Source of the DNA: Caballeronia catudaia
GTDB taxonomy: Bacteria; Pseudomonadota; Gammaproteobacteria; Burkholderiales; Burkholderiaceae
Direction of reading: 5' to 3'
DNA length: 64,000 bases
NCBI RefSeq assembly: GCF_001544755.2
Contig: NZ_FCOF02000036.1
Location: 1 to 64,000, forward strand
Shown here: piece by piece, positions 1 through 64,000 of the stretch
Layout: every line of letters starts with the position of its first letter
How positions within the stretch are numbered: the stretch's first letter is position 1
Notes under the pieces: model-generated
Told to the model about the DNA's origin: nothing
Databases searched by the model: none
Seen by the model: the letters and a program-made list of their open reading frames with translations, nothing else
Position numbers and translations under genes: made by a program

Positions 1-568
1 ACATGGTGAGTATTCACGTGCGCCCGCCCGAAATCGAGGACCGCCTGCTGCCTGGCCACTGGGAAGGCGACTTCATAAAAGGCGCTGGGAACCAATCCTC
101 CGTTGGCGTGCTGGTTGAGCGCACCAGCCGGCTGGTGCTGCTTGCCAAGATGGAGGATGCTACCGCCGCCTCAGCTCTGGCGGGCTTCTCGGCCAAACTC
201 AACTCGATTCCTGAACCCCTGCGCCAGAGCTTCACCTATGACCAGGGCAAGGAGCTTGCGCGGCATCAGGAACTCGCCGCGGCCACCGGCGTGCGCGTGT
301 ACTTCTGCGACCCCCATAGCCCCTGGCAACGCGGTACATGTGAAAACACCAACGGGTTGCTGCGGCAGTATCTGCCCAAAGGAACCGACCTCTCGGTCTA
401 CACACAGGACGAACTCGATGCTATCGCCGACAGCTTGAACAACCGGCCGCGCGCAACTCACGCATTTCACTCACCGTTCGAGGTCTTCGCCGCCACGCTC
501 GCCTCAGCAAGCCAACCTCAAGGCGGTAAACATTAACCCCTTGTTGCACTTCGATTTGAAACCGCCCA
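1..568 (+). mobile_element. Right end of an IS30-family insertion sequence
   Basis: The window opens inside an insertion sequence whose transposase reading frame ends at 536. The outer boundary is placed near 568 because the homology of the disrupted parE-like gene on the minus strand resumes just beyond it. The stretch 541-568 would hold the terminal inverted repeat, but the partner end lies outside the window, so neither the repeat nor a target duplication can be checked. Confidence 0.7.
3..536 (+). CDS. IS30-family transposase, C-terminal part (cut by window edge)
   Basis: This is the catalytic half of a DDE transposase that would cut and join the element's ends. The visible acidic residues sit in GHWEGD near the start, YDQGKE around residue 80, and CENTNGLLRQYLPKG around residue 115, the arrangement typical of IS30 transposases. 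About 177 residues are present where the family has roughly 320-380, so the N-terminal helix-turn-helix half lies upstream of the window. The catalytic domain appears intact. The element has inserted into a parE-like toxin gene on the opposite strand. Confidence 0.9.
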   Translation: MVSIHVRPPEIEDRLLPGHWEGDFIKGAGNQSSVGVLVERTSRLVLLAKMEDATAASALAGFSAKLNSIPEPLRQSFTYDQGKELARHQELAAATGVRVYFCDPHSPWQRGTCENTNGLLRQYLPKGTDLSVYTQDELDAIADSLNNRPRATHAFHSPFEVFAATLASASQPQGGKH

Positions 569-803
569 CTGATTTCCTTTCCTTGACGATCGAGACATGC
601 AATATACGGTGTTCGGCCGATGACCAGTCGCGGATGCCCTCCATGCGGCCCGGACGACCCGTCTCCGGAAACTGAAGCAGTTGCCTGACGTGCGCGCGGA
701 TCCGATCGTCGACGACGACGGCAGCATGCGGGCCGTCCTCTTCGATGTAGTCAAGAATCCCGTCGCGATCCTCGATTGCGAAAGCGGACCATTCAAGTCT
801 CAC
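569..803 (-). pseudogene. ParE/RelE-type toxin gene, frameshifted and truncated by IS30
   Basis: From a GTG at 803 the frame reads as a RelE/ParE-superfamily toxin, with MRLEWSAFAIEDRDGI at the start and a typical FPETGRPGRMEGIRD middle. Near 630 one base is missing. Shifting frame restores LVIGRTPYIA, the conserved ParE core before the final strands. The C-terminus is lost where the IS30 element begins at about 568. The start overlaps the stop of the upstream antitoxin remnant, the usual coupled arrangement of a type II toxin-antitoxin pair. With both a frameshift and a truncation it should be non-functional. Confidence 0.75.
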
Positions 804-1105
804 GCATTACCTTCACCGGATTTGCGAAGAGCCGCCGTGCGACGTTTAGCGAAATGGGCTCCGGCTTCGTCGTGCGGCGTAGCGGGGCGCGGATCGTCCA
901 ATGCTTCCTGCACCTTCGCGCGGAACCAGGCGTCATGTGCGGCCGGGTCGGTCGCAAACGCACGGCAACGCGCCCTCGTTGGCGACGCGCGTCAGCAGGA
1001 TACGGACAGCATCCGAGACGGTGAGCCCATGTTGTCGAGCACCGCAGCCGCGCGCTCTTTCAGCGCGGGATCGATGCGGGTTTGCACCAATGCAGTCGCG
1101 GCCAT
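800..1105 (-). pseudogene. RelB/DinJ-type antitoxin gene, twice frameshifted
   Basis: Beginning at the ATG at 1105 the sequence encodes MAATALVQTRIDPALKERA, then MGLTVSDAVRILLTRVANEG, the ribbon-helix-helix signature of RelB/DinJ antitoxins. It continues to a toxin-binding tail with DAWFRAKVQEALDD. Two frame breaks are visible: one base is missing near 1025 and a second indel lies near 958. The stop at 800-802 overlaps the toxin GTG. Upstream bases do not show a clear palindromic operator by eye. The module is a decayed type II pair of the RelB-ParE kind. Confidence 0.75.
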
Positions 1106-1222
1106 GGCGAATTACTCCTACGTTTAGCTTCGTGCCCATATTGTAATTCATCTGCATTACATGCGATGTCACCGCCCCGTTGGTGTCCACCAATGTGAAC
1201 GGCACGGAAGGCTACGGGGAGA

Positions 1223-1540
1223 ATGCGCTCACTCGTCGAGCAATGCCAAGACATCTCGTTTGCGGAAGACCATGAGCCCATCATGCATCTCGTTCCGGCG
1301 CACACATCCTGCATTCTCGACGTTGGAGCGGGTATTAGAAGCGACGCCGCTGCTTTCGCGGCGATGGGGCATACAGTCGTATGCCGTCGAACCGGAGGAC
1401 GCATTGCATGCCAGATCTCAGATCCTGCGTTCGGGATGATCGGGCAACGCTTCGTACTTACGCGGCATCTGCTGCGCGCCTCAACGTATCGCAAACAACT
1501 CGGCGCGAAATTCGTTGCGTGGTGCGAATTACCGGGGTAA
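1223..1540 (+). pseudogene. Remnant of a class I SAM-dependent methyltransferase
   Basis: An ATG at 1223 with a GGGGAG ribosome site opens a frame reading ILDVGAGIRSDAAAFAAMGH, which fits the glycine-rich motif I of Rossmann-fold methyltransferases. Near 1378 the expected continuation (AVEPEDALHARSQILRS) is in another frame, so there is at least one frameshift. Beyond about 1440 the similarity fades and no later motif is recognisable. I take it as the 5' part of a decayed methyltransferase gene. No substrate can be inferred. Confidence 0.5.
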
Positions 1541-1720
1541 CCCCAATTCCGTCACCGGCTTCTGAACGAAGGTCCCACACGCGGTGGCTCAGTTTCGAGC
1601 TCGACAAATTGACCAAGCCATTTCAATGGATGACCTTGACTTTGAATGGATGATGAATTTATTTTTATCTACGCGGATGCACGCGGAGCCGGCCCGCTAA
1701 TTGCTAAGTGACTGTCATCG

Positions 1721-2002
1721 GTGAGCATCCTCGTGCGAACCAATGAGCGGATGATCGGAATGGCCAAGGCAATGGCGGAGGGAAAAATGGAAGTCTCTGA
1801 AAGGATTGGATCACGTGAATTCTCGGCGACATTGGCGCTCAATGGGCTCCTTATCCTGAAGGAAGGGAATCGTGAGCTCTTGCGGGCAACCTTGTGCGAC
1901 GCCCTTGCGGCGCTTGGCGAATGGCCCGAAGTCACGAATCTGGATTCGACCGTGGGGGACATGTTGCGCGCCTACATTCGTTCTTATGCACGCGTGACAT
2001 AA
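1721..2002 (+). CDS. Hypothetical protein, 93 residues
   Basis: An uninterrupted frame from a GTG at 1721 encodes a mixed-charge soluble protein with ERIGSREFSATLALNGLLIL and a C-terminal helix-rich stretch. An internal ATG at 1751 is an alternative start. I do not recognise a family. There is no signal peptide or membrane segment. The coding assignment rests on length and composition only, in a zone otherwise full of broken genes. Confidence 0.4.
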   Translation: MSILVRTNERMIGMAKAMAEGKMEVSERIGSREFSATLALNGLLILKEGNRELLRATLCDALAALGEWPEVTNLDSTVGDMLRAYIRSYARVT

Positions 2003-2139
2003 GGCGCGTTTTTGCATTCGATTTGCGAAATTCGACCACGCCGCCACGCGGGTAAGTAGGCAAGGCACGCAATGCCCGCGAGCATCGCTATCGGCACCGC
2101 GACGCGCAAAAGAAGACGGGAAAGACACTGGCGCAACAC
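1984..2139 (-). CDS. Possible small membrane protein, 51 residues
   Basis: A GTG at 2139 lies six bases after a CGGGAGG ribosome-binding sequence. The frame gives one hydrophobic segment (VAVPIAMLAGIACLAYLPAW) followed by a basic tail, the pattern of a single-pass small membrane protein. The 3' end overlaps the convergent hypothetical gene by 19 bases. No family is recognised. The good Shine-Dalgarno spacing is the main support. Confidence 0.35.
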   Translation of the reverse strand: MLRQCLSRLLLRVAVPIAMLAGIACLAYLPAWRRGRISQIECKNAPYVTRA

Positions 2140-3202
2140 GACATACCTCCCGGAGCTGCTATCGCGCCAGGCGGGAATGGCGAACATGCGAAAGGCAGCC
2201 GGTTAATCTGTACTCTAGGTGAATTGCTCGTGCACGCCAACTGGAACTGTCGCGATAAGGGATCGGGCTAACGAGTGCCGAGAATCCGCCGCGAAGGTCG
2301 GATTCACGCAGAAAACATGAGCCTGTCGATGCAGGAAGGACTACGAATCCGCAAGGATGCAGAGGCGAGTCATGATCACGGCTGCCAGCGTCAACATCGA
2401 AGTCAGCAATAGGAATCCAAGCCGCTGCGCCGGTTGCGCCGCTACCTGATGCATAAGATGATGTGGGACAAGAAGCGGGAAGAACCGTTGGGCAAGGCGT
2501 GCCAGGCGGAGGTCGAGCGAGCCGTAGAGGCGTATCTCGCGACGCCCGCGCCGGATAAACGCGTTCGCGCCGTTCGTCATCGGTGGCTTGATCGTGTACG
2601 AGCGTATCAGGACGAGTCTCTATTCGGACCGTATGCTCCGAGTCCGCAAGTCAATATGCAAGGTCTCCTAGAAACGACGGGCAGAAACGACCGACGCTGG
2701 AAATCGCTGGTGCGTGCGTCGGGCAGTGGCTGAAGGGAATGACCGTCGGATTCGATACGCTTGGCGTTGCGCGCGTTCTGCTGGCCGACGATCTCGCAGA
2801 TGAACAGATGAACCCGCGACAGGTCAACAGATCAGTCAAGTCGGAACTGCCGTGCAGCAGCAGCGCGTCACGTATTGCGCTCTTCAGAGCGGGCGAACGC
2901 AAAAGCGACCGCAAAGACCGCAAACGTATTGAGAAGTCGAGAAGTCCGACGGTAGGATCGCCACCCGGAAAGAACTCTCGCGTCAGGGTCGTCAGGCTGA
3001 GATCCTGTTGAGCCCACCGCTCTATGACACTTGCTGCGTTGCAGTTTGGCGAGCTCGTGGGCGCTAGGAGCGACCGGTTTCACTGCGGGTCGTGCGCTGC
3101 GGGCTTGGTTGGTGAAACCTGGTCGCTGTCGACGGACGCGCGCCGATCATGAAGCGTCCTTCGCCCACAGAGCCGTGCGGTCGTTTAAACGTGTCACCTT
3201 GG
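2140..3202. other. About 1 kb without a supportable gene
   Basis: Short open frames exist on both strands, the longest about 99 codons at 2434-2733 plus and 79 codons at 2341-2580 minus. They overlap each other and neither has a recognisable domain or ribosome site. No inverted-repeat element, RNA gene or promoter stands out. Confidence 0.5.
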
Positions 3203-5956
3203 TCATTTCTGATCATCGGAACGGCCGGCACCGAGTGCCTCGAGCAACGGCCGGAGGGCATCCAGTTCCGCGCCAAAGCCGCTCCAGTCTCCCACCTTCA
3301 GTCGCTCAATGGCGCGGTCATAGTGCGCAAGTGCTTCGCGCGCGCGCGCGTCCACTGTGCCTCGGGGTGGCGACGCAGCTTGCGTGGTCTCCTTGAATAG
3401 CGCCGCCAGGGCTTCACCCAGGCTTGCCTCCATCACCACACGGTCACCATAGGCGGCAATCACCCGCTTCAACTCCGGCAACTGACCGGACGCCGCGCGC
3501 AAATAGAGCGGAGAAACGTAGAGGATCGAGTTCTCGATCGGCGCGACCACAAGATGACCGCGAATGACGCGTGAGCCCATCTGGTTCCATAGCGAGATCT
3601 GCTGCGAGATCTCGGTATTCTGCTGAATACGGGCTTCGATCTGAAACGGCCCGTAGACCAGCTTGTCCTTGGGAAACGTATAGACGATGAGCTTGCCGTA
3701 CCCGGACGGATCGCAACGCGCCGCCAGCCACGCAATCATGTTCTCCCGCTGGCTTGGCACCATCGGCAGCATGAGGATGAACTCGGCGCGCGTGTCACCA
3801 GGGAGTCGCATGATCGTGTAGTACGGCGGCATCGTGCTGGCGGGGCTCCCGCCATCCATTCCGACCAGCTCCCGGGGAAACTGCCACAGATCCTCGCGGT
3901 TGTAGAAGACCTCCGGCGCATCCATATGATAAGTGCGGTAGAGCTGCGCCTGGATCAGGAACAGATCTTCGGGGTAGCGGATATGCTGCCGGAGTTCCGG
4001 TGGCATCGCGTCCAAAGGCTTGAAAAAACCCGGGAAGGTACGCGCGTACGTCCGCAGGAGCGGATCGGCGGGATCGCTGACGTAGAAATCGACCGTGCCG
4101 TGGTACGCGTCGACGACGACCTTGACGGCGTTGCGGATGTAATTGGCGCCGTCGCCGAAACCCGGCCGGGAGTAAGGAAACCACCGGCTGACGGTGTAGG
4201 CGTCCTGTATCCAGAACAGACGCCCATTGCTTGCGACGACGTAGGGGTCATGGTCGAGACTCAGGAACGGCGCGATCGTACGCACGCGGTCCTGAACGTT
4301 GCGGTGAAACAGGATCCGGCTCTGGTCTGTGATATAGCCGCTCAGTAGGATGTTGGGATCGTCGAGCTGCCAGGCGAAGAGACTGCGTCGCGCCACACTG
4401 CCGATGGTGACGCCGTCGCGCCCGCTATACGTTGTATAGGCGTTGTCCGCCCCTTTGGAATAGTCGAATTCAGCTGCATTGCTGTTGACGATGACGTAGT
4501 CCTGTCGGCCCTCACTGAAATAGAGACGTGGTTCGCGAATGGCCGGGCCGCCGTTGGATACGGGAGGGATATCCCGCAGATAGAAGAAGGGCAAGCCTTC
4601 GGTGGATTTCTCGGTGACTGGCGACATCACGATGCCGATGCCGTGAGTGAAGATAAGGTGCAGGTTCACCCAGGTTTGGGCGTTGGGCGGGAGCATCTCC
4701 GGTTCCAATTCACGCGCCGACAGCATCACCTGCCTGTATCCTGCGTGAAGCTGATAGCGGTCGATGTCCACCGAGAGAAATTTGTAGTAAGTCCTGATCT
4801 CCTGCAACTGTGCGTAGGTATCCATCAGCGGTTGAACATCCCATAGCCGGATGTTGTCGATGGTCGCCCGATTGGCCTGCAGCGAGTCGAGAGTCAGTCC
4901 TTGCTCGGCCGCAAATGGTTTAACCTCGATCTTTGCGAGGCCATAAGCCTGCCGCGTTAGCGCGATAGTGTGCTCGATATAGGGTGTCTCCAGTCTCAGC
5001 TCGCTCGGTTTGACATAGAAGCGCTGAAACAGCGACGGATAGATCACAGCGAACACAAGCGAACTGCCGAATACGAGCCCCGCGAGCACGGCAGGCTGCA
5101 GATAGCTCCGCCGGCGCATGTTGATCCAAAGGGCGACGGATGAGGCTGCGGCAAGGCCGACAAGCATCCACAGGACCGGCAACTCGACGTGGACATCGGT
5201 GTAGCTGGCCCCGACCACGACGCCGTTGTCGTCATAGAGCAGCAGAAAGCGGTCGAGCCACCACGACCAGGCCTTCACCGCAAAGAACAAACCGAGCAGC
5301 GCCGAACCATGAGCGATGGCGGCGGGCGAGAGCGTCCGTGGTAAGCGCCCCAGCGCGATGTCACCGCGCAACCCGTAGACAGCACCTGCCAGGATCGCGG
5401 TACAGGAGACCAAGCGCAGCAGCCAGTTCTTGAGCGCGACATACGCAGGTAGCGAGAAAAGATAAAAGCCGATGTCCCGCTCAAAGATCGGATCGCGCTC
5501 GCCAACAGGCACCTGATAAATGAAGCGAAGCGCGATATCCCAGCTCGAGATTTCGCTGGCGGCGAAAAACAGGCCAAAGACGACCGCGGCGCCGGCAATA
5601 CTGGAGCGCCAGGGAACGCGCGGCGCGATTAGTTCGGCCAGATCGCCAGTGCCTTCCGTCGCACCCGAAGGACCGGCGGCTTCCGCTTGCGAGATATCGA
5701 CGCCCCTCGCGTAACGATGCGCCAAGATCCCCGACAGCCATATCGCGCACGCCGAGACTGCGAATACCGCGGCAAACAGCAGCACTCTCGCGGAAAGCAT
5801 GGTCCAGAAAACGCCACCATAGCCGATCGAAGAGAACCAGAGGCAGTCGACCAGGATGCCGGTGATGCGTCCGACGACAATCAGGCCGGCGATGACTGCC
5901 ATCGCCGTGATTGCATAACGTCTCAGGCGCATGCCGGATTTCACTCCCGACCGCAT
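3203..5956 (-). CDS. UPF0182 family large membrane protein
   Basis: A 917-residue protein with several N-terminal membrane segments, including one after MRLRRYAITAMAVIAG and a following WFSSIGY-FW motif, then a long mostly extracytoplasmic region. This architecture defines UPF0182, whose function is unknown. The start is set at 5956 because AGGAGG lies four bases before that ATG, whereas the ATG 16 codons upstream has no such site. The C-terminal tail (AREALAHYDRAIERLKVGDW) matches the usual end of the family, so the gene is full length. It stands alone, with no operon partner visible, and is the only clearly intact gene in the first 6.9 kb apart from the IS30 transposase. Confidence 0.92.
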   Translation of the reverse strand: MRSGVKSGMRLRRYAITAMAVIAGLIVVGRITGILVDCLWFSSIGYGGVFWTMLSARVLLFAAVFAVSACAIWLSGILAHRYARGVDISQAEAAGPSGATEGTGDLAELIAPRVPWRSSIAGAAVVFGLFFAASEISSWDIALRFIYQVPVGERDPIFERDIGFYLFSLPAYVALKNWLLRLVSCTAILAGAVYGLRGDIALGRLPRTLSPAAIAHGSALLGLFFAVKAWSWWLDRFLLLYDDNGVVVGASYTDVHVELPVLWMLVGLAAASSVALWINMRRRSYLQPAVLAGLVFGSSLVFAVIYPSLFQRFYVKPSELRLETPYIEHTIALTRQAYGLAKIEVKPFAAEQGLTLDSLQANRATIDNIRLWDVQPLMDTYAQLQEIRTYYKFLSVDIDRYQLHAGYRQVMLSARELEPEMLPPNAQTWVNLHLIFTHGIGIVMSPVTEKSTEGLPFFYLRDIPPVSNGGPAIREPRLYFSEGRQDYVIVNSNAAEFDYSKGADNAYTTYSGRDGVTIGSVARRSLFAWQLDDPNILLSGYITDQSRILFHRNVQDRVRTIAPFLSLDHDPYVVASNGRLFWIQDAYTVSRWFPYSRPGFGDGANYIRNAVKVVVDAYHGTVDFYVSDPADPLLRTYARTFPGFFKPLDAMPPELRQHIRYPEDLFLIQAQLYRTYHMDAPEVFYNREDLWQFPRELVGMDGGSPASTMPPYYTIMRLPGDTRAEFILMLPMVPSQRENMIAWLAARCDPSGYGKLIVYTFPKDKLVYGPFQIEARIQQNTEISQQISLWNQMGSRVIRGHLVVAPIENSILYVSPLYLRAASGQLPELKRVIAAYGDRVVMEASLGEALAALFKETTQAASPPRGTVDARAREALAHYDRAIERLKVGDWSGFGAELDALRPLLEALGAGRSDDQK

Positions 5957-6360
5957 AGTCCCTCCTGTGCTGGCCGTCGCCCATGCCTGCTGCGATCGGA
6001 TCAATCGCGGACTGCCGATCTGCCCCGAGCGCGGCTGAACGGACTGTCAAAGCAGCCCGGATAGTCCGTGCATAGCCATCCCATGACCTGTGCGACGCAA
6101 GTTCGCACGGAGTGGGTTCAGACCGATTGAATGATTGTAGTTCTGTGTGGCGATTGACATCGGCACCGCGCGCAAACGGCCACTCGCCCAGGGCAGGATG
6201 CAATGGCCCCGCATGAGCGCGAAGGCCGATGCCCCGCCTACGAGGCGAAGAGGCGAAGAGGCGAAGAGGCGAATGACGCCTGTACTCCGAAAGAGACGCA
6301 CGGGACGTCGAGCGGTCGCGAGGGACCGTGCGCGGCGCCGAAATTGTCACGTTGTCACGT
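5957..6360. other. Intergenic region upstream of the UPF0182 gene
   Basis: About 400 bases separate the UPF0182 start from the exported-protein remnant. The stretch should hold the promoter of the minus-strand UPF0182 gene, but no confident -35/-10 pair was picked out. It also contains the 8-bp tandem repeat described separately. Confidence 0.4.
6242..6273. repeat. Four tandem copies of an 8-bp unit (GAGGCGAA)
   Basis: Four perfect head-to-tail copies of GAGGCGAA run from 6242 to 6273. They lie between the UPF0182 gene and the remnant of a small exported protein and are not inside any supported coding frame. Eight-base units can change copy number by slippage. Confidence 0.8.
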
Positions 6361-6689
6361 TCACTGCCCGACTTGCCGGCTCGCCCGGATTTCCTGTTGG
6401 TTGAGTGCGCGATCTTCCTGGCGGGTGAGATGTCCACCGGTCTGGCTCGCCATCAGCCGCTCTTCATGGCGGATCTGGTGGACTTCGCGATGCAAGTGTA
6501 TCGCCTGGCTGTGGGACATCTCGCCTTCCCGGACCTCCTGATGGATTCGCGATCCTGATTGGCCAGACGCTGATTGACCCCGGACCGGCGCGTATGCGCT
6601 TCATTCCAGTTCTTGGCATCCGATGCGGTGCCGATGAACGTGACGGACAGTGCCGTGATTGCGGCCAGTTAGAAGGTGAGCATGCCCAT
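6361..6689 (-). pseudogene. Small exported Gln/His-rich protein gene, broken
   Basis: The ATG at 6689 follows an AGGAGA ribosome site and opens a signal-peptide-like sequence, but a TAA interrupts it at 6669-6671. Reading continues as ITALSVTFIGTASDA and then VNQRLANQDR. One missing base near 6550 shifts the frame to RIHQEVREGEMSHSQAIHLH and GGHLTRQEDRALNQQE. This Gln/His-rich pattern of short helical repeats resembles small periplasmic proteins common in Burkholderiaceae; that family link is from memory. Two independent lesions make it a pseudogene. Confidence 0.6.
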
Positions 6690-6927
6690 GGTTATCTCCT
6701 GTCGAGGGGCCGGCGTGTTGTCGGTCTTCCCCTCAACGTCGTAGCTGACCGCTATGTTGACGTTGCTCTTGTGAGTTGTGAAATGGAATATCTCGCGCGC
6801 GTCTGACCGATTGTATGTTTTCACTTGTAGGTTCTGCGAATTCGTTCCCTTCGGGCGGACGCACGGGCAGGCAATGTCGTCCGCGCGGGCATGGTTGCGA
6901 TCGCGGGGAATGGTCGCGCCGAGTCGA

Positions 6928-7269
6928 TCACCGCCCGGTCAACATCCGGAGGATCTTCTGGACGATGCGCTCGTGCCGCTCCAGCGCCTCATCGAGCGTG
7001 TGTGCTCCGTAGCTTCTGTTGTCTCGCGCTTCCATTCCGGCGATTCGCGTTACGAACAGCGAACCCTCCCCGATATTCTGAGCGGACACACCTCGGAAGC
7101 GGGTCGCGACCGTCACGCCGGATTCGTCCAGCAGCGTGCGGCGGAAGATCAGTTCGTTCTCAGTCATCCAGCGCGACCACTCGTCGCAATCGAACACTTC
7201 GACGGGCCTGTTTTTCGCATCGAGCACATACAAGCGCTCCGAACTGGACCGGGCAGAAGGTGCTTTCAT
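6928..7269 (-). CDS. Conserved-looking hypothetical protein, 113 residues
   Basis: An intact frame encodes a soluble acidic protein containing YVLDAKNRPVEVFDCDEWSR and a C-terminal helical segment (HTLDEALERHERIVQKIL). There is no membrane segment or signal peptide, and the product is not assigned to a family. Its ordered alternation of polar and hydrophobic residues suggests real coding sequence, in contrast to the broken genes on both sides. The ribosome site before the ATG at 7269 is weak, so an upstream alternative start cannot be excluded. Confidence 0.6.
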   Translation of the reverse strand: MKAPSARSSSERLYVLDAKNRPVEVFDCDEWSRWMTENELIFRRTLLDESGVTVATRFRGVSAQNIGEGSLFVTRIAGMEARDNRSYGAHTLDEALERHERIVQKILRMLTGR

Positions 7270-7429
7270 ATTTCAATGCGAAGGCGAGCAGGAAGCCGAT
7301 CGCCCGCCATTAGATTTCGTCGACGCGACCCTGTCATTATGTTCCACTGCCGTCATCACCATCAGTCGTTTCAGTCGGCCGGCGAGTGGAAGAGTCCGTC
7401 ACCGAAGGACGGGGACGATGCTGTCACGT

Positions 7430-7591
7430 TCCGCAAAAGCTTGGTCCGAAGTACGTCTTCCAGCGACGCGACAGCGTTTGTCACCGCAGACTGCGACACA
7501 TCTCGTTGGCTGCCGCCATCGAGATTTGACCACTTTCAGCCGCTGCAACGAAGTACCGCAACCGTCGGATAGTGATGCTGTCCTCTGACAT
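7430..7591 (-). pseudogene. LysR-type regulator N-terminal remnant
   Basis: From the ATG at 7591 the frame gives RRLRYFVAAAESGQISMAAA. After a frameshift near 7500 it reads VSQSAVTNAVASLEDVLRTK. Together these are the winged helix-turn-helix of a LysR-family regulator. The effector-binding domain is absent. It is one of a run of gene fragments between 7.4 and 9.0 kb. Confidence 0.65.
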
Positions 7592-7656
7592 TCGAAAAAC
7601 TCATATGGGGTTTCCGGATACATGATTTTACGATAGTCACGTCGATTCCTATACGC

Positions 7657-7880
7657 ATGGACGGCGATATCGCGCCGCTCGAACGTCTCACCGAACTCGC
7701 GGAAAAGTACGGCGCGTTGCTCATCGTCGACGATGCGCACGGCTTCGGCGTGCTCGGCCTGCAAGGACACGCGGCGCGCTCGGGCGCTTCGGTTGCGCTG
7801 CCGCATCTCGTTTGTGTCGGGACGCTCGGCACAACAAATATGTCCCGAACGCGCGTTGCCGGGGCGCTCCTCTGCCTTGA
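7657..7880 (+). pseudogene. Internal fragment of an 8-amino-7-oxononanoate synthase (bioF-like)
   Basis: The frame [20 protein letters not shown], then [14 protein letters not shown], matches the PLP-binding core of alpha-oxoamine synthases such as BioF; the DDAHG motif carries the cofactor-binding Asp and His. Similarity extends to VCVGTLGT and then stops before the catalytic lysine. Neither the start nor the end of the gene is present, so this is a fragment of about 75 of the usual 390 residues. Another alpha-oxoamine synthase could be the source. Confidence 0.65.
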
Positions 7881-7960
7881 TCACAAGTCCTGGAGCGTTC
7901 GACGGCCTCTTGCTTTCGGTAAGATGGCGTCAGTCCAGAACGAGGCGAACTCAATGAACA

Positions 7961-8233
7961 ATGAACAAGCATGAACTGCTCGACGCGGTCGCGTCGCAAC
8001 CGGGAACAGCATGGCCGTCGTCGAAGACACGCTCACCGCAGTGTGGCGACGATCACTAAGGACAGCGCACGGTGTGCGGTGCAGTTGGTCGGGTTTGGCA
8101 GCTTCGGCCGCGGCGGGCGCGGGGACCGCACAGGCCGCAACCCGCAAACCGGCGAGGCGGCCGAAATCGTCGCCGCGAGGCGGTCAGGTTTTCCGCCGGC
8201 AAGGCCTCCAAGGACGCCGTCAACGCGTCTTAA
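7961..8233 (+). pseudogene. HU-family DNA-binding protein gene, frameshifted
   Basis: The ATG at 7961 starts [12 protein letters not shown], the canonical opening of HU. Further pieces appear in other frames: [30 protein letters not shown] and [16 protein letters not shown] before the stop at 8233. At least three indels break the frame. The overall length of about 90 codons is right for HU. An intact copy is presumably elsewhere in the genome. Confidence 0.75.
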
Positions 8234-8267
8234 ACGTTCGATGAGCGGGATAGTGCGGACGGCCGCA

Positions 8268-8468
8268 TCAGAACAACTGGCTTTCGAGCGGAAGTAGGCT
8301 AGACAGTTTCACCGCGGTCAGGCGCTCGCGCCCATCAGGGTGAATCAACCGGTTCATGACGCGCTGACCGTGCGCTTCACCCGAAATCTCGACGATTCGA
8401 TCCCGGTAGCGCACAAGCGTGCCACGGGAAGGTCTTCGCTTCGTGCGACGGCGAGTTGATGACGGCAT
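8268..8468 (-). CDS. Small basic hypothetical protein, 66 residues
   Basis: From the ATG at 8468 the frame encodes a basic N-terminus ([16 protein letters not shown]), then [20 protein letters not shown] and a short beta-rich tail ending LLPLESQLF. No family is recognised. Codon use is ordinary and the middle looks like a small beta-barrel, but the ribosome site is poor. It could be a short conserved protein or chance. Confidence 0.4.
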
Positions 8469-8568
8469 AAGAGAGTAGTAGGGCGCGTCGCTCTGATTAT
8501 GCCAAGCTCTCGCCTTGCCGCGTGCATCCATCACGGCACAACAACAATCTGCCAATCCGCGAATATCT

Positions 8569-9004
8569 ATGCGTCGCTTCTTTGTTCTTCGTTCGCCCGT
8601 CCACGCACGAGGCGATATTTGTCGTGGCCCGGACCCAAACGGAGGAGAATCCTCAGAATATAAGGGCAAGCTTAATTCGTGGAAGGCAGCCCAGCGTCGG
8701 TATGAGCGCTAGGCGGTGGAAGATGCCCATACATTCTTCTTCGATCTCGATGACGGGTGGGTGATCGACGGGGCGCGGGGCGGCAACTCGACGCGCTGGG
8801 TGGATCATAACTGTGTGCACCCAACTGCGAAGCTGAGCAACAGGGCAGTCGCGTCTTCTTCCGGGCGCTGCGCGATATCGAACCAGGCGAGGAGCTTTTG
8901 ATTTTCGGCTCTTTGTCGAGGGCCGAAAGACGTTGGCGCGGAAAAAGCTTTACGCGTGCCGATGCGGCGCGGGGCGTTGTAGAGGTACGATGTTGGCGCC
9001 CTGA
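8569..9004 (+). pseudogene. SET-domain protein-lysine methyltransferase gene, broken
   Basis: Pieces of a SET-domain protein are strung together in different frames. They are RRFFVLRSPVHARG, EYKGKLNSWKAAQRRYER followed by a stop, HTFFFDLDDGWVIDG, and RWVDHNC (equivalent to the conserved NHSC box). A post-SET tail with YACRCGAGRCRGTM ends at the stop at 9004. An in-frame stop near 8709 and frameshifts near 8640 and 8818 inactivate it. SET proteins methylate lysine side chains; bacterial members are uncommon but known in Burkholderiaceae. Confidence 0.75.
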
Positions 9005-9181
9005 GCGGAACACGTACCGGCCGCTGACCTCAACAGCCGCGATGCGCGCAACGATGTACGGGTTCGCCGATCATTTTCCCGAGAGGAGCGCCGGTCTCGT
9101 CATCCAACGTTCCGTCGGTGACGACGCCGCTCAGCGACATTCAAGTTCTTTCAATGCAGTTCTTCTCGTGGTGAAGTCGGC

Positions 9182-10378
9182 ATGCCTGCACATAAATGGA
9201 CTTTCGCTTCCCGCTTCAAGCGCTCCGGCTTCGGGTGGAGGTCGGCGCTACCCATTCAGCGCATCAAGGAGGCGTTATCTGAAATCCGTTCTGCCGCGCG
9301 CATCGACCCGGTGCTGGGCGCAGAGGGCGCCGTCGTGCTGCTCGAAAAATTGTCGCCCGCGCTCGAGCAGGTTGACAGTTCCTCGGGCGCCGTGGGCAGC
9401 GCCGTCAATCGCGCAATTGATGCCCTCGTGCCGGTGATCGCCGCAGCCGAAGTACCGCAAGCGGTGCGGGAGCGCTGGTTAGAACGCCTGTTCGAAGCGT
9501 TGCAAGAGGACCGGATGCCATACATCGAAGGTCTGGGCGAGCACTGGGGCACCTTGTGCGTCACGCCCGAGCTCGCCTCTCGATGGGCAGATCAATTGCT
9601 GCCACTCAGCCGGCACGTCGTGCAGGCCGACGAGCACGGATTTTTCGTCGGGACGATACCGTGTTTAAGCGCATTGCACAGGGCCGGTCGCTTCGATGAG
9701 CTGCTGGAGCTCGTCAATTGCGATCGACTGAAATTTTGGTGGTATCGTCGGTGGGCGGTCGAGGCACTGGTTTCACTGGGGCGCCCCGGGGACGCAGTCC
9801 GTTTGGCCGAAGGGAGTCGCGGACTTAACGCGCCAGAAGGGGCCATCGCACGGCGCTGCGAGGCGATTCTCCTCGACTGTGGAATGGCCGAGGAGGCCTA
9901 TCAGCGGTACGCGATTGCCGCCAATCGAGCAGGCACATACCTCGCGACCTTTCGAGCGATCGCGAAGAAGTATCCCGATCGTTCGGCGCAAAGCATTCTC
10001 ACCGATCTCATCGAATCCGAGCCGGGCTCGCAAGGCAAATGGTTCGCCGCCGCGAAGGACGCGGGGTTGCTGGATATTGCGCTTTCGCTTGCGACGAGCC
10101 ACCCGACGGATCCGAAAACACTCACGCGCGCGGCGCGAGACTTTGCAGCGAAGCAGCCCCATTTCGCTACGGCTTGTGGACTGTGCGCGTTGCGGTGGAT
10201 CGAGGCCGGCTACGGATACGAGATAGCGCCCTTGGACGTTCTCGACGCGTATGATGCAACGATCAACGCCGCCGCAGCCGGTGGCGTTCCGGCGACGGAG
10301 ATCGAGGCTCGTGTGCGACAGCTCGTCGGAGGGCCCCATTCGTTCGTAGCGCAGGTGCTCTCAGCGAAACTGGCCTAA
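9182..10378 (+). CDS. Conserved protein of unknown function with helical repeats
   Basis: An intact 398-residue soluble protein opening MPAHKWTFASRFKRSGFGWR, then GAEGAVVLLEKLSPALEQVD and repeated helical pairs (ERWLERLFEALQED, DELLELVNCDRLKFWW, AYQRYAIAANR) suggestive of a TPR-like alpha solenoid. I recognise the pattern as widespread in proteobacteria but know no function. The start is the ATG at 9182 with a GAAG ribosome site. The gene is followed convergently by a 55-codon frame whose stop overlaps its own. No catalytic motif is evident. Confidence 0.85.
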   Translation: MPAHKWTFASRFKRSGFGWRSALPIQRIKEALSEIRSAARIDPVLGAEGAVVLLEKLSPALEQVDSSSGAVGSAVNRAIDALVPVIAAAEVPQAVRERWLERLFEALQEDRMPYIEGLGEHWGTLCVTPELASRWADQLLPLSRHVVQADEHGFFVGTIPCLSALHRAGRFDELLELVNCDRLKFWWYRRWAVEALVSLGRPGDAVRLAEGSRGLNAPEGAIARRCEAILLDCGMAEEAYQRYAIAANRAGTYLATFRAIAKKYPDRSAQSILTDLIESEPGSQGKWFAAAKDAGLLDIALSLATSHPTDPKTLTRAARDFAAKQPHFATACGLCALRWIEAGYGYEIAPLDVLDAYDATINAAAAGGVPATEIEARVRQLVGGPHSFVAQVLSAKLA

Positions 10379-10542
10379 CTGGGGGCAGCATAAGCGGCTT
10401 GCGCAGCACCTCGATCGCTTAGCATTCGACGACGTCCCTCTACTTCAACGAGTGTGTTGATATCAAGGTCCTTCGCCGCACTCGATGGAGACGTCGCAAG
10501 CGCTTCGAGTTGTTTCCGTGCGTCAGCAAGGGACTGTTGCAT
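10375..10542 (-). CDS. Possible 55-residue protein, convergent with the preceding gene
   Basis: The ATG at 10542 opens a frame encoding MQQSLADARKQLEALA, then DINTLVEVEGRRRMLSDRGA and AAQAAYAAPS. It is polar and helix-forming, with composition like real Burkholderia proteins. Its stop overlaps the stop of the convergent 398-residue gene. The ribosome site (GAAGA) is weak. No family is known. Confidence 0.4.
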   Translation of the reverse strand: MQQSLADARKQLEALATSPSSAAKDLDINTLVEVEGRRRMLSDRGAAQAAYAAPS

Positions 10543-11391
10543 TCTTCGCCAAAACTAGCGCCAGTCGAGAGAAGCAGAGAAGCTCGGCAACCGCACAAGA
10601 GGGTAAGCGGCCCACGCTGCGACAGTCGTAGCCATCTGATGCAGCGTCAACGGTATGTAATACTTATGAGCGCAGCAACTTACCTTCGTTCCGTTAAGAC
10701 TGAAACGAGCGTTCCGCGATGACCCATACTGCGACTACACGTCGTCACGCATTGTCCGGGTACCTCGCTAGCTCATCAGCGCCGGGCCGCATCTCGGGGC
10801 ACGACCTCGTGTCGCGGGGGAGGAGCCGGATCTTTCGGCAGAGATGAAGTCGATGAAAGGCGTGCGCGAGCGAGTTGCTCGATCAAATGGGCGAAGCCGC
10901 GTAGTCCACGCGGCGCGGCAAGAGGTCTTGGCTGGTTCATGTCTTCGTTCCGAGCGGTGGGGCTCCCGGCGCCGCGAACGCGGTTGTAGAGGAGTGTAGC
11001 GCGACCCACCATTGCGACGTTCCGATGCGTTTCGACTCCTTTGTATCAGTTGCCAACTTCGCGTCACGTCGGCACTTCCTCCGACGCTCCCTAGTGATAG
11101 GGGCGTAGACAAATGCCGCTTGTCGGCCTTTGCGGACGTTCATAGATTGCGGGCGGAACGACTCTTCAACCCTCGTCACCGGCCGTTGACACTACCCTCT
11201 CTCAAACGGCGGTTCGCCTTCCAACCGGTTATCGGACCCGTGGGCTCAGAAATCGCCGCTTCGCGCCGAGCAGCAAGCGTAGCCGCCCCCCGTCTGCCCT
11301 CCTCGCGTTCGCCTTGGACGACGGAAGCTGTCGGTGAACCCCAGCGCCTATATTCAACGGTGGCCATCCGCGCAAATATTTTAATAAACCC
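10543..11391. other. About 850 bases without a supportable gene
   Basis: Only short arginine- and serine-rich frames are present on both strands. A minus-strand piece near 10780-10940 (MNQPRPLAAPRGLRGFAHLI) faintly recalls the start of phage head proteins but leads nowhere. The right edge holds the candidate chemoreceptor promoter described next. Confidence 0.5.
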
Positions 11392-11418
11392 TTAATTCCT
11401 CCGACAAATCGCCGTTAA
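11392..11418 (+). promoter_or_regulatory. Candidate sigma-28 (FliA) promoter for the chemoreceptor
   Basis: TTAA at 11392-11395, a 15-base spacer and GCCGTTAA at 11411-11418 match the flagellar consensus TAAA-N15-GCCGATAA at 10 of 12 positions with exact spacing. It lies about 147 bases before the chemoreceptor start. That sigma-28 drives many chemoreceptor genes is established; its use here is inference. Confidence 0.5.
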
Positions 11419-11565
11419 TCACCTGACAGCCGCCTGGGACGTTCGTCCGGGGGCTTTGTTTGAGTCCATGTCCCCGGGAATACATCCGCTTCATGCAGCG
11501 GGTTCCGGAATAGGACAGAGTCAGCGTCCCGAACGGGACAGTCGAAAAGACGGAGCGATTGAATC

Positions 11566-13188
11566 ATGCAAATCAAAAACCTACGGATCGGAGTTCGCCT
11601 CGGCTGCGCGTTCGGCGTAGTCGTCGCGCTCATGATCGGTACCGCGGCACTGGGAACCGCGCATCTTGAATCGAGCAACGAGAAAATGGATAACGTCGTC
11701 AGCGAGCACTATTCGCTGATCGCGCTGAGCAACACCATAAAGACTAATGGCTACAAGGCCAATGGCATCTTGAGCAAGCTCTTGCTTGCCTCGTCGGAGG
11801 ATCAGGCAAAGCGCTTCATCGACGAATATGTGGCGATCCGTACCGCCAATGCACAAGCGTATGCGAAGCTCGAAAAACTCCTGTTAAGCGATGACGGCAA
11901 GGCGCTTTTCAAGGAGCAGATCGGCGCGCGTACGGTTTATGGCGCTAGCGTCCGTAAATTCTTTGATCTCGTCAAAGGCAACCAGCAGCAGGACGCGCGC
12001 GAGCTGTATCTCGGCGATCTCGCCCGTCAACAGGACGACTACTACCTGCTGGTCGACAAGATGGTCGATTATCAGGCCGCGCTGATGCAGGCAGCCGCGA
12101 CCAAGGCTGCTGAAGACGGCCACGACGCGCGCATCCAGATGGTGCTGCTCTCGCTTGCCGCAATACTCGCGGCGATCGGCACCGGCATCGTCATCACGCG
12201 CAGCATTACCAAGCCTATTCGTCAAGCGGTCAACCTTGCCGAAGCTGTGGCGAACGGCGACCTGACGCATCGGCTCGACGTCGCGTCGAGGGATGAAATC
12301 GGCAGACTGCAGGGCGCGCTCAAGCGAATGATCGAGAACCTGCACGGCATCGTGGGCAATGTGCGCACGGCGACGCAAACGATTACGCACGCGTCGCGGG
12401 AAGTCGCGAGCGGCAACATGGACCTCTCGAACCGCACGGAGCAGCAGGCCAGCGCCCTTGAACAGACGGCGGCCGCGATGGACGAACTTACCTCCACCGT
12501 GAAGCAAAACGCCGACAACGCGCTGGAAGCCAACCGCGTCGCATCGGATGCCTCAGTGATTGCCGGCAGAGGCGGGGAAGCCGTGAACCGCGTCGTCGAT
12601 ACGATGGGCGCCATCAACGCTTCATCGCGCGAGATCGTGAACATCATCACTGTGATCGAGGGCATCGCTTTCCAGACGAACATACTCGCGCTTAACGCCG
12701 CTGTCGAAGCGGCGCGGGCCGGCGAACACGGACGCGGCTTTGCCGTCGTCGCGAGCGAAGTCCGAAGCCTCGCCCAGCGAAGCGCGGTGGCGGCCAAGGA
12801 AATCAAGACGCTTATCGACAACTCAGTCGGTCTCGCGGATACGGGCAGCCAGACCGTCGAGGAAGCGGGCCAAACCATTCGTGAAGTGCTCAGCAGCATT
12901 TCGCGCGTAACGAGCATCGTCGGTGAAATGAGCATATCGAGCCGCGAGCAGAGCGACGGCATCGAGCAGATCAATCAGGCCGTCACGCAAATGGATCAGG
13001 TTACGCAGGAGAACGCCGCGCTCGTCGAAGAAAGTGCGGCCGCAGCGCAGTCGTTGCGCGATCAAGCCGCTGAACTGACACAACTGGTCGCCTCCTTCAA
13101 GCTCGACGCCGCCGAAGCGCCGAAGTTCGCACGAGAAGTGAGCCAAGCGGACGCGGCGCCCACCGTGCCGATGCTCGCAATCAGCTGA
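11566..13188 (+). CDS. Methyl-accepting chemotaxis protein
   Basis: A 540-residue transmembrane chemoreceptor that would pass a periplasmic signal to CheA/CheW. A first membrane segment lies at about residues 10-30 ([13 protein letters not shown]). A four-helix-bundle periplasmic domain runs to about residue 188 and the second membrane segment is near 190-212 ([20 protein letters not shown]). HAMP follows to about 265, then a long coiled-coil signalling domain whose hairpin tip reads [20 protein letters not shown]. The tail lacks the NWETF-type CheR/CheB tether of enteric Tsr. The ligand cannot be told. A sigma-28-like promoter is upstream, and no other chemotaxis gene is nearby. Confidence 0.95.
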
Positions 13189-13438
13189 TCGCCATACGGC
13201 GCCGTCGCGAACGGCGCACTCGCTGAAGGTTGTTGCAGGATGGACGGAGACACGGGGCCGGACCAGCATTCCGGCCCTGCAAAAACAGTTGACCGGCAGC
13301 GCAGAACCAGACGCTCGCCGAGCCGACTCGCGGTCTGTTGACCGAGTTCCTCCTCTGATCTCGCCCGGATTGCGTCTCGATCGGGCGCGGGGAGAACGGC
13401 GAATCCGAATAACCGTTATCCGACACCCAGCCCATACC

Positions 13439-16036
13439 ATGTACCAAGACCCTATTGACGAAGCTCCGGTTCACGAAACCGCCGCCGACCGCTCAAAGAA
13501 TGTTGACGCCGCAGCGCAGGCAGTGGCGGCCCTGATCGACGCTTACCGCAACCATGGCCATCTCCTGGCGACGCTGGACCCGCTTGGACTCTCCGCGCCG
13601 GGACACGCGCCGGCGTTGTCGCCGCTCCATCACGGACTCGACGCATCGCAGACGATCGCCGTTCAAAACGCATCGTTCGCATCGGCGGCGACGGTCGGCG
13701 AACTTGAGGAACAGCTCACGCGGGCTTACTGTGGTGCGCTGGCGCTCGACTGCAGCGGCGTGCGCAACGAGTCGCGCCGCGCATGGCTATTCCAGCAGAT
13801 GGAGAGCGATCGCGTTCTCTCGCGGCCCACGCAGCAACAGCGCGAGGCGCTGCTGGCGCGTCTGCTCGACGCCGAAATGTGGGAACGCCTCGTCGCGGCA
13901 CGCCACGAAGATGCGAAGCGCTTCTCGTTGGAAGGGTGCGAGAGCTTCGTGCCGCTTCTCGACACGCTGATCGCAAGCGCGGCAAGCGACGGCACGCAGC
14001 AGTTGTTTCTCGGTATGCCGCATCGCGGACGGGTGAATACGCTTGTCAACGTGATGGGGTTCCCTGCTGCGGAAATGATAGATCGCCTCGATCCTGACTC
14101 GGATTTCCCGGCCGTTCAAACGGACCTGCCGTACCATTTGGGCGGTGAGGTCGTAAAGCGCACGCCGAACGGCGACGTCCTCGTGTTTCTGGCGCACAAC
14201 CCATCGCATTTGCAAAGCGTTTACCCTGTCGTCAGCGGCATGGCTCGTGCATGGCAGGATGACCATCCAGGCGAGGATTGCGTGACGGTTGCAGTTCATG
14301 GCGACGCCGCGTTCGCCGGCCAGGGCGTCGTCATGGAAACGCTGAATATGACGCGCAAGGACGGCTATGATTTGCGCGGCACCGTCCACGTCATCCTGAA
14401 CAACCAGATCGGCTTCACCACCCCGAACAGGATGGATGCAAGCGACCACGCTTACTGCACCGATATCGCGCGCATGATCGACGCACCGGTCGTCCGCGTC
14501 AACGCGGATCATCCGGAAGAAGTCGTCCGTGCAGCGCGGCTGGCGTATGACTATCGCAAGGAGCACGGGGCGGATATTGTGATCGATCTGATCGGTTATC
14601 GCCGCCTCGGGCATTCGGAGCACGATGTTCCCGCAGTCACGCAACCGCTGTTGCAGTTGGCGATCGACATGCATCCGACCGTGACGGAGCTGTACTACAT
14701 CGCCACCGGTGGCGGCACCGCGCTTCCCGCCTTGCGCGACGATGCGCTGCGCAGGCTTGGATCGAATGGCACCGTTGCAGAGGCCCTTGCGCCAGAAGAT
14801 GGCGAGACGAACGGCGACGCGACCGGCGAGGCGACCGTTCGTCCCGGCGCGCAACTGTCGTTGAGCCGGCTGCGGGCGCTCGCTGCCGCGATCACGCGTG
14901 TGCCGGAGAACGTGTCGCTGCATCCGATCATATCTGCGATGCTCGCGACGTGGCAAGACACCGTCGCGAACGAGAACCGTCCGGCCGACTGGCGCTTCGC
15001 CGAAAACATGGCGTATGCCTCTTTGCTCGAAGCCGGGCATGATATCCGGCTATCGGGTCTCGACGTGGGGCGTGGCACGTTCATGCATCGCCACGCCGTC
15101 TGGCATGCGCAGGATGCGCACGACGAGCCGGGCCACCGTCATGTGCCGCTCAGTGGCATCGCCGCGAAGCAGGGACGGTTTGACATCGCGAACTCGCCGC
15201 TGACCGAAGAGGCCGTGCTTGGATTCGAGTATGGCTACAGCGTGCAAACGAAGGCCACGATGACTGTCTGGGAAGCGCAGTACGGTGATTTCGTCAACGG
15301 CGCGCAGGTTTTCATCGATCAGTACATCGCGGCCGGCGAGTTCAAGTGGGGTTATGAGTCGGCGCTCGCCGTATTGCTGCCGCATGGTCATGAGGGCGTC
15401 GGTCCGGAGCATTCGAGCGGCTATCTGGCCCGCTTCCTGCAGCTTTGCGCGGACGAAAACATGCGGATTGTCGTGCCTTCGACCTCGGCGCAATGGTTTC
15501 ATCTGCTTCGCCAGCACGCGACGACCGAACGTCGGACGCCGCTCATCGTCATGTCTCCGAAGTCGAAGCTTTACGGCAACGTGGCGTCGCATGCGCCGCT
15601 GCGAGAGATGATCGACGGCGCATTTCAATGCGTGCTGGGGGACGAACGTATCTCAGATGCAAGTGCGGTTAAACGCGTCGTGCTATGCAGCGGAAAGTTC
15701 TACTACGAATTGCGCGATGCTCGCGACGCTTCCGGCGACGAATCGACGGCGATTATCCGCATCGAGCAGCTCTATCCGTTCCCGCATGACCAGCTCCGGC
15801 GGGTGCTCGCCTCGTTCATCGACTTGCGCAGCGTCACGTGGGCGCAAGAGGAGGACCGTAATCAGGGCGCATGGCGATTCGTTCGCGACGAACTTGAGAC
15901 CGCGCTGCCCGCCGATTGCGTCCTGCGCGAGGTATGCCGCACCGCGACGCCGGCCGGCGCGCATTCTTCCGTGGCGGCGCATCGTCGGGAACAAGCGCGG
16001 CTGGTCGCGGCGGCATTGACGGCGGCCGCACGGTAG
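13439..16036 (+). CDS. 2-oxoglutarate dehydrogenase E1-like protein, short orphan paralogue
   Basis: A thiamine-diphosphate enzyme of the SucA family, which decarboxylates 2-oxoglutarate and passes the succinyl group to E2. Seen are LIDAYRNHGHLLATLDPLGL near the start, the active-site GMPHRGRVNTLVNVMG, a cofactor site (GDAAFAGQG to NNQIGFTT) and the GHSEHDVPAVTQP segment. With the ATG at 13439 it is 865 residues, versus about 930-950 for housekeeping SucA, and it lacks the N-terminal arm (around ELYEAYLDNP in E. coli) that binds E2. A longer frame reaches 13289 but looks non-coding. No sucB or lpd follows. It may be a dedicated or catabolic paralogue; substrate uncertain. Confidence 0.85.
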   Translation: MYQDPIDEAPVHETAADRSKNVDAAAQAVAALIDAYRNHGHLLATLDPLGLSAPGHAPALSPLHHGLDASQTIAVQNASFASAATVGELEEQLTRAYCGALALDCSGVRNESRRAWLFQQMESDRVLSRPTQQQREALLARLLDAEMWERLVAARHEDAKRFSLEGCESFVPLLDTLIASAASDGTQQLFLGMPHRGRVNTLVNVMGFPAAEMIDRLDPDSDFPAVQTDLPYHLGGEVVKRTPNGDVLVFLAHNPSHLQSVYPVVSGMARAWQDDHPGEDCVTVAVHGDAAFAGQGVVMETLNMTRKDGYDLRGTVHVILNNQIGFTTPNRMDASDHAYCTDIARMIDAPVVRVNADHPEEVVRAARLAYDYRKEHGADIVIDLIGYRRLGHSEHDVPAVTQPLLQLAIDMHPTVTELYYIATGGGTALPALRDDALRRLGSNGTVAEALAPEDGETNGDATGEATVRPGAQLSLSRLRALAAAITRVPENVSLHPIISAMLATWQDTVANENRPADWRFAENMAYASLLEAGHDIRLSGLDVGRGTFMHRHAVWHAQDAHDEPGHRHVPLSGIAAKQGRFDIANSPLTEEAVLGFEYGYSVQTKATMTVWEAQYGDFVNGAQVFIDQYIAAGEFKWGYESALAVLLPHGHEGVGPEHSSGYLARFLQLCADENMRIVVPSTSAQWFHLLRQHATTERRTPLIVMSPKSKLYGNVASHAPLREMIDGAFQCVLGDERISDASAVKRVVLCSGKFYYELRDARDASGDESTAIIRIEQLYPFPHDQLRRVLASFIDLRSVTWAQEEDRNQGAWRFVRDELETALPADCVLREVCRTATPAGAHSSVAAHRREQARLVAAALTAAAR

Positions 16037-16582
16037 TAGGAGAGTAGGAGGACATCGTCGCTCGCATGGCTGTAGTCGGGGTCTTGTCCACGTGAAGTGC
16101 AGGTCGAGCCCATCCTGTCCCTTCAGCTGTGCAATCTAGCACGTCTGCAAAGCTCTTCCGTGCGTCTGCCTCACATGCTCTTACAGCTGCCTGTAGCCGA
16201 CCGCGCGAAGGGCACCTGGCAGTTGTCGGAAGTCTGGAGCGTAACGCGCCGTTGGTTCGTCAATTGCGAAGGTTCGATGACCGTCTCTCAGTGGCCGAGC
16301 CCCTTCTAGACGAATGCGGACGCCTCGGCCAAAGCCGACGCTCGCCGTTCGTCCGCTGCGCGGCTGCAGCTCGCCGCATTGCTGTCATTCGCGACGTGGC
16401 CCGGTAAAAGGTCGGTATCTTGACCGGCGAACGAGTCTTCACGACCCACTTCTGCCGTTTCGCGTTAGGTACGCCGAGCGTCTCTCGAGGGAGTGCAACG
16501 GCCAGTCGCTCGCCGTGTCGAGGGCGCATCGTCACGATCACCCGCGGAAAAAATCGCGTCAATGTACCGGCGGTCCCCTTCG
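16037..16582. other. About 550 bases without a supportable gene
   Basis: Nothing coding is convincing between the E1-like gene and the end of the mandelate operon. Short plus-strand frames at 16097-16407 have a protein-like look (PLVRQLRRFDDRLSVAEPLL) but no start or family. Confidence 0.5.
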
Positions 16583-17728
16583 CTACACAGGCCGCCGAGC
16601 GACACAACTCCGATTGACCTCCATTATCGAACTGGACCCGATCAGCGCGAGGGTCCGGTCGATTTCCTCTTTGATCATTGCGATGACATCGGACACACCG
16701 GCCTCGCCTTTCGCGGAGAGCCCGTACAAGGTGGCCCGCCCAAGCATCACGGCCGTCGCACCCAATGCGACCGCCTTTACCACATCGGCCCCTCTTCGAA
16801 TACCACTGTCCAAAATGAGATCGGTGGTCGGAGTCGCATCGGAAATGCTCGGCAATGCGTCGATCGGTGCAGGAAGATCCGCAAGCTGTCGTCCACCATG
16901 ATTCGAGACTATGACACCGTCGGCGCCGATTTCCATGCATCGCGCGGCATCTTCCGCCGTCACGACGCCTTTGACGAGCAGCTTTCCGGGCCAGTCATCG
17001 CGCAAGCGACGGAGGTCGTCCCAGCTAAAGCTCGCGTCCATTTCTCGCCGCAGCACCGCAGTCTGGGAGGCGGTATCAGAGGCGTCATCGGTCGCGAAGT
17101 TCTTCAACTGCGGCATACCATTCGTCAGGTAGGACCACAGCCAACGGGGATGCGAAATCCCATCGAGAGCGCCTCGTGGAGTGACTTTGAATGGCATAGC
17201 AAACCCGTTTCGCAGATCGCGCTGCCGGAACCCATTCACCGCGACGTCCGTGGTCAGGATCAACGTCGAATAGCGAGCCTCTCGCGCTCTCGTGACCAAG
17301 CTTTTCGCCAAATTCCGGTGTACTACGTATAACTGGAACCACAAGTCTCCGTCCGCTCCCCTTGATACCTCTTCAATCGACATGTTCGACGCGGTAGAGA
17401 GTGCGAACGGGATTCCAGCCTTGCTTGCAGCGCGTGCAAGCGCAAGATCTCCGTCGGGCCAAAACGCACTATTGAGACCTGTCGGCGCGATCAAAAGCGG
17501 GGACGAAATTTCTCTTCCCAGAAGCTCGGTAGACTGCACACGCTCGCTCACATCGACAAGACGCCGGGGACGCAATTCCCACTTGTCAAAGGCCGCACGA
17601 TTGTGCGTCAGGCCGGACTCGTCGTCGGCCCCGCCTTCGAGATAGTCGAATACCATCCTCGGTAACCGACGCCGAGCCGCGGAACGATAGTCACCGACGG
17701 AGAAGATACCGGGAAATGCTCTTGCCAT
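16583..17728 (-). CDS. mdlB: (S)-mandelate dehydrogenase, FMN-dependent
   Basis: A 381-residue member of the FMN alpha-hydroxyacid oxidase/dehydrogenase family, oxidising L-(S)-mandelate to benzoylformate and passing electrons to the respiratory chain. The conserved MVFDYLEGGADDE, STASNMSIEEVSRGADGDLW and LTTDVAVNG resemble Pseudomonas putida MdlB closely. The catalytic lysine (LLVKGVV) and the His/Arg pair of SNHGGRQ are present. The start at 17728 (MARAFPGIFSVGDYR) fits the family; the 46-codon extension upstream does not. It is the last gene of the mandelate operon, after the transporter. An L-lactate dehydrogenase is the main alternative, but the context favours mandelate. Confidence 0.88.
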   Translation of the reverse strand: MARAFPGIFSVGDYRSAARRRLPRMVFDYLEGGADDESGLTHNRAAFDKWELRPRRLVDVSERVQSTELLGREISSPLLIAPTGLNSAFWPDGDLALARAASKAGIPFALSTASNMSIEEVSRGADGDLWFQLYVVHRNLAKSLVTRAREARYSTLILTTDVAVNGFRQRDLRNGFAMPFKVTPRGALDGISHPRWLWSYLTNGMPQLKNFATDDASDTASQTAVLRREMDASFSWDDLRRLRDDWPGKLLVKGVVTAEDAARCMEIGADGVIVSNHGGRQLADLPAPIDALPSISDATPTTDLILDSGIRRGADVVKAVALGATAVMLGRATLYGLSAKGEAGVSDVIAMIKEEIDRTLALIGSSSIMEVNRSCVARRPV

Positions 17729-17885
17729 GATTGTGTCTTGCTTGACCGAACTGGAAACGTGCGAAAGAAAGCAATTTCTTAGCGTTTGCCACGGGCCGTC
17801 GAGCGACGACAGAGGAAGACCAACCGCAGTTGCGACTGGCAGGCGGAGCAAGAAAGCGCCGCTCATGCCAGTCGCCGACCTCGCG

Positions 17886-19262
17886 TTACTCAGTGACGAC
17901 TTGCGTGACCAGTCGCTTCTGACGAAGCGCCGGGATATGGTTTCTCACTGCCGACAGCGAAATCAGTACCAACAGCATGGCGACTCCGAGCATCGCGAGA
18001 TAAAGGGACGCTCCGCCCACGGTGATGACGACGGCGCCAGCGAATGCGCTCAGAATCGCACCGAGCCGTCCAAACGCGAGCGCCGAAGCGAGGCCGGTTG
18101 CTCTCACGCGGGTCGGATAGACATACGCACACAAGGCGTACATCGTCGACTGAACTGCATTGACGAAGAGACCGTGGACGCCCAGACCGATGACCAAGAG
18201 GCTCGTATGGCTTGCCACGTCAACGCCTCGCAAGAAAAAGGCGCTCGCACATCCTCCGGCGCAGCACACCAGGAGCGGCCAACGCGAACCAAAACGCGTG
18301 ATGGCCAAGGCGCAGATGAGTGCCCCGAAGACGCCGCCCAGGTTGTATGCGGTCAGACCCGAACCCGCAAGTGCCACGGGAAGACCTTCGGATGCGAGCA
18401 TGGTCGGCAGCCAGCTAAAGGCGGCATAGACCGCGAGCAGGCACATGAAAAACGCACCCCAGATAGCAATCGTGTTACGTCGCTGAGCCGACTCAAAGAG
18501 CGACCCGAAGCCGTCGCGTTGCTCGAGCCTTTGCTCGGCGGCGTCGACGAAAGTCGTCTGCGCACTAACCGGCCGCGACATTCTCGCAAGGAGCGCGCGC
18601 AACTCGGTCCAGCGCTGTTCTTTACGAGCGAGAAAGCGGGGAGACTCCGGGAACACGAAAAACAGCAGAATGCCAAGGGCCAAGGGGACCGTGCCACCGA
18701 TGAAGAACAAGCCACGCCACCCGAAGGTCGGCAAGACGGCACCGGCGAAGAACCCGGCAAGCATGCCCCCGAGCGGCACGCAAACGATGGTAGAGGTGAC
18801 GGCGAGCGTGCGGCGACGTGCCGGGGTGAACTCTGCCGTCATCGTCGTGGCACTGGGAAGCGCTCCGCCGATGCCCAGGCCTGCGATAAACCGAAGCGCG
18901 GCAATCATCGGTATGTCTTGGGCAAGCCCGATGGCGCAGGTTGCCGCGCCGAACACCACGACGCTACCGATGAGCGCCCAGCGCCGGCCAAACCTGTCGG
19001 CGAACAAGCCAGCGCAAGCGCTCCCGACGCCCATGCCAACCAGACCCGCCGCCACGGCCGGCGCGAATGCATTGCGCGTTATGCCCCATTCTTTGATGAT
19101 GGTGGGAATGGCGTAACCGATGAGCTGGCCATCGAAGCCGTCCATGATGATCGACAGTGCGGCCAGGCAAACGACGAACTTCTGAATGAGCGTGAATGGT
19201 CCGTCGTCGAGAAGACTGCCGATGTCAGCAGTCTTCGAAGCGCTGAAGGTCTGCGGATTCAT
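17886..19262 (-). CDS. MFS transporter, aromatic acid:H+ symporter family
   Basis: A 458-residue, 12-span permease. MDGFDGQLIGYAIPTIIKEW in the first helix is the signature of the AAHS family (BenK, PcaK and relatives). LFADRFGRRWAL in loop 2-3 is the MFS motif A, and PESPRFL follows helix 6. It probably imports mandelate, benzoylformate or a related aromatic acid for the neighbouring enzymes. The ATG at 19262 has GGAGGT seven bases upstream, so the 48-codon extension is rejected. Gaps of 157 and 188 bases to its operon neighbours are longer than between the first genes. Confidence 0.9.
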   Translation of the reverse strand: MNPQTFSASKTADIGSLLDDGPFTLIQKFVVCLAALSIIMDGFDGQLIGYAIPTIIKEWGITRNAFAPAVAAGLVGMGVGSACAGLFADRFGRRWALIGSVVVFGAATCAIGLAQDIPMIAALRFIAGLGIGGALPSATTMTAEFTPARRRTLAVTSTIVCVPLGGMLAGFFAGAVLPTFGWRGLFFIGGTVPLALGILLFFVFPESPRFLARKEQRWTELRALLARMSRPVSAQTTFVDAAEQRLEQRDGFGSLFESAQRRNTIAIWGAFFMCLLAVYAAFSWLPTMLASEGLPVALAGSGLTAYNLGGVFGALICALAITRFGSRWPLLVCCAGGCASAFFLRGVDVASHTSLLVIGLGVHGLFVNAVQSTMYALCAYVYPTRVRATGLASALAFGRLGAILSAFAGAVVITVGGASLYLAMLGVAMLLVLISLSAVRNHIPALRQKRLVTQVVTE

Positions 19263-19450
19263 TGCTCGACCTCCGCGCACGCATTCGATGGTCTGTCGAT
19301 TGCAACAGGGTCCGCGACGTCGCGCGGGAGCGTGGCAAAACATATCTTCATGGCGATGTCTCCTGGGTACGCTGCGCCGAGTTGATCGACGCGTCTTTTG
19401 ATGCATGATCGCGGACGTTTGTTGTTCTCTGTTGACGTGCCCGCGGCTAT

Positions 19451-20386
19451 CTACTTCGCAACGGCCGATGCGTTCCGCGCGTCGATAAGCCTGACGAGTT
19501 TTGCCAATGTCTCCGTGTGCGGAACGGACACGTTGAATTTGCGGGCCGCTTCAACGACTGCGCCGTTGATGCCTTCGATCTCTGTCTTTCGCTCGGCCAG
19601 AACGTCTTGCAGCATCGACGGCTTGTGCCCCTTGTGCTGTTCGATCGCGTAAACGATGTTGGCCGAGCACACGCCCAGATCCGCCGAAACTCCGCTGGCA
19701 TTCGCCACTGAGATGACCTCGGCCGCAACGGTCAGTGCCAGGCTCTTGCTGTCGTCCAGCAGTCCAAGCTGGTCTACCGTCGTCCCGGTGACGGCACAGA
19801 TGCTGTTGAGCGCTGCGTTGAACGCCACCTTTTCCCAGATAGCTGCCCAGACGTTGTCGTCGATCTGACAATTCAATCCGGCGGAATTGAGGGCCTCGGC
19901 GACGGCATTGAGCTCGGAAGTGCGTTCACCGTCGGCGCTCATCATTCGAATTTTCCCTTCGCCGTGACTGCTCACCGTGCCGGGCCCGACAAGGTCCGCG
20001 GGCCACGTGGTAACGCCGACAAGCACAGTGGAGAGCGGCACGAAGTCTCGAATCGCTTCAACGTTCCCTAGTCCGTTTTGCAGCGTGAGCACGACGGTTG
20101 TCTCGCCGAGCAGATGCTCGATGCCGGACAAGGCCGCGCGGGTGTGCATCGACTTCGTGAAGACCAACAGCAAGGCAGGCGATTTATCCGTAGCTTCGGG
20201 CCGTATCGCGTTGATGTTCGTGATGGCGCGAGTATCGCCATCCATCTCCAAGCGGAGGCCCTTCGCACCGATAGCGTCCAAATGCGGTTGATTGATGTCG
20301 ATCAGCGTCACTGAGTGACCGGCTTCAGCGAGGCGGCCGCCGAACAACGACCCCATCGCTCCTGCACCGAGTACGGCGATTTCCAT
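19451..20386 (-). CDS. Ketopantoate-reductase-family oxidoreductase; candidate D-mandelate dehydrogenase
   Basis: A 311-residue NAD(P)-dependent protein of the PanE/ApbA fold. The nucleotide motif IAVLGAGAMGSLFGGRLAEA opens it, and the family's catalytic lysine lies in IWEKVAFNAALNSICAVTG. The C-terminal helical domain carries HKPSMLQDVLAERKTEIEGI. PanE reduces ketopantoate, but Enterococcus D-mandelate dehydrogenases also belong to this family (established). Lying inside a mandelate operon that has no mandelate racemase, this enzyme could oxidise D-mandelate to benzoylformate; that is inference. The start is ambiguous between 20386 and 20395. A true PanE paralogue is the alternative. Confidence 0.85.
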   Translation of the reverse strand: MEIAVLGAGAMGSLFGGRLAEAGHSVTLIDINQPHLDAIGAKGLRLEMDGDTRAITNINAIRPEATDKSPALLLVFTKSMHTRAALSGIEHLLGETTVVLTLQNGLGNVEAIRDFVPLSTVLVGVTTWPADLVGPGTVSSHGEGKIRMMSADGERTSELNAVAEALNSAGLNCQIDDNVWAAIWEKVAFNAALNSICAVTGTTVDQLGLLDDSKSLALTVAAEVISVANASGVSADLGVCSANIVYAIEQHKGHKPSMLQDVLAERKTEIEGINGAVVEAARKFNVSVPHTETLAKLVRLIDARNASAVAK

Positions 20387-20460
20387 AGTTGACATGTCGA
20401 CCGCGGCTGCGGTCTTACCTGAGGTTGACGGGTAAGCTGCGAGGCTGGCGAGGGTGCGAT

Positions 20461-21912
20461 TCAAAATGGATAGTGTCGGGGCGACGTTTGCACAGTAACC
20501 CAGCGCAAGTCGGTAAAAGCGGCAATGCCTGCCTGTCCGCCGAAGTGGCCAAAGCCACTACCTTTGACGCCTCCAAAGGGCATCTGCGCTTCGTCGTGAA
20601 CGGTTGGCCCGTTGACGTGGCAAATCCCGGACTGGATGCGGCTGGCCACCCGCATCGCACGCGCGACATCGCGACTGAACACCGCCGCAGCAAGACCGTA
20701 TTCGTTATCGTTAGCGCATCGGATCGCTTCTTCTTCGCCGTCGACGCGCACGATTGCCTTGACAGGGCCAAACGTTTCTTCGTTGTAGATCCGCATGTTC
20801 GGCCCGACGTTATCGACGAGCGTTGCAGGCATAAGCGTGCTGTCCGCTCTTCCTCCGCAGACCAGGGTCGCGCCTTTGAGCAGGGCGTCATCAATCAAGG
20901 CGTTGCATCGTTGTACCGTCGCCATTTCGACAACGGAGCCCAACACGACCGGCCCCTTTCGAGGGTCGCCGAGCGGCAGCGTCTTAGCCTTTTCGCCAAG
21001 CCGAAGAACAAAGTCGTCGGCGATTGCGCGATCAACGATGATGCGCTCGGTGGACATGCAGATTTGTCCTGAATTGGCGAAGGCGCCGAAAGCTGCAGCA
21101 TCGACGGCTGCCGCGATATCGGCGTCGTCCAGCACGATTAGCGGGGCCTTTCCGCCCAGTTCGAGAACAGACGGTTTGAGATGCCGTGCGCAGCTTTCCG
21201 CGATGATCTTCCCGACCTTTGTCGAGCCCGTGAAATTGACACGTCGGATAGCCGGATGCGAAATGAGCGCCTCGACAACCGGACCTGCATCAGCAGGCGC
21301 GTTCGTGACGAAGTTGACGACGCCTGCAGGCAACCCTGCATCCATGAAGGCGTCCGCGATGAGTGCGTGCGTCGCCGGGCAAGTTTCCGAGCCCTTCAAT
21401 ACCACCGTGTTACCGCAAGCGAGTGGAAGCGCAACCGCACGGACTCCAAGGATGACAGGCGCATTCCACGGCGCAATCCCGAGGCATACGCCTGCCGGTT
21501 GCCGAACCGCCATCGCCAGGCTGCCGGGGATGTCGGACGGAATGACTTCGCCTGAAATTTGCGTGGTCAGCGACGCTGCCTCCCGCAGACCGTCAGCGGC
21601 CAATCGCACGTTGAAGTCAGCCCAGATGCGCGAAGCGCCCGTTTCGGCCGCCATCGCGGAAGCAAACGCATCCGCCTTTCCTTCGAGCGCTTGCGCCGCC
21701 CTAAGGAGATAGGAGCGACGCTGCGTCGGGCCCAGCTGAGACCAATGAGCAAACGCGACGGCAGCTGAATTCACTGCGTCACGAACGTCGTCCAGCGTGC
21801 ATGCAGGGGCCACGCTTGCGACGTCCTGATCCAAGGGGGTAGAACGTTGGAATGTCGCGCCATTGCTCGCGCCGACATGCGCTCCGTTGATGAGCATCGA
21901 AATCGTCTTCAT
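20461..21912 (-). CDS. Aldehyde dehydrogenase, probable benzaldehyde dehydrogenase
   Basis: A 483-residue NAD(P)-dependent aldehyde dehydrogenase, likely oxidising the benzaldehyde made by the decarboxylase to benzoate. The catalytic glutamate is in LELGGK and the nucleophilic cysteine in NSGQICMSTER. The PWNAPVILGVRA cofactor region and the PFGGVKGSGFGHFGG end are those of the salicylaldehyde/vanillin/benzaldehyde subgroup. The start at 21912 has GGCGGAG before it. The gene begins 37 bases after the stop of the decarboxylase gene, so co-transcription is expected. Full length. The precise aldehyde is inferred from context. Confidence 0.9.
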   Translation of the reverse strand: MKTISMLINGAHVGASNGATFQRSTPLDQDVASVAPACTLDDVRDAVNSAAVAFAHWSQLGPTQRRSYLLRAAQALEGKADAFASAMAAETGASRIWADFNVRLAADGLREAASLTTQISGEVIPSDIPGSLAMAVRQPAGVCLGIAPWNAPVILGVRAVALPLACGNTVVLKGSETCPATHALIADAFMDAGLPAGVVNFVTNAPADAGPVVEALISHPAIRRVNFTGSTKVGKIIAESCARHLKPSVLELGGKAPLIVLDDADIAAAVDAAAFGAFANSGQICMSTERIIVDRAIADDFVLRLGEKAKTLPLGDPRKGPVVLGSVVEMATVQRCNALIDDALLKGATLVCGGRADSTLMPATLVDNVGPNMRIYNEETFGPVKAIVRVDGEEEAIRCANDNEYGLAAAVFSRDVARAMRVASRIQSGICHVNGPTVHDEAQMPFGGVKGSGFGHFGGQAGIAAFTDLRWVTVQTSPRHYPF

Positions 21913-21949
21913 AGTCTCCGCCGTATGTTTCTCTTTTCGTGTAGGTCCT

Positions 21950-23563
21950 TCAGGCAACCACGACCTCGACAAGACGCGGCTCGCCCGCTTCGAGCGCTTC
22001 CTTCAACTTCTCTGCAAGCTCCGCGGCGTCCGAGACACGGAGACCTTTACAACCCATGCCCTGGGCAAGCGACACGAAATCCAGACCGGGAAGATCAGTG
22101 CCCTGAACAGGGTCGTCGGAAGCGAATCCAAACACCGGCGCAAACTCTTGAAGCGCGGCATAGCGCTGGTTGTTCAGAATGACAAAGGTGATGGGCAGCC
22201 GCATTTGCACAGCACTATAGATCGCCTGGATCGAGTACATGCTCGAGCCGTCTCCGATCAGTCCAATCACCTTGCGCTTGGGAAGAGCGAGCGCAACGCC
22301 GACCGCTGCAGGCATGCCGTAACCCAAGCCGCCGCTAGCCATCGTGAAGAAGGTATTGCTCTTTGTGAACGGCAAATACCGTTGCATGACCGGGCGAGAA
22401 CTTGGTGCCTCTTCAACGACAACGTCGTTCGGGTCGCGAACCTCCGCCAGGGTTTGCAGCGCGAAGGCGACCGACATCACGGGCGACGGCTCGGCACGGG
22501 GTGGCCTGGGCCGACGCTCAGGCAAAGGACGCGTGTCCGGAGCCGCACGCGCAAGCAAGTCAAACAAGCCGAGGCGGACGTTGCCGACCGCCGCAGCGCC
22601 TCCGGGCGTCCACGCCGCGACATTGGGGTCGTCGATGAGTTGATAAAGCGCCGTGCCCGGAGGCACGTGCGGGCCTGTACCTTCGACGTGATACGAAAAG
22701 GCAGGCGCGCCAAGGACACAAACGACGTCGTGCCCAGCGAGCAGCGAGACGATCTTTTCACGCATCGCGGGGAGAAATCCCGCGAAGAGTGGGTGGTCCT
22801 CGGGGAACGAACAACGAGCACTCATCGGCGCGACAAAGACGCGTGCATTATGTCTCTCGGCCAGCTGAACAACTTCCTTCCATGCGCCAGCCCGGTCGAC
22901 TCCCGCACCCACCACGAGAGCAGGCGTTCTCGATGCGTCCAGCGCTGCGCCGAGTTTCGCCAATGCCTGCGGGTCAGGACGGACCGAGTTGCTGACAGTC
23001 GCGCGCTCATGAAACTCCGCAGGCTGGTCCCAGTCATCCACGGGAATTGAAACGAAGACAGGCCCACGCGGCTCCTGCATCGCAATGTGATACGCGCGCT
23101 CTAGCGCGCGCGGCACGTCTTGTGCACGCGCAGGTTCAATCGCCCACTTCACGTATGGCTTGGGCAACTCGACTGCCTGTGCGGCGGAAAGGAACGGGTC
23201 AAAGGGCAAGATCGAACGGGCTTGTTGCCCCGCCGTGATAACAAGCGGCGTCTGATTTCTGAATGCCGTGAAGATGTTGCCCATCGCGTTACCGACGCCG
23301 GCCGCAGAATGAAGGTTCACTAACGCTGCGTTTCCGGTCGCTTGCGCATAGCCATCGGCCATCCCGACGACTGCCGCTTCTTGTAAGCCCAGGACGTATC
23401 GGAAGTCGGCAGGGAAGTCCCGAAACATCGGAAGCTCCGTCGATCCAGGGTTAGCAAAGATCGACGTCATCCCCAGTCCGCGTACAAGCTTGATGACGAC
23501 GTCCCTAACGGTGGCTTGTGTCGACGGACCGCTTCCTTCGCTTTGTTTGTCGCTGCCTGTCAT
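21950..23563 (-). CDS. mdlC: Benzoylformate decarboxylase
   Basis: A 537-residue thiamine-diphosphate enzyme that converts benzoylformate to benzaldehyde and CO2. The residues known to act in P. putida MdlC have counterparts here: Ser in NPGSTELP, Glu in LQEAAVVGMADGYAQA, His in NLHSAAG and His in SYHVEG. The cofactor-binding GDGSSMYSIQAIY is near the C-terminus. The ATG at 23563 follows an AGAGG site; the upstream 22 codons are discarded. It is first in the minus-strand mandelate operon and faces the LysR regulator across 240 bases holding an inverted repeat. Confidence 0.9.
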   Translation of the reverse strand: MTGSDKQSEGSGPSTQATVRDVVIKLVRGLGMTSIFANPGSTELPMFRDFPADFRYVLGLQEAAVVGMADGYAQATGNAALVNLHSAAGVGNAMGNIFTAFRNQTPLVITAGQQARSILPFDPFLSAAQAVELPKPYVKWAIEPARAQDVPRALERAYHIAMQEPRGPVFVSIPVDDWDQPAEFHERATVSNSVRPDPQALAKLGAALDASRTPALVVGAGVDRAGAWKEVVQLAERHNARVFVAPMSARCSFPEDHPLFAGFLPAMREKIVSLLAGHDVVCVLGAPAFSYHVEGTGPHVPPGTALYQLIDDPNVAAWTPGGAAAVGNVRLGLFDLLARAAPDTRPLPERRPRPPRAEPSPVMSVAFALQTLAEVRDPNDVVVEEAPSSRPVMQRYLPFTKSNTFFTMASGGLGYGMPAAVGVALALPKRKVIGLIGDGSSMYSIQAIYSAVQMRLPITFVILNNQRYAALQEFAPVFGFASDDPVQGTDLPGLDFVSLAQGMGCKGLRVSDAAELAEKLKEALEAGEPRLVEVVVA

Positions 23564-23620
23564 TGCGATTCCTCTTTGGTCAAGAGCGTTTCTGCTCTTC
23601 GGTGAAACGAGTATGGATTT

Positions 23621-23747
23621 ATGGGTCATGCTTGAATATTGCTTTTTTGCGTGGAACCCTTTACCTTCAGGCTAAGGGTTTAGAATTTTCCGAAATATCA
23701 CATCTTTACGTAACTTGCTGTTTCTGCTTGGTTTTTGCATGACCCAT
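23621..23747. promoter_or_regulatory. Inverted-repeat pair between mdlC and its LysR regulator
   Basis: ATGGGTCATGC at 23621-23631 and its exact reverse complement GCATGACCCAT at 23737-23747 bracket the divergent promoter region, 105 bases apart. An 11-base perfect match placed symmetrically suggests two operators for one dimeric regulator, perhaps with looping, but the canonical LysR box T-N11-A was not established within each arm. The mdlC and lysR promoters must lie in this gap. Confidence 0.5.
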
Positions 23748-23804
23748 GTCAGTCGATGGCCGATACCGTAGGCCAGGGTCCCTAGGGAACACCCCAACGA
23801 ACTC

Positions 23805-24731
23805 ATGAGCTACAACCTCCATCAATTGCATGCTTTTACGACCATCGTGTCGTCCGGCAGCCTCGGAAGGGCCGCAGCATCCCTCAATGTGACTCAGCCA
23901 GCACTCAGTCGAACTATCAAGCGCCTGGAGGAAGATGTGGGCGCGCCGCTCTTTGAGCGGCATGTGAAAGGTATGCAGTTGACGGATATTGGCGCTGCCT
24001 TACTGCCGCATGCTCAGCTTCTATTGCGCGAGGCAGAAAATGCGCGCGAAGAGATCGACGCGATGCGCGGACTCGCCAAAGGAACGATCAAGGTTGGAGC
24101 AGTAGGCAGTCTCGCTGCTCACTTCCTTCCTTTGGCCGTCGATCGTGTTTTGGGGAAATGGGGCAACTTGCACGTCGAGATCATCGAAGGCGTGTGGGAC
24201 CGCCTCGCTGAGGGGCTCATCAATTACGAGATCGACCTCGCTCTAAGTACGGCCACCAATGACAGCGACGAGATCGTGGCCGTGCCTGACTGCCGATGGG
24301 AGGACAACAGCTTCGTGGTTGCAGCTTTCAGCCATCCATTGCGCAAGAAACCTAAGCTCACTCTTGCCGACACATTGACTGCGCGGTGGGCCATCCCTCC
24401 CAAGGGAACAGCCCCTTATGAACACATGCGAGAGACGTTTCTCTCTCGCAACCTCGACATGCCGGATATTGCTGTCCGGACGCGATCGGTGACCGTGCTT
24501 AAAAGTCTGGTAGCCGAATGCTCGTTTCTGAGCTGGATGCCGGAACCGATGTACGACTCCGAAAGCAAGGCTGGGATCATGGGGACTGTGCCTATTCCGG
24601 GCATTCGCGCGGCCAGAACATTGACAGCATTTCAGCGCCGCAACGGGATACTGCCGCGTCCAGCCGCGCGTCTGCTCGACGAACTTAGAAGCCTGACCGA
24701 GCGCGGCATGGCGTTGCGGACCACGCGATAA
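23805..24731 (+). CDS. LysR-family regulator of the mandelate operon
   Basis: A 308-residue LysR-type regulator. The N-terminal winged helix-turn-helix (SLGRAAASLNVTQPALSRTI) is followed by a linker helix, then the periplasmic-binding-protein-like effector domain starting near residue 92 (TIKVGAVGSLAAHFLP). It is divergent from mdlC, the standard layout for a regulator of its neighbour and of itself. The inducer is likely mandelate, benzoylformate or another pathway intermediate (inference). The ATG at 23805 is preceded by ACGAACTC, a weak ribosome site. Full length. Confidence 0.9.
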   Translation: MSYNLHQLHAFTTIVSSGSLGRAAASLNVTQPALSRTIKRLEEDVGAPLFERHVKGMQLTDIGAALLPHAQLLLREAENAREEIDAMRGLAKGTIKVGAVGSLAAHFLPLAVDRVLGKWGNLHVEIIEGVWDRLAEGLINYEIDLALSTATNDSDEIVAVPDCRWEDNSFVVAAFSHPLRKKPKLTLADTLTARWAIPPKGTAPYEHMRETFLSRNLDMPDIAVRTRSVTVLKSLVAECSFLSWMPEPMYDSESKAGIMGTVPIPGIRAARTLTAFQRRNGILPRPAARLLDELRSLTERGMALRTTR

Positions 24732-24732
24732 G

Positions 24733-24891
24733 CCATATCCGTTCGGCTGGTTCGTCAATCTAGTCGAAGCACCGCCTTCTTCCGACGAGTTCATCTACGC
24801 TCGGCACGATCGGAGCTTCGCGCTTATCAGCATGCGCTCGCCGGACGTGCGGCGCATAATTTTTAAGTGCGATCCGACGTCATCCTTGTAA
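24733..24891 (+). pseudogene. Fragment of a 4-hydroxybenzoate 3-monooxygenase gene (pobA-like)
   Basis: Directly after the regulator stop, the frame reads YPFGWFVNLVEAPPSSDEFI, then YARHDRSFALISMRSPDVRR and FKCDPT before a TAA at 24889. This matches an internal stretch of PobA, where the equivalent reads roughly YPFGWLG, then Y-H-RGFAL-SMRSP and QCDP. About 52 of 390 residues remain, with neither start nor FAD motif. The fragment hints that a hydroxybenzoate-degrading gene once lay beside the cluster. Confidence 0.7.
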
Positions 24892-25831
24892 GAAACAACG
24901 CCGACAGGTCGCGGAACTCGAACACGTGGCAAGGTCGCGCTCCGCGGCTGTTTCCCCGCTTAGAATTATGTAGGGTGCGTAGCGGTCTGATGCATCTGAG
25001 ACGGCACGTTCGGCGCGAAGCCGACCGTAACTGGAGTGAGGCGAAGTCATGGGAACAAATCGCCATCGGTCTGAACGACAGACGGGCGAATCGAAGGGTA
25101 TCGCCGAGCCAAGACCAGCCAGTCTTGTCCGCTTTTCGGGAGGCGCGGTCGTTCCGACGGCGGTAGACGAATCTCTACGAGCGGCCGGAACTGGCCGTCA
25201 GTTCGCGTTCGAGCCGCTCACCAGAGGGCCGACATCGCGAATCGCAAGATCGGCTCTGTCGAACTTTGATCGAACTGGCGCTCTCGGCGAAGAAGCGCCA
25301 TTCGCACGAGACATCGTCGAGTCATCCAAGCGTCGGTTTCACCCGGCAATCGGTCGTTCAATTCGCAGTGCGAAAGCGCTTACTTGTTGACCACTTGTGA
25401 TCCAACAGTCCTCACGGTGTCTTGAGCGGCTTCTTCCCGACATGGGGGGACGGCATTCGGGCAATGCGTTTTAGGTGCAGTCACTAGTTCGTGCGCAGCA
25501 AGGCGTGCCTGCTAGGACACCCACGACCCGAGAATCGCTAGTCACTCCCGCCTTTGGACGGCAGCGTCACGCGTCCGCTGCCTCTGCGCACGCGGCGCTT
25601 GACCGCCGAAGAACGGTTGTCGACTGACAAGCTCGTGTCCTCGAACCCCGCATCCGCAAAATCGTCTGACATGGAAAGCCGGTCTGCCACGCGCGGTCCC
25701 ACGGTACATACTCTCGGACTTGATGCATGTTCAATGCATGCGCAACAAAAGCAATCCGACTCCGCGTCAGTGGACGGCTCGCGACCATGCGGGAAAGCCG
25801 GTGCGTGCGCTTTTCCCGCAGGACTCGTGCG
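24892..25831. other. About 940 bases without a supportable gene
   Basis: No intact frame with a domain or ribosome site was found on either strand between the pobA remnant and the haemagglutinin-type gene. No insertion-sequence ends or RNA genes are evident. Confidence 0.5.
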
Positions 25832-28273
25832 CTAATGTCCCTGCTGCCACTGCAAAAGCGGATGCGTCGCGCCAGCGGGCATCGCCCAGACGCCTCCCGC
25901 CGGGATGCTCCAGTCGAGGAAGTTCGACGCGTTGCTCATCTGAGTCGTGGTGAGGCCATTGCTGTCGGGCGGCGCGGTGCCGTTGCCAATGGTGAAGGCG
26001 CTCGTTTGCGTCGTCACCGTCCTGTCCCAGTAGACGTTGTTATGGATCGCGCCGTAGTTATAAAACGCGATGCCGCCGTGAAACGAGCCTGGCTGGCCGG
26101 GGCCGCTGACCAGATTGGCCGCGAACGACTGGTCGATGATACCGGTCGCCGTGTTGTCATCGACGAGCCCCGCGTCCTGCGCATAACCTGTCGAATACGA
26201 CTGCGTGAGGAGCCCCGCATTGGTCCCGACGATGCCGCCGGTGCCGCCGTGCGAGCCGCGACCGACCGAACCGGTGACGAACGACTGCGCGATGGTCCCG
26301 TGGTTGTCGCCCACGAGGCCGCCTGCAATCCCTTGCGTGAGCACCGATGCACTGCTGGACGATCGCTCGATGGTGCCGTAGTTGCTGCCGACGAGACCGC
26401 CGTCGGGACCACCGCCGTAGATGAAGTAGTCGTTGACCTTGCCGGAACTGGACGCGTAGGCGACGAGCCCGTAGTTGACGCCGACGAGCAGCCCGAACGA
26501 CCCGATATCAAATCCGACGCCGATGGCTGCGTTGGTGAGGTTCACGTTGCGCACCACGCCATTCGCGCCGACGACGCCAAAGAGGCCTAGCGCCGAGGTG
26601 GGTCCGCCCCGGCCGATGTCGATCGGTCCGAAAGCCACGCCGTTGATCCGCAGGCTGTCGATCGTGTGGCCCATGCCGTCGAACTGGCCCGTGAATGGCG
26701 CGTTGGACGGTGCGGCGACCGGGCCGGGCAGCGACCCGATCGGATTGAAGGACGTCGCGGCGCTCGCGTCGATGTCCTTGCCGAGCGCGTAGTTGCCCGA
26801 GACATTCAGCGCGACGTTCTGCAGGTCGTTGACATTGTTGACGAGCTTGTAGGCGGTGATCTGCGTAACAAGGCCGCTATAGGGTGCTGCCGTCCAGTTC
26901 ATGTTGGCGAGCACCGTGCCCGGCGAGTAAGTCCCGTTCATGTCGTAGAGCGCCGTGACGATGCCCGTGCTCTTCGACCAGTCGATCGTCCCGCCATTCG
27001 CGATGCTTCCGCCGTTGTCGATGCCGCCGCTGTCCGCACGCAGCGTGAGGTTGCCACTTCCGGCGTTGGCGATCGTCGTGTTCGCAGCGATCGTCATGTT
27101 GTGAGTCGCGCCGAGCGTCAAAGCAGCCGCGCCGTTCCACTGCACGTTGCCGTTGACGGCCAGACCGCCCGCCGACGTCTCGACATCCACAGACGTTCCC
27201 GCGTTCAGGCTGCGCGACACCGCGCCCGCATTGCTTCCGTCGAGGATGAAGGTCGGTGCGCCGAGCTTCCACGTCCCGGCCAGCACCGTCGCGCCGCCGA
27301 CGTCCAGCGTGTTGCCGCGCGTCTCTACCGTGCCGCCGCTGCCGTTCGCGTTGCTCGCCGACACGTCGCTGTTCACGTGCACGCCGCCCGCGTCCGCGAC
27401 GAGCCATACATGACCATCGCGCGTGGTGGTGCTGGTCGCGCGGATCGCGGCGCTGTTGCCTGCGAGCGCATAGACGTTGCCATCGGCGGCTTGCAGGTTG
27501 ATCTGCGCGGCGCGGATCGCGCCTGCGTTCAGTGCCGTGCCGCCGCTCCCCGTCTGCACGAACACCTGTTGACTGCCCGATGCATCCTGCAACAGCACCT
27601 GACTGCCCGCCGCGAGTTCGGCCGTGCCCTGCGCGGCATCGATGCTGCCGAGATTCGCCGCCAGCGTGCGCGAGACGAGAAAGACGTCGCCGCCACTCGA
27701 CCCGATGCGGCCCAGATTCACGACGACGCCCTTCCCGCCGCCCGACAGTGTGAGCGCGCCGCCTTGCATAAACGCGTTGTTATCGGCATCGAGCGCAGAG
27801 GCGACGAAGCGCCCGCCGGTCGCGATCACGCCGGTCGGTCCGACGAGCACGCCCTGAGGGTTGATGAGATAGACGCTGCCGCTCGCGTTGAGCGAGCCGA
27901 GAATCACCGACGGATCGCCGCCCGTGACGCGGTTGAGCGTCGCGCCGCTGCCGTTGTTGAACGTGACGGTGCGGCCATTGCCGATCGAGAAACTGCACCA
28001 GTCGATCACGCCGCGTGAGGTGGACTGGTTGATCGTCAGCGCCTGTTCGCCGCCGCTGATCGAACCGCCGCCCGCGATGAACTGTCCGCCTTTCGGCAAG
28101 GGTGGAGCGGCTTGCGCCTCGATGCTGGATAGCCCCGATGAAGCCGTGGCGAGAAGCAGCGCCATCGTCAGTGGACGAAGCCGCAAATGGCGCGCGCGGT
28201 TCCTGGGATGATGAGAAAGGCGGGAGTGTCGAGCGGGACGCACCGACAAAGCGAGACTTGAATCGAGCTGCAT
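25832..28273 (-). CDS. Filamentous haemagglutinin-type exoprotein (TpsA-like) with GLUG repeats
   Basis: An 813-residue secreted protein. A long, basic N-terminal region leads into an extended signal peptide (MALLLATASSGLSSIEAQAA). A TPS secretion domain follows at about residues 45-290, with the family's INPQGVLVGPTGVIATGGRF. The middle is beta-helical. Toward the C-terminus are GLUG-type repeats such as GGLVGSNYGTIERS, GGLVGDNHGTIAQSF and GGIVGTNAGLLTQSY. The start at 28273 follows GGAGGG. Such proteins are exported by a TpsB outer-membrane partner, which is not adjacent. The length is modest against adhesins of several thousand residues. A role in attachment is the usual expectation. Confidence 0.88.
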   Translation of the reverse strand: MQLDSSLALSVRPARHSRLSHHPRNRARHLRLRPLTMALLLATASSGLSSIEAQAAPPLPKGGQFIAGGGSISGGEQALTINQSTSRGVIDWCSFSIGNGRTVTFNNGSGATLNRVTGGDPSVILGSLNASGSVYLINPQGVLVGPTGVIATGGRFVASALDADNNAFMQGGALTLSGGGKGVVVNLGRIGSSGGDVFLVSRTLAANLGSIDAAQGTAELAAGSQVLLQDASGSQQVFVQTGSGGTALNAGAIRAAQINLQAADGNVYALAGNSAAIRATSTTTRDGHVWLVADAGGVHVNSDVSASNANGSGGTVETRGNTLDVGGATVLAGTWKLGAPTFILDGSNAGAVSRSLNAGTSVDVETSAGGLAVNGNVQWNGAAALTLGATHNMTIAANTTIANAGSGNLTLRADSGGIDNGGSIANGGTIDWSKSTGIVTALYDMNGTYSPGTVLANMNWTAAPYSGLVTQITAYKLVNNVNDLQNVALNVSGNYALGKDIDASAATSFNPIGSLPGPVAAPSNAPFTGQFDGMGHTIDSLRINGVAFGPIDIGRGGPTSALGLFGVVGANGVVRNVNLTNAAIGVGFDIGSFGLLVGVNYGLVAYASSSGKVNDYFIYGGGPDGGLVGSNYGTIERSSSSASVLTQGIAGGLVGDNHGTIAQSFVTGSVGRGSHGGTGGIVGTNAGLLTQSYSTGYAQDAGLVDDNTATGIIDQSFAANLVSGPGQPGSFHGGIAFYNYGAIHNNVYWDRTVTTQTSAFTIGNGTAPPDSNGLTTTQMSNASNFLDWSIPAGGVWAMPAGATHPLLQWQQGH

Positions 28274-28872
28274 ATGCCCTCCAGACGGAATCAGACATGC
28301 GATCGTCGTCCGGCCGCTGGTGAAGCTCACCGCTGAATTTTCAAGGGCGTGAACATCGACGTGCTAGCAGGCGCAAAGATAGTATCAACCCGGAACCCGG
28401 CTAGCGGGGATTTGTACGTTCGTTCAATGCGCAAGGCAGTGCGCGGCGGTGTACCGCACGTGTGGTCGCAAGGCGGCTTTCGTGAAGTCCAGCATTGTCG
28501 GCGACGCTCATGCCGTTAGCTAAGTTGAAGAACGGGTTCCCTTCGCGCTAGAGGACCGAGCGCGGCGCTCGAAACTGCCATCTTCGGCACTGGTAACATT
28601 TATTCGACGCCTGCCGACATGCGCGGTGGCACGCACATTCCTGCGGCCGATGGCGGAAAGCGTCAGGTTGCCTATCGGCTAAAAATACGACCGACCGCAT
28701 ACTGCACTTTCATCGATGGGCTGTCGCTACCATCCGATGCGTTGGCGTGTGATGGAATTGGTACCGGCGGGGGCGAGAAGATAAAATTCTCTTGGCACGT
28801 GCGCTGGTTCCCGCGCGGCGCTACTGAGCCGGCGGATGTATCGAAACGCGTCTTTGCAATCGGATGTTCGCG
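28274..28872. other. About 600 bases without a supportable gene
   Basis: Upstream region of the TpsA-like gene and a stretch with only short unsupported frames. Its promoter should lie just after 28273, but no clear -35/-10 pair was picked out. Confidence 0.4.
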
Positions 28873-28926
28873 ATGCTGCCAGAAACAAGATATGCCCGAA
28901 GCGGCGATGTCAACGTTGCCTATCAG
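28873..28926 (+). pseudogene. Inverted N-terminal fragment of a hydrolase/cyclase gene
   Basis: The plus strand encodes MLPETRYARSGDVNVAYQ, the conserved opening of a family of alpha/beta hydrolases fused to an adenylate/guanylate cyclase domain. The rest of what looks like the same gene lies on the opposite strand 16 bases away, so this piece appears flipped relative to the body of the gene. Confidence 0.6.
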
Positions 28927-28941
28927 GGGACCGCCCGACGC

Positions 28942-29355
28942 GATGTCTGTGAACAGAACCGTCGCCAGTACGCGATCGTATTCCGAGCTATGTCTTACGC
29001 CTGTCAAAAAATCTTCGATCTCCTCGAGAATGGCATCGCCGTTGTCGCCCCACGGAATATGGTCAATTCCGTTTAGCTCAACGAGTTTTGCGCCTGGTAT
29101 GAGATCGGCCATATAGCGGGTCGCGTCGGGACTGACCACGCGATCGTGACAGTTGTGCAGGATCAGCGTCGGCACGCGAATACTTGGCAGAACGTGTCTG
29201 ATGTCGATATCCGCGTTCATGCGAAGCAACGCCTTTGCGGCTGCCGGGCTTGCACTGGCGCGAAGCCGACGCGCCCACCAGCCATGGGACTCAGTGAGGC
29301 CAGTATCGTTATTAGACATGCACTGCCGAATCGCTGACCATTCGGTGCCCCACAT
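28942..29355 (-). pseudogene. Alpha/beta hydrolase-adenylate cyclase gene, internal fragment
   Basis: The minus strand reads through the end of an alpha/beta hydrolase domain (VLPSIRVPTLILHNCHDRVV, then GIDHIPWGDNGDAILEEIED). It then enters the start of a class III nucleotide cyclase domain (VLATVLFTDI), where homology stops at 28942. A full gene would begin with the nucleophile half of the hydrolase and carry about 170 more cyclase residues. Both are missing. The adjoining inverted N-terminal piece points to an inversion followed by deletion. Confidence 0.65.
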
Positions 29356-29403
29356 AGGAATCGCGCGGCCTGATCCGCGTCTATCGTGCAGAAAATCGCG
29401 AGA

Positions 29404-29833
29404 CTAAATCGCTTTTTTCATCGAGGGCGCAGGATGAAGCGCATAGTTCCTGCTCTCGTAGAAAGGAATGGCCTCCGGTCGAGCGTCCAGGAAAACTGCG
29501 CTCATCCCGCGTGCACGCGCATCGGCTTCGGCAAATTGCATCAAAGCGTGCCTGCGCCGCTTCGTCTTGCTTCTGCCGATACGACAAAATCATCGACGTG
29601 CAGGTAGGCTCCACGCGCCAGCGTGTGAACCGGCCGCATGCCTATGACACCGATCAGCTGGTCGTTCTGAAATGCGCCGACTAGCTCGTAGCCAGCGGAA
29701 GATTGCAAGCCGGTTCGCCGAAGAACTCGGCTTCGTCGAGCGAGCGAAACTGAGAGATAACAGGGAAGGCCTGCGGCCATTCATTTTGCGCGAGCCGTCG
29801 GGCGTTCACGGTGGCCTGGCGACGTACATTCAT
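29404..29833 (-). pseudogene. GNAT acetyltransferase gene with two frameshifts
   Basis: Pieces in three frames reconstruct an N-acetyltransferase. They are RRLAQNEWPQAFPVISQFRS at the start, ELVGAFQNDQLIGVIGMRP to VSAEARRSGAG (the acetyl-CoA-binding motif A), and LMQFAEADARARGMSAVFLD to PFYESRNYALHPAPSMKK at the end. Frame breaks lie near 29718 and 29559. The gene begins at the ATG at 29833 and stops at 29404. Length is right for a GNAT enzyme. Substrate unknown. Confidence 0.75.
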
Positions 29834-30072
29834 GAACAGGATCATTATGGGCGGACTAACCATTCTTGCACATAGCGGAGTGGGTGGGACAGACCGGACA
29901 CACTCGGCCATTCGCACGCTGCCACCGAGTGACCTTCGAGCGACGCTAGCCTCTGAATATCGCCGATCACCGAGGCTGTTGTTGCGGTGCGTGGAATGCG
30001 CGTCCTATAGAGTGTTCGTCGCTCTCGCATATGCGGCGAACCTCGCGCTTGGGTCATTCAGGCAGTATAAAG

Positions 30073-31785
30073 TCAAATCCATCGGCAGACGAAGTACACA
30101 GTGAGGAGCCAGCCCGCGGTCAAGGCGCTGAGTGAATTCCAGGTATAGCGCCAATCAAAAAGGGCGAAGTGCGAGCCCAACGGGACTGCCCACATCGGCA
30201 TTAGAGCAAATGCGATAGCGGCGAAGGCGAAAACCATGCAGAATTTTCCTGCCCAGACTGCGGGACTGGCTTGGCCTTGTGTGAGCAGCGGCGGTGTCGG
30301 CGCCGCTGCGTCGTCGCCGAGAACGAATCTACTGATCGTTTCGAAGTTTTCAGGGACTACCGCCGCACCGTGTCCTCCCCGCATATAGGTCACTTCATAC
30401 ACAGGCGGATCTCGATCGGCGAATCCCGTGTGCCCGGCACTGCCTAGGTCGGACTTCGATTTACGCAGTCGCTCGAAGATAGCAGGGAAAATTGCGACTA
30501 CCAAGTCCGCCGACGCCACAAAGTTCTGGATGGCGGTCAGGCGACTTTCGTTGATATGCTTGCTCCAAGGAAAGTTCCGGTTCACGACACTCCCAGCAAA
30601 GACCGCGCGTTCAAATGCGCACGCGGGATATCTTGCCAATGCGCTTGCAAGCAAGTACGTGCCGTTGCTATGCCCGACGAAAGACATCGCGGCTTGGGGA
30701 TATTTGGCCAGCGCCTCCGTGTACTGGTCCATGAACCAACGCACGTTTTTTTGGCGTTCGGGCTGAAGGATGAAGCCGGCGATCGGAAAATAGCCATACC
30801 CAGAAGTGACGACGCGGACGTTCACGGACGTTCGTTCCGCAGTCTCGTAAATGACAGGTGCAAGTCTTTGCGTCCAGTTTCCATAGTCGCGAATACCGTG
30901 CATGACGAACACGACATGTGCGACATCCGGCTCTGAACTAAAATCCACGAGCATGTCGCTTTCGATCTGCGCGGCGTCCGTCAGTAGCGCGTTCAGAAAT
31001 ATCTGCTTGCGAACTGCGCCGGCCGCTCCGGAGAAGTCAATGACATTGGCGTGACCAGTGTCGGGCACCGACCGGTACACGAAGGACGCGCCGCACTGGA
31101 TGTCGACGTTGTCGCGTTCGTCGACGATATCGTCCACCGTTCCGAGAAGTTGCACTGTCATTGGCACCGGAGGCGACAATGAGCGATCACGCAGGAGATT
31201 GATCCATTGAATTCTCAGGTTAGCTACGAAAGGCGCCCCCTCGCGAGCACCATTGATTAGACGGGCAAGCCGGAACCAATGCCAAAGTTGCGAGCACATA
31301 TTAAAGGCAAGCCACTTCGGCCGGGACAGATCTCTTGCCTTCTGACGTAATTCCCACCCGCGGTTGGTTCCCGCCAAAAGAATGATCCTCGATACCAACG
31401 CCCCCCATGCCTGCGGCGCTCCACGCAGATAGCCCGAGTGATCCTGATTTTCACCCCTTGCAAATACATACGCCTTACGCACTAACAACGCACCGAGGCT
31501 GTGGCCGATCAAAACAATTGCCTCGTATCGCGCGCCCCTGGTTTCGCGGGCTTTAACGGCATCGCCTATACATCGGACGAGGGCCTCGGTAATTTCGATC
31601 GGGTCCGCGCTGGAAAAGAGACCGGCTGGGTAATCCGGGAACAATAGATCCGCATTCGGCATAGCGTCCCGGACCGCCGATCGGACATGTTGCATCGTGG
31701 ATGAGGACGCGGTCCAGCCATGAACTGCCACGACGAGTGATGTGGATCCGCCGGCGATTTCCGGGACCGTATTTTCCAGTCGCAT
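30073..31785 (-). CDS. Tandem alpha/beta-hydrolase protein with C-terminal membrane anchor
   Basis: A 570-residue protein that appears to carry two alpha/beta-hydrolase folds. The first has LVVAVHGWTASSSTMQHVRS and the nucleophile elbow GHSLGAL. The second has VVFVMHGIRDYGNW and the elbow GHSNGTYLLA, with a candidate catalytic His in TYMRGGHGAAV. Two hydrophobic segments at the C-terminus (FCMVFAFAAIAFALMPMW and LTAGWLLTVYFVCRWI) would anchor it in the membrane. The start at 31785 was chosen because the first fold begins there; an open frame continues 100 codons upstream without family features. Lipase or esterase activity is plausible, but the substrate is unknown. Confidence 0.75.
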   Translation of the reverse strand: MRLENTVPEIAGGSTSLVVAVHGWTASSSTMQHVRSAVRDAMPNADLLFPDYPAGLFSSADPIEITEALVRCIGDAVKARETRGARYEAIVLIGHSLGALLVRKAYVFARGENQDHSGYLRGAPQAWGALVSRIILLAGTNRGWELRQKARDLSRPKWLAFNMCSQLWHWFRLARLINGAREGAPFVANLRIQWINLLRDRSLSPPVPMTVQLLGTVDDIVDERDNVDIQCGASFVYRSVPDTGHANVIDFSGAAGAVRKQIFLNALLTDAAQIESDMLVDFSSEPDVAHVVFVMHGIRDYGNWTQRLAPVIYETAERTSVNVRVVTSGYGYFPIAGFILQPERQKNVRWFMDQYTEALAKYPQAAMSFVGHSNGTYLLASALARYPACAFERAVFAGSVVNRNFPWSKHINESRLTAIQNFVASADLVVAIFPAIFERLRKSKSDLGSAGHTGFADRDPPVYEVTYMRGGHGAAVVPENFETISRFVLGDDAAAPTPPLLTQGQASPAVWAGKFCMVFAFAAIAFALMPMWAVPLGSHFALFDWRYTWNSLSALTAGWLLTVYFVCRWI

Positions 31786-32245
31786 AATTGCCCCGTCCTG
31801 TACTCGATAGTCGACTTCAGTTTTGTAAAACGAAACGAGCCTGACAGATGGCGTTATAGATGCTTTGCGACGAGCTTTCAAATGGATTCTTTTAACAGGC
31901 CTAGACCGGCGGGGATGCGGCTTTCCGACCATTCCACCTACGTCGCGCCTACGGAGCATGTGACGGTCGACGAAATGCGCGTGCTGCATGTGACGCTGAC
32001 TCTGTTGCGATCCCGCCCCGCTGACACTGACCGGCAAGCGTCGGAGACGGCAAAAGAGTCTCGCCGACATCGTCAGTCTTGGCATGACGGAAGTCCCTCG
32101 CTAAGAGACGTAGTCTGCGGCGAGTGTCGGATGGCTAGGTTGGGTCGCTCACGGTCCTACGCTGCCACTAGGCGGCGAGATGGACACAATGAGCAACGCG
32201 AAGCGTTTGACCATGCAGGGCGGAACAACCTTAGATGGCTTTGCC
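31786..32245. other. About 460 bases without a supportable gene
   Basis: The minus-strand frame of the hydrolase runs into this stretch but without recognisable sequence. No promoter, RNA or element end was identified. Confidence 0.4.
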
Positions 32246-32413
32246 TTACTTATTCTTTTTCAGGTAAGCCTCAAAGTCGACCGCAATCACGCCCACTTTC
32301 TGCACACCGGCTTTGATCCCGTCGCGGGTACAGCGAAACTTGTCGCTCCAGTTGCCTCTGTTGGATACGACCCGACGCAGTTGCGTCTCTCTGCAGAAGC
32401 GGCGTAACCGCAT
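32246..32413 (-). CDS. Small basic protein, 55 residues
   Basis: The ATG at 32413 is immediately preceded by an in-frame stop and opens MRLRRFCRETQLRRVVSNRG, then NWSDKFRCTRDGIKAGVQKV and VIAVDFEAYLKKNK. The second half is ordered and looks like genuine protein. I recall similar C-termini in small Burkholderia proteins but no function. The ribosome site is weak. Too short for many gene finders. Confidence 0.45.
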   Translation of the reverse strand: MRLRRFCRETQLRRVVSNRGNWSDKFRCTRDGIKAGVQKVGVIAVDFEAYLKKNK

Positions 32414-33507
32414 GCCTTATCGAAACGCTCCGGGCGGCACACCGAGCTTTTTTCTCTCGTCGGCGCCTGGGAACTGGTTTTCATTTGCACAAGTAAGAGG
32501 AGTGCATAATGCAGAAGAAAGCCATCCCGAAAAACTGAGCGCAGCCCATGATCGTTCGCATCGCACAATACCCACTTAAGAAGCGCCTGTTGTACGGCAT
32601 TGCATCAACAGCTGGCGTCCTTCTAGCGCAGCAGGTGCTGACATCGATTGCCCATGGTCGGCTGACGTTCCTGCTCATCAGTGCTTCCCTTCCACTCATC
32701 ACGGTGTTATTCGGTGCGTGGTCGGGAGCATTGCTTCTGATGATCGGCGTGGCTTACGGCGCACTATGGATGCAGCCGATTGGCAGTTTAGCTATTCATG
32801 AACAGCCTGACCGAATCGTGCTGCTGGCCTTCCTAGTCGTCGGCGGATTGCTGGTAGCTGCAGGACAGCAACTCGCCAAGGTGGCCCGGCGGGCCGGACG
32901 AGCTGAAGCGGCTACACGCGACGCAGCAGATCGCCTTCTGCAAGTTGAGCGCGACGCCCGTCACCGGTTTGACGTAGCGTTGAACAGTGCCGGCGTGCCG
33001 TTTTTCATCGTCACCCCGGTCGTGCACGAGCGCCACATCGCCGAGCTTCGATGGGACTACCTGAACGAGGCAGCCGCGCAGTTATTCAACCCAGCCGCAG
33101 GGGTCGTGATCGGCAGCTCGACCGCGTATGTACGTCCCCCAGGGTGGGACACCGATCTGCTGCTTGGCCGCTTGGCGCCACTTGCCGAACGCGACGGGCG
33201 TGACGCATTCGATGTGCGCGTTCAAGGAGAGGACGGCGAGCAGTGGTTTCACGTCGTCGCCGCATCGCTGGAGGGTTCGGTCGTGGCGTGGTTCGGTAAC
33301 ATAACCCCCCGTGTGCGAGCGGAACAGGCGCTCTCGGAAGCCGACCGTCGCAAGGACGAGTTCCTGGCCACGCTCGCGCACGAGCTGCGCAACCCTCTTG
33401 CGCCGATCAGGCAGGTCGCGGAAATCTTGGAGCAGCCCGGACTGACGGATCAGCGCACGAAGTGGTGCATCACGGTACTGCGCCGGCAGTCGGCCGCCAT
33501 GGCGCTC

Positions 33508-35010
33508 TTACTGGACGACCTGCTCGACGTGTCGCGCATCACGCGTGGGGCGCTCACTCTGCGGAAAGAAACCGTGGCCCTTAGAGCTCAGTTTTACCCA
33601 CAAGTTTGAATCATTCGTTTCCGGGCCCCGGAAAATGCGGTACATCTCGGTAATCTCGTGAAGAGCGAGAAACCCGCGCCACATGACCGTTGGTCCGGGA
33701 GGCGGATCGTGCTTTCGATTTAGATAGCCGCCGAGGCCGGCGATCCAGAGCACGGCTTGCTCCAACGAGGGTACCGTGTTGGGGGAGTTGGCGGTGCGAT
33801 GCACGCGGCAATACAATGCCTGCCATTCGACAGGTTGAAGCACAACTTCGCAGGGCAAGTCTCCATCAAGCCTGGCCAGCAGGGTGGTGTATAAAACACG
33901 CCAGGCGATGACGGCGAACAGGGCCGTAGCTCTTACGAACCGCTCAAGGGTGCCGAACTGGCGCGCTTCAATCCGACAGCCACTCTTGAGAACACGATGC
34001 CACGATTCGATCGTCCATCGTCGCGCGTACCACGCCAGGCGCTCCAGCGCTTGCTCGTATGTGTGCGTAGGCATCGAACACAGCAGCAGCCACTCGAGTG
34101 GATCAACGTTGTCGTTTATATCAACTTCGAGAACATGGATAGCGAAGACCTCGGCGAGCGGAAGCTTCTCGCATTGTCGATTGGCGGGGGCGCGCAGCGT
34201 CACCGGTGTGCATCGAACTTCGAGTCGAGCAGTGCGCGGCGGCTTGTCAGCCCTGGCCGGGATCTGCAATTCGGTCTGGCCCAACACCGGCGACGCCAGA
34301 ACAGTTGGCCACAGATATTGTTCGGGATGTTCTACCCGTCGGTTCCACGACGCACGAATCAGCCAATCGACACCTAACGGACGCTCCGCGATGAATGCAT
34401 CGTAGACGTCGCCCTCGCGATCGCTGATGCCAACGACGTGCGTGTCGGAGCAATACGACTTGAGCGTGGCGAGATGTTCAATACCTTCAAGCCACTTGAC
34501 GCTCTCCTTCGTGCCGATCGCCTTGCTTTTGCACAGGCGCTTCTTGCCAAGCTGTTCGATCGGCCTGACCCATGTCTTCATGCCCAGCACGCCGAGCGGC
34601 AAACCTTCGGGAGTTACGGCCAGCAGGCTATGCATCAGGAAGCCACGAAGGTACTCATGCGCGATATATCCCAGACCCTCCGTCGAGCGAAGATGAGTGA
34701 GATTGAATTCTGTGGTGTCCTGGATCGCAAGGACCAACGGGACTTGCTCCATTCGCGTCAATGTCTGCGCGACGTGCGGCGCAAGCACTCCCTCCGGGTC
34801 GACTTTGGCATTATCGAAAAAGCGATACGCACCCTTCAATTGGGCGGCATCAAGCGACTGTGGAAACGAAGTTTGTGGACATCTGGATAACTGACGAGCA
34901 AGCGACACGAGGCGGGAGGTCAGCCGGGCGTCGCCCAACATTGCCGCCCCGAACTCGTCGTTCGCCCAGTCCTCAATGTCTCCCGCCCGTGCCAAGGCCA
35001 AATGTCCCAA
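33508..35010 (-). CDS. IS4-family (IS50 group) transposase A
   Basis: A Tn5-like transposase. The N-terminal DNA-binding domain starts at DIEDWANDEFGAAMLGDARL. The catalytic triad is visible as Asp in IQDTTEFN, Asp in SDREGD and Glu in the YREK-type signature ARRWTIESWHRVLKSG. Translation starts at a TTG at 35010. The element supplies no stop codon: the frame passes through the terminal repeat (33587-33605) and ends at 33508 in the antisense of the kinase gene, adding about 25 foreign residues. The core is complete. It is transcribed outward, divergent from transposase B. Confidence 0.9.
   Translation of the reverse strand: MGHLALARAGDIEDWANDEFGAAMLGDARLTSRLVSLARQLSRCPQTSFPQSLDAAQLKGAYRFFDNAKVDPEGVLAPHVAQTLTRMEQVPLVLAIQDTTEFNLTHLRSTEGLGYIAHEYLRGFLMHSLLAVTPEGLPLGVLGMKTWVRPIEQLGKKRLCKSKAIGTKESVKWLEGIEHLATLKSYCSDTHVVGISDREGDVYDAFIAERPLGVDWLIRASWNRRVEHPEQYLWPTVLASPVLGQTELQIPARADKPPRTARLEVRCTPVTLRAPANRQCEKLPLAEVFAIHVLEVDINDNVDPLEWLLLCSMPTHTYEQALERLAWYARRWTIESWHRVLKSGCRIEARQFGTLERFVRATALFAVIAWRVLYTTLLARLDGDLPCEVVLQPVEWQALYCRVHRTANSPNTVPSLEQAVLWIAGLGGYLNRKHDPPPGPTVMWRGFLALHEITEMYRIFRGPETNDSNLWVKLSSKGHGFFPQSERPTRDARHVEQVVQ
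33578..33605. repeat. Left target duplication and terminal inverted repeat of the IS unit
   Basis: CCCTTAGAG at 33578-33586 is the left copy of a 9-bp target duplication. It is followed by the 19-bp end CTCAGTTTTACCCACAAGT at 33587-33605. The end has the same length and the final ACAAGT of Tn5/IS50 ends, and nine base pairs is the Tn5 duplication size. Confidence 0.95.
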
Positions 35011-35015
35011 TCAAC

Positions 35016-35064
35016 ACGTTGCGGAAAAGTTAACATTGTCGGCGCCTTGAGATTACCCACATTT
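35016..35064. repeat. Candidate inner ends of the two IS elements
   Basis: The sequence at 35046-35064 matches the 19-bp outer end at 12 positions including the ACCCACA core, in the orientation expected for the left end of element B. The reverse complement of 35016-35034 matches at 10 positions and would be the inner end of element A. The second assignment is weak. Confidence 0.5.
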
Positions 35065-35115
35065 CAATCAGAAACTCTGTTAACCTCCATGTAATTAGTA
35101 TTCCTACATGAACAA

Positions 35116-36545
35116 ATGACAAGAAGAGATCAGGCAGATGATCAATCGTGGTTGGATCCCGAGATTGCAGGGAGCGAATTTAAGGACGTCCGGCTTCGCA
35201 AGCGGTTTGGAATGGTGCTAGAGCAATTATGGAAGGGTATGGGGCAGACCATCCCGCTTGCCTGCCAGGACTGGGCCAATACCAAGGCAGCTTATCGCTT
35301 CATGGATAACGATCGCGTAAGTGAGCATGACATTCTGAGTGGACATTTCCGGGCAACTGCGCAGCGTTTTTCCATGACCGATGGACCTATTCTTGTACTG
35401 CAGGACACCACCACGTTTTCATACGAAAGGGAACGTCCTGAACTCGTTGGTTACGCCGGCACGGCGATAACTTCAGCCGAGCGACGAGGCCAGGCGAAAC
35501 CGAGCTCGCAATGCGGCATCCTGATGCATTCAAGTCTCGCCGTCACAACTGAAGGTCTACCGCTCGGACTGACAGCCATCAAGTTCTGGAGCCGAAAGGA
35601 GTTCAAAGACACCGCGACGATGCGGAGCAAAGTCAATTTCACACGCATACCGATCGAGAAAAAGGAAAGCTTTCGCTGGATTGAGAATCTGCGGCAGTCA
35701 ACGACTCGACTCGGCGATCCGGATCGCTGTGTGCATATCGGTGACCGGGAAAGCGACATCTTTGAACTGTTTTGCGCCGCGTGTGAGCTTGGAACGCATT
35801 TTCTGGTGCGTACCTGCTCTAACCGGTTAGCCGGCGACGAGGGCGAGCAAACCGTTGCAGAAGAAATGTCAGAGGTACGGGTGAAGGGCTTGCATCGGAT
35901 CGAATTTCGCGACGCCAAAGGCCGCCCTCAGCAGGCGCTTCTGGAGATCAGATATCGACGCCTCACGGTTTGGCCGCCCCTCGCAAAGCAGCGGCACTAC
36001 CCGGCGCTCAGACTGACTGTCATCCATGCGACGGAGCGCGGCGCGCCCGCGGACCGACCACGTATCGAATGGAAGCTGCTCACCGATCTGCCGGTGAACT
36101 CACGTGTGGACGCGATCGAAAGATCGATTGGTACGCGATGCGCTGGAAAATTGAGACGTTTCATAAAAATCTGAAGTCCGGCTGCAAGGCCGAAGAGTCG
36201 CAATTGCGCACAGCCAGCCGGTTGACCAATCTGATCGCCATCTTCTGCATTCTTGCCTGGCGAGTATTCTGGCTGACCGAGATCAATCGCTCTGCACCAG
36301 AAGCTCCACCGGAGGTGGCGCTTACCGCAACCGAGCTGACGCTTCTTGACGAGCTCGTCAAAGATACGGCGCGCACCGCACAGGCGCCTCCCCTGTCTCG
36401 CAGCCTCATCAAGCTCGCCCAACTGGGCGGCTATCTCGCACGAGCCAACGATTCCCCGCCGGGCAATAAGGTCATCTGGCGCGGCATGCATCGTATTATC
36501 GACATTGAACTCGGATACCGCCTGGGCCGTCGAAATTATGGGTAA
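35116..36545 (+). pseudogene. IS4-family (IS50 group) transposase B, frameshifted
   Basis: A second Tn5-like transposase, clearly different in sequence from A. DQSWLDPEIAGSEFKDVRLR begins the DNA-binding part. The catalytic acids are in LVLQDTTTFSY, HIGDRESDIFE and YAMRWKIETFHKNLKSG. One base is missing near 36120: the first frame runs 35116-36174 and the catalytic glutamate and C-terminus continue in another frame to 36545. The short A-run there is a weak slippage site, so inactivation or a sequencing error is likelier than programmed shifting. Loss of B would leave transposase A, or a host copy, to move the unit. Confidence 0.88.
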
Positions 36546-36592
36546 TTTCAAGTGTCGGCGCGCGTTTACAAGCGGAAGACATCGCGGTCGGG

Positions 36593-36620
36593 ACTTGTGG
36601 GTAAAACTGAGCCCTTAGAG
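36593..36620. repeat. Right terminal inverted repeat and target duplication of the IS unit
   Basis: ACTTGTGGGTAAAACTGAG at 36593-36611 is the exact reverse complement of the left end. CCCTTAGAG at 36612-36620 is the second target copy, directly followed by kinase sequence. Removing 33587-36620 restores the kinase frame. Confidence 0.95.
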
Positions 36621-37529
36621 AGGTACTCGACGACGCGGTGGAGATTGCGAGACCTTTGCTCGAAGCAAAGGCTCACGAAATCGTCGTCGAGCTTCCTCCG
36701 CGGCCCCTTCATATCCAGGCCGACCGCCTGCGGGTCGCGCAGGTGCTGGGCAACCTGCTGACGAACGCCGCGAAGTACACGCCCCCGGGCGGGTACATCG
36801 AACTGACGGCGACCGCGGACGATGCCGAGATCGTCCTGTCAGTCGCCGACGATGGAATCGGAATCGAATCTGACAAGCTGTCGGCGATTTTCTCAATGTT
36901 TTCGCAGGTGAACCCGGACCATCACCGCGAGGGCGGACTCGGTATCGGACTCGCGCTGTCGAAATCGCTGATGGAATTGCACGGCGGCCGACTGACGGTG
37001 TCAAGCGCTGGAAAAGATCGCGGAAGCTGCTTTTCCATTCATCTCCCGGCGCAATGCAGGGTGGTGCCCGCGCCGGTGCCGACGCGTGATGTGCCGGCCA
37101 TTGCAGCATCGGTTGGAAAGCGTCGCATCCTGGTCGTTGACGACAATGTTGATGCGGCAGACGCACTGACCGCGCTCCTAGAACTGGAGGGTCATGAGGT
37201 ACGCACAGTCTATTCGGGCGAGGAGGCGATCGACATCCTTACTCACTTCAGCCCCGAAGTCATCCTGCTCGATCTCGGTTTGCCCGGCATGAGCGGAATT
37301 GACGTCGCACGGTGCATTCGAGCGACGCCGACAACAAAGGATGTCACGATGATTGCCATCACCGGGTGGGGGCAACCTCAGGACCGGCAGCGGACCGCAG
37401 AGGCCGGATTTGACTTCCACTTCACGAAGCCCGTTGATGTGGCCCAACTCAGTCAGGCAATCGAGAGCGCGGTCGCGGCGACGTAGCGGAAGGCCACGTG
37501 TCCGCAAGCATTTGGGGCGGGACGCGGAG

Positions 37530-37706
37530 ATGCACTTGCGCCGAGGCGAATGGGCCGAGGCCGTCCCGGTTAGCGGGATCGAGTGCGTGGGCGTCGTCAA
37601 ATCGTGCCCGGGAGGCGAGTTCCCGGTTGGGGCGAAGGTGGTGGCCTTAATGGGCGGTTTTGGCCGGTCGCCGGAGCGAAGCATCGCGGGAAGAGAAGGA
37701 ACCTGA
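37530..37706 (+). pseudogene. Fragment of a quinone-oxidoreductase/MDR-family gene
   Basis: The frame encodes MHLRRGEWAEAVPVSGIECV, then CPGGEFPVGAKVVALMGGFG, an internal stretch of the N-terminal GroES-like domain of medium-chain dehydrogenases, in which GIECVG and GGEF-VG-KV-ALMGG are typical. It has no upstream half and the coenzyme domain is missing. It directly follows the kinase gene and is probably the remainder of a deleted neighbour. Confidence 0.6.
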
Positions 37707-38637
37707 ATCTGCTGCAACGAAGTGCTCCTGCGACTGATTAATGACAAGGACCGCTTCTTTGTGCGCGTACGGTGGGCAGCAAAACGCGCCGTGAAGGGCG
37801 TCGTGGCAGTGGACAACAGGCATCGGCACTGTTGAGATCCGCTCGCCGCATCGCTTCGTCTTCGTGGATCGCGTAACATTGCTACGAGTGGCTACACGAT
37901 AAATAGGATTACTAACGAAAATGCGCTAATGTCCATTATGTCAAAATGCGCTCTGGAAGGCTTCAAGAGCTCGCGGCGACTACCAGCAGGAACGGGGCGT
38001 ACTGCTGCTGTTGGGGACACTGAGCGATCGGGTCCAAACCGCCGCGCAAGGCGTGCGAGCGCATTGCGCATGAAACCGATGTCTGAACATCCGACCGAAT
38101 GGTCCGAACGAAAGTCGCTTCATGGCACGTCGCGCGGCGCCGTCGATCTGGCGAAGGACATCCTATGACGCTGACCGGCCAATTGTGGACGCTCGACTAT
38201 CCTTTGAAGCCGTCATTCGAATGGCTGGTCTGCATCCGAGACCAGTCCGATCTTCTATCGAAGCGCCTTTGCCATTTTTGCCATTCGGGTCGCGTTTGGC
38301 GCTACCTCTGAATGCGGTAGTGTTCGCGTTGGCCGTGGCATCAGCCAAGCAGCCGCAAACCTCCTGACGTTGGCAGCGATAGGTAGTGTGGACTGGATTC
38401 TATGCACTCTACCGTTTCGGCGTTCCTGCGTTAAGCTGTTTCTCCACGAACTCGACCATGAGCTTCTGCCTTAACAACGACGGCGGTCGGCTCGGCTCGG
38501 GGCGGCTCATGTAGATGTGAAATATCCGCGACCCGGCGACGGCCATGACGGCATCCGCAATTCCGGCTTTCAACTTGCCTGAGGCTTGGCAGCTGACAAA
38601 TGCTGGCTCGCTGGCTCACGCGGGCCGGATAACGACG
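37707..38637. other. About 930 bases without a supportable gene
   Basis: Several short frames on both strands, none with a domain or a clear ribosome site. No element ends or RNA genes were identified. The stretch lies downstream of the AraC-type regulator. Confidence 0.5.
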
Positions 38638-39678
38638 CTAACCCGATTTCCGGCGGCAGCGCAGAGAAGCAGACGGCGATTCGCCGAAGTGCTTTTTATA
38701 CTCAACCGAGAACCTGCCGAGATGCGCGAAGCCCCACTTGGTGGCGATTTCCGTGACAGACGTGATACCAGATGCTTCCACGGTCACTAACTCCTGCCGT
38801 ACCCGCTCAAGTCGCAATTGCCGCACGTATCCCATGGGGCTCATTCCATAGTAGTTCTTAAAACCAGAGAATAGTCGGCTGGCGCTCACGCCTGCATGTT
38901 CAGCGATGCTCTCGATGGTCAGTGGCTCTTGGACGTTGGCGCGGATGAACTCTTCAACACGGCGTACGAAAAGCGGTGCGAGCGCACCGGCCGGACGCCG
39001 TATGCCGTCGCGGGCTGTATTCGATTGCCCGTAAAGGAGTGCGTTAATCAAGGTCGATTTAAACTGGTTGAATGCCAGCGGATTCATCAACGGGTGGTTG
39101 TCGATACTCATCGCGTCCGCCAGGAGAGGCAGCAGATGCGTTAGGCAACTGCCTGCCGGAGAATTCAGTGACAGCTCTGGTTCGAACTCCACAGGGCGGC
39201 TGAACGACTCCCCCAGGTGCTTCTCGCAGTGTTCCTCAATGGCGCCACGCTCAATCCTAAGGATGACCTGGGGGCAAGCGTCACCCCACCGCATCCGTAA
39301 CGGCAATGAAGGAGAGAGGAGCGAGGCCGCCTGCGGTGTCGAAACGAAACGTCGGTTGCCACATTCGATTTCCGCGTTGCCGTGAATCGGAATCTGGAGC
39401 AAAAAGAAATTCTCTAGGCGACCCGGGTCAATCACAACCTCGCTGCCATAGTCGAGCAGGTTCAACGACACATCGCCATGCCGCACGTGGTGCATGCGTC
39501 CCAGGAGACCGTGTACGCCCGTCACGACTGAGAGTCCATGCGGTCTGAAGATTTTCCCCACAATAGCCCGTACTTCCTCCAGATCAGTCGACTGCATCAA
39601 GAGATTATCGCGATTGAAACACGGCGCTGTTGAGAGGCCTTGCACGTCGAAGCGGGGCAGCTCTGACCGATTTTCCAC
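38638..39678 (-). CDS. AraC/XylS-family transcriptional activator
   Basis: A 346-residue activator. The N-terminal two-thirds resembles the ligand-binding domain of the XylS/BenR/AntR-like group (for example FRPHGLSVVTGVHGLLGRMH). The C-terminal 100 residues are the AraC DNA-binding domain with two helix-turn-helices, beginning VEEFIRANVQEPLTIESIAE and containing GVSASRLFSGFKNYYGMSPM. The GTG start at 39678 follows AGGTGA. It lies near, and on the same strand as, the indole operon, whose promoters and those of cat and ant carry XylS-type direct repeats. It is therefore the prime candidate for their regulator. The inducer (indole product or anthranilate) is not known. Confidence 0.88.
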   Translation of the reverse strand: MENRSELPRFDVQGLSTAPCFNRDNLLMQSTDLEEVRAIVGKIFRPHGLSVVTGVHGLLGRMHHVRHGDVSLNLLDYGSEVVIDPGRLENFFLLQIPIHGNAEIECGNRRFVSTPQAASLLSPSLPLRMRWGDACPQVILRIERGAIEEHCEKHLGESFSRPVEFEPELSLNSPAGSCLTHLLPLLADAMSIDNHPLMNPLAFNQFKSTLINALLYGQSNTARDGIRRPAGALAPLFVRRVEEFIRANVQEPLTIESIAEHAGVSASRLFSGFKNYYGMSPMGYVRQLRLERVRQELVTVEASGITSVTEIATKWGFAHLGRFSVEYKKHFGESPSASLRCRRKSG

Positions 39679-39950
39679 AATTCACCTCTGACCTTCACTC
39701 TCAACCCGGTCTTCGCGTCGCTGAACGCAAGAAACGGGCCACTTCCCAATCTTAGAAAAGGATGCGCAACGTTCGCATCGGCATATACCCGCAACACCAG
39801 CGGACCGCTCCGGTGTCCTCGCGCACAGCGCGAAAATTCCAGGAGTTGCTGGACAGTGGTTGAAGTTGCCGGATATCACGATCGTGGTCCGACCTCGATA
39901 CTGGAATCGAGCGCTTAGCAAAGTTGGGCGCGTGCACGAAGGAGGACATG

Positions 39951-40190
39951 ATGGACATCGCCGAAACTTCCCTGCATGGTCAGGTTGACAAGTGGCTGGT
40001 ACTGACGCATACGACGTATATGCGTGTGGTTCGGTTCAGTCGTCTCGGATCACATCGAAACCGTTTTGTGTGCGTCGAAACTTCAGGTCCAATGGGTACA
40101 CTCGCGCTTTTCTTTTTCCGGCACGGCGACCGCTCATGGCGAGTCTACCCTCCCGAAACGCAACGCCCTACTATGGCTTTCGCGCGGTAG
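39951..40190 (+). CDS. Small conserved-looking hypothetical protein, 79 residues
   Basis: AAGGAGG five bases before the ATG at 39951 is an excellent ribosome site. The product starts MDIAETSLHGQVDKWLVLTH and contains a beta-rich middle (FVCVETSGPMGTLALFFFRH), then RSWRVYPPETQRPTM. I recall similar short proteins in Burkholderia genomes but no function. Divergent from the AraC-type regulator. Confidence 0.7.
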   Translation: MDIAETSLHGQVDKWLVLTHTTYMRVVRFSRLGSHRNRFVCVETSGPMGTLALFFFRHGDRSWRVYPPETQRPTMAFAR

Positions 40191-40542
40191 TGTCGGTGGT
40201 AGGTGCCGGTTTCCATTTTCTCATGAAGATCGCGCATCGAAGCTTGAACGGACCCGCGAACATCGTGCTCCTTTCCAACGCCCGAATTGACGACACACGA
40301 AATACGCGGGCAGCAGATCTCTTTTCATCATCGCCACCTTTGCTGTCTGCGAGCGGTCCGCCTGTATGGCATAACCCTCGAAGGGCACACCCTAACCATC
40401 GTCAGCATGTTGCCGTGGTAAAGGACATCGCCGCCCGGAGCCTGATCCCGGCGTACAGGGCGGGCACCCGATAAGCGCTTTCCAGCCGCGCACTCGCGGA
40501 ATCATTCAGCGCCCGCCTTACGGCGGGCCTCCGTCGAGCATG
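40191..40542. other. About 350 bases without a gene; contains a strong hairpin
   Basis: No coding frame is supported. At 40511-40528 GCCCGCC-TTAC-GGCGGGC can form a stable stem just downstream of the last gene of the indole operon. Confidence 0.5.
40511..40528 (-). terminator. GC-rich hairpin after the indole operon, possible terminator
   Basis: A 7-bp perfect stem (GCCCGCC/GGCGGGC) with a four-base loop starts about 15 bases beyond the stop of the channel gene. On the minus strand no T-tract follows, so it may act as an mRNA 3'-end stabiliser or a weak terminator rather than a classical intrinsic one. Confidence 0.4.
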
Positions 40543-41499
40543 TCAATGAAAGTGATGCACGTAGCGCAGTACTACACGTGTACCTTCCGGCCTATTTCGA
40601 GCGCCCGCCTCGAAATAGGCGTTGAACATCAGGTGGTCGTGCTGCGAGAAGCTATACATCGCACCCGGACCGATCGCCCAGACCGCTTCACGCTGCCCGG
40701 ACACGTTCTCGCCATTCACCTTCATGTCGGTGATCTGGCGCAGCCAGTAACCGTTGAGGCCGATTCGCAGACCCGGCATGACCTCGTATTCCGTGGCGAT
40801 GTTGATGTGCAGCGCCTGCCCGGCCTGCGATGAAGTTGCGGCGGCTCCAAGACCCTGATAAGGCCGATTGTTGGTGGCGTTCCAGAGGTAGTGCAGTCGC
40901 CAGGAAACCGTCCATTTCGGATTGACCCAGAACGTCGCCGCCCAATACGGATCGATCGACCAGAAACCGCTGCCGGGGTTGATCGCCTTGCTCGGGTCAT
41001 ATGCGCCCGTCGGTGCGATGATCTGAAACTCGAAACGGTGCGCAAAGCGAGGTCCGTCGGGGCCCATCACAGGATCGAACTGGATGAACGGCCCAATCAG
41101 GACGTCGCCGAATCCCGTGCGTGCGTTCAGCGCCACGTCGCCCATGCCGTCGTCGGTATGCGCCGATGCCACCCACGGCAGGATGACGTCGATGCCCGGA
41201 TGGGCGCCCGCGATCTTGAACGGTGACTGATAGACGAGTTGCGTCAGGCCCGCGAAGACATCGACGTTCTGCTTCGGCAAAGCGACCTTGTTGCCGGCAT
41301 TGTCGTTGATACGGTCTGCCGTGTAGTACTCGAGGTACTGCGTTGCATACCAGCCAGAGCCTGCCGGCGGCGCACCGTCGAGGAAGCTCGTGAAACCCAG
41401 GTTGATATTGGGTAGATCGCTGGCGCTTGCCGATGTGGTGTGTATCAGGCCGATCGCGGTGAGGCAGGAAAGCAGCAGGCGGGACGCGCGGTGCTTCAT
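40543..41499 (-). CDS. Outer-membrane channel of the phenol-degradation MetA type
   Basis: A 318-residue protein with a signal peptide (SRLLLSCLTAIGLIHTTSAS, cleavage near residue 27) followed by beta-strand-rich sequence. LPNINLGFTSFLDGAPPAGS and the closing RVVLRYVHHFH fit the family annotated as MetA-pathway-of-phenol-degradation protein, thought to be outer-membrane channels for aromatic substrates. GGGGG lies seven bases before the ATG at 41499. It is last in the minus-strand operon, 42 bases after the flavin reductase, so it may admit indole or related compounds (inference). A 12-bp inverted repeat is embedded in its 3' end. Confidence 0.85.
   Translation of the reverse strand: MKHRASRLLLSCLTAIGLIHTTSASASDLPNINLGFTSFLDGAPPAGSGWYATQYLEYYTADRINDNAGNKVALPKQNVDVFAGLTQLVYQSPFKIAGAHPGIDVILPWVASAHTDDGMGDVALNARTGFGDVLIGPFIQFDPVMGPDGPRFAHRFEFQIIAPTGAYDPSKAINPGSGFWSIDPYWAATFWVNPKWTVSWRLHYLWNATNNRPYQGLGAAATSSQAGQALHINIATEYEVMPGLRIGLNGYWLRQITDMKVNGENVSGQREAVWAIGPGAMYSFSQHDHLMFNAYFEAGARNRPEGTRVVLRYVHHFH
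40590..40620. repeat. Perfect 12-bp inverted repeat inside the channel gene
   Basis: GCCTATTTCGAG at 40590-40601 and CTCGAAATAGGC at 40609-40620 form a perfect 12-bp stem with a 7-base loop, within the last 80 bases of the coding region. It encodes part of MFNAYFEAGARN. A stem this long is unlikely by chance and could affect mRNA stability or transcription read-through. Confidence 0.8.
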
Positions 41500-41541
41500 A
41501 GAATGACCCCCTTGTTATGTAAGGTATGCGAAATTATCGGA

Positions 41542-42075
41542 TCAAGAGAAGGAAAGGTTATTGGCGACCGCGCCGTACTGTCCCGAATGGAAGACCAGCG
41601 GCGCGTGTCCGTTTGCCTCGAAATGCTCGATCTGTCCGATAAAAATCACGTGATCGCCGCCTTCGTGCTGCGCAAGATTGCGGCAAACGAAATGCGCGCT
41701 GCATCCATCGAGGACAATCGTGCCGCCCAGGCTTTCGCGGCAAGCCACGCCGGCGTACTTGTCCGGCACTGCTTTCGAAAAGCGACGGGACAGGTCGATC
41801 TGGTCTTCGGCCAGCACGTTGATCGCGAAGTGCCCGGCATTCACGAAATCCGCGCAGCTGGGCGACGTCTTGCTGATACTCCAGAGCACAAGCGGCGGGT
41901 CGAGCGACAGCGATGCAAACGAGTTCGCGGTCAGGCCGACCTTGCGTCCATCCTCCGCGGCGGCAGTGATGACGGTGACGCCCGTCGGATACTGCCCGAA
42001 GGCGTTGCGCAGTTGCCGCACCGCGTTGACCGGGTCATTGGGCTTTGCGGTGACGGGTTCGTGGGTGCTGGACAT
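41542..42075 (-). CDS. iifD: Flavin reductase, partner of the indole monooxygenase (IifD-like)
   Basis: A 177-residue protein of the FMN-binding split-barrel flavin reductase family. It would use NAD(P)H to supply reduced flavin to the neighbouring monooxygenase. Seen are FGQYPTGVTVITAAAEDG, LTANSFASLSLDPPLVLWSI and GHFAINVLAEDQIDLSRRFS, all typical. AAAGGAG precedes the ATG at 42075. It follows the monooxygenase gene by 27 bases. The symbol is assigned by gene order and family, by analogy with the Acinetobacter iif genes. Confidence 0.88.
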   Translation of the reverse strand: MSSTHEPVTAKPNDPVNAVRQLRNAFGQYPTGVTVITAAAEDGRKVGLTANSFASLSLDPPLVLWSISKTSPSCADFVNAGHFAINVLAEDQIDLSRRFSKAVPDKYAGVACRESLGGTIVLDGCSAHFVCRNLAQHEGGDHVIFIGQIEHFEANGHAPLVFHSGQYGAVANNLSFS

Positions 42076-42102
42076 GAGCTTTCTCCTTTGGTATCTGATC
42101 GA

Positions 42103-43350
42103 TCAGGCGGCGTTCGCGGGGTTCGCAGCGTGCTCGCCAATCAGCGCCGCACAGGCAGCGGGATCGAACCACCAGGGCGAGAAAGTCCGCGGGTCATCGA
42201 AGCCGTTGGCGATGAGCGAGGCCAGTGAAGGTAGCTGGCCTGCCGCACCCAGCAGTTCGAGAATGTGCGGCGGCGGCGGCGTGAGCATTGAGTTCGTCCA
42301 CTTGATGACTGCTTGCGCATAAGACCAGTAGCGATCGAACGTCTGCTGCATCCAGTCTTCGCTAAAGGCGGCGCCGCTGCGTTCGAGAATTGCATCGAGA
42401 TAGACCTTCGTGCACTTGGCGGCGTTGTTCGAACCCTGGCCTGTGATCGGATCGTTCACGACGATCGCATCGGCCATGCCGAACACCGTTTTGCCGGAAG
42501 GCAGCCGGAAGTATGGGTTGCGCACCGTGGGGGCGAAGCGGCCGGACAGTACGCCATTCGGGTCGGTCAGTTCCACGTTGGCGCAACGCTCGGCTTCCCA
42601 GGGCAGGTACTTGCGGACGAACGCAAGACTCGTCGCGAGGTGCTGCTCCGGCGTCTTGACCTCGTTCCAGCAATCGAGCGGACCGCCCGGAATGCCTTCA
42701 AACACCATAATTTCACACGGGCCGGTCGTCGTCAGCGCAGGGAATACAAAGTACTCGCCCACACCAGGGATCAGGTTGAAGCGCACCCGCGAGTAAGGTT
42801 CAGACGGGGTCATGCCCTTCACGTAGGTCAGCGCCAGCGCACGCTGCGGCTTATCGAACGGACTGCGTTCGGCGTTGCGGCCCAGCAGATTGACGATCTC
42901 GCCCTTGCCGGCCGCGAGCAGCACGAGGTCATGGCTTCTTGCCAGTTCTTCCATTTCGGGCACGCCCACGTCGCAGATCCGCACGTCGGCGCCGCGCAGT
43001 TTGACGGCTTCGAGCCAAGCCGACATTTTGAGGCGCTGATCCACGGATTGCGCAGGCCGCGTGAGGCGCGCAGACCAGTCGATCAGCTTGCCGCCGGGCA
43101 CGTCCGGATGCGGCACCGCGAGGGCGATGCCTTCGACGGGTGGGCAAGCGTCTTCCCACCAGTTCAAGCCGAGATCGCGCTCGATCTGCAGCGACGTATT
43201 GAACATGCACTGGCTCGACATGACCTTGCCGGTGCGAATCTGCTCTGCATCGCGATTGGTCACGAGCGTGACCTCATAGTCACGCGCGAGCAGGGCGAAT
43301 GCCAGTTGCAGGCCGGACTGGCCGGCGCCGATGATGGCAATTTTTCTCAT
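42103..43350 (-). CDS. iifC: FAD-dependent indole/styrene-type monooxygenase (IifC-like)
   Basis: A 415-residue single-component flavin oxygenase of the StyA/IndA group, which epoxidises styrene or indole with FADH2 from a separate reductase. The FAD motif IAIIGAGQSGLQLAFALLAR opens the protein. GKVMSSQCMFNTSLQIERDL and VNDPITGQGSNNAAKC are characteristic of this group. GGAGGT lies before the ATG at 43350. The surrounding SDR, dienelactone-hydrolase fusion and reductase match the iif indole-degradation set, so indole is the predicted substrate. Styrene is less likely because no styrene-oxide isomerase or phenylacetaldehyde dehydrogenase is near. Confidence 0.88.
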   Translation of the reverse strand: MRKIAIIGAGQSGLQLAFALLARDYEVTLVTNRDAEQIRTGKVMSSQCMFNTSLQIERDLGLNWWEDACPPVEGIALAVPHPDVPGGKLIDWSARLTRPAQSVDQRLKMSAWLEAVKLRGADVRICDVGVPEMEELARSHDLVLLAAGKGEIVNLLGRNAERSPFDKPQRALALTYVKGMTPSEPYSRVRFNLIPGVGEYFVFPALTTTGPCEIMVFEGIPGGPLDCWNEVKTPEQHLATSLAFVRKYLPWEAERCANVELTDPNGVLSGRFAPTVRNPYFRLPSGKTVFGMADAIVVNDPITGQGSNNAAKCTKVYLDAILERSGAAFSEDWMQQTFDRYWSYAQAVIKWTNSMLTPPPPHILELLGAAGQLPSLASLIANGFDDPRTFSPWWFDPAACAALIGEHAANPANAA

Positions 43351-43406
43351 GACGGGATACCTCCGAGTTGATGGATATGGTCAGGCTGATTGGGTCGCGC
43401 CCGCAG

Positions 43407-44195
43407 TTACTCAGCCAGTTTTGGAATGGCGGGCACGGCCTGTTCGGGACCCATCGCCGAATAGCCGCCATCGACGGCGTAATCGGCACCCGTCACGAAG
43501 CTCGCGGCATCGCTGCACAAGAAAGTAACGACGTGCGCGACTTCTTCCGGATTGCCCACGCGTCCAAGCAGATGAAAGGGCGCAGCCACGCGGTCGGTCT
43601 TCGCGCGGTCGCCTCGGGAGAGTTCGTCCATCACACGCGACCACGTCCAGCCCGGGGAAACCGAGTTCACACGAATCCTGTCCGGGGCCAAATCCAGCGC
43701 CATGTTGCGAGTGAGCGCCTTGAGCGCGGCTTTCGAAGTCGGATAGAGCCAGCGTCCTGTCTGTGCGCATTCGGCTGAGATCGAGCTGAAGTTCACAATC
43801 GAGCCGCCGCCGCGCTCGATCATGTACGGATGCACCGCCTTGACCAGCATCACGGCGGAGATCACGTTCACGTTCATTGCGGCGAGCCAGTCGTTGCGGC
43901 CTGCCTGGATGCCGTTGTCGACATAGCTGCAGGCCAGGTTGACGAGAATGTCGATGCCGCCGAACGTATCGGCCGTTCTCGCAACGGCTCGCTCGAGCGC
44001 ACTATCGCTCGTGATGTCCGTTTCGATGAAGACACCGTTGGCGCCGAGGGAGTCGGCCACGCGCCTGCCGTTCTGCACGTCGATATCGAGGAGGGCGACC
44101 CGGGCGCCGGCGGCAGCCAGGTCTTTGGCGACGGCTGCGCCGATCAGTGTGGCGCCGCCGGTCACGATGGCGGTCCTGCCTGCAAGTGAGGTCAT
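43407..44195 (-). CDS. iifB: SDR dehydrogenase, indole-2,3-dihydrodiol dehydrogenase-like (IifB-like)
   Basis: A 262-residue short-chain dehydrogenase. The cofactor motif is TGGATLIGAAVA, the usual NNAG is changed to NLAC, the catalytic serine is in NFSSISA and the Tyr/Lys pair is YPTSK. In the Iif pathway the SDR oxidises the indole dihydrodiol to 3-hydroxyindolin-2-one. The role here is by gene context. The start at 44195 (MTSLAGRTAIVTGG) is chosen because the 67-codon upstream extension is not SDR-like and overlaps the preceding gene. Spacing to its neighbours is 41 and 56 bases. Confidence 0.87.
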   Translation of the reverse strand: MTSLAGRTAIVTGGATLIGAAVAKDLAAAGARVALLDIDVQNGRRVADSLGANGVFIETDITSDSALERAVARTADTFGGIDILVNLACSYVDNGIQAGRNDWLAAMNVNVISAVMLVKAVHPYMIERGGGSIVNFSSISAECAQTGRWLYPTSKAALKALTRNMALDLAPDRIRVNSVSPGWTWSRVMDELSRGDRAKTDRVAAPFHLLGRVGNPEEVAHVVTFLCSDAASFVTGADYAVDGGYSAMGPEQAVPAIPKLAE

Positions 44196-44236
44196 GGTTT
44201 TCTCGATGGTCGTTGGGTGTGTGATGTACCGGGAGA

Positions 44237-45478
44237 TCAGGCGTTGTCGACGGCGCTGCTGCTGTCCCAACGCTTCATCAGCGTGTTCGACGGGATGGTT
44301 TCGTCGAGCAGCTTGTGCGCAGTTTCGACACCCGCAGTAGGTAGGCCCGTCGGATCGAGCAAGCCGATCTGGACCAGCACGCTGGCCTGATCCCAATAAA
44401 TGTGCTCGTGATAGAGCTTGTTGCCTCGGAACTTCACCACGGCAAGCAGCGGTATCTCGACGCGCTTGCCCGTGGGTGCGATGCCGGGCAGCATCCAGTC
44501 GATCTCGGTGGTGTGCGTGAAGCAGAACAGCACCTCATCGACGATCTGCGTTGCGCCTACGGTGCGCGAGACCGGCGTGATCACCGTGTCCGGCGGATTG
44601 GCGTGCACGAAGTGATGGCTGTAAAAGCGTTTCAGTTCCTTGTAGCCCACGCCGCCCGTGAGGGTCGGGATATGGTTGACGTAGGGCTCGGCCACCATGG
44701 TCGCCATGGTGGCGTCCACGTTGCGCGTCGTGAACTCGTGCGCAAGATGTTCTTCCCACAGGGCCGACAGATCGTAATGCGGGCCCATCGTCTTGCGGAA
44801 CGCGGCCACTGCGCGCTCGTGCGCCATCATCGCGGAAGTCTTGTCGAAGTGGTCTCCACCCTTGCGCGCGAACGCATGGTCGACGCCTGGATAGACATAC
44901 ACTTCGATGTTGTCCTTGCCGGCGAGGGCCGCCGTGATCTGCTGCTGTGCTTCGGGCGGACAGAAGCGGTCGAGCGCGGCGATGTCCAGGACGAGGCGAC
45001 CTTTGATGCTGGCGGCTTCTTCCAGTGCGTGCTCGATGCCCACGCCGTAATAGCTGACTGCGCACGCCACGGGCAGGCGGCAGGCGGCGAGATAGGCAAG
45101 CTTGCCGCCCATGCAGAAGCCGAGCACACCTGTTTCGCCTTGGCACTCGGGCAGCGTGCGAAGTACGTCGAGCGTCGCGGCGATATCTGCAACGCCCTTG
45201 TCTTCGTCGTACTGCCGATAGAGGTCTAACGCGCGCGCAAAACCGGCTTCTGTATAGCCGAGTTCGATACCTGGTTCGACGCGCCAGAACAGGTCGGGAA
45301 CCAGCACTGTGTAGCCTTCCTCGGCGTAGTAGTCGGCCACGTCGCGCATAGTCGCGTTGACGCCGAAGATTTCCTGGCACAGTACGATGCCAGGTCCCTT
45401 GCCGCTTTCAGGGACCGCTAGGTAGGCGCGGAATGCGCCGCCGTGCGGTGCAGGAATATCGATGTATCGTCCTTTCAT
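44237..45478 (-). CDS. iifA: Dienelactone hydrolase-SnoaL fusion (IifA-like)
   Basis: A 413-residue two-domain protein. Residues 1 to about 230 form a dienelactone-hydrolase fold with Glu in CQEIFGV, the Cys nucleophile in GFCMGGKLAYLA, Asp in LVLDIAALDRFC and His in YPGVDHAFAR, so the triad is intact. From about residue 250 a SnoaL/NTF2-like domain follows (DATMATMVAEPYVNHIPTLT). In Acinetobacter a dienelactone-hydrolase-like cofactor-independent oxygenase, IifA, turns 3-hydroxyindolin-2-one into anthranilate; this protein is its likely counterpart. It is first in the operon, with XylS-type repeats 65-100 bases upstream. The start is 45478, after GAGAGG. Confidence 0.87.
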   Translation of the reverse strand: MKGRYIDIPAPHGGAFRAYLAVPESGKGPGIVLCQEIFGVNATMRDVADYYAEEGYTVLVPDLFWRVEPGIELGYTEAGFARALDLYRQYDEDKGVADIAATLDVLRTLPECQGETGVLGFCMGGKLAYLAACRLPVACAVSYYGVGIEHALEEAASIKGRLVLDIAALDRFCPPEAQQQITAALAGKDNIEVYVYPGVDHAFARKGGDHFDKTSAMMAHERAVAAFRKTMGPHYDLSALWEEHLAHEFTTRNVDATMATMVAEPYVNHIPTLTGGVGYKELKRFYSHHFVHANPPDTVITPVSRTVGATQIVDEVLFCFTHTTEIDWMLPGIAPTGKRVEIPLLAVVKFRGNKLYHEHIYWDQASVLVQIGLLDPTGLPTAGVETAHKLLDETIPSNTLMKRWDSSSAVDNA

Positions 45479-45543
45479 TGGGGCCTCTCTGATGGGGTTG
45501 CGGCTTGAGTGGCTCCAGTGTTCGGCGACAAAACAAACGGCTC

Positions 45544-45578
45544 TATCCGTTTTTTTCAACGGGTATCCGCGCAATGCA
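45544..45578 (-). promoter_or_regulatory. XylS/AntR-type operator upstream of iifA
   Basis: Read on the minus strand, TGCA-N6-GGATA (45578 to 45564) is followed 20 bases on by a second GGATA (45548-45544). The published XylS/BenR half-site is TGCA-N6-GGNTA in direct repeat about 21 bases apart. Here one half-site is perfect and the second keeps GGATA. It points toward iifA, 65 bases before its start. Confidence 0.55.
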
Positions 45579-45744
45579 GAAAACTGCCAGAACGAGGGTA
45601 ACTCCTAATAAGGAAGCGAGGTCTTCGTGAATCGGTCGTAGTCAGATAGCTGGAACGCGTAATGATTAGTAAGGGTAGAAAAGCTCGCTACCCGGTGTCC
45701 TCGACCGCTCGCTCGGATCCACTTGTACGGCAAATGCTCAGCCA

Positions 45745-46270
45745 GTCGACTTGGATCGGCCAGCTGCTGCGCTCGTCCTCGATAACTTGGATTTGGTGCT
45801 ACCTGACCACGCGCGTCCGTTTGTGAGCAGGAGCGCGGTGGTGGCGCGGGCGCGCCAGCGCATCGGTGAATCGCCGCCCGAATGGCTGTTTGAGCACGCG
45901 GCGCGCGCCCGATGCACGCAGGACGCGGTCTACCGCCGGTGCAAGACTCGCGCTTGTGCGCGATGGATGGCACGACGCTGCGGATTGCCGGCAGCCAAGC
46001 GCAAGCATTTTGGTGCACAGGGGCTCTGATTGCCTACAATCTGATTGGTCGCAAAATCGCCGATGCTGCCTTCGAAGCGAAGCGCGCTCCCACGGACATC
46101 AGCTTTGTGCACGCGGTTCACACGATCCGGCACGAGATGATGGGGTCGCTGTCTACCTGCCTTTGCAAGCGTGCCTGCATGCCTTCAGCGGCTGCGCGAA
46201 CGGTTGAAGGCGTTGCCAAATAAAAAACGACTCGTCGCACATGCGATCGAGTCGCCAAACCCGGCCCTAT
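45745..46270 (+). pseudogene. Remnant of an IS4-family transposase
   Basis: Scattered pieces in different frames resemble a large IS4-type transposase: ALVLDNLDLVLPDHARPF and VSRSAVVARARQRIGESPPE from the N-terminus, AYNLIGRKIADAAFEAKRAP and ISFVHAVHTIRHE from the C-terminal third, and LPACLQRLRERLKALPNKKR near the end. The catalytic middle is deleted (junction near 46020). It lies exactly between the indole and cat operons and may mark an old recombination point joining them. Confidence 0.65.
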
Positions 46271-46336
46271 TCGTTACGCCGTTCGGTATCTCCGGATGGC
46301 CGTGGCGCACGGCCGATCGGCCGCTACGTGGGGCTG

Positions 46337-47269
46337 TTACGCCGAGGCAGCGCGCAGGCGATGGACGATCTGGTTGTCCTTGCCCTGAACGAGCGGAGTC
46401 AGGGTAACGTTGAACTCGATGTCCTTGTAGGTGTCGGTCTTCAGGCCCAGTGCGGCGCCGCCCGTCTTTTCGACCACGGGGGGGATCAGTTCCTCGCGGG
46501 TAGCGTAGGCGAAGTCGTCCCAGATGAGCGGATCCCCTTCGATGTTAAATTGCGTGGTCAGCTTCCGGTGCTGGGCGCTCGTCACGAAGAAGTGCACGTG
46601 CGCCGGACGGTCACCGTGACGGGCGAGCTCGTTCAACAGCTGCTGAGTCGCACCCTGCGGCGGGCAGCCATAGCCCACCGGCATGAGCGTGCGGAATTCG
46701 TACTTGCCATCCGCGCCTGTCCTGACCGCGCCACGCAGGTTGAATTCGCCCTGCGTGCCCGTCGGATCAAAGTGCGAATAGAAACCGTTGGAATTGGCAT
46801 GCCAGCATTCCACTACGGCGCCAGCAACCGGCTTACCGTCCGGCCCTGTGACAGTGCCGTGGATGATGAGCGGGCCAGCGCGCGGGTCGGGGTCAACGTC
46901 GATCTTTGATACGCCATCGCGTATCGGCGCGCCGGCGACATATAGCGGGCCTTCGATCGTGCGTGGCGTGCCGCCGTCGATGCCGATCGCCTTGTCCGCG
47001 GCATCCATGCGAATGTCGAGATACTTTTCCAGACCGAGGCCGGCGGCGAGCAACGCCGCTTCGCCGTCCTGTCCAAGCTTGTTCAGATAGTTGACGCCGG
47101 CCCAGACTTCATCGGGCGTGATGTCTAAATCATCGATAGCCTTGAACAGATCGCCGAGCAGGCGCTGGATAATCTGCTTGAAGCGTGCGTTGCCGTCCTT
47201 GCTGTCGACGTTGACAGCGGCCTTCAGCAGGTCCTGCACTTCTTGGGTATCGAATACTTTGACGCTCAT
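46337..47269 (-). CDS. catA: Catechol 1,2-dioxygenase
   Basis: A 310-residue intradiol dioxygenase that opens catechol to cis,cis-muconate using non-haem Fe(III). The N-terminal helical dimerisation region precedes the catalytic beta sandwich. The four iron ligands are recognisable as Tyr in EGPLYVAGAP, Tyr in MPVGYGCPP and both His of PAHVHFF. The ATG at 47269 (MSVKVFDTQEV) has GGAGA upstream; an ATG five codons earlier is the alternative. It is last in the catB-catC-catA operon, 78 bases after catC. Full length. Confidence 0.95.
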   Translation of the reverse strand: MSVKVFDTQEVQDLLKAAVNVDSKDGNARFKQIIQRLLGDLFKAIDDLDITPDEVWAGVNYLNKLGQDGEAALLAAGLGLEKYLDIRMDAADKAIGIDGGTPRTIEGPLYVAGAPIRDGVSKIDVDPDPRAGPLIIHGTVTGPDGKPVAGAVVECWHANSNGFYSHFDPTGTQGEFNLRGAVRTGADGKYEFRTLMPVGYGCPPQGATQQLLNELARHGDRPAHVHFFVTSAQHRKLTTQFNIEGDPLIWDDFAYATREELIPPVVEKTGGAALGLKTDTYKDIEFNVTLTPLVQGKDNQIVHRLRAASA

Positions 47270-47347
47270 GGTTACTGTCTCCATATAGTTCTCAGGGAAA
47301 ATACGATTCGGGACGCGTTCGTCCTCGAAAGAACAGTTCTCTCGAGC

Positions 47348-47638
47348 TCAAACGTCGTCGTCACGAATCGACGACGGATGGCGACATAACGGCGTCACCG
47401 AAATCTTCATGTACGGGAAGAGCGGCAAACCCGTCAGGATGTCGTGCAGTTCGGCATTGCTTTCAACGTCGAAGATGCTGTAATTTGCGTACTCGCCTGC
47501 GAGGCGCCAGATATGGCGCCACTTGCGGCTGCGCTGCAGCGCCTGTGAGTACGCCTTCTCGCGAGCCTTGATCTCACCGGCGACATCCGCAGGCATGTCG
47601 GCCGGCAGATTCACATCCATTTTTACGTGGAAAAGCAT
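47348..47638 (-). CDS. catC: Muconolactone delta-isomerase
   Basis: A 96-residue protein, exactly the usual CatC length, which isomerises muconolactone to beta-ketoadipate enol-lactone and works as a decamer. MLFHVKMDVNLPADMPAD at the start and SNAELHDILTGLPLFPYMKI are the conserved stretches. The ATG at 47638 is preferred over a TTG two codons upstream; AAAGGA lies before it. It follows catB by 26 bases. Confidence 0.95.
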   Translation of the reverse strand: MLFHVKMDVNLPADMPADVAGEIKAREKAYSQALQRSRKWRHIWRLAGEYANYSIFDVESNAELHDILTGLPLFPYMKISVTPLCRHPSSIRDDDV

Positions 47639-47664
47639 CGTCAATATCCTTTGTTGCGGCGGAA

Positions 47665-48801
47665 TTATCGGGTGATTTTTACGAGCCCATCGCGGGTGAA
47701 GCGCTTGACCTTGACTTCGTCCAGTTCAATGCCCAGACCCGGGCCATTCGGCACAGTCAGTTCGAAATTGCTGTAGTCCAACGAATGCGTCAAGATCTCT
47801 TCGACGATCAATAGTGGCCCGAATAATTCCGTACCCCACTGCAGGTTCGCGAAGCTGGCGAATAGATGCGCCGACGCAATCGTGCTGAACGCCCCTTCGA
47901 GCATCGTGCCGCCATAGAGCTCGATACCCGCTGCATCGGCAATCGCGGCCACGTGCTGCGCAGCAAACAACCCGCCACTTTGTTCGATTTTGATCGCGAA
48001 CACGTCGGCGCCATGGCTCTTTGCGATCTCAAACGCGCTTTGCGGACCCTGCAGGATTTCGTCGGCCATCAACGCAACGGGGAAGCGGCCCCTCAGGCGC
48101 GCCAGCGCCGCTGGTGAAGCCACCGGCTGTTCGACCAGTTCGCAGCCGGCGTCGGCCAAAGCGGGAATGGCGCGCATTGCCTGCATCTCACTCCAGGCCA
48201 TGTTGACATCCACGCGCACGGCCGCGCGGTCTCCGACCGCCCGTTTGATCTCGGCGACATGCCGGATGTCAGCCTCTAGCTCTTTCGCACCGATCTTCAG
48301 CTTGAAGACGTTGTGCCGTCGCGCTTCGAGCATCTTCTCGGCCTCGGCGATGTCTTTGGCCGTGTCGCCCGAAGCCAGCGTCCACGCGACGGGCAGCCGT
48401 TCGCGTCGGCGACCACCAAGCAAGTCGCTCACCGGCACGCCGAGGCGCTTGCCTTGCGCATCTAACAACGCCGTTTCGAGCGCGCTCTTCGCGAAGCGAT
48501 TGCCTTTGACGAGCTTGCCGACGTACGCCATCAGCGCCTGAATGCCGGTGACGTCCCGCCCGATCATGGCGGGAGCGCAGTAGTTGTCGATCGCGAGCTT
48601 CATCGACTCGGGGCTTTCCGGACCGTAGGCCATGCCGGCGATCGTGGCGCCTTCACCGATACCGACAACGCCATCGCTGCAGTACACCTTCACCAGCATC
48701 AATGTTTGTCCGTGCATCGTACCGACCGACAGCTTGTGCGGGCGGATTGTTGGCAGGTCGAGCAGGCAGGTTTCGATGCGTTCGATAGTGGATGAGCTCA
48801 T
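47665..48801 (-). CDS. catB: Muconate cycloisomerase
   Basis: A 378-residue enolase-superfamily enzyme that cyclises cis,cis-muconate to muconolactone. The catalytic lysines are in FKLKIGA and AIKIEQSGG. The metal ligands are Asp in RVDVN, Glu in ELVEQP and Asp in ADEIL. The chosen start (48801) gives the family's length and the typical opening TIERIETCLLDLPTIRPHKL; the 102-codon upstream extension lies in the divergent promoter region and is rejected. It is first in the cat operon and divergent from antA, with GGATA direct repeats 130 bases upstream. Confidence 0.95.
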   Translation of the reverse strand: MSSSTIERIETCLLDLPTIRPHKLSVGTMHGQTLMLVKVYCSDGVVGIGEGATIAGMAYGPESPESMKLAIDNYCAPAMIGRDVTGIQALMAYVGKLVKGNRFAKSALETALLDAQGKRLGVPVSDLLGGRRRERLPVAWTLASGDTAKDIAEAEKMLEARRHNVFKLKIGAKELEADIRHVAEIKRAVGDRAAVRVDVNMAWSEMQAMRAIPALADAGCELVEQPVASPAALARLRGRFPVALMADEILQGPQSAFEIAKSHGADVFAIKIEQSGGLFAAQHVAAIADAAGIELYGGTMLEGAFSTIASAHLFASFANLQWGTELFGPLLIVEEILTHSLDYSNFELTVPNGPGLGIELDEVKVKRFTRDGLVKITR

Positions 48802-48930
48802 GGCAGAAGCTGATGAAGTTCGTGGACCCGGCAGCCATCCACCGGTGCCTACGCCATCGACTTCGATGGCAGCTACCGACGGGCGTTCAGGGGCGTCCAC
48901 AGGATTAAATACTGGAGCCCGCGCGTGCGC

Positions 48931-48956
48931 TATCCGTCTACTCGTCACCCCTATCC
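48931..48956 (-). promoter_or_regulatory. XylS-type direct repeat upstream of catB
   Basis: TATCC at 48931-48935 and 48952-48956 (GGATA on the minus strand) are exactly 21 bases apart, two helical turns, within a repeated CTATCCGT. The second copy runs into a T-tract, as in the iifA site (CTATCCGTTTTTTT in both). Oriented toward catB. Confidence 0.5.
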
Positions 48957-49044
48957 GTTTTTTTTTGGTCTGGCCCACCGAACGCTCGTGGGCGGTCGGG
49001 CTCGGTCGTCGCATCGCTCCGCGCAGCGCGTCGCCGAAAAAAAT

Positions 49045-49071
49045 GGATAGAAAACGGCGACTAGGCGGATA
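49045..49071 (+). promoter_or_regulatory. XylS-type direct repeat upstream of antA
   Basis: GGATA at 49045-49049 and 49067-49071 on the plus strand, 22 bases apart, about 84 bases before the antA start and pointing at it. Both are followed by AG. The TGCA half of the consensus is not conserved here. The catB site lies 90 bases away on the other side of the divergent region. Confidence 0.45.
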
Positions 49072-49154
49072 GCGCCGCCGCTGCATTGGGTATTCAATCC
49101 CCCTCATCGGAGACTTGGTCGCGAGACCGCTTAATGGCAGGAGGAGAACCCATC

Positions 49155-50543
49155 GTGAGCGCGGAAAAAACTACGTCGCAGTGGCAAGATTTCATCGGCG
49201 GATGCCTTGACTTCCGTCCGGCAGAGGGCGTCTATCGCATCGCTCGAGAGACGTTCACGGAGCCGCAGCTGTTCGACCTCGAGATGGAGTTCATCTTCGA
49301 GAAAAACTGGATCTACGCCTGCCACGAGAGCGAGATTCCCAAGCCGAACGACTTCATGACGATGCGTGCAGGCCGGCAGCCCATGATCATTTCGCGCGAC
49401 GGAAACGGTCAGCTCAATGCAATGATCAATGCGTGCCAGCACCGTGGCGCGACGCTCACGCGAGTGGATAAAGGCAATCAGTCGACTTTCACGTGCCCGT
49501 TCCATGCGTGGTGCTACAAGAGCGATGGGCGTCTCGTCAAGGTCAAGGCGCCCGGCGAGTACTGCGAGGACTTCGACAAGTCCACACGCGGCCTCAAAAA
49601 AGCACGCATTGCGAGTTACAAGGGCTTTGTGTTCATCAGCCTCGACGTCGACGCGACCAACACGCTCGAGGACTATCTTGGCGACGCGCGCATTTTCTTC
49701 GACATGATGGTGGCGCAATCACCGACGGGCGAGCTCGAAGTGCTGCCAGGCAAGTCCACCTACACCTACGACGGCAACTGGAAGCTGCAGAACGAGAACG
49801 GCCTCGACGGGTATCACGTGAGCACGGTGCACTACAACTACGTCGCCACGGTGAAGCGCCGCCAGGAGGCGAATGCACAGGCCGGCGGGGCGACGAACGG
49901 CACGCTCGATTACAGCAAGCTTGGCGCGGGCGACGCCGAGACCGACGACGGCTGGTTCGCGTTCAGGAATGGCCACAGCGTCCTGTTCAGCGACATGCCG
50001 AATCCCAGCGTGCGTCCCGGCTACGCGAGTGTCATGCCGCGCCTGGTCGAAGAGCACGGCCAGCAGAAGGCCGAGTGGATGATGCATCGGCTGCGCAACC
50101 TGAACGTCTATCCGAGCCTCTTCTTCATGGATCAGATCAGCTCGCAGTTGCGCATCGTGCGTCCGGTAGCCTGGAACAAGACTGAAGTCACCAGCCAATG
50201 CATCGGCGTGAAGGGCGAATCGGATCAGGACCGTGAAAGCCGCATTCGGCAGTTCGAGGACTTTTTCAACGTTTCGGGCATGGGCACGCCGGACGACCTG
50301 GTGGAGTTCCGCGAGCAGCAGCGCGGCTTCCAGGCGCGCCTCGAGCGCTGGAGCGACATCTCGCGCGGTCATCACAAGTGGGTGGCGGGTGAGACGGCCA
50401 ACACGCGGCTGCTCGGCATCGCGCCCGCGCTGTGCGGTACGGAGTTTACCCACGAGGGTCTTTACGTCAACCAGCACGGCGCGTGGCAGACGTTCCTCAA
50501 GAACGGTCTTGCACAGCGATTGAACAGTAAGAAGGAGGCCTGA
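49155..50543 (+). CDS. antA: Anthranilate 1,2-dioxygenase, large (alpha) subunit
   Basis: A 462-residue Rieske non-haem iron oxygenase that converts anthranilate to catechol with loss of CO2 and ammonia. The Rieske cluster ligands are in CQHRGATLTRV and CPFHAWCYKSDG. The mononuclear iron site lies in NENGLDGYHVSTVHYNY, whose spelling is that of AntA rather than BenA (which has ENGADGYHVSAVHWNY). The GTG at 49155 follows AGGAGGAGA and gives the usual N-terminus; upstream in-frame codons are discarded. It is first in the antABC operon, with catB divergent. A benzoate dioxygenase is the less likely alternative. Confidence 0.93.
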   Translation: MSAEKTTSQWQDFIGGCLDFRPAEGVYRIARETFTEPQLFDLEMEFIFEKNWIYACHESEIPKPNDFMTMRAGRQPMIISRDGNGQLNAMINACQHRGATLTRVDKGNQSTFTCPFHAWCYKSDGRLVKVKAPGEYCEDFDKSTRGLKKARIASYKGFVFISLDVDATNTLEDYLGDARIFFDMMVAQSPTGELEVLPGKSTYTYDGNWKLQNENGLDGYHVSTVHYNYVATVKRRQEANAQAGGATNGTLDYSKLGAGDAETDDGWFAFRNGHSVLFSDMPNPSVRPGYASVMPRLVEEHGQQKAEWMMHRLRNLNVYPSLFFMDQISSQLRIVRPVAWNKTEVTSQCIGVKGESDQDRESRIRQFEDFFNVSGMGTPDDLVEFREQQRGFQARLERWSDISRGHHKWVAGETANTRLLGIAPALCGTEFTHEGLYVNQHGAWQTFLKNGLAQRLNSKKEA

Positions 50544-50546
50544 ACC

Positions 50547-51044
50547 ATGTCAGTCACGCATACGCTGCAACAATCGGTCGAGCAGTTTCTCTATCGCAAG
50601 GCCGAGCTTTGCGACGCGCAGAACTGGGACGAGTACCTCGACCTCTTCGATGAAGATAGCGAATTTCACGTGCCTCAGTGGGACTCCGAACACGTGTACA
50701 CGACTGACCCGAAACGCGGCATGTCACTCATCTACTACACGAACCGCACGGGTCTCGATGATCGTGTGTTCCGCCTGCGCACGGGCAAGTCGGCAGCATC
50801 GACGCCCCTGCCGCGCACGCTGCATCAGATCACCAACGTACGCATTGCGGAGCGCGAAGGCGGCGAACTTGAGGTAAAGGCCAACTGGGCCACTTTCTAC
50901 GCGCGGCGTGGTATTGGCGAACACTTCTTTGGTCACGTCACGTACCAATTACGCCCCGCTGGCGCCTCCTGGAAGATCGCGCGCAAGCACGTGCTGCTGC
51001 TGAACGACACGATCAATGCAGTGCTTGATTTCTACCATCTGTGA
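50547..51044 (+). CDS. antB: Anthranilate 1,2-dioxygenase, small (beta) subunit
   Basis: A 165-residue ring-hydroxylating dioxygenase beta subunit (NTF2-like fold), structural partner of AntA. KAELCDAQNWDEYLDLFDED near the start, LHQITNVRIAEREGGELEVK in the middle and a final VLDFYHL are typical. It starts three bases after the antA stop with AAGGAGG inside the end of antA, so translation is probably coupled. Full length. Confidence 0.93.
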   Translation: MSVTHTLQQSVEQFLYRKAELCDAQNWDEYLDLFDEDSEFHVPQWDSEHVYTTDPKRGMSLIYYTNRTGLDDRVFRLRTGKSAASTPLPRTLHQITNVRIAEREGGELEVKANWATFYARRGIGEHFFGHVTYQLRPAGASWKIARKHVLLLNDTINAVLDFYHL

Positions 51045-51060
51045 GCGGGAGTACCACGAC

Positions 51061-52104
51061 ATGAGCCACAAGGTCGCCTTCAGCTTTGCCGACGGCAAGA
51101 CTGTGTTCTTCGATGTCCGCACGAGCGAGCTTTTGCTCGACGCCGCGCTGCGCAATGGCGTGAACATCCCACTCGATTGCCGCGAGGGTGTATGTGGAAC
51201 CTGTCAGGGTCGCTGCGAATCGGGCAGTTACACGCAGGACTATGTCGACGAGGAAACGCTGTCTGCCGACGATCTCGCCGCACGCAAGATTTTGTCGTGC
51301 CAGACGCGCGTGCAATCCGATGCATCGTTTTATTTCGACTTCGATTCGAGCCTGTGCAGCGCGGGTGGCACGACGTCGATCACGGGGAAGGTCACAGCCG
51401 TGAAGCAGATTTCCGAAACGACGGCGATCCTGCATCTGGACGCCAGCGCCCATCCGCGCAGACTCGATTTCCTGCCGGGGCAGTATGCTCGCCTGCACGT
51501 GCCTGCCGCGGATGCATGGCGTTCATATTCGTTTGCCAACCGGCCTAATGACAGCAATCAGCTGCAGTTCCTGATCCGTCTTCTGCCGGACGGCGCAATG
51601 AGCAAGTATATGCGTGAGCGTTGCCGGCCGGGTCAGACGATCGAGTTCGAGGCGCCGCTCGGCACGTTCTATCTGCGCGAGGTGGAGCGGGCAGTCGTGA
51701 TGGTCGCGGGCGGCACGGGCTTGTCTGCGTTTTTAGGCATGCTCGATGATCTCGCGCACAAGGGCGGCTGTGGCAAGCCAGTGCGTCTCTATTACGGCGT
51801 GACGAACGCACGCGACCTTTGCGAGCTCGAGCGATTGAAGTCCTACGAGGAGCGCATCGCCGACTTTGCCTGCGAGATTGTTGTGATGAACCCCGCCCAG
51901 GAGTGGCAGGGCAAAATAGGACTGATCCCTGAGCATTTCGACCGCGCGTTCCTCGAAGCGAACCCGTTCGATATGTACGTGTGCGGACCGCCTCCCATGG
52001 TTGAAGCGATCAAGACGTGGCTCGCGAACGAGCGCGTGCACGACCATCACCGACTCTGCTACGAGAAATTCGCAGACAGCAACAGCACGCAATCGGCATC
52101 GTGA
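51061..52104 (+). CDS. antC: Anthranilate 1,2-dioxygenase reductase
   Basis: A 347-residue electron-transfer reductase for AntAB. The N-terminal plant-type ferredoxin has cysteines in DCREGVCGTCQGRC and LSCQT. An FAD domain follows with RSYSFANRP, then an NAD domain with MVAGGTGLSAFLGMLDD and DMYVCGPPPMVEAI. The ATG at 51061 is 16 bases after antB and preceded by GCGGGAG. It completes antABC. Full length, no unusual residues seen. Confidence 0.93.
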   Translation: MSHKVAFSFADGKTVFFDVRTSELLLDAALRNGVNIPLDCREGVCGTCQGRCESGSYTQDYVDEETLSADDLAARKILSCQTRVQSDASFYFDFDSSLCSAGGTTSITGKVTAVKQISETTAILHLDASAHPRRLDFLPGQYARLHVPAADAWRSYSFANRPNDSNQLQFLIRLLPDGAMSKYMRERCRPGQTIEFEAPLGTFYLREVERAVVMVAGGTGLSAFLGMLDDLAHKGGCGKPVRLYYGVTNARDLCELERLKSYEERIADFACEIVVMNPAQEWQGKIGLIPEHFDRAFLEANPFDMYVCGPPPMVEAIKTWLANERVHDHHRLCYEKFADSNSTQSAS

Positions 52105-52189
52105 AGTTGCGGCGCAGCGTACGCCTCGGGTGTATCCGGCATTTTGTCAGTGTGCGGTCTCGCAAAGGACGAATTGCGCTGGGTTGGTT

Positions 52190-52383
52190 GCCGCGCGCCG
52201 TTCACTCGGATTGAACTGATCCCGAGTCGCTGCGCCGGTACGCCCGATGACGTCCGCTATGTCACGGCATTGCTCATGGGGCGGATGGGGACTTCATTAC
52301 ATTACCGACAGTGCTTCTTGATGGATGGCGGCATAACTTCTCCGTACTGGTTTGGGGCGCCAGCTCCGGCTTGGCTTGCATGA
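52190..52383 (+). pseudogene. C-terminal remnant of a short-chain dehydrogenase
   Basis: CAGTPDDVRYVTALLMGRMG, then FLMDGGITSPYWFGAPAPAW, is the recognisable end of an SDR, where G-P-DV--V--L and DGG are conserved. No cofactor or catalytic part is present and a frame disturbance lies around 52300. It probably marks the edge of a former gene beyond antC. Confidence 0.6.
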
Positions 52384-52485
52384 CGCGTGTTGCCTGGAAA
52401 ACTGTCATTGGCAGCCTGCTTGGCAACGGACCAGACAAGGCGACTGCCCGGCGGTTCAACTGCCGTTTTCGATCACGATGACCTG

Positions 52486-53811
52486 TCAGACCAAGGCCTG
52501 CCATAAAAGCGCGGCGTTCAAACCGACAATGAGGCCCGCGCATCCCCACGCAGCGACCAATGGCGTACGTGCCACTCGCCAGCGGCCCATGAGGCCGACG
52601 TCCGAAGCAAAGCGCACCAGCGGAATGATTGCAAGTGGCAATTGCAAACTCAGCACAACCTGCGTTGAAACGAGCAGCGCGTTCGACCCGTGTTGCCCAT
52701 AAAACCCTACGGCGAGCAGCGCAGGACCGATCGCAAGCGACCTCGTCAGGAGGGCACGTGCCCATTGTGCGATTCGCAGATTCAGGAAGCCTTCCATCAC
52801 CACTTGTCCGGCGAGCGTTCCCGTGACCGTCGCATTCAGGCCGCAGGCGAGCAGGGCAGAGGCGAACGCAACGCCGGCCCAGTGACTTCCCACGAGCGGC
52901 GCAATCAGCCGATGCGCATCGGCGAGATCGTCGACCTCACGATGGCCGCTTGCGTGGAATACTGCTGCCGCGACGACAAGTAGTGAGGCGTTGACCACGA
53001 ACGCTAGACCGAGTGAAGCAAAGGTATCAATGTTCACCCCCTTGAGCGCGCGGCCGATGGCGGCATCATCGTGATTGGGCGCGTGATTCTTAACGAGCGC
53101 CGAATGCAGATACAGGTTGTGCGGCATCACGGTCGCCCCCAGAATGCCCGCGGCGAGCCACAGCATGCCGGCGTCTCGCAGCAACGCGGGGGGAGGGGTA
53201 AAGCCGCGCAGCGCGTCAGCCCAATCGGGATGCGCAAGCGCCAGTTCCACGACGAAGCAAAGACCGACAAAGAGGATCAGCGCCGTAATCGCGCATTGCA
53301 AGGGCCGCTTGCCGCGGCTTTGCAGCGCGAGCATGACAAACGTACCCACTGCCGAGCACAGAACGCCGGCGGTGAGTGAGATGCCGAGCAACATCTGCAG
53401 GGCGACCGCGCTGCCTACGACCTCCGCCACGTCGCATGCAATGATCGCAATCTCGCACGCCACCCAGAGCCCGAGCGTCATCCCCCGACTGAACCGTTCA
53501 CGGCAAAGTTGCGCTAGATCGCGTCCGGTGACCAAGCCCACGCGTGAGGCCACCCATTGCAACAGCATGCCCATGAGACTGGCGATCAGAACGACGAAAA
53601 GCAACCGATAACCATAGCGGGCGCCGCCCGCCAGCGCGGTCGCCCAGTTTCCCGGGTCCATATAGCCGACTGCGATAAGCGCACCCGCGCCGACGAACGA
53701 CCACCAGCGTCTGCGTGGCGCGCGGGGCGACTTATCGAGCTCGTGAGGGTGCAACGGAACGTCAGACGCGCGGCCAGAAAGCTGGGCAAGCGTGGACGGG
53801 TCGGTATTCAT
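52486..53811 (-). CDS. mntH: Nramp-family divalent metal transporter
   Basis: A 441-residue, roughly 11-span proton-coupled Mn(II)/Fe(II) importer of the Nramp family. The metal-binding DPGN motif is in GYMDPGNWATALAGG, and the helix-6 motif is MPHNLYLHSALVKNH. A transport-signature loop lies between. The ATG at 53811 and a GTG eight codons upstream are both possible starts, neither with a strong ribosome site. It stands alone, convergent with the SDR remnant. No MntR site or riboswitch could be recognised upstream by eye. Confidence 0.9.
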   Translation of the reverse strand: MNTDPSTLAQLSGRASDVPLHPHELDKSPRAPRRRWWSFVGAGALIAVGYMDPGNWATALAGGARYGYRLLFVVLIASLMGMLLQWVASRVGLVTGRDLAQLCRERFSRGMTLGLWVACEIAIIACDVAEVVGSAVALQMLLGISLTAGVLCSAVGTFVMLALQSRGKRPLQCAITALILFVGLCFVVELALAHPDWADALRGFTPPPALLRDAGMLWLAAGILGATVMPHNLYLHSALVKNHAPNHDDAAIGRALKGVNIDTFASLGLAFVVNASLLVVAAAVFHASGHREVDDLADAHRLIAPLVGSHWAGVAFASALLACGLNATVTGTLAGQVVMEGFLNLRIAQWARALLTRSLAIGPALLAVGFYGQHGSNALLVSTQVVLSLQLPLAIIPLVRFASDVGLMGRWRVARTPLVAAWGCAGLIVGLNAALLWQALV

Positions 53812-53835
53812 GTGATCAATTGTCTTCTCAGCCAC

Positions 53836-54614
53836 TGTAACGTCAATCGAATAGCCCTCGATCGGCCGGGCATTGAACCGTCGATGGGATCTTTAGGAGC
53901 TGGTAGTTAGAGCAACTCGCGTTCCGTGCCGGCCGCGACAGAGACCCTCGCCGAATCACGCCTGCAAATCCGACAGGAGTCGGTTCAATCGAATCTCCGG
54001 TGGCTCCAATGGCGCGCGTTTCCTGGTTGACGAACAACCGACGAGCGGGTCGTGCCTGCCTCCCGCAGGGGGCCCTAATGTTGTCGCGAATGAGGCGGAG
54101 AAACCGTCGGCGGCGGCGCACTCGCTGACGCGCTGCGCGCTACGCTTATGGGGCGTCAGGACGAAGTACTCCCAACCAAGCGAAAAGCCGGTGTCTGACG
54201 GGGCAACCGTTGCGTAAAAGAGGGTCCCGGTGCACAGCGACGCTCGCGAGCGCTTCCTAAGAGGCCCATCGCACCAGGACTGCAGTTCCGAGCCGCCAAA
54301 GCCGACTCGGTTGGACTGCTTGACTTGTTCCTACTGGAAGAGCCGATGCGTGGACTCATCGGCCCCCGCAGCTATCCCTGCATGCGGCGAATGCTAGCGG
54401 AGCTACCGAGCGAGAGCCCGATGCCATTAAGCAAGGAGGCGCAAAGGGAAGGACCGACGTCGCTGACCGTGACTGTCGAAAGATGCGGCTGAAGGCAGGC
54501 GAGTTATCTCCGCGGCTCGTCCACGGACCACAGAACGTCCTTTCTTGGAAGCTGTAAGTCGGGATTACGGATTGCTTATCGTAATCACTAGCCGGTTTAA
54601 GACAAGAGACGAAT
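53836..54614. other. About 780 bases without a supportable gene
   Basis: Region between the divergent transporter and CinA-like genes. Only short frames without domains or ribosome sites are present. Promoters for both neighbours must lie here but no confident boxes were identified. Confidence 0.5.
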
Positions 54615-55154
54615 ATGGACATTCCGACGCAAGTGGTGTCGTTCCTGAGTTCCAGAGCATTGAAGCTCGCTACGGCCGAGTCGTGCACGGCTGGTTTCAT
54701 CGCATCATTGATCTCGTCAGTTCCAGGCAGCGGCGCGTGCCTGGACGTGGGCTTCATCACGTATTCGCCTTCCGGAAAAGCCGGCTTTCTAGGCGTTCAG
54801 GAAAAAACAATGAACCGATATGGGCTGACAAGCGAGGAGGTCGCACGCGAGATGTCCGAAGGCGCGCTGAGACTCGAAGAGTGTTGCGCAGACGTATCGG
54901 TTTCCAACACCGGCGTTGCGGACGGCAACGCTGGGAGTGTTCCCGCGCCCGGAACCCAGTGCTTTGGATGGTCGTTCAAACTGCGAAGTGGCGAGATTGT
55001 CAGTGCGACTGAGACTAAAGTGTTTGACGGCGACCGCAATGAAGTCAGGCACGCAGCCGCGCAATACGCGCTGTCGCGTATCGAGCACCAATTTTATCAT
55101 CTCGTACACGCGCCCGAGCAGCACGCCGACCGAACCGAACAGGACCAGCGATGA
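54615..55154 (+). CDS. CinA C-terminal-domain protein (nicotinamide-nucleotide amidohydrolase type)
   Basis: A 179-residue stand-alone CinA/PncC domain. TAESCTAGFIASLISSVPGS is the conserved active-site opening and FITYSPSGKAGFLGVQEKTM follows. Enzymes of this family deamidate nicotinamide mononucleotide to nicotinate mononucleotide in NAD recycling. A conserved SGxAGP-like segment is altered here to NTGVADGNAG, so activity is not certain. The start at 54615 has AAGAGACG before it. It stands alone and is probably a paralogue of a housekeeping pncC. Confidence 0.85.
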   Translation: MDIPTQVVSFLSSRALKLATAESCTAGFIASLISSVPGSGACLDVGFITYSPSGKAGFLGVQEKTMNRYGLTSEEVAREMSEGALRLEECCADVSVSNTGVADGNAGSVPAPGTQCFGWSFKLRSGEIVSATETKVFDGDRNEVRHAAAQYALSRIEHQFYHLVHAPEQHADRTEQDQR

Positions 55155-55324
55155 CTCGCGAACGTGGCAACGCGACCTGATGCCGCTTCCTGGCTAAAGC
55201 ATGCGTAGTAACCGTGCGGTTGCACGGTCGCCGAGTGCAGAGAACCGGCTGAACAGGAAAGCGCCCAACGCAGACCGAGAGTCGCTCACCCCTCGACCGA
55301 GACGAAGATGGCTACGTAAAACTA

Positions 55325-55642
55325 CTAATTCGATGCGCTGGGGCTGCGTTGCTCGGTACAACCGGTTCGCTGCAACGTGACTGAAGTGACGCCCGACAGC
55401 ATCAATGCGCTTGACGCGAACCTGCTAAACGCAGCGGCTTGACCATAGCAGACGAATTCGAGACGCCGCGAGCCGGTGTCCTGGCTGCAGACAAGGCCCT
55501 CGGCCGCCATGAGTGCGAGAACATCGGCTGGTTCGATCGGCGGGACGCCGCATCCACGGATTGTTAGGGTCGCACGCACGCCGCGTTCGGTCTGTCGGTG
55601 CTGCAATTTGTTGCCGAGCACGGGAATCCACGCGCCGTACAT
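55325..55642 (-). CDS. Hypothetical protein, 105 residues
   Basis: An open frame containing VRATLTIRGCGVPPIEPADV and LALMAAEGLVCSQDTGSRRL, with plausible alternation of strand and helix. No family is recognised and the ribosome site is weak. It could be a small soluble protein. Confidence 0.35.
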   Translation of the reverse strand: MYGAWIPVLGNKLQHRQTERGVRATLTIRGCGVPPIEPADVLALMAAEGLVCSQDTGSRRLEFVCYGQAAAFSRFASSALMLSGVTSVTLQRTGCTEQRSPSASN

Positions 55643-55701
55643 CGTTCAATCGTACGCACGGCTCAATATCAGGCTTCGTGGACGCTTCTTCGGCAAGCTC
55701 T

Positions 55702-55926
55702 TCATGGCTTATGGCCCGATGTCAGGCCCGTCGTCGCTTCGGAGCAAGCGGGCGAATGCTGGAGCGTCCTACTGGCAAGTTCGACATCTGCGGGATAGCT
55801 CGTTTCGTCGGCGACAGGGTTGAACCCGGCGCATCGATAGGCCTGGCTGTCCTGCTCCACCGCTCGACGTCCGGGATCACCGGACGGCGCACACCCGACA
55901 AGGCCCGCGACAATGGATAAGACCAT
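55702..55926 (-). CDS. Possible small lipoprotein, 74 residues
   Basis: From the ATG at 55926 the frame gives MVLSIVAGLVGCAPSGDPGR, a very short hydrophobic stretch ending in a lipobox-like LVGC. The rest is a polar region ending SGHKP. No ribosome site or family. The signal is shorter than usual for a lipoprotein, so this is a tentative call. Confidence 0.3.
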   Translation of the reverse strand: MVLSIVAGLVGCAPSGDPGRRAVEQDSQAYRCAGFNPVADETSYPADVELASRTLQHSPACSEATTGLTSGHKP

Positions 55927-56411
55927 CGGTGCGCGGAGCGCGTCCACGAAGCTAGGACCCGGTCGCCGGCGCGGGAATTTATAGAAATGGCAAACGCGTG
56001 GAATCACGAGTCCCTCCGCACAATGGAGATAAGATGCTCGACGCGTCCGCCATTGCGTGTCGGTGTCTCGATGCATCCGTGGTAGTCCATGGTCCAGCCC
56101 GCTCGCAGTTGGATCGTAACGTCGGGACCGGCGCGGGCGGTCTCCGTTGCCGGTGTCGCAGAAGGCGTCTTGGCCTGGATCTCCCTCTGTTGCGCCTGAG
56201 TGGGATTGGTTCGGCGTTGTTCATGAGCTTGCCTGTTTGGTTGCGTCGGTGTGGAGGGAAACGAACCTGTCCGGCATTCGCACAAGCTTGCGCAGCATCG
56301 GCCGTGCCGGCGGATCGGCAGAGCGGGAAACGCGGCAGGCATCTGACCCAGGGCACCCCCGGCACAGCGGTTGCTCAGACACATGCCAACATAAAATTGA
56401 AGGAGCGTGCC
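55927..56411. other. About 480 bases without a supportable gene
   Basis: Upstream region of the DUF4142 gene. A minus-strand frame of about 126 codons across it has low-complexity composition and no domain, and was not accepted. Confidence 0.4.
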
Positions 56412-56954
56412 GTGAAGCGAAATCTGACTGTCCGTGTAACGTTGAGCGTTGTGTTACTTGGCGCTTTTTCATCCGGGTTTGCTCAAACCCAGGCTGCGAG
56501 CACGACGCAAGCCAACGAACTCCCTCCGGTCGACAAGGCATTCGTGCAGGCCGCATCCGAATCCAGTTCGACCGAAATTGATACCGCGAAACTCGCCACG
56601 AAGCAGTCGCAAGACAAGGATGTCAAAGACTTCGCCCATCACATGATGGTCGATCACACTAAGCTGACTGTCGAGCTCAAGATGGCAGCCCCGCACGGTG
56701 TTGCGGTCCCCAAAGATAATTCGGACCCCGCAGTGCTCGATGCGCTGAAACCATTAAAGGGGAAGGCGTTTGATTCGGCCTATATCAAGTCCGTTGGTGT
56801 CGAAGGGCATCACAAGGCGATTGCGGCCTTCCAGAAGGAAGCTCAAGAGGGACAGAATGCCGATCTGAAAAAAGCGGCCGCCAAGGCGCTGCCGACGATC
56901 CAGCATCATCTGGAAATGGCGCAAGCGCTGGCGGCTAAGAAGGGTTTGCAATAG
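56412..56954 (+). CDS. DUF4142 family exported protein
   Basis: A 180-residue protein with a signal peptide (LTVRVTLSVVLLGAFSSGFA) and a helical domain of the DUF4142 type, which has a ferritin-like four-helix appearance: FVQAASESSSTEIDTAKLAT, DVKDFAHHMMVDHTKLTVEL and a final TIQHHLEMAQALAAKKGL. Several His residues on helices could bind metal, but no function is established. The GTG at 56412 has AAGGAG seven bases upstream. Expected in the periplasm. Confidence 0.85.
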   Translation: MKRNLTVRVTLSVVLLGAFSSGFAQTQAASTTQANELPPVDKAFVQAASESSSTEIDTAKLATKQSQDKDVKDFAHHMMVDHTKLTVELKMAAPHGVAVPKDNSDPAVLDALKPLKGKAFDSAYIKSVGVEGHHKAIAAFQKEAQEGQNADLKKAAAKALPTIQHHLEMAQALAAKKGLQ

Positions 56955-57074
56955 CCACCAGCCTGATTGCGCATACTCGACGATGCGGTGACGGCTCGCC
57001 TGGTGAGAGATCGGGCAAGCAGACTCGCAAACCCGCTTGCACCGTCGAAGCATGCTTTGGGAGGGTCACCAGCC

Positions 57075-58070
57075 ATGTCACCGGATGAAGCGAGCACCAT
57101 CGCTTTTGATATTGGATGGGATTTCGCCCGGTTTGGGCGACCGATGGATGCGGCAGCCCATGACTTGGATCTTCTCACCGGATATGCCGCCGGGCGCGAA
57201 CATTTCCTTGTCGCTCAACACCGCCCCGACCGGTCGTTGCGAGACCTGCCCGATAACCTTGATGACGCTTACGCACAGCGCGTTATGTGACAGCGACTGT
57301 CTCGAAATGGCTGCAGCTCCATGTGAACGCCTTCAAACGACGTCGGATCCTGAGCGCTGACGTCGACCCGGGGTATCTCAAGAGAATCGACTTCCGTGGA
57401 TCGCATCAATAACGATGGTGCCTACGCGCGAGGCAATCTGGTCGTCATGTCGGTTCGAGCGAACCGCGCGAAGGGTGCGAAAGACTACGGCGATGTGGTT
57501 CTTCTGGCTTCTCAGACAGCCAACGGACAGTCAGAGCACGCTGAGCGCAAGAACCTCTCAAAGCGCGAGTGGGAACGCCTGAGGTGCGTCATGGTCGGTG
57601 CGGCGGACGTTTCTGACGCGGCGCCGACACTCACCCCGTTGCTTACCCGGATCCCGGAGGATTCCCGAGCGCCGCTTTACTATGTTCTCCAGCAGATGCT
57701 CCTGCAGGCCGTTACTCGGGCATCGGCGCGTAACCAGTTAGTCAAGGCGCTCAATCGTCTGCAGCCATCCTACGGAAGGTGTCTGGGGCTACGCTTCGCC
57801 GCCGAGCGTCTATCGGTTTTACTCAAAACATCTGATTATCCCTATGACGCGCTTGACGACGAACTGTTCCAACGCCAATTGAGATGCTGGTTTGTATATA
57901 TCCCGCGCACGCACGTGCCAGAACTGCTCGGCTATGCGGGAGCCATGGGGCCTACCGCTGTGAGCCGACGCTGCCGGCTGCTTGGTCGGTCGAAACCCAC
58001 GGACGATTCTGAGAGAGGGAGCAGATCGGGGAAAACGAGGGGCGTCCCCAAGCGCGAAGTAATGACATGA
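57075..58070 (+). pseudogene. Broken gene for a hypothetical protein with an HNH-like segment
   Basis: A first frame from the ATG at 57075 (MSPDEASTIAFDIGWDFARF) stops at 57290. The longer 3' part runs from a GTG at 57396 to 58070. It opens VDRINNDGAYARGNLVVMSV followed by RANRAKG, resembling the D-R-x-N-x-G-Y--N segment of HNH-type endonucleases, then a helical domain (MLLQAVTRASARNQLVKALN). The two parts look like one gene of about 330 codons with frame breaks between 57290 and 57396. The 3' frame could still be a shorter real gene. Function unknown. Confidence 0.45.
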
Positions 58071-58157
58071 GCCGCCGTCCAGTGCGGAGGGCGGCGCGCC
58101 TCAACGCTGCGCACGTCGCCGATTAATGCTCTTCGCAGAGCCCCAAATGATTGCAAG

Positions 58158-59161
58158 CTACGACGCCACAGCGAATCGTCCTTGAGTGCCATCTCCTGCG
58201 CGCGTCATGTGCCGTATTGCACGCTCGATCTGTTCGGCAATTTCGTAGTGCACCATGTGGCCCGCGCCTGGAATAACGTTCAGCGCGCTCTGCGGGACAT
58301 CTTGGTGCAGCCGGACTGAATGGGCCTCCACGTCGACGATCTTATCGTCGGCACCTCCGAAGATAGCGACTGGCATCGCTAGCTCAGCATAGCGTTTGTG
58401 GAGCCGCGCCGCTGCCGGAATCATAAACGCTGCGTCCTCCGCCTCGGCACGAATCTGGAGCGAACGGGATAAGAAATCTCGAGGCATGGCAACAAAGAAA
58501 TCTTCGGGCAGAGGCGTGGGCGCGAACATCGCCTCTGCTGTGCGCTTGAGCAACAGCCGCGCGGTGGGGGAGACACCGTATAACGCAGTGCATCGCCCAG
58601 GAGCGGGACTGCCGCTGGCGCGCTGATCGCGACGTCCAGTCGAGCGCTAGGGTAGTAATAGCCGGAAACCAGAACCAGGCCCCGCACGTCCGCAGGAAAA
58701 TCCATCGCCAGGTCGAGGGCCACCAGCGTGCCCCACGAATGGCCGAGTACCACGGGCTGCTCGACGCTCAGTTTGTCGAGCGCCTCATGCAAAAGCTGAG
58801 CTTGCGCTTGTGACGTCCAAAGTCGGTCGCGCGGCCGCTCACTGTAACCAAAGCCTGGGCGATCGAACGCAATGACACGTTGCCGTTCGGCTAGCCGATC
58901 GAACAGACCGCTACAAAGTCCGTCTTGCAGCGCGACGGTGTTCCCATGGAGGAGCACAACGGCAGGACCGGTACCCTTTTCAACATAGTGCAGGCGCACC
59001 CCGTCGACCTCGATAAACCGACCGACGGGTGGGTTACGTCGTTCCGCCTTTCGTGCGTGATAGAGGTTCCAAACTGCGAGCGAGGCAAGCGCACCGGCGG
59101 CGAGCGCCAATGACGGGAGGACGGGCCCAACGGTGGGGTTCTGGCGGGACGGACGATTCAT
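58158..59161 (-). pseudogene. Alpha/beta hydrolase gene with one frameshift
   Basis: From the ATG at 59161 a membrane-anchored hydrolase is encoded: a hydrophobic N-terminus (LPSLALAAGALASLAVWNLY), VVLLHGNT, and the nucleophile elbow GHSWGTLVALDLA. Near 58570, in a CCCCC run, the frame breaks. The other frame carries the rest (LKRTAEAMFAPTPLPEDFFV), the catalytic Asp in GGADDKIVD and His in GAGHMVHYEI to 58158. All catalytic parts are present, so one base change would restore it. A homopolymer error in the sequence is a real possibility. Confidence 0.75.
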
Positions 59162-59397
59162 AGAGCCTCGTAAATGCCGATTTAGGAACAGTCTTCAAAT
59201 GAGCGTCGAGTCGGCCCGGTAAGGTCAGACACACCGGTCCTTGCGACGAGAAACTCGTGTCGCAGTCGTCGCGACGTAAGAGCAAGCGCCGTGCGTTGTC
59301 ATCAGTCAGAGCCACGCTCCAGTTCGTTCCGTACCGCGCCTTCGTGCTTCGTAGTGGGCGGCAAACCGTGCCAGTGAACGATGGTCTCGCACAAAGG

Positions 59398-60845
59398 CTA
59401 TCGCCGGGCGGGCTCAGCAAAGCAGTGCTCCGCCTCAGTTCCGAGAGCGTTGATCTTCTCGGGTGAGGCAGCCCGCTTCACATAGCGGGCGATGAACGTC
59501 CGCGTCTCGTCGTCCGAACAGCGCACGGCGACGCGATCGCCGCTGACCATTTCTACCGTCCCTTCGCCATAACGGCGCACGCGGACGACGTCGCCTACCG
59601 CGAAGGTGCGCGTGAGCTCATGCGCGTGCGCCGGCACTTGGATTTCACGCGGACTCTCCTTCACGGTGGGCGGGTGCATACAGTTGTCGCACACGCCACA
59701 GCTTTCGCCGCCGAGTTCGACGATCGGTTTTCGATCGCCTGATGACGCTTGAGATCGCGCATCTACGACATCTGCGACATCGGTGGCGAAGTAGTCGAGC
59801 AACATCCGCCATCTACAGCGGGCGCTTTGCCCGTAGGTAATCATGCGGTCAAGCACCGCTTGGTCGCGCTCGGCGCGCGCTGCGAATTGTTCGGCGGTCG
59901 CGTCGACTTTCGCCATTGCGCCGCCGTCGTCGATGAGCTTCAGGCCACCGTTGCGCGTGCGGCGGGTCATTTTTATATCGTTGAGCAGCGTTGTCGCTAC
60001 GCGTAGCTTGTTGATGCCTACGTTCGGCAACGCTTGGCGTAACCGCTCAAGCGGTTTTTCGAGGACTTTGCTTTCGCTGTCCCGCGCGAGCATCTGCACC
60101 GTTTCGGCCACCTTGCGGATGGTTTCCGTAGTTGGATAGCGTCCGCCCAGGAAAAACTGTTGGACCTGTCTGTCCTTCAACTCGAACAGAAGGATGCAGC
60201 GCGCGGCTTCGCCGTCGCGCCCGCCGCGGCCTGCTTCTTGATAGTACGCATCGAGGCTGCCCGGCACCTGCGCATGGATAATGAAGCGAATATCCTGTTT
60301 GTCGATGCCCATGCCGAACGCGTTCGTTGCTACCATCACGCGTGCGCGGTTTTCCATGAAGGCGTCCTGTGCCTCCGAGCGGGCCTTGGCCGACAGCTTG
60401 CCGTGATAGCGCTCTGCTTGGACGTCTGCATCAAGGAGCAGTGCATGCAGCGTCTCGCACTCGGCCACGGTCGCGCAATAGATGATGCCGCTGCCTTTCT
60501 CCGCTCTCGCCAGTTCGACCGCGCGCTTTCGCCGGTCATCGAGGTTTGTCATCTGTTCGACGGCGAAGTGCAAGTTGTCGCGATAGACGCCGGTATGAAT
60601 AATGTTTGCATCGCGCATTTGCAATTCGCGCACGATGTCCGCGCCGACGGCAGGTGTCGCGGTCGCGGTTAGCGCAAGCACAGTCGGGTGCCCGATGTTT
60701 TTCACTGCATTTATCAGCTCGACGTACGCGGGACGAAAGTCGTGTCCCCATTGCGAGATGCAGTGTGCCTCGTCGATGACGACGAGAGGCACGTTAGGCG
60801 TGCCGTCGGCCGTGAGCATCGTCAGTTCGGCCGGAGCACATTCAA
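59398..60845 (-). pseudogene. recQ-like DNA helicase gene lacking its 5' end
   Basis: The frame begins inside the helicase domain, just before motif II ([18 protein letters not shown]). It contains motif III (LALTATATP), motif VI ([12 protein letters not shown]), the RecQ zinc site (CGVCDNC) and a C-terminal tail. Motifs 0 and I, including the Walker A lysine, are absent: homology stops at about 60845, next to unrelated sequence. An internal ATG at 60819 could start a 473-residue product, but without the ATP-binding motif it should not unwind DNA. Probably a deletion derivative. Confidence 0.8.
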
Positions 60846-61023
60846 ATAGTGGTTAATCTCACGACGCGTTCCGGTCGACTGTTCGAGCACCGTCTGTAGT
60901 GGACGTCATTCGAGGGGAAACCATGTTGTTTAACTAACGAGCGTTCGTACCGAAGGATCAGCACCTGAGCAAGTCGAAAAATGAAGCCGGTCGGGGTTCC
61001 GATGAAAGGGGCCGTGGCATGGG

Positions 61024-62256
61024 TTATTTTCCTGCAAGGCCAGCGCGCTGCGGCATCAAGACGAGTTCCGATGTCGTGTCGAGTGAATCCTTTGTCGTCC
61101 TCTGGCAAGGGCGACACTCGCTCGCCTCTTCGAACCGGTGTCGCTGCAACGCGAGTTCTTTTGCGAGCGGGTGGAAGATAGGTCGGCTCGGTTCAGGCGA
61201 TACGACGCCCGACCGGACTTCCGTAGGATAACCCAGCAGTCCCGTCTCGCAATGCCGGTCGTTACTCCAGCCGGGATAGTCGACGATTGGATACAGGCAC
61301 AGTCCCTCGACCGGTACGCCAGCCGCTCGTGCTCGATACGCCTGGTCAGCCACGAACGAAAACCATGGCCGCCGCATATCACCTTCGGCACCGGTTTCGG
61401 CAATCACTAGCGGGCGATTGTACCGACGGTACACTTCTTCAAACATATCCGACAATGATCGGTACGCTGGGTCGCCTGGACCGAGCTCGCCGCCTTCAAT
61501 AAGCCACTGGTTGAAGCTGTAATAGTTCAAACCGACGATGTCTAGGTAGGCCTGCCCGCCTCCGAGTCCAGGCCAGAGCTCGCCCGTCAGCATGTCAAAC
61601 GCTTGATACTGGCTCAAGCGATGACGCTCGGCGTCATCCTTGCGTTCTGGCAGGCGTGAGACGACGTTGATCAACGGGTCGGTTGTGATGAAGCGCGCGC
61701 CTGGAACCACCGCCCGGACCGCGTCCGTTGCAGCGATGGTCGCTCGAATGAGTTGATGTTTCAGTTCGAGCCCGCGGCCGAATGTCGATGGGCGAATGTC
61801 GCCGACCTCGCCGCCGAACCATGACCAAAATGAAATTTCATTGATCAAGGTGAAGACCGGCGCTTCATCGGTTTCCGTTGCGACGAGTTCAGCGGTGGCT
61901 GCGGCAAACCGCGCGAATGCTTCGACGAACTGAGGCCGCCAGATGTCGATATGATCCGGCCACCCATAATGGCAGAGGTCCCAGACAACCTGCACGCCGC
62001 AGGCGTTGGCCGCGCGCAGCATCGGGAGCACGCTGGTCCAATCATAGCGACCGTGTCGCGACTCAACCAGGTGCCAGCGCACGCCGTCCCTCACGGTGAC
62101 TATGCCGTGTTCCGCCAGACTGACATAGTCTGCGAGCGCGTGTACATCGTGCGCAGTGGAACGGAGCAGGTCGAGTCGCACGCCGTCATTCCTTCGATGA
62201 CTTGCGCATTCAAAGCCGCCCCAAAAAAAGGACTTGAACTCAGGCGCAGGTCTCAT
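61024..62256 (-). CDS. Glycoside hydrolase, GH1/GH5-like (clan A fold)
   Basis: A 410-residue TIM-barrel protein starting FKSFFWGGFECASHRRNDG. The presumed acid/base Glu is in FTLINEISFWSW and the nucleophile Glu in LVIAETGAEG, the spacing typical of clan A hydrolases. There is no signal peptide, so it acts in the cytoplasm unless exported otherwise. Its ATG overlaps the glf stop by four bases (ATGA), so translation is coupled. It may trim or recycle a glycan made by this locus. The C-terminal 40 residues after about 61140 are polar and less conserved-looking. Confidence 0.82.
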   Translation of the reverse strand: MRPAPEFKSFFWGGFECASHRRNDGVRLDLLRSTAHDVHALADYVSLAEHGIVTVRDGVRWHLVESRHGRYDWTSVLPMLRAANACGVQVVWDLCHYGWPDHIDIWRPQFVEAFARFAAATAELVATETDEAPVFTLINEISFWSWFGGEVGDIRPSTFGRGLELKHQLIRATIAATDAVRAVVPGARFITTDPLINVVSRLPERKDDAERHRLSQYQAFDMLTGELWPGLGGGQAYLDIVGLNYYSFNQWLIEGGELGPGDPAYRSLSDMFEEVYRRYNRPLVIAETGAEGDMRRPWFSFVADQAYRARAAGVPVEGLCLYPIVDYPGWSNDRHCETGLLGYPTEVRSGVVSPEPSRPIFHPLAKELALQRHRFEEASECRPCQRTTKDSLDTTSELVLMPQRAGLAGK

Positions 62257-63569
62257 CGTGATGGGATGTCCGTCGCGGTTCGAAGTGGGCTATCATCCAT
62301 GGCTTCCTCTTCCCGGTGAATCGCGCTCTGTGGGCGGGAGCGTTCGCCCGAGCACGATTCGGCCTCAATCCGCGCATAAACGGCGAGCGCCTGTCCAACG
62401 ACCTGGTCCATGTTGTAATAGCGGTAAGTTCCCAAGCGTCCAACGAACGTGATACCTGGCGTCTGCTGCGCCAAGGCCTCGTAGCGCTTGTAAAGCGCCT
62501 GGTTGTCTGAGCACGGGATCGGGTAGAACGGGTCGCCGGTGGCGCTCGGATATTCGAAGGAGATACTGGTTCTCGGATGACACTGACCCGTCATGTGCTT
62601 ATATTCGGTAATGCGCGTGTATTTGACGTTTTCGTCCGGATAGTTCACCACGGCCACCGGTTGAAGCTGCGGTAGGTCAAGAGTCTCGTGTACGAACCTG
62701 AGCGAGCGATACGGCAACTTGCCAAAGCGGAAGTCGAAATATTCGTCAATTGGCCCGGAATAGATAATGTGTTTGAAGAGGAAATCGTTGCGCGCTTCAC
62801 GGAAATCAGTGTTGAGCCTCACTGTGATCGCAGGATGCGACAGCATGGCTCTGAACATCGGCTCATAACCCTCAGCGGGCATGCATTGAAACGTATCGGC
62901 AAAATAGCGATCATCCGTGTCGGTACGCGTGGGCACACGAGAAGTGACCGACTTGTCTAACTGCGACGGGTCCATGCCCCACTGCTTGCGGGTGTATCCC
63001 TGGAAAAACTTTTCGTAAAGCTCGCGGCCCACCGCGCTGACGACGACGTCTTCCGAGGTGAGTACGTCAGGTAGCGCCTCCGCGCGTTCGGCAAGGAAGG
63101 CGCGTGCCTCCACCGACGTCATGTGGAGCCCATACAAGACATTCAGAGTCGTCAGATTGATCGGAATCGGCACCAGCATGCCGTCGACATGCGCCTTCAC
63201 ACGATGTTCGTACGGACGCCATTCGGTAAATTTCGACAGGTAGTCAACAATCCGCTGTGCGTTCGTGTGAAAGATATGCGGTCCATAACGATGTATTCGG
63301 ATTCCTGCTGCATCAAATTCGTCATAGGCGTTCCCGCCGATGTGGTCACGGCGGTCAATGATCAACACCGTTTTGCCCAGGCCGGCGGCGAGGCGTTCGG
63401 CAAGAACAGCACCCGCAAAGCCGGCCCCGACCACCAGGTAGTCGAACGGCTGGCTACGCGCGCATCGCGGGCCGGCTCGGCCATGTGCGCAGGTGGCGTT
63501 GCCGTCAGTGCTGCCGGGGCCGCGGTTATCCCCGATTGCTGGTTCGCGCCCGCTCAGGTCATTGCGCAT
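62253..63569 (-). CDS. glf: UDP-galactopyranose mutase
   Basis: A 438-residue flavoenzyme that interconverts UDP-galactopyranose and UDP-galactofuranose, the donor for galactofuranose-containing polysaccharides. The FAD motif is VVGAGFAGAVLAERLA. IRIHRYGPHIFHTN, GYTRKQWGMD and TRITEYKHMTGQ are conserved UGM segments, and the late Arg of GRLGTYRYYNMDQ is present. An extra N-terminal arm of about 40 residues precedes the flavin motif. The start overlaps the end of the upstream glycosyltransferase gene by 11 bases. Part of a surface-polysaccharide operon. Confidence 0.93.
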   Translation of the reverse strand: MRNDLSGREPAIGDNRGPGSTDGNATCAHGRAGPRCARSQPFDYLVVGAGFAGAVLAERLAAGLGKTVLIIDRRDHIGGNAYDEFDAAGIRIHRYGPHIFHTNAQRIVDYLSKFTEWRPYEHRVKAHVDGMLVPIPINLTTLNVLYGLHMTSVEARAFLAERAEALPDVLTSEDVVVSAVGRELYEKFFQGYTRKQWGMDPSQLDKSVTSRVPTRTDTDDRYFADTFQCMPAEGYEPMFRAMLSHPAITVRLNTDFREARNDFLFKHIIYSGPIDEYFDFRFGKLPYRSLRFVHETLDLPQLQPVAVVNYPDENVKYTRITEYKHMTGQCHPRTSISFEYPSATGDPFYPIPCSDNQALYKRYEALAQQTPGITFVGRLGTYRYYNMDQVVGQALAVYARIEAESCSGERSRPQSAIHREEEAMDDSPLRTATDIPSR

Positions 63570-64000
63570 TATTCACCTCGTGCCCTTGCTCCAACACTTG
63601 CAACACGACGTCGTGCATTCGCTCGAAGGTGTCTTCCCAACTCATACCCATGAGAGCCGCGTCTGCCGCTTGCTCGACGAAGAGCCGGTCGGCCGACTGC
63701 TCAAGCGCTTCGTCGAGCGCCGCTAAAAATGACGGGAGCGAGGTGGCGTCCCCACATGCTCGTGCGATGGTGACGGCACGGCTGGTGCCGTACGTGTCCA
63801 CGACATCGCGAACCGCGGTCGACACAACGAGACGTCCGCCGGCCAGGTATTCCGGTGTCTTCGTCGGACTGATGAAGCGCGTGGATGCGTTGAGCGCAAA
63901 CGGCATCATGGCGATGTCCCAGTGCGCGAGAAATGCAGGCAGGTCGGTGTACGCTTGCTTGCCAAGATAATGAATGTTCGGGCATCGCGGCAATTCGCTG
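63559..64000 (-). CDS. Glycosyltransferase, C-terminal part (cut by window edge)
   Basis: The last 147 or so residues of a GT-B glycosyltransferase, running off the right edge. NIHYLGKQAYTDLPAFLAHW and SPTKTPEYLAGGRLVVSTAV form the nucleotide-sugar-binding half, with the Glu of the E-x7-E-like region. It overlaps glf by 11 bases and is followed by the hydrolase, so the three genes form one translationally coupled block. The donor and acceptor sugars are unknown; adjacency to glf suggests galactofuranose transfer. Confidence 0.85.
   Translation of the reverse strand, partial: SELPRCPNIHYLGKQAYTDLPAFLAHWDIAMMPFALNASTRFISPTKTPEYLAGGRLVVSTAVRDVVDTYGTSRAVTIARACGDATSLPSFLAALDEALEQSADRLFVEQAADAALMGMSWEDTFERMHDVVLQVLEQGHEVNNAQ

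Follow-up and report, generated by a model that had tools for sequence, protein, structure and literature searches.

A putative horizontally acquired indole-to-3-oxoadipate enol-lactone island in Caballeronia catudaia with a WhpR-type regulator and no AntR

The 64-kb window, which is the whole stretch of Caballeronia catudaia DNA analysed here and belongs to a 70-kb contig, carries between positions 38,638 and 52,104 twelve adjacent, full-length genes that make up a single pathway, all with intact reading frames (Table 1). The block consists of an iifABCDE-type indole operon, an AraC/XylS regulator (IifR/WhpR), catBCA and antABC; the original prediction had placed a five-gene operon, both catabolic clusters and such a regulator in one block, and reading frames together with domain and equivalog models recovered every one of them intact. 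A run of this kind is far beyond chance, given the twelve full-length neighbours and the recurrence of the whole set (iif, regulator, cat, ant) in 6 of 73 fetched loci of relatives. AntA, AntB, AntC and CatA were assigned by NCBIfam equivalog cut-offs, and the catechol ortho pathway is represented by the CatA equivalog together with the CatC and CatB domains. No antA in the genome other than that of the island exceeds the cut-off. For catB, the mechanical open reading frame of 480 aa overshoots by about 102 codons, going by where relatives align. The genes iifA, iifB, iifC and iifD form a single run together with an AraC-type regulator, as in iif/ind clusters, and whpR, a complete dhoAB and at least ipoA, the genes by which WHOP-like clusters are curated (PMC12538310), are present.

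Table 1. Genes, predicted operators and boundaries of the island (window coordinates)
Feature	Position	Strand	Length (aa)	Basis or description
iifR/whpR, AraC/XylS regulator	38638-39678	-	346	GTG start; AraC_binding_2 + HTH_18
iifE/ipoC, outer-membrane channel type	40543-41499	-	318	Phenol_MetA_deg 223 bits
iifD/ipoB, flavin reductase	41542-42075	-	177	Flavin_Reduct 130.5 bits
iifC/ipoA, indole monooxygenase (predicted)	42103-43350	-	415	Smoa_sbd; structure matches, fingerprint, tree
iifB/dhoB, short-chain dehydrogenase	43407-44195	-	262	adh_short_C2 202 bits
iifA/dhoA, dienelactone-hydrolase + SnoaL two-domain protein	44237-45478	-	413	DLH 144 bits; SnoaL_2 27.9 bits (cut-off 27)
catA, catechol 1,2-dioxygenase	46337-47284	-	315	TIGR02439 448.2 bits (cut-off 392)
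catC, muconolactone isomerase	47348-47644	-	98	MIase 137.7 bits
catB, muconate cycloisomerase	47665-48801	-	378	MR_MLE_N + MR_MLE_C; 86% to L005, L006, L038
antA, anthranilate 1,2-dioxygenase, large subunit	49155-50543	+		TIGR03228 922.9 bits (cut-off 671.9)
antB, anthranilate 1,2-dioxygenase, small subunit	50547-51044	+		TIGR03231 268.1 bits (cut-off 213.5)
antC, anthranilate 1,2-dioxygenase, reductase	51061-52104	+		NF008822 611.8 bits (cut-off 402)
Predicted WhpR operator upstream of whpR	39840..39877	+		direct repeat of GGAYA with a 20-bp period, directed away from whpR
Predicted WhpR operator upstream of iifA	45542..45579	-		GGAYA direct repeat, period 20
Predicted catBCA operator	48930..48967	-		GGATAG repeat, period 21
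Predicted antABC operator	49034..49072	+		GGATAG repeat, period 22
cat/iif module junction with IS4-like transposase relic	45602..46336	.		blastn; collinearity break
Island-specific stretch	37940..52416	.		left limit set by comparison with G052 only; right limit with G052, G009, G011

As a kind, the full gene set in one block has already been described under the name of 'WHOP-like' clusters (PMC12538310); newly described here are the import into the genus, the missing AntR and the repeats shared by four promoters. The WHOP island of Pseudomonas savastanoi NCPPB 3335 comprises the same set, whpR, dhoAB with ipoABC (together equivalent to iifABCDE), antABC and catBCA, with the same proposed pathway (PMC12538310), whereas the Caballeronia block has another gene order, lacks antR and has an IS4-like relic between iifA and the catBCA genes that lie upstream of it. 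The iif route of indole degradation has been characterised in Acinetobacter (PMC4577076; review PMC6221969). The iifABCDE-iifR cluster of Acinetobacter baumannii ATCC 19606 has the same five genes in the same order and the regulator downstream as here, and the proteins compare in length as follows (aa, here/ATCC 19606): IifA 413/416, IifB 262/261, IifC 415/412, IifD 177/176, IifE 318/315 and IifR 346/352. A different A. baumannii record (L149) has a convergent regulator with antABC after it, whereas the regulator here is co-directional; the 11 kb of L149 that were read showed no catBCA, and most Acinetobacter clusters do have it (PMC12538310).

Complete blocks are also found in Paraburkholderia sacchari (L005), P. 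tagetis (L038) and Paraburkholderia sp. CNPSo 3274 (L006), with protein identities of 85-92% (iif), 85-93% (ant) and 84-87% (cat) and a divergent ant/cat promoter with repeats, as here. Unlike here, their whpR belongs to another clade (60-61%) and lies upstream and divergent, and antR stands between iif and ant. Paraburkholderia sejongensis (L002) and Burkholderia sp. SRS-W-2-2016 (L004) have the regulator in the same place and orientation as in the island (WhpR 84/82%, IifC 91%), no ant or cat in their 10-kb flanks, and antABC with antR on another contig. In the WHOP main text, all Burkholderia clusters listed are without complete antABC plus antR, no Burkholderia is named with catBCA, and 'Paraburkholderia' and 'Caballeronia' have 0 occurrences; Caballeronia and several Paraburkholderia join the hosts of a complete indole-to-enol-lactone block, beyond the genera in that main text (PMC12538310).

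Among 58 genomes of the genus, iifC occurs in one, the genome studied here. The limits of the island-specific stretch come from a boundary comparison and not from a clean empty site, because the two flanks in G052, although on one contig, lie 73 kb apart with other DNA between them, and G009 and G011 have only the right flank in common in the fetched stretches. A simple empty site was sought in these three genomes and not found, a search of the window and of six fetched stretches revealed no tRNA at the island edge, and 0 of 72,556 plasmid records cover 80% of the block in one place. Between the cat and iif modules, collinearity with relatives ends at 45601 and restarts at 46337; by blastn this junction matches 10 plasmid records, of which 5 are annotated as IS4 family transposase (68-73% identity). 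An open reading frame of 137 aa at 45605-46018 was rejected as a genuine protein: it belongs to no family and overlaps the relic. IifC and WhpR both cluster with L002/L004 in their trees, and antA is 92-93% identical to that of L005/L006/L024/L038 and 83-84% to the own antA of the L002/L004 genomes. The block would unite two modules found apart elsewhere, iifABCDE-whpR with the regulator downstream (L002/L004 type) and antABC/catBCA (the Paraburkholderia type of L005/L006). Taken together, the confinement of iifC to one genome in 58, the sharp ends against relatives and the IS4-like relic at the cat/iif junction point to a mosaic import. By percentage, iifA and iifB are slightly nearer to L003/L005/L038 than to L002/L004, which speaks against a clean two-module origin.

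Four GGAYA pairs with a period of 20-22 occur in the 64 kb, one in each island promoter, where 0.7 are expected; a stricter form of the pair was observed 3 times and in 0 of 60 controls, whereas for loose pairs one of 60 random controls reached 5, above the 4 observed. A site model was built from 27 distinct sites of relatives, picked by two GGAYA 20 bp apart. With the window excluded from the model, the site upstream of iifA scores 38.7 bits, and that upstream of whpR is the second-best in the 64 kb at 15.2 bits, against a maximum of 10.8 across 8 random 64-kb controls; L002 and L004 have a similar site, oriented the same way. Relatives show a 20-bp period in the promoters of iif and whpR and a 22-bp period in those of ant. 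The 20-bp period is found in 45 of 62 iifA upstream regions (window included), and no pair in 17/62 regions upstream of iifA, 11/28 of antA, 7/51 of whpR and 3/9 of catB, all counts from related and hence not independent loci, with L158 left out as the same place as L039. The predicted ant operator has the same place and period in relatives that possess AntR, and the predicted cat operator has a period of 21 here against 22 in the five relatives with the site. Only at the iifA site did a half-site model stand apart from controls (best 18.5, control maximum 17.3). The plain XylS pattern TGCA-N6-GGNTA, with 5 matches in the window against 0.9 expected and only one of them in an island promoter, proved too loose alone, and the model from the 27 sites performed better. 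No binding-site prediction for IifR/WhpR or for ant promoters was found in the freely accessible literature, and the sites in Table 1 offer a concrete one for both; P. aeruginosa AntR has been the subject of a promoter study.

The regulator of the block falls in one clade with WhpR of L002, L004, L023 and L153 (99/98), split from AntR at 100/100, and by this placement it is a WhpR orthologue and not AntR. In A. baumannii this regulator acts as an activator, and in P. savastanoi it is reported to be a repressor. AntR, whose presence alongside antABC is usual but not required in WHOP-like clusters, is absent from the window and from the whole assembly (99.6% complete); it is present in 8 of the 9 other genomes with an antA over the cut-off. 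Its gene was presumably lost by a cut at the right edge of the island, and the block may rely on a single regulator. As to which regulator drives ant and cat, the sequence points in two directions. The chances are slightly under even that WhpR runs iif and that ant and cat are run by another regulator or by none, as two units side by side: their repeats have periods of 22 and 21, not 20, and match the sites of relatives with AntR, and the IS4-like relic parts the modules. There are other AraC-type genes in the genome, though their similarity to AntR is confined to the C-terminal HTH part, while WhpR is the sole full-length match to AntR in the assembly (30%) and has the stretch GF-HLGRFS in the second HTH in common with it; at ant as at cat, moreover, both GGATAG boxes are intact. 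One WhpR-run regulon over all four promoters is plausible, about level with that alternative. Its more specific form can be put forward only tentatively: without AntR, WhpR would be the sole regulator of the whole route, and WhpR-type (20-bp) and AntR-type (22-bp) operators would have their GGATAG boxes in common and be told apart by spacing, so that one flexible protein could read both in a 'spacing code' of related AraC/XylS regulators in which the 21-bp cat site would be intermediate. The island is a natural case of a specific regulator gone with its likely operators kept, which makes regulatory take-over open to test.

In the proposed pathway, IifC, given reduced FAD by IifD, would epoxidise indole, and the product would open to indole-2,3-dihydrodiol, which IifB would oxidise to 3-hydroxyindolin-2-one and IifA would turn into anthranilate. 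AntABC would convert anthranilate to catechol, and CatA, CatB and CatC would take catechol to 3-oxoadipate enol-lactone; IifE is probably an outer-membrane channel. The next enzyme after the block, a PcaD-type hydrolase over its cut-off, is encoded elsewhere in the genome (contig C66) and could finish the enol-lactone. A second catA over the cut-off lies beside a benA-like gene on contig C81, so that catechol degradation is independent of the island. The predicted course from indole through anthranilate, catechol and muconate to the enol-lactone is supported by a gene-by-gene match to the characterised iif and WHOP systems, from which we infer indole as the substrate in this host. With a probability of about 0.88, the block is a horizontally acquired island, assembled with the help of insertion sequences, that would degrade indole to 3-oxoadipate enol-lactone. 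It is unlikely that the block serves chiefly to detoxify indole or to quench it as a signal, and not for growth: A. baumannii IifC is reported to be protective against indole (PMC4577076) and ipoABC affects aggregation and biofilm in P. savastanoi (PMC12538310), yet a block that also holds ant and cat points to indole serving as a carbon and nitrogen source. Detoxification and growth roles of indole breakdown are not mutually exclusive.

Among Group E monooxygenases, IifC is by its homology of the indole type and not of the styrene type. Its 201 bits against the StyA equivalog fall below the 550 cut-off, as expected of an indole- rather than a styrene-type enzyme, and the solved enzymes that it matches best are non-styrene ones, with ~616 bits over the whole length to PDB 7z4x and 9lrq (7z4x: residues 1-404) and only 126 bits to the StyA structure 3ihm. 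The choice between the two types, raised with the original prediction, falls to the homologues from indole-degrading genera at ~65% identity (65.0% to Variovorax locus L048; 65.2% to the A. baumannii IifC homologue of L149, a record other than that of the characterised IifA-D proteins themselves) and not to StyA at 27-28% (26.8-28.3% to three sequences); identity to a skatole-type-like Acinetobacter sequence is 36.9%. The iifA product is 67% identical to its L149 homologue. The indole monooxygenase fingerprint of Group E is S46-Q48-M50-V/I73-I76-A96, against N46-V48-H50-Y73-H76-S96 in StyA (PMC13101512). At StyA-numbered columns IifC has S46, Q48, M50 and A96, with P/E and not V/I and I at columns 73/76, where all ten other indole-type rows also have P and E or D; V72 and I75 fit the fingerprint in the protein's own numbering only. 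The enzyme of PDB 7z4x/7z94, which we take to be the Variovorax indole monooxygenase VpIndA1 (Kratky 2023), has SSQCM at the fingerprint site, like IifC. In a tree of 15 rows the 3 StyA separate at 100/100, and the 11 indole-type rows part from the skatole-like row at only 82/61. A styrene role for IifC was dropped on the failed StyA equivalog, the weak 3ihm match and the low StyA identity and tree split. Burkholderia and Acinetobacter have been proposed to possess skatole enzymes of this group (PMC13101512), and a related Variovorax pair within it has been described as a sulfoxidase (PMC6017014), but given the above identities to the skatole-like, StyA and A. baumannii sequences, and with iifA, iifB and antABC suiting a route via anthranilate, it is most improbable that indole is an incidental substrate and that the oxygenase works chiefly on skatole, styrene, a plant indole or some other indole or aromatic compound. 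Variovorax clusters, unlike the island, contain two copies of iifC and differ in gene order.

The catabolic island at 38,638-52,104 is real, and the original prediction, in which it carried indole through anthranilate, catechol and muconate to the enol-lactone, read it and named its genes correctly. Nine genes occupy the minus strand, running catB, catC, catA, iifA, iifB, iifC, iifD, iifE and whpR, the last encoding the AraC/XylS-type regulator, and antA, antB and antC run in the opposite direction from a divergent promoter region held in common. The sole correction to the gene calls concerns catB, whose mechanically derived ORF starts too far upstream; purine-rich runs resembling ribosome-binding sites stand before most of the twelve starts. 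AntA, AntB, AntC and CatA exceed curated equivalog cut-offs in profile comparisons, and each step of the predicted enzymatic route is supported by homology. The chemistry of the pathway derives from Acinetobacter sp. O153 and Cupriavidus sp. SHE, as summarised in passages of PMC6221969 and PMC7225977, and a passage of the latter also notes that the C-terminus of IifA has a SnoaL fold.

The nearest relatives of the IifC monooxygenase are indole-type rather than styrene enzymes. It is 65.2% identical to an IifC homologue of A. baumannii (record NZ_CP077849, a strain other than the characterised one) and 65.0% identical to a Variovorax homologue, against 36.9% for a skatole-type-like protein of Acinetobacter and 26.8-28.3% for three styrene monooxygenases (StyA). 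PDB entries 7z4x and 9lrq match it over its full length (~616 bits); two entries with the name styrene monooxygenase and a third labelled 'styrene/indole monooxygenase family' are more distant, at 126-190 bits. Separate fingerprints for the indole and styrene classes are laid out in a portion of PMC13101512. The StyA of Pseudomonas sp. VLB120 shows the styrene fingerprint exactly and supplies the column numbering of the alignment, in which IifC has S46, Q48, M50 and A96, and P and E at columns 73 and 76. The latter pair probably reflects an alignment shift in a loop, because column 73 is likewise P and column 76 E or D in the ten other indole-type rows, and V72 and I75 in the protein's own numbering fit the fingerprint.

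The island is a new variant of a published type of cluster, sharing its gene set with the WHOP island of Pseudomonas savastanoi; that island and WHOP-like clusters have an identical gene set and a proposed indole pathway, according to part of PMC12538310. A survey with the window's IifC retrieved 73 loci, each read over at most 10 kb on either side, at identity thresholds of at least 45% for the enzymes and antR and at least 35% for whpR. Within that stretch iifABCD, antABC, catBCA, antR and whpR were all present in 6 of the 73, and iifABCD and antABC without full catBCA in 17, in some of which the stretch ends first. The interest of the island lies in its mosaic build, its missing AntR regulator and a testable prediction about spacing, and less in the pathway itself. 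Variovorax-type clusters (L048, L050-L052, L055, L057 and L059) carry a tandem pair of iifC copies with iifA at the end, and antABC is absent from the stretch. Paraburkholderia sejongensis (locus L002; 1536) and Burkholderia sp. SRS-W-2-2016 (L004; 2483) both have another iifA-like gene, 61-62% identical, at a distance of 5-6 kb upstream of their iif operon.

Among 58 genomes of the host genus, iifC occurs in one, the window's own. Against relative G052, alignment of the left flank ends at 37,939 and that of the right flank begins at 52,417; relatives G009 and G011 break at this right-hand point too (52,417 and 52,418), so 37,940-52,416 is specific to this lineage. Past the right break G009 and G052 are alike, in three large pieces at 94-96% across the 34.7 kb of G009 compared. 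In G052 the two flanks are separated by 73 kb of other DNA, which makes the site a variable zone and not a clean empty site.

Within the island, collinearity with relatives extends to 45,601 for the iif stretch and from 46,337 to about 52,148 for the ant/cat stretch. The iif/cat gap has matches in 10 plasmid records, and in five of them the matching part carries the annotation IS4 family transposase. In trees IifC groups with L002/L004 (96/92), as does WhpR (100/99), next to L023/L153 (99/98). The iifA and iifB genes are slightly closer to L003/L005/L038 (89-93%) than to L002/L004 (85-89%), which runs against that grouping. AntA is 92-93% identical to its counterparts in L005/L006/L024/L038 and shares 83-84% with the antA present in the genomes of L002/L004. 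The short stretch 52149-52416 separates antC from the backbone, and one of its frames resembles by eye the end of a short-chain dehydrogenase, perhaps another junction scar. Paraburkholderia sp. CNPSo 3274 has a second antABC/cat copy (L157, G061:C222) with most of catB and catC missing and antR absent from the 14 kb read. Outside the island, a 3.0-kb IS4/Tn5-like insertion (33587-36611) has inverted ends, a target duplication of 9 bp (33578-33586 and 36612-36620) and a pair of divergently oriented transposase reading frames. A hybrid histidine kinase gene lies in two pieces on either side of the insertion (32548-33609 and 36638-37486), and the matches of these pieces adjoin each other in G052.

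In Paraburkholderia blocks antC is followed by antR, the gene of the anthranilate-switch regulator. It is absent from the window, where the right boundary lies 312 bp past antC, and a search of the 99.6% complete assembly for AntR gave WhpR itself as the top match (30%); the remaining 19 matches were confined to the C-terminal part. The search also covered the genomes of 13 relatives, a set without that of L003. Nine have antA over the cut-off, and eight of these nine also have AntR at 50% or higher; only G062, which is L023's genome and carries antABC downstream of iif, does not. In G065, which has AntR, antA is divided between two contigs and neither part reaches the cut-off. L153 (Paraburkholderia hospita) is arranged like L023, and its 15 kb contain no antR. 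Both genomes with antA and without AntR therefore have ant joined to iif and a WhpR in one clade; the WhpR of L002 and L004 belongs to the same clade as the window's and that of L023, yet AntR is present in both.

The predicted operators are GGAYA direct repeats, counted with the window included and the doubly represented locus L158 left out. A repeat with a 20-bp period precedes iifA at 45 of 62 loci (two also show 21) and whpR at 44 of 51 (three also show 21, one 22). At antA, 17 of 28 loci have a period of 22 in the upstream region and none has 20 or 21; one locus also shows 19, and L025 has its 22-period repeat 349 bp upstream. For catB, the upstream periods 22 and 21 each occur in 5/9; four loci enter both counts through a third box, and only 21 occurs in the window and only 22 in L157. 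Mononucleotide shuffles gave at most 0.2 per set at any single spacing. A site model built from 27 distinct sites of relatives, the window left out, scored the iifA site at 38.7 bits across the 64 kb and a site upstream of whpR second at 15.2, against 10.8 for the best among eight random 64-kb controls. GGAYA pairs with a period of 20-22 number four in the whole window, one per island promoter region (0.7 expected; the largest of 60 controls had 5), and the stricter GGATA...GGATAG form occurs three times versus none in 60 controls.

GGAYA pairs in the four promoter regions of the island
Feature	Position	Strand	Period (bp)
GGAYA pair	39,851	+	20
GGAYA pair	45,568	-	20
GGAYA pair	48,956	-	21
GGAYA pair	49,045	+	22

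The main text of PMC12538310 nowhere uses the words binding site, operator, direct repeat or consensus, nor does the word 'operator' appear in PMC4577076. In P. fluorescens no XylS-type site was detected upstream of Pant, where the legend of a figure nevertheless marks a direct repeat of 9 bp, and Pben has two XylS-type sites 5 bp apart (PMC1360089), hence a 20-bp period.

On one reading, with roughly even odds, WhpR would govern all four island promoters, because AntR is absent, the GGATAG boxes in these promoters are intact and a GF-HLGRFS stretch in the second HTH is common to WhpR and AntR in sequence comparison. We take this stretch to be the part that reads the GGATAG box. The main point against such control is the difference in period between AntR-type and WhpR-type sites; since their repeat periods differ, the sites of the two regulators would normally be kept apart, an alternative of about the same probability. 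WhpR may activate or repress here, since IifC requires IifR in A. baumannii (PMC4577076) and WhpR is reported as a repressor of most WHOP operons in P. savastanoi (PMC12538310).

Elsewhere in the window, 16583-24731 resembles a mandelate-type degradation cluster, with genes for an FMN-dependent dehydrogenase, an MFS transporter, a ketopantoate-reductase-like protein, an aldehyde dehydrogenase, a thiamine-pyrophosphate enzyme and a LysR regulator; its product is presumably benzoate, which would feed catechol too. An 832-aa reading frame at 25832-28330 has a TPS (two-partner secretion) domain.
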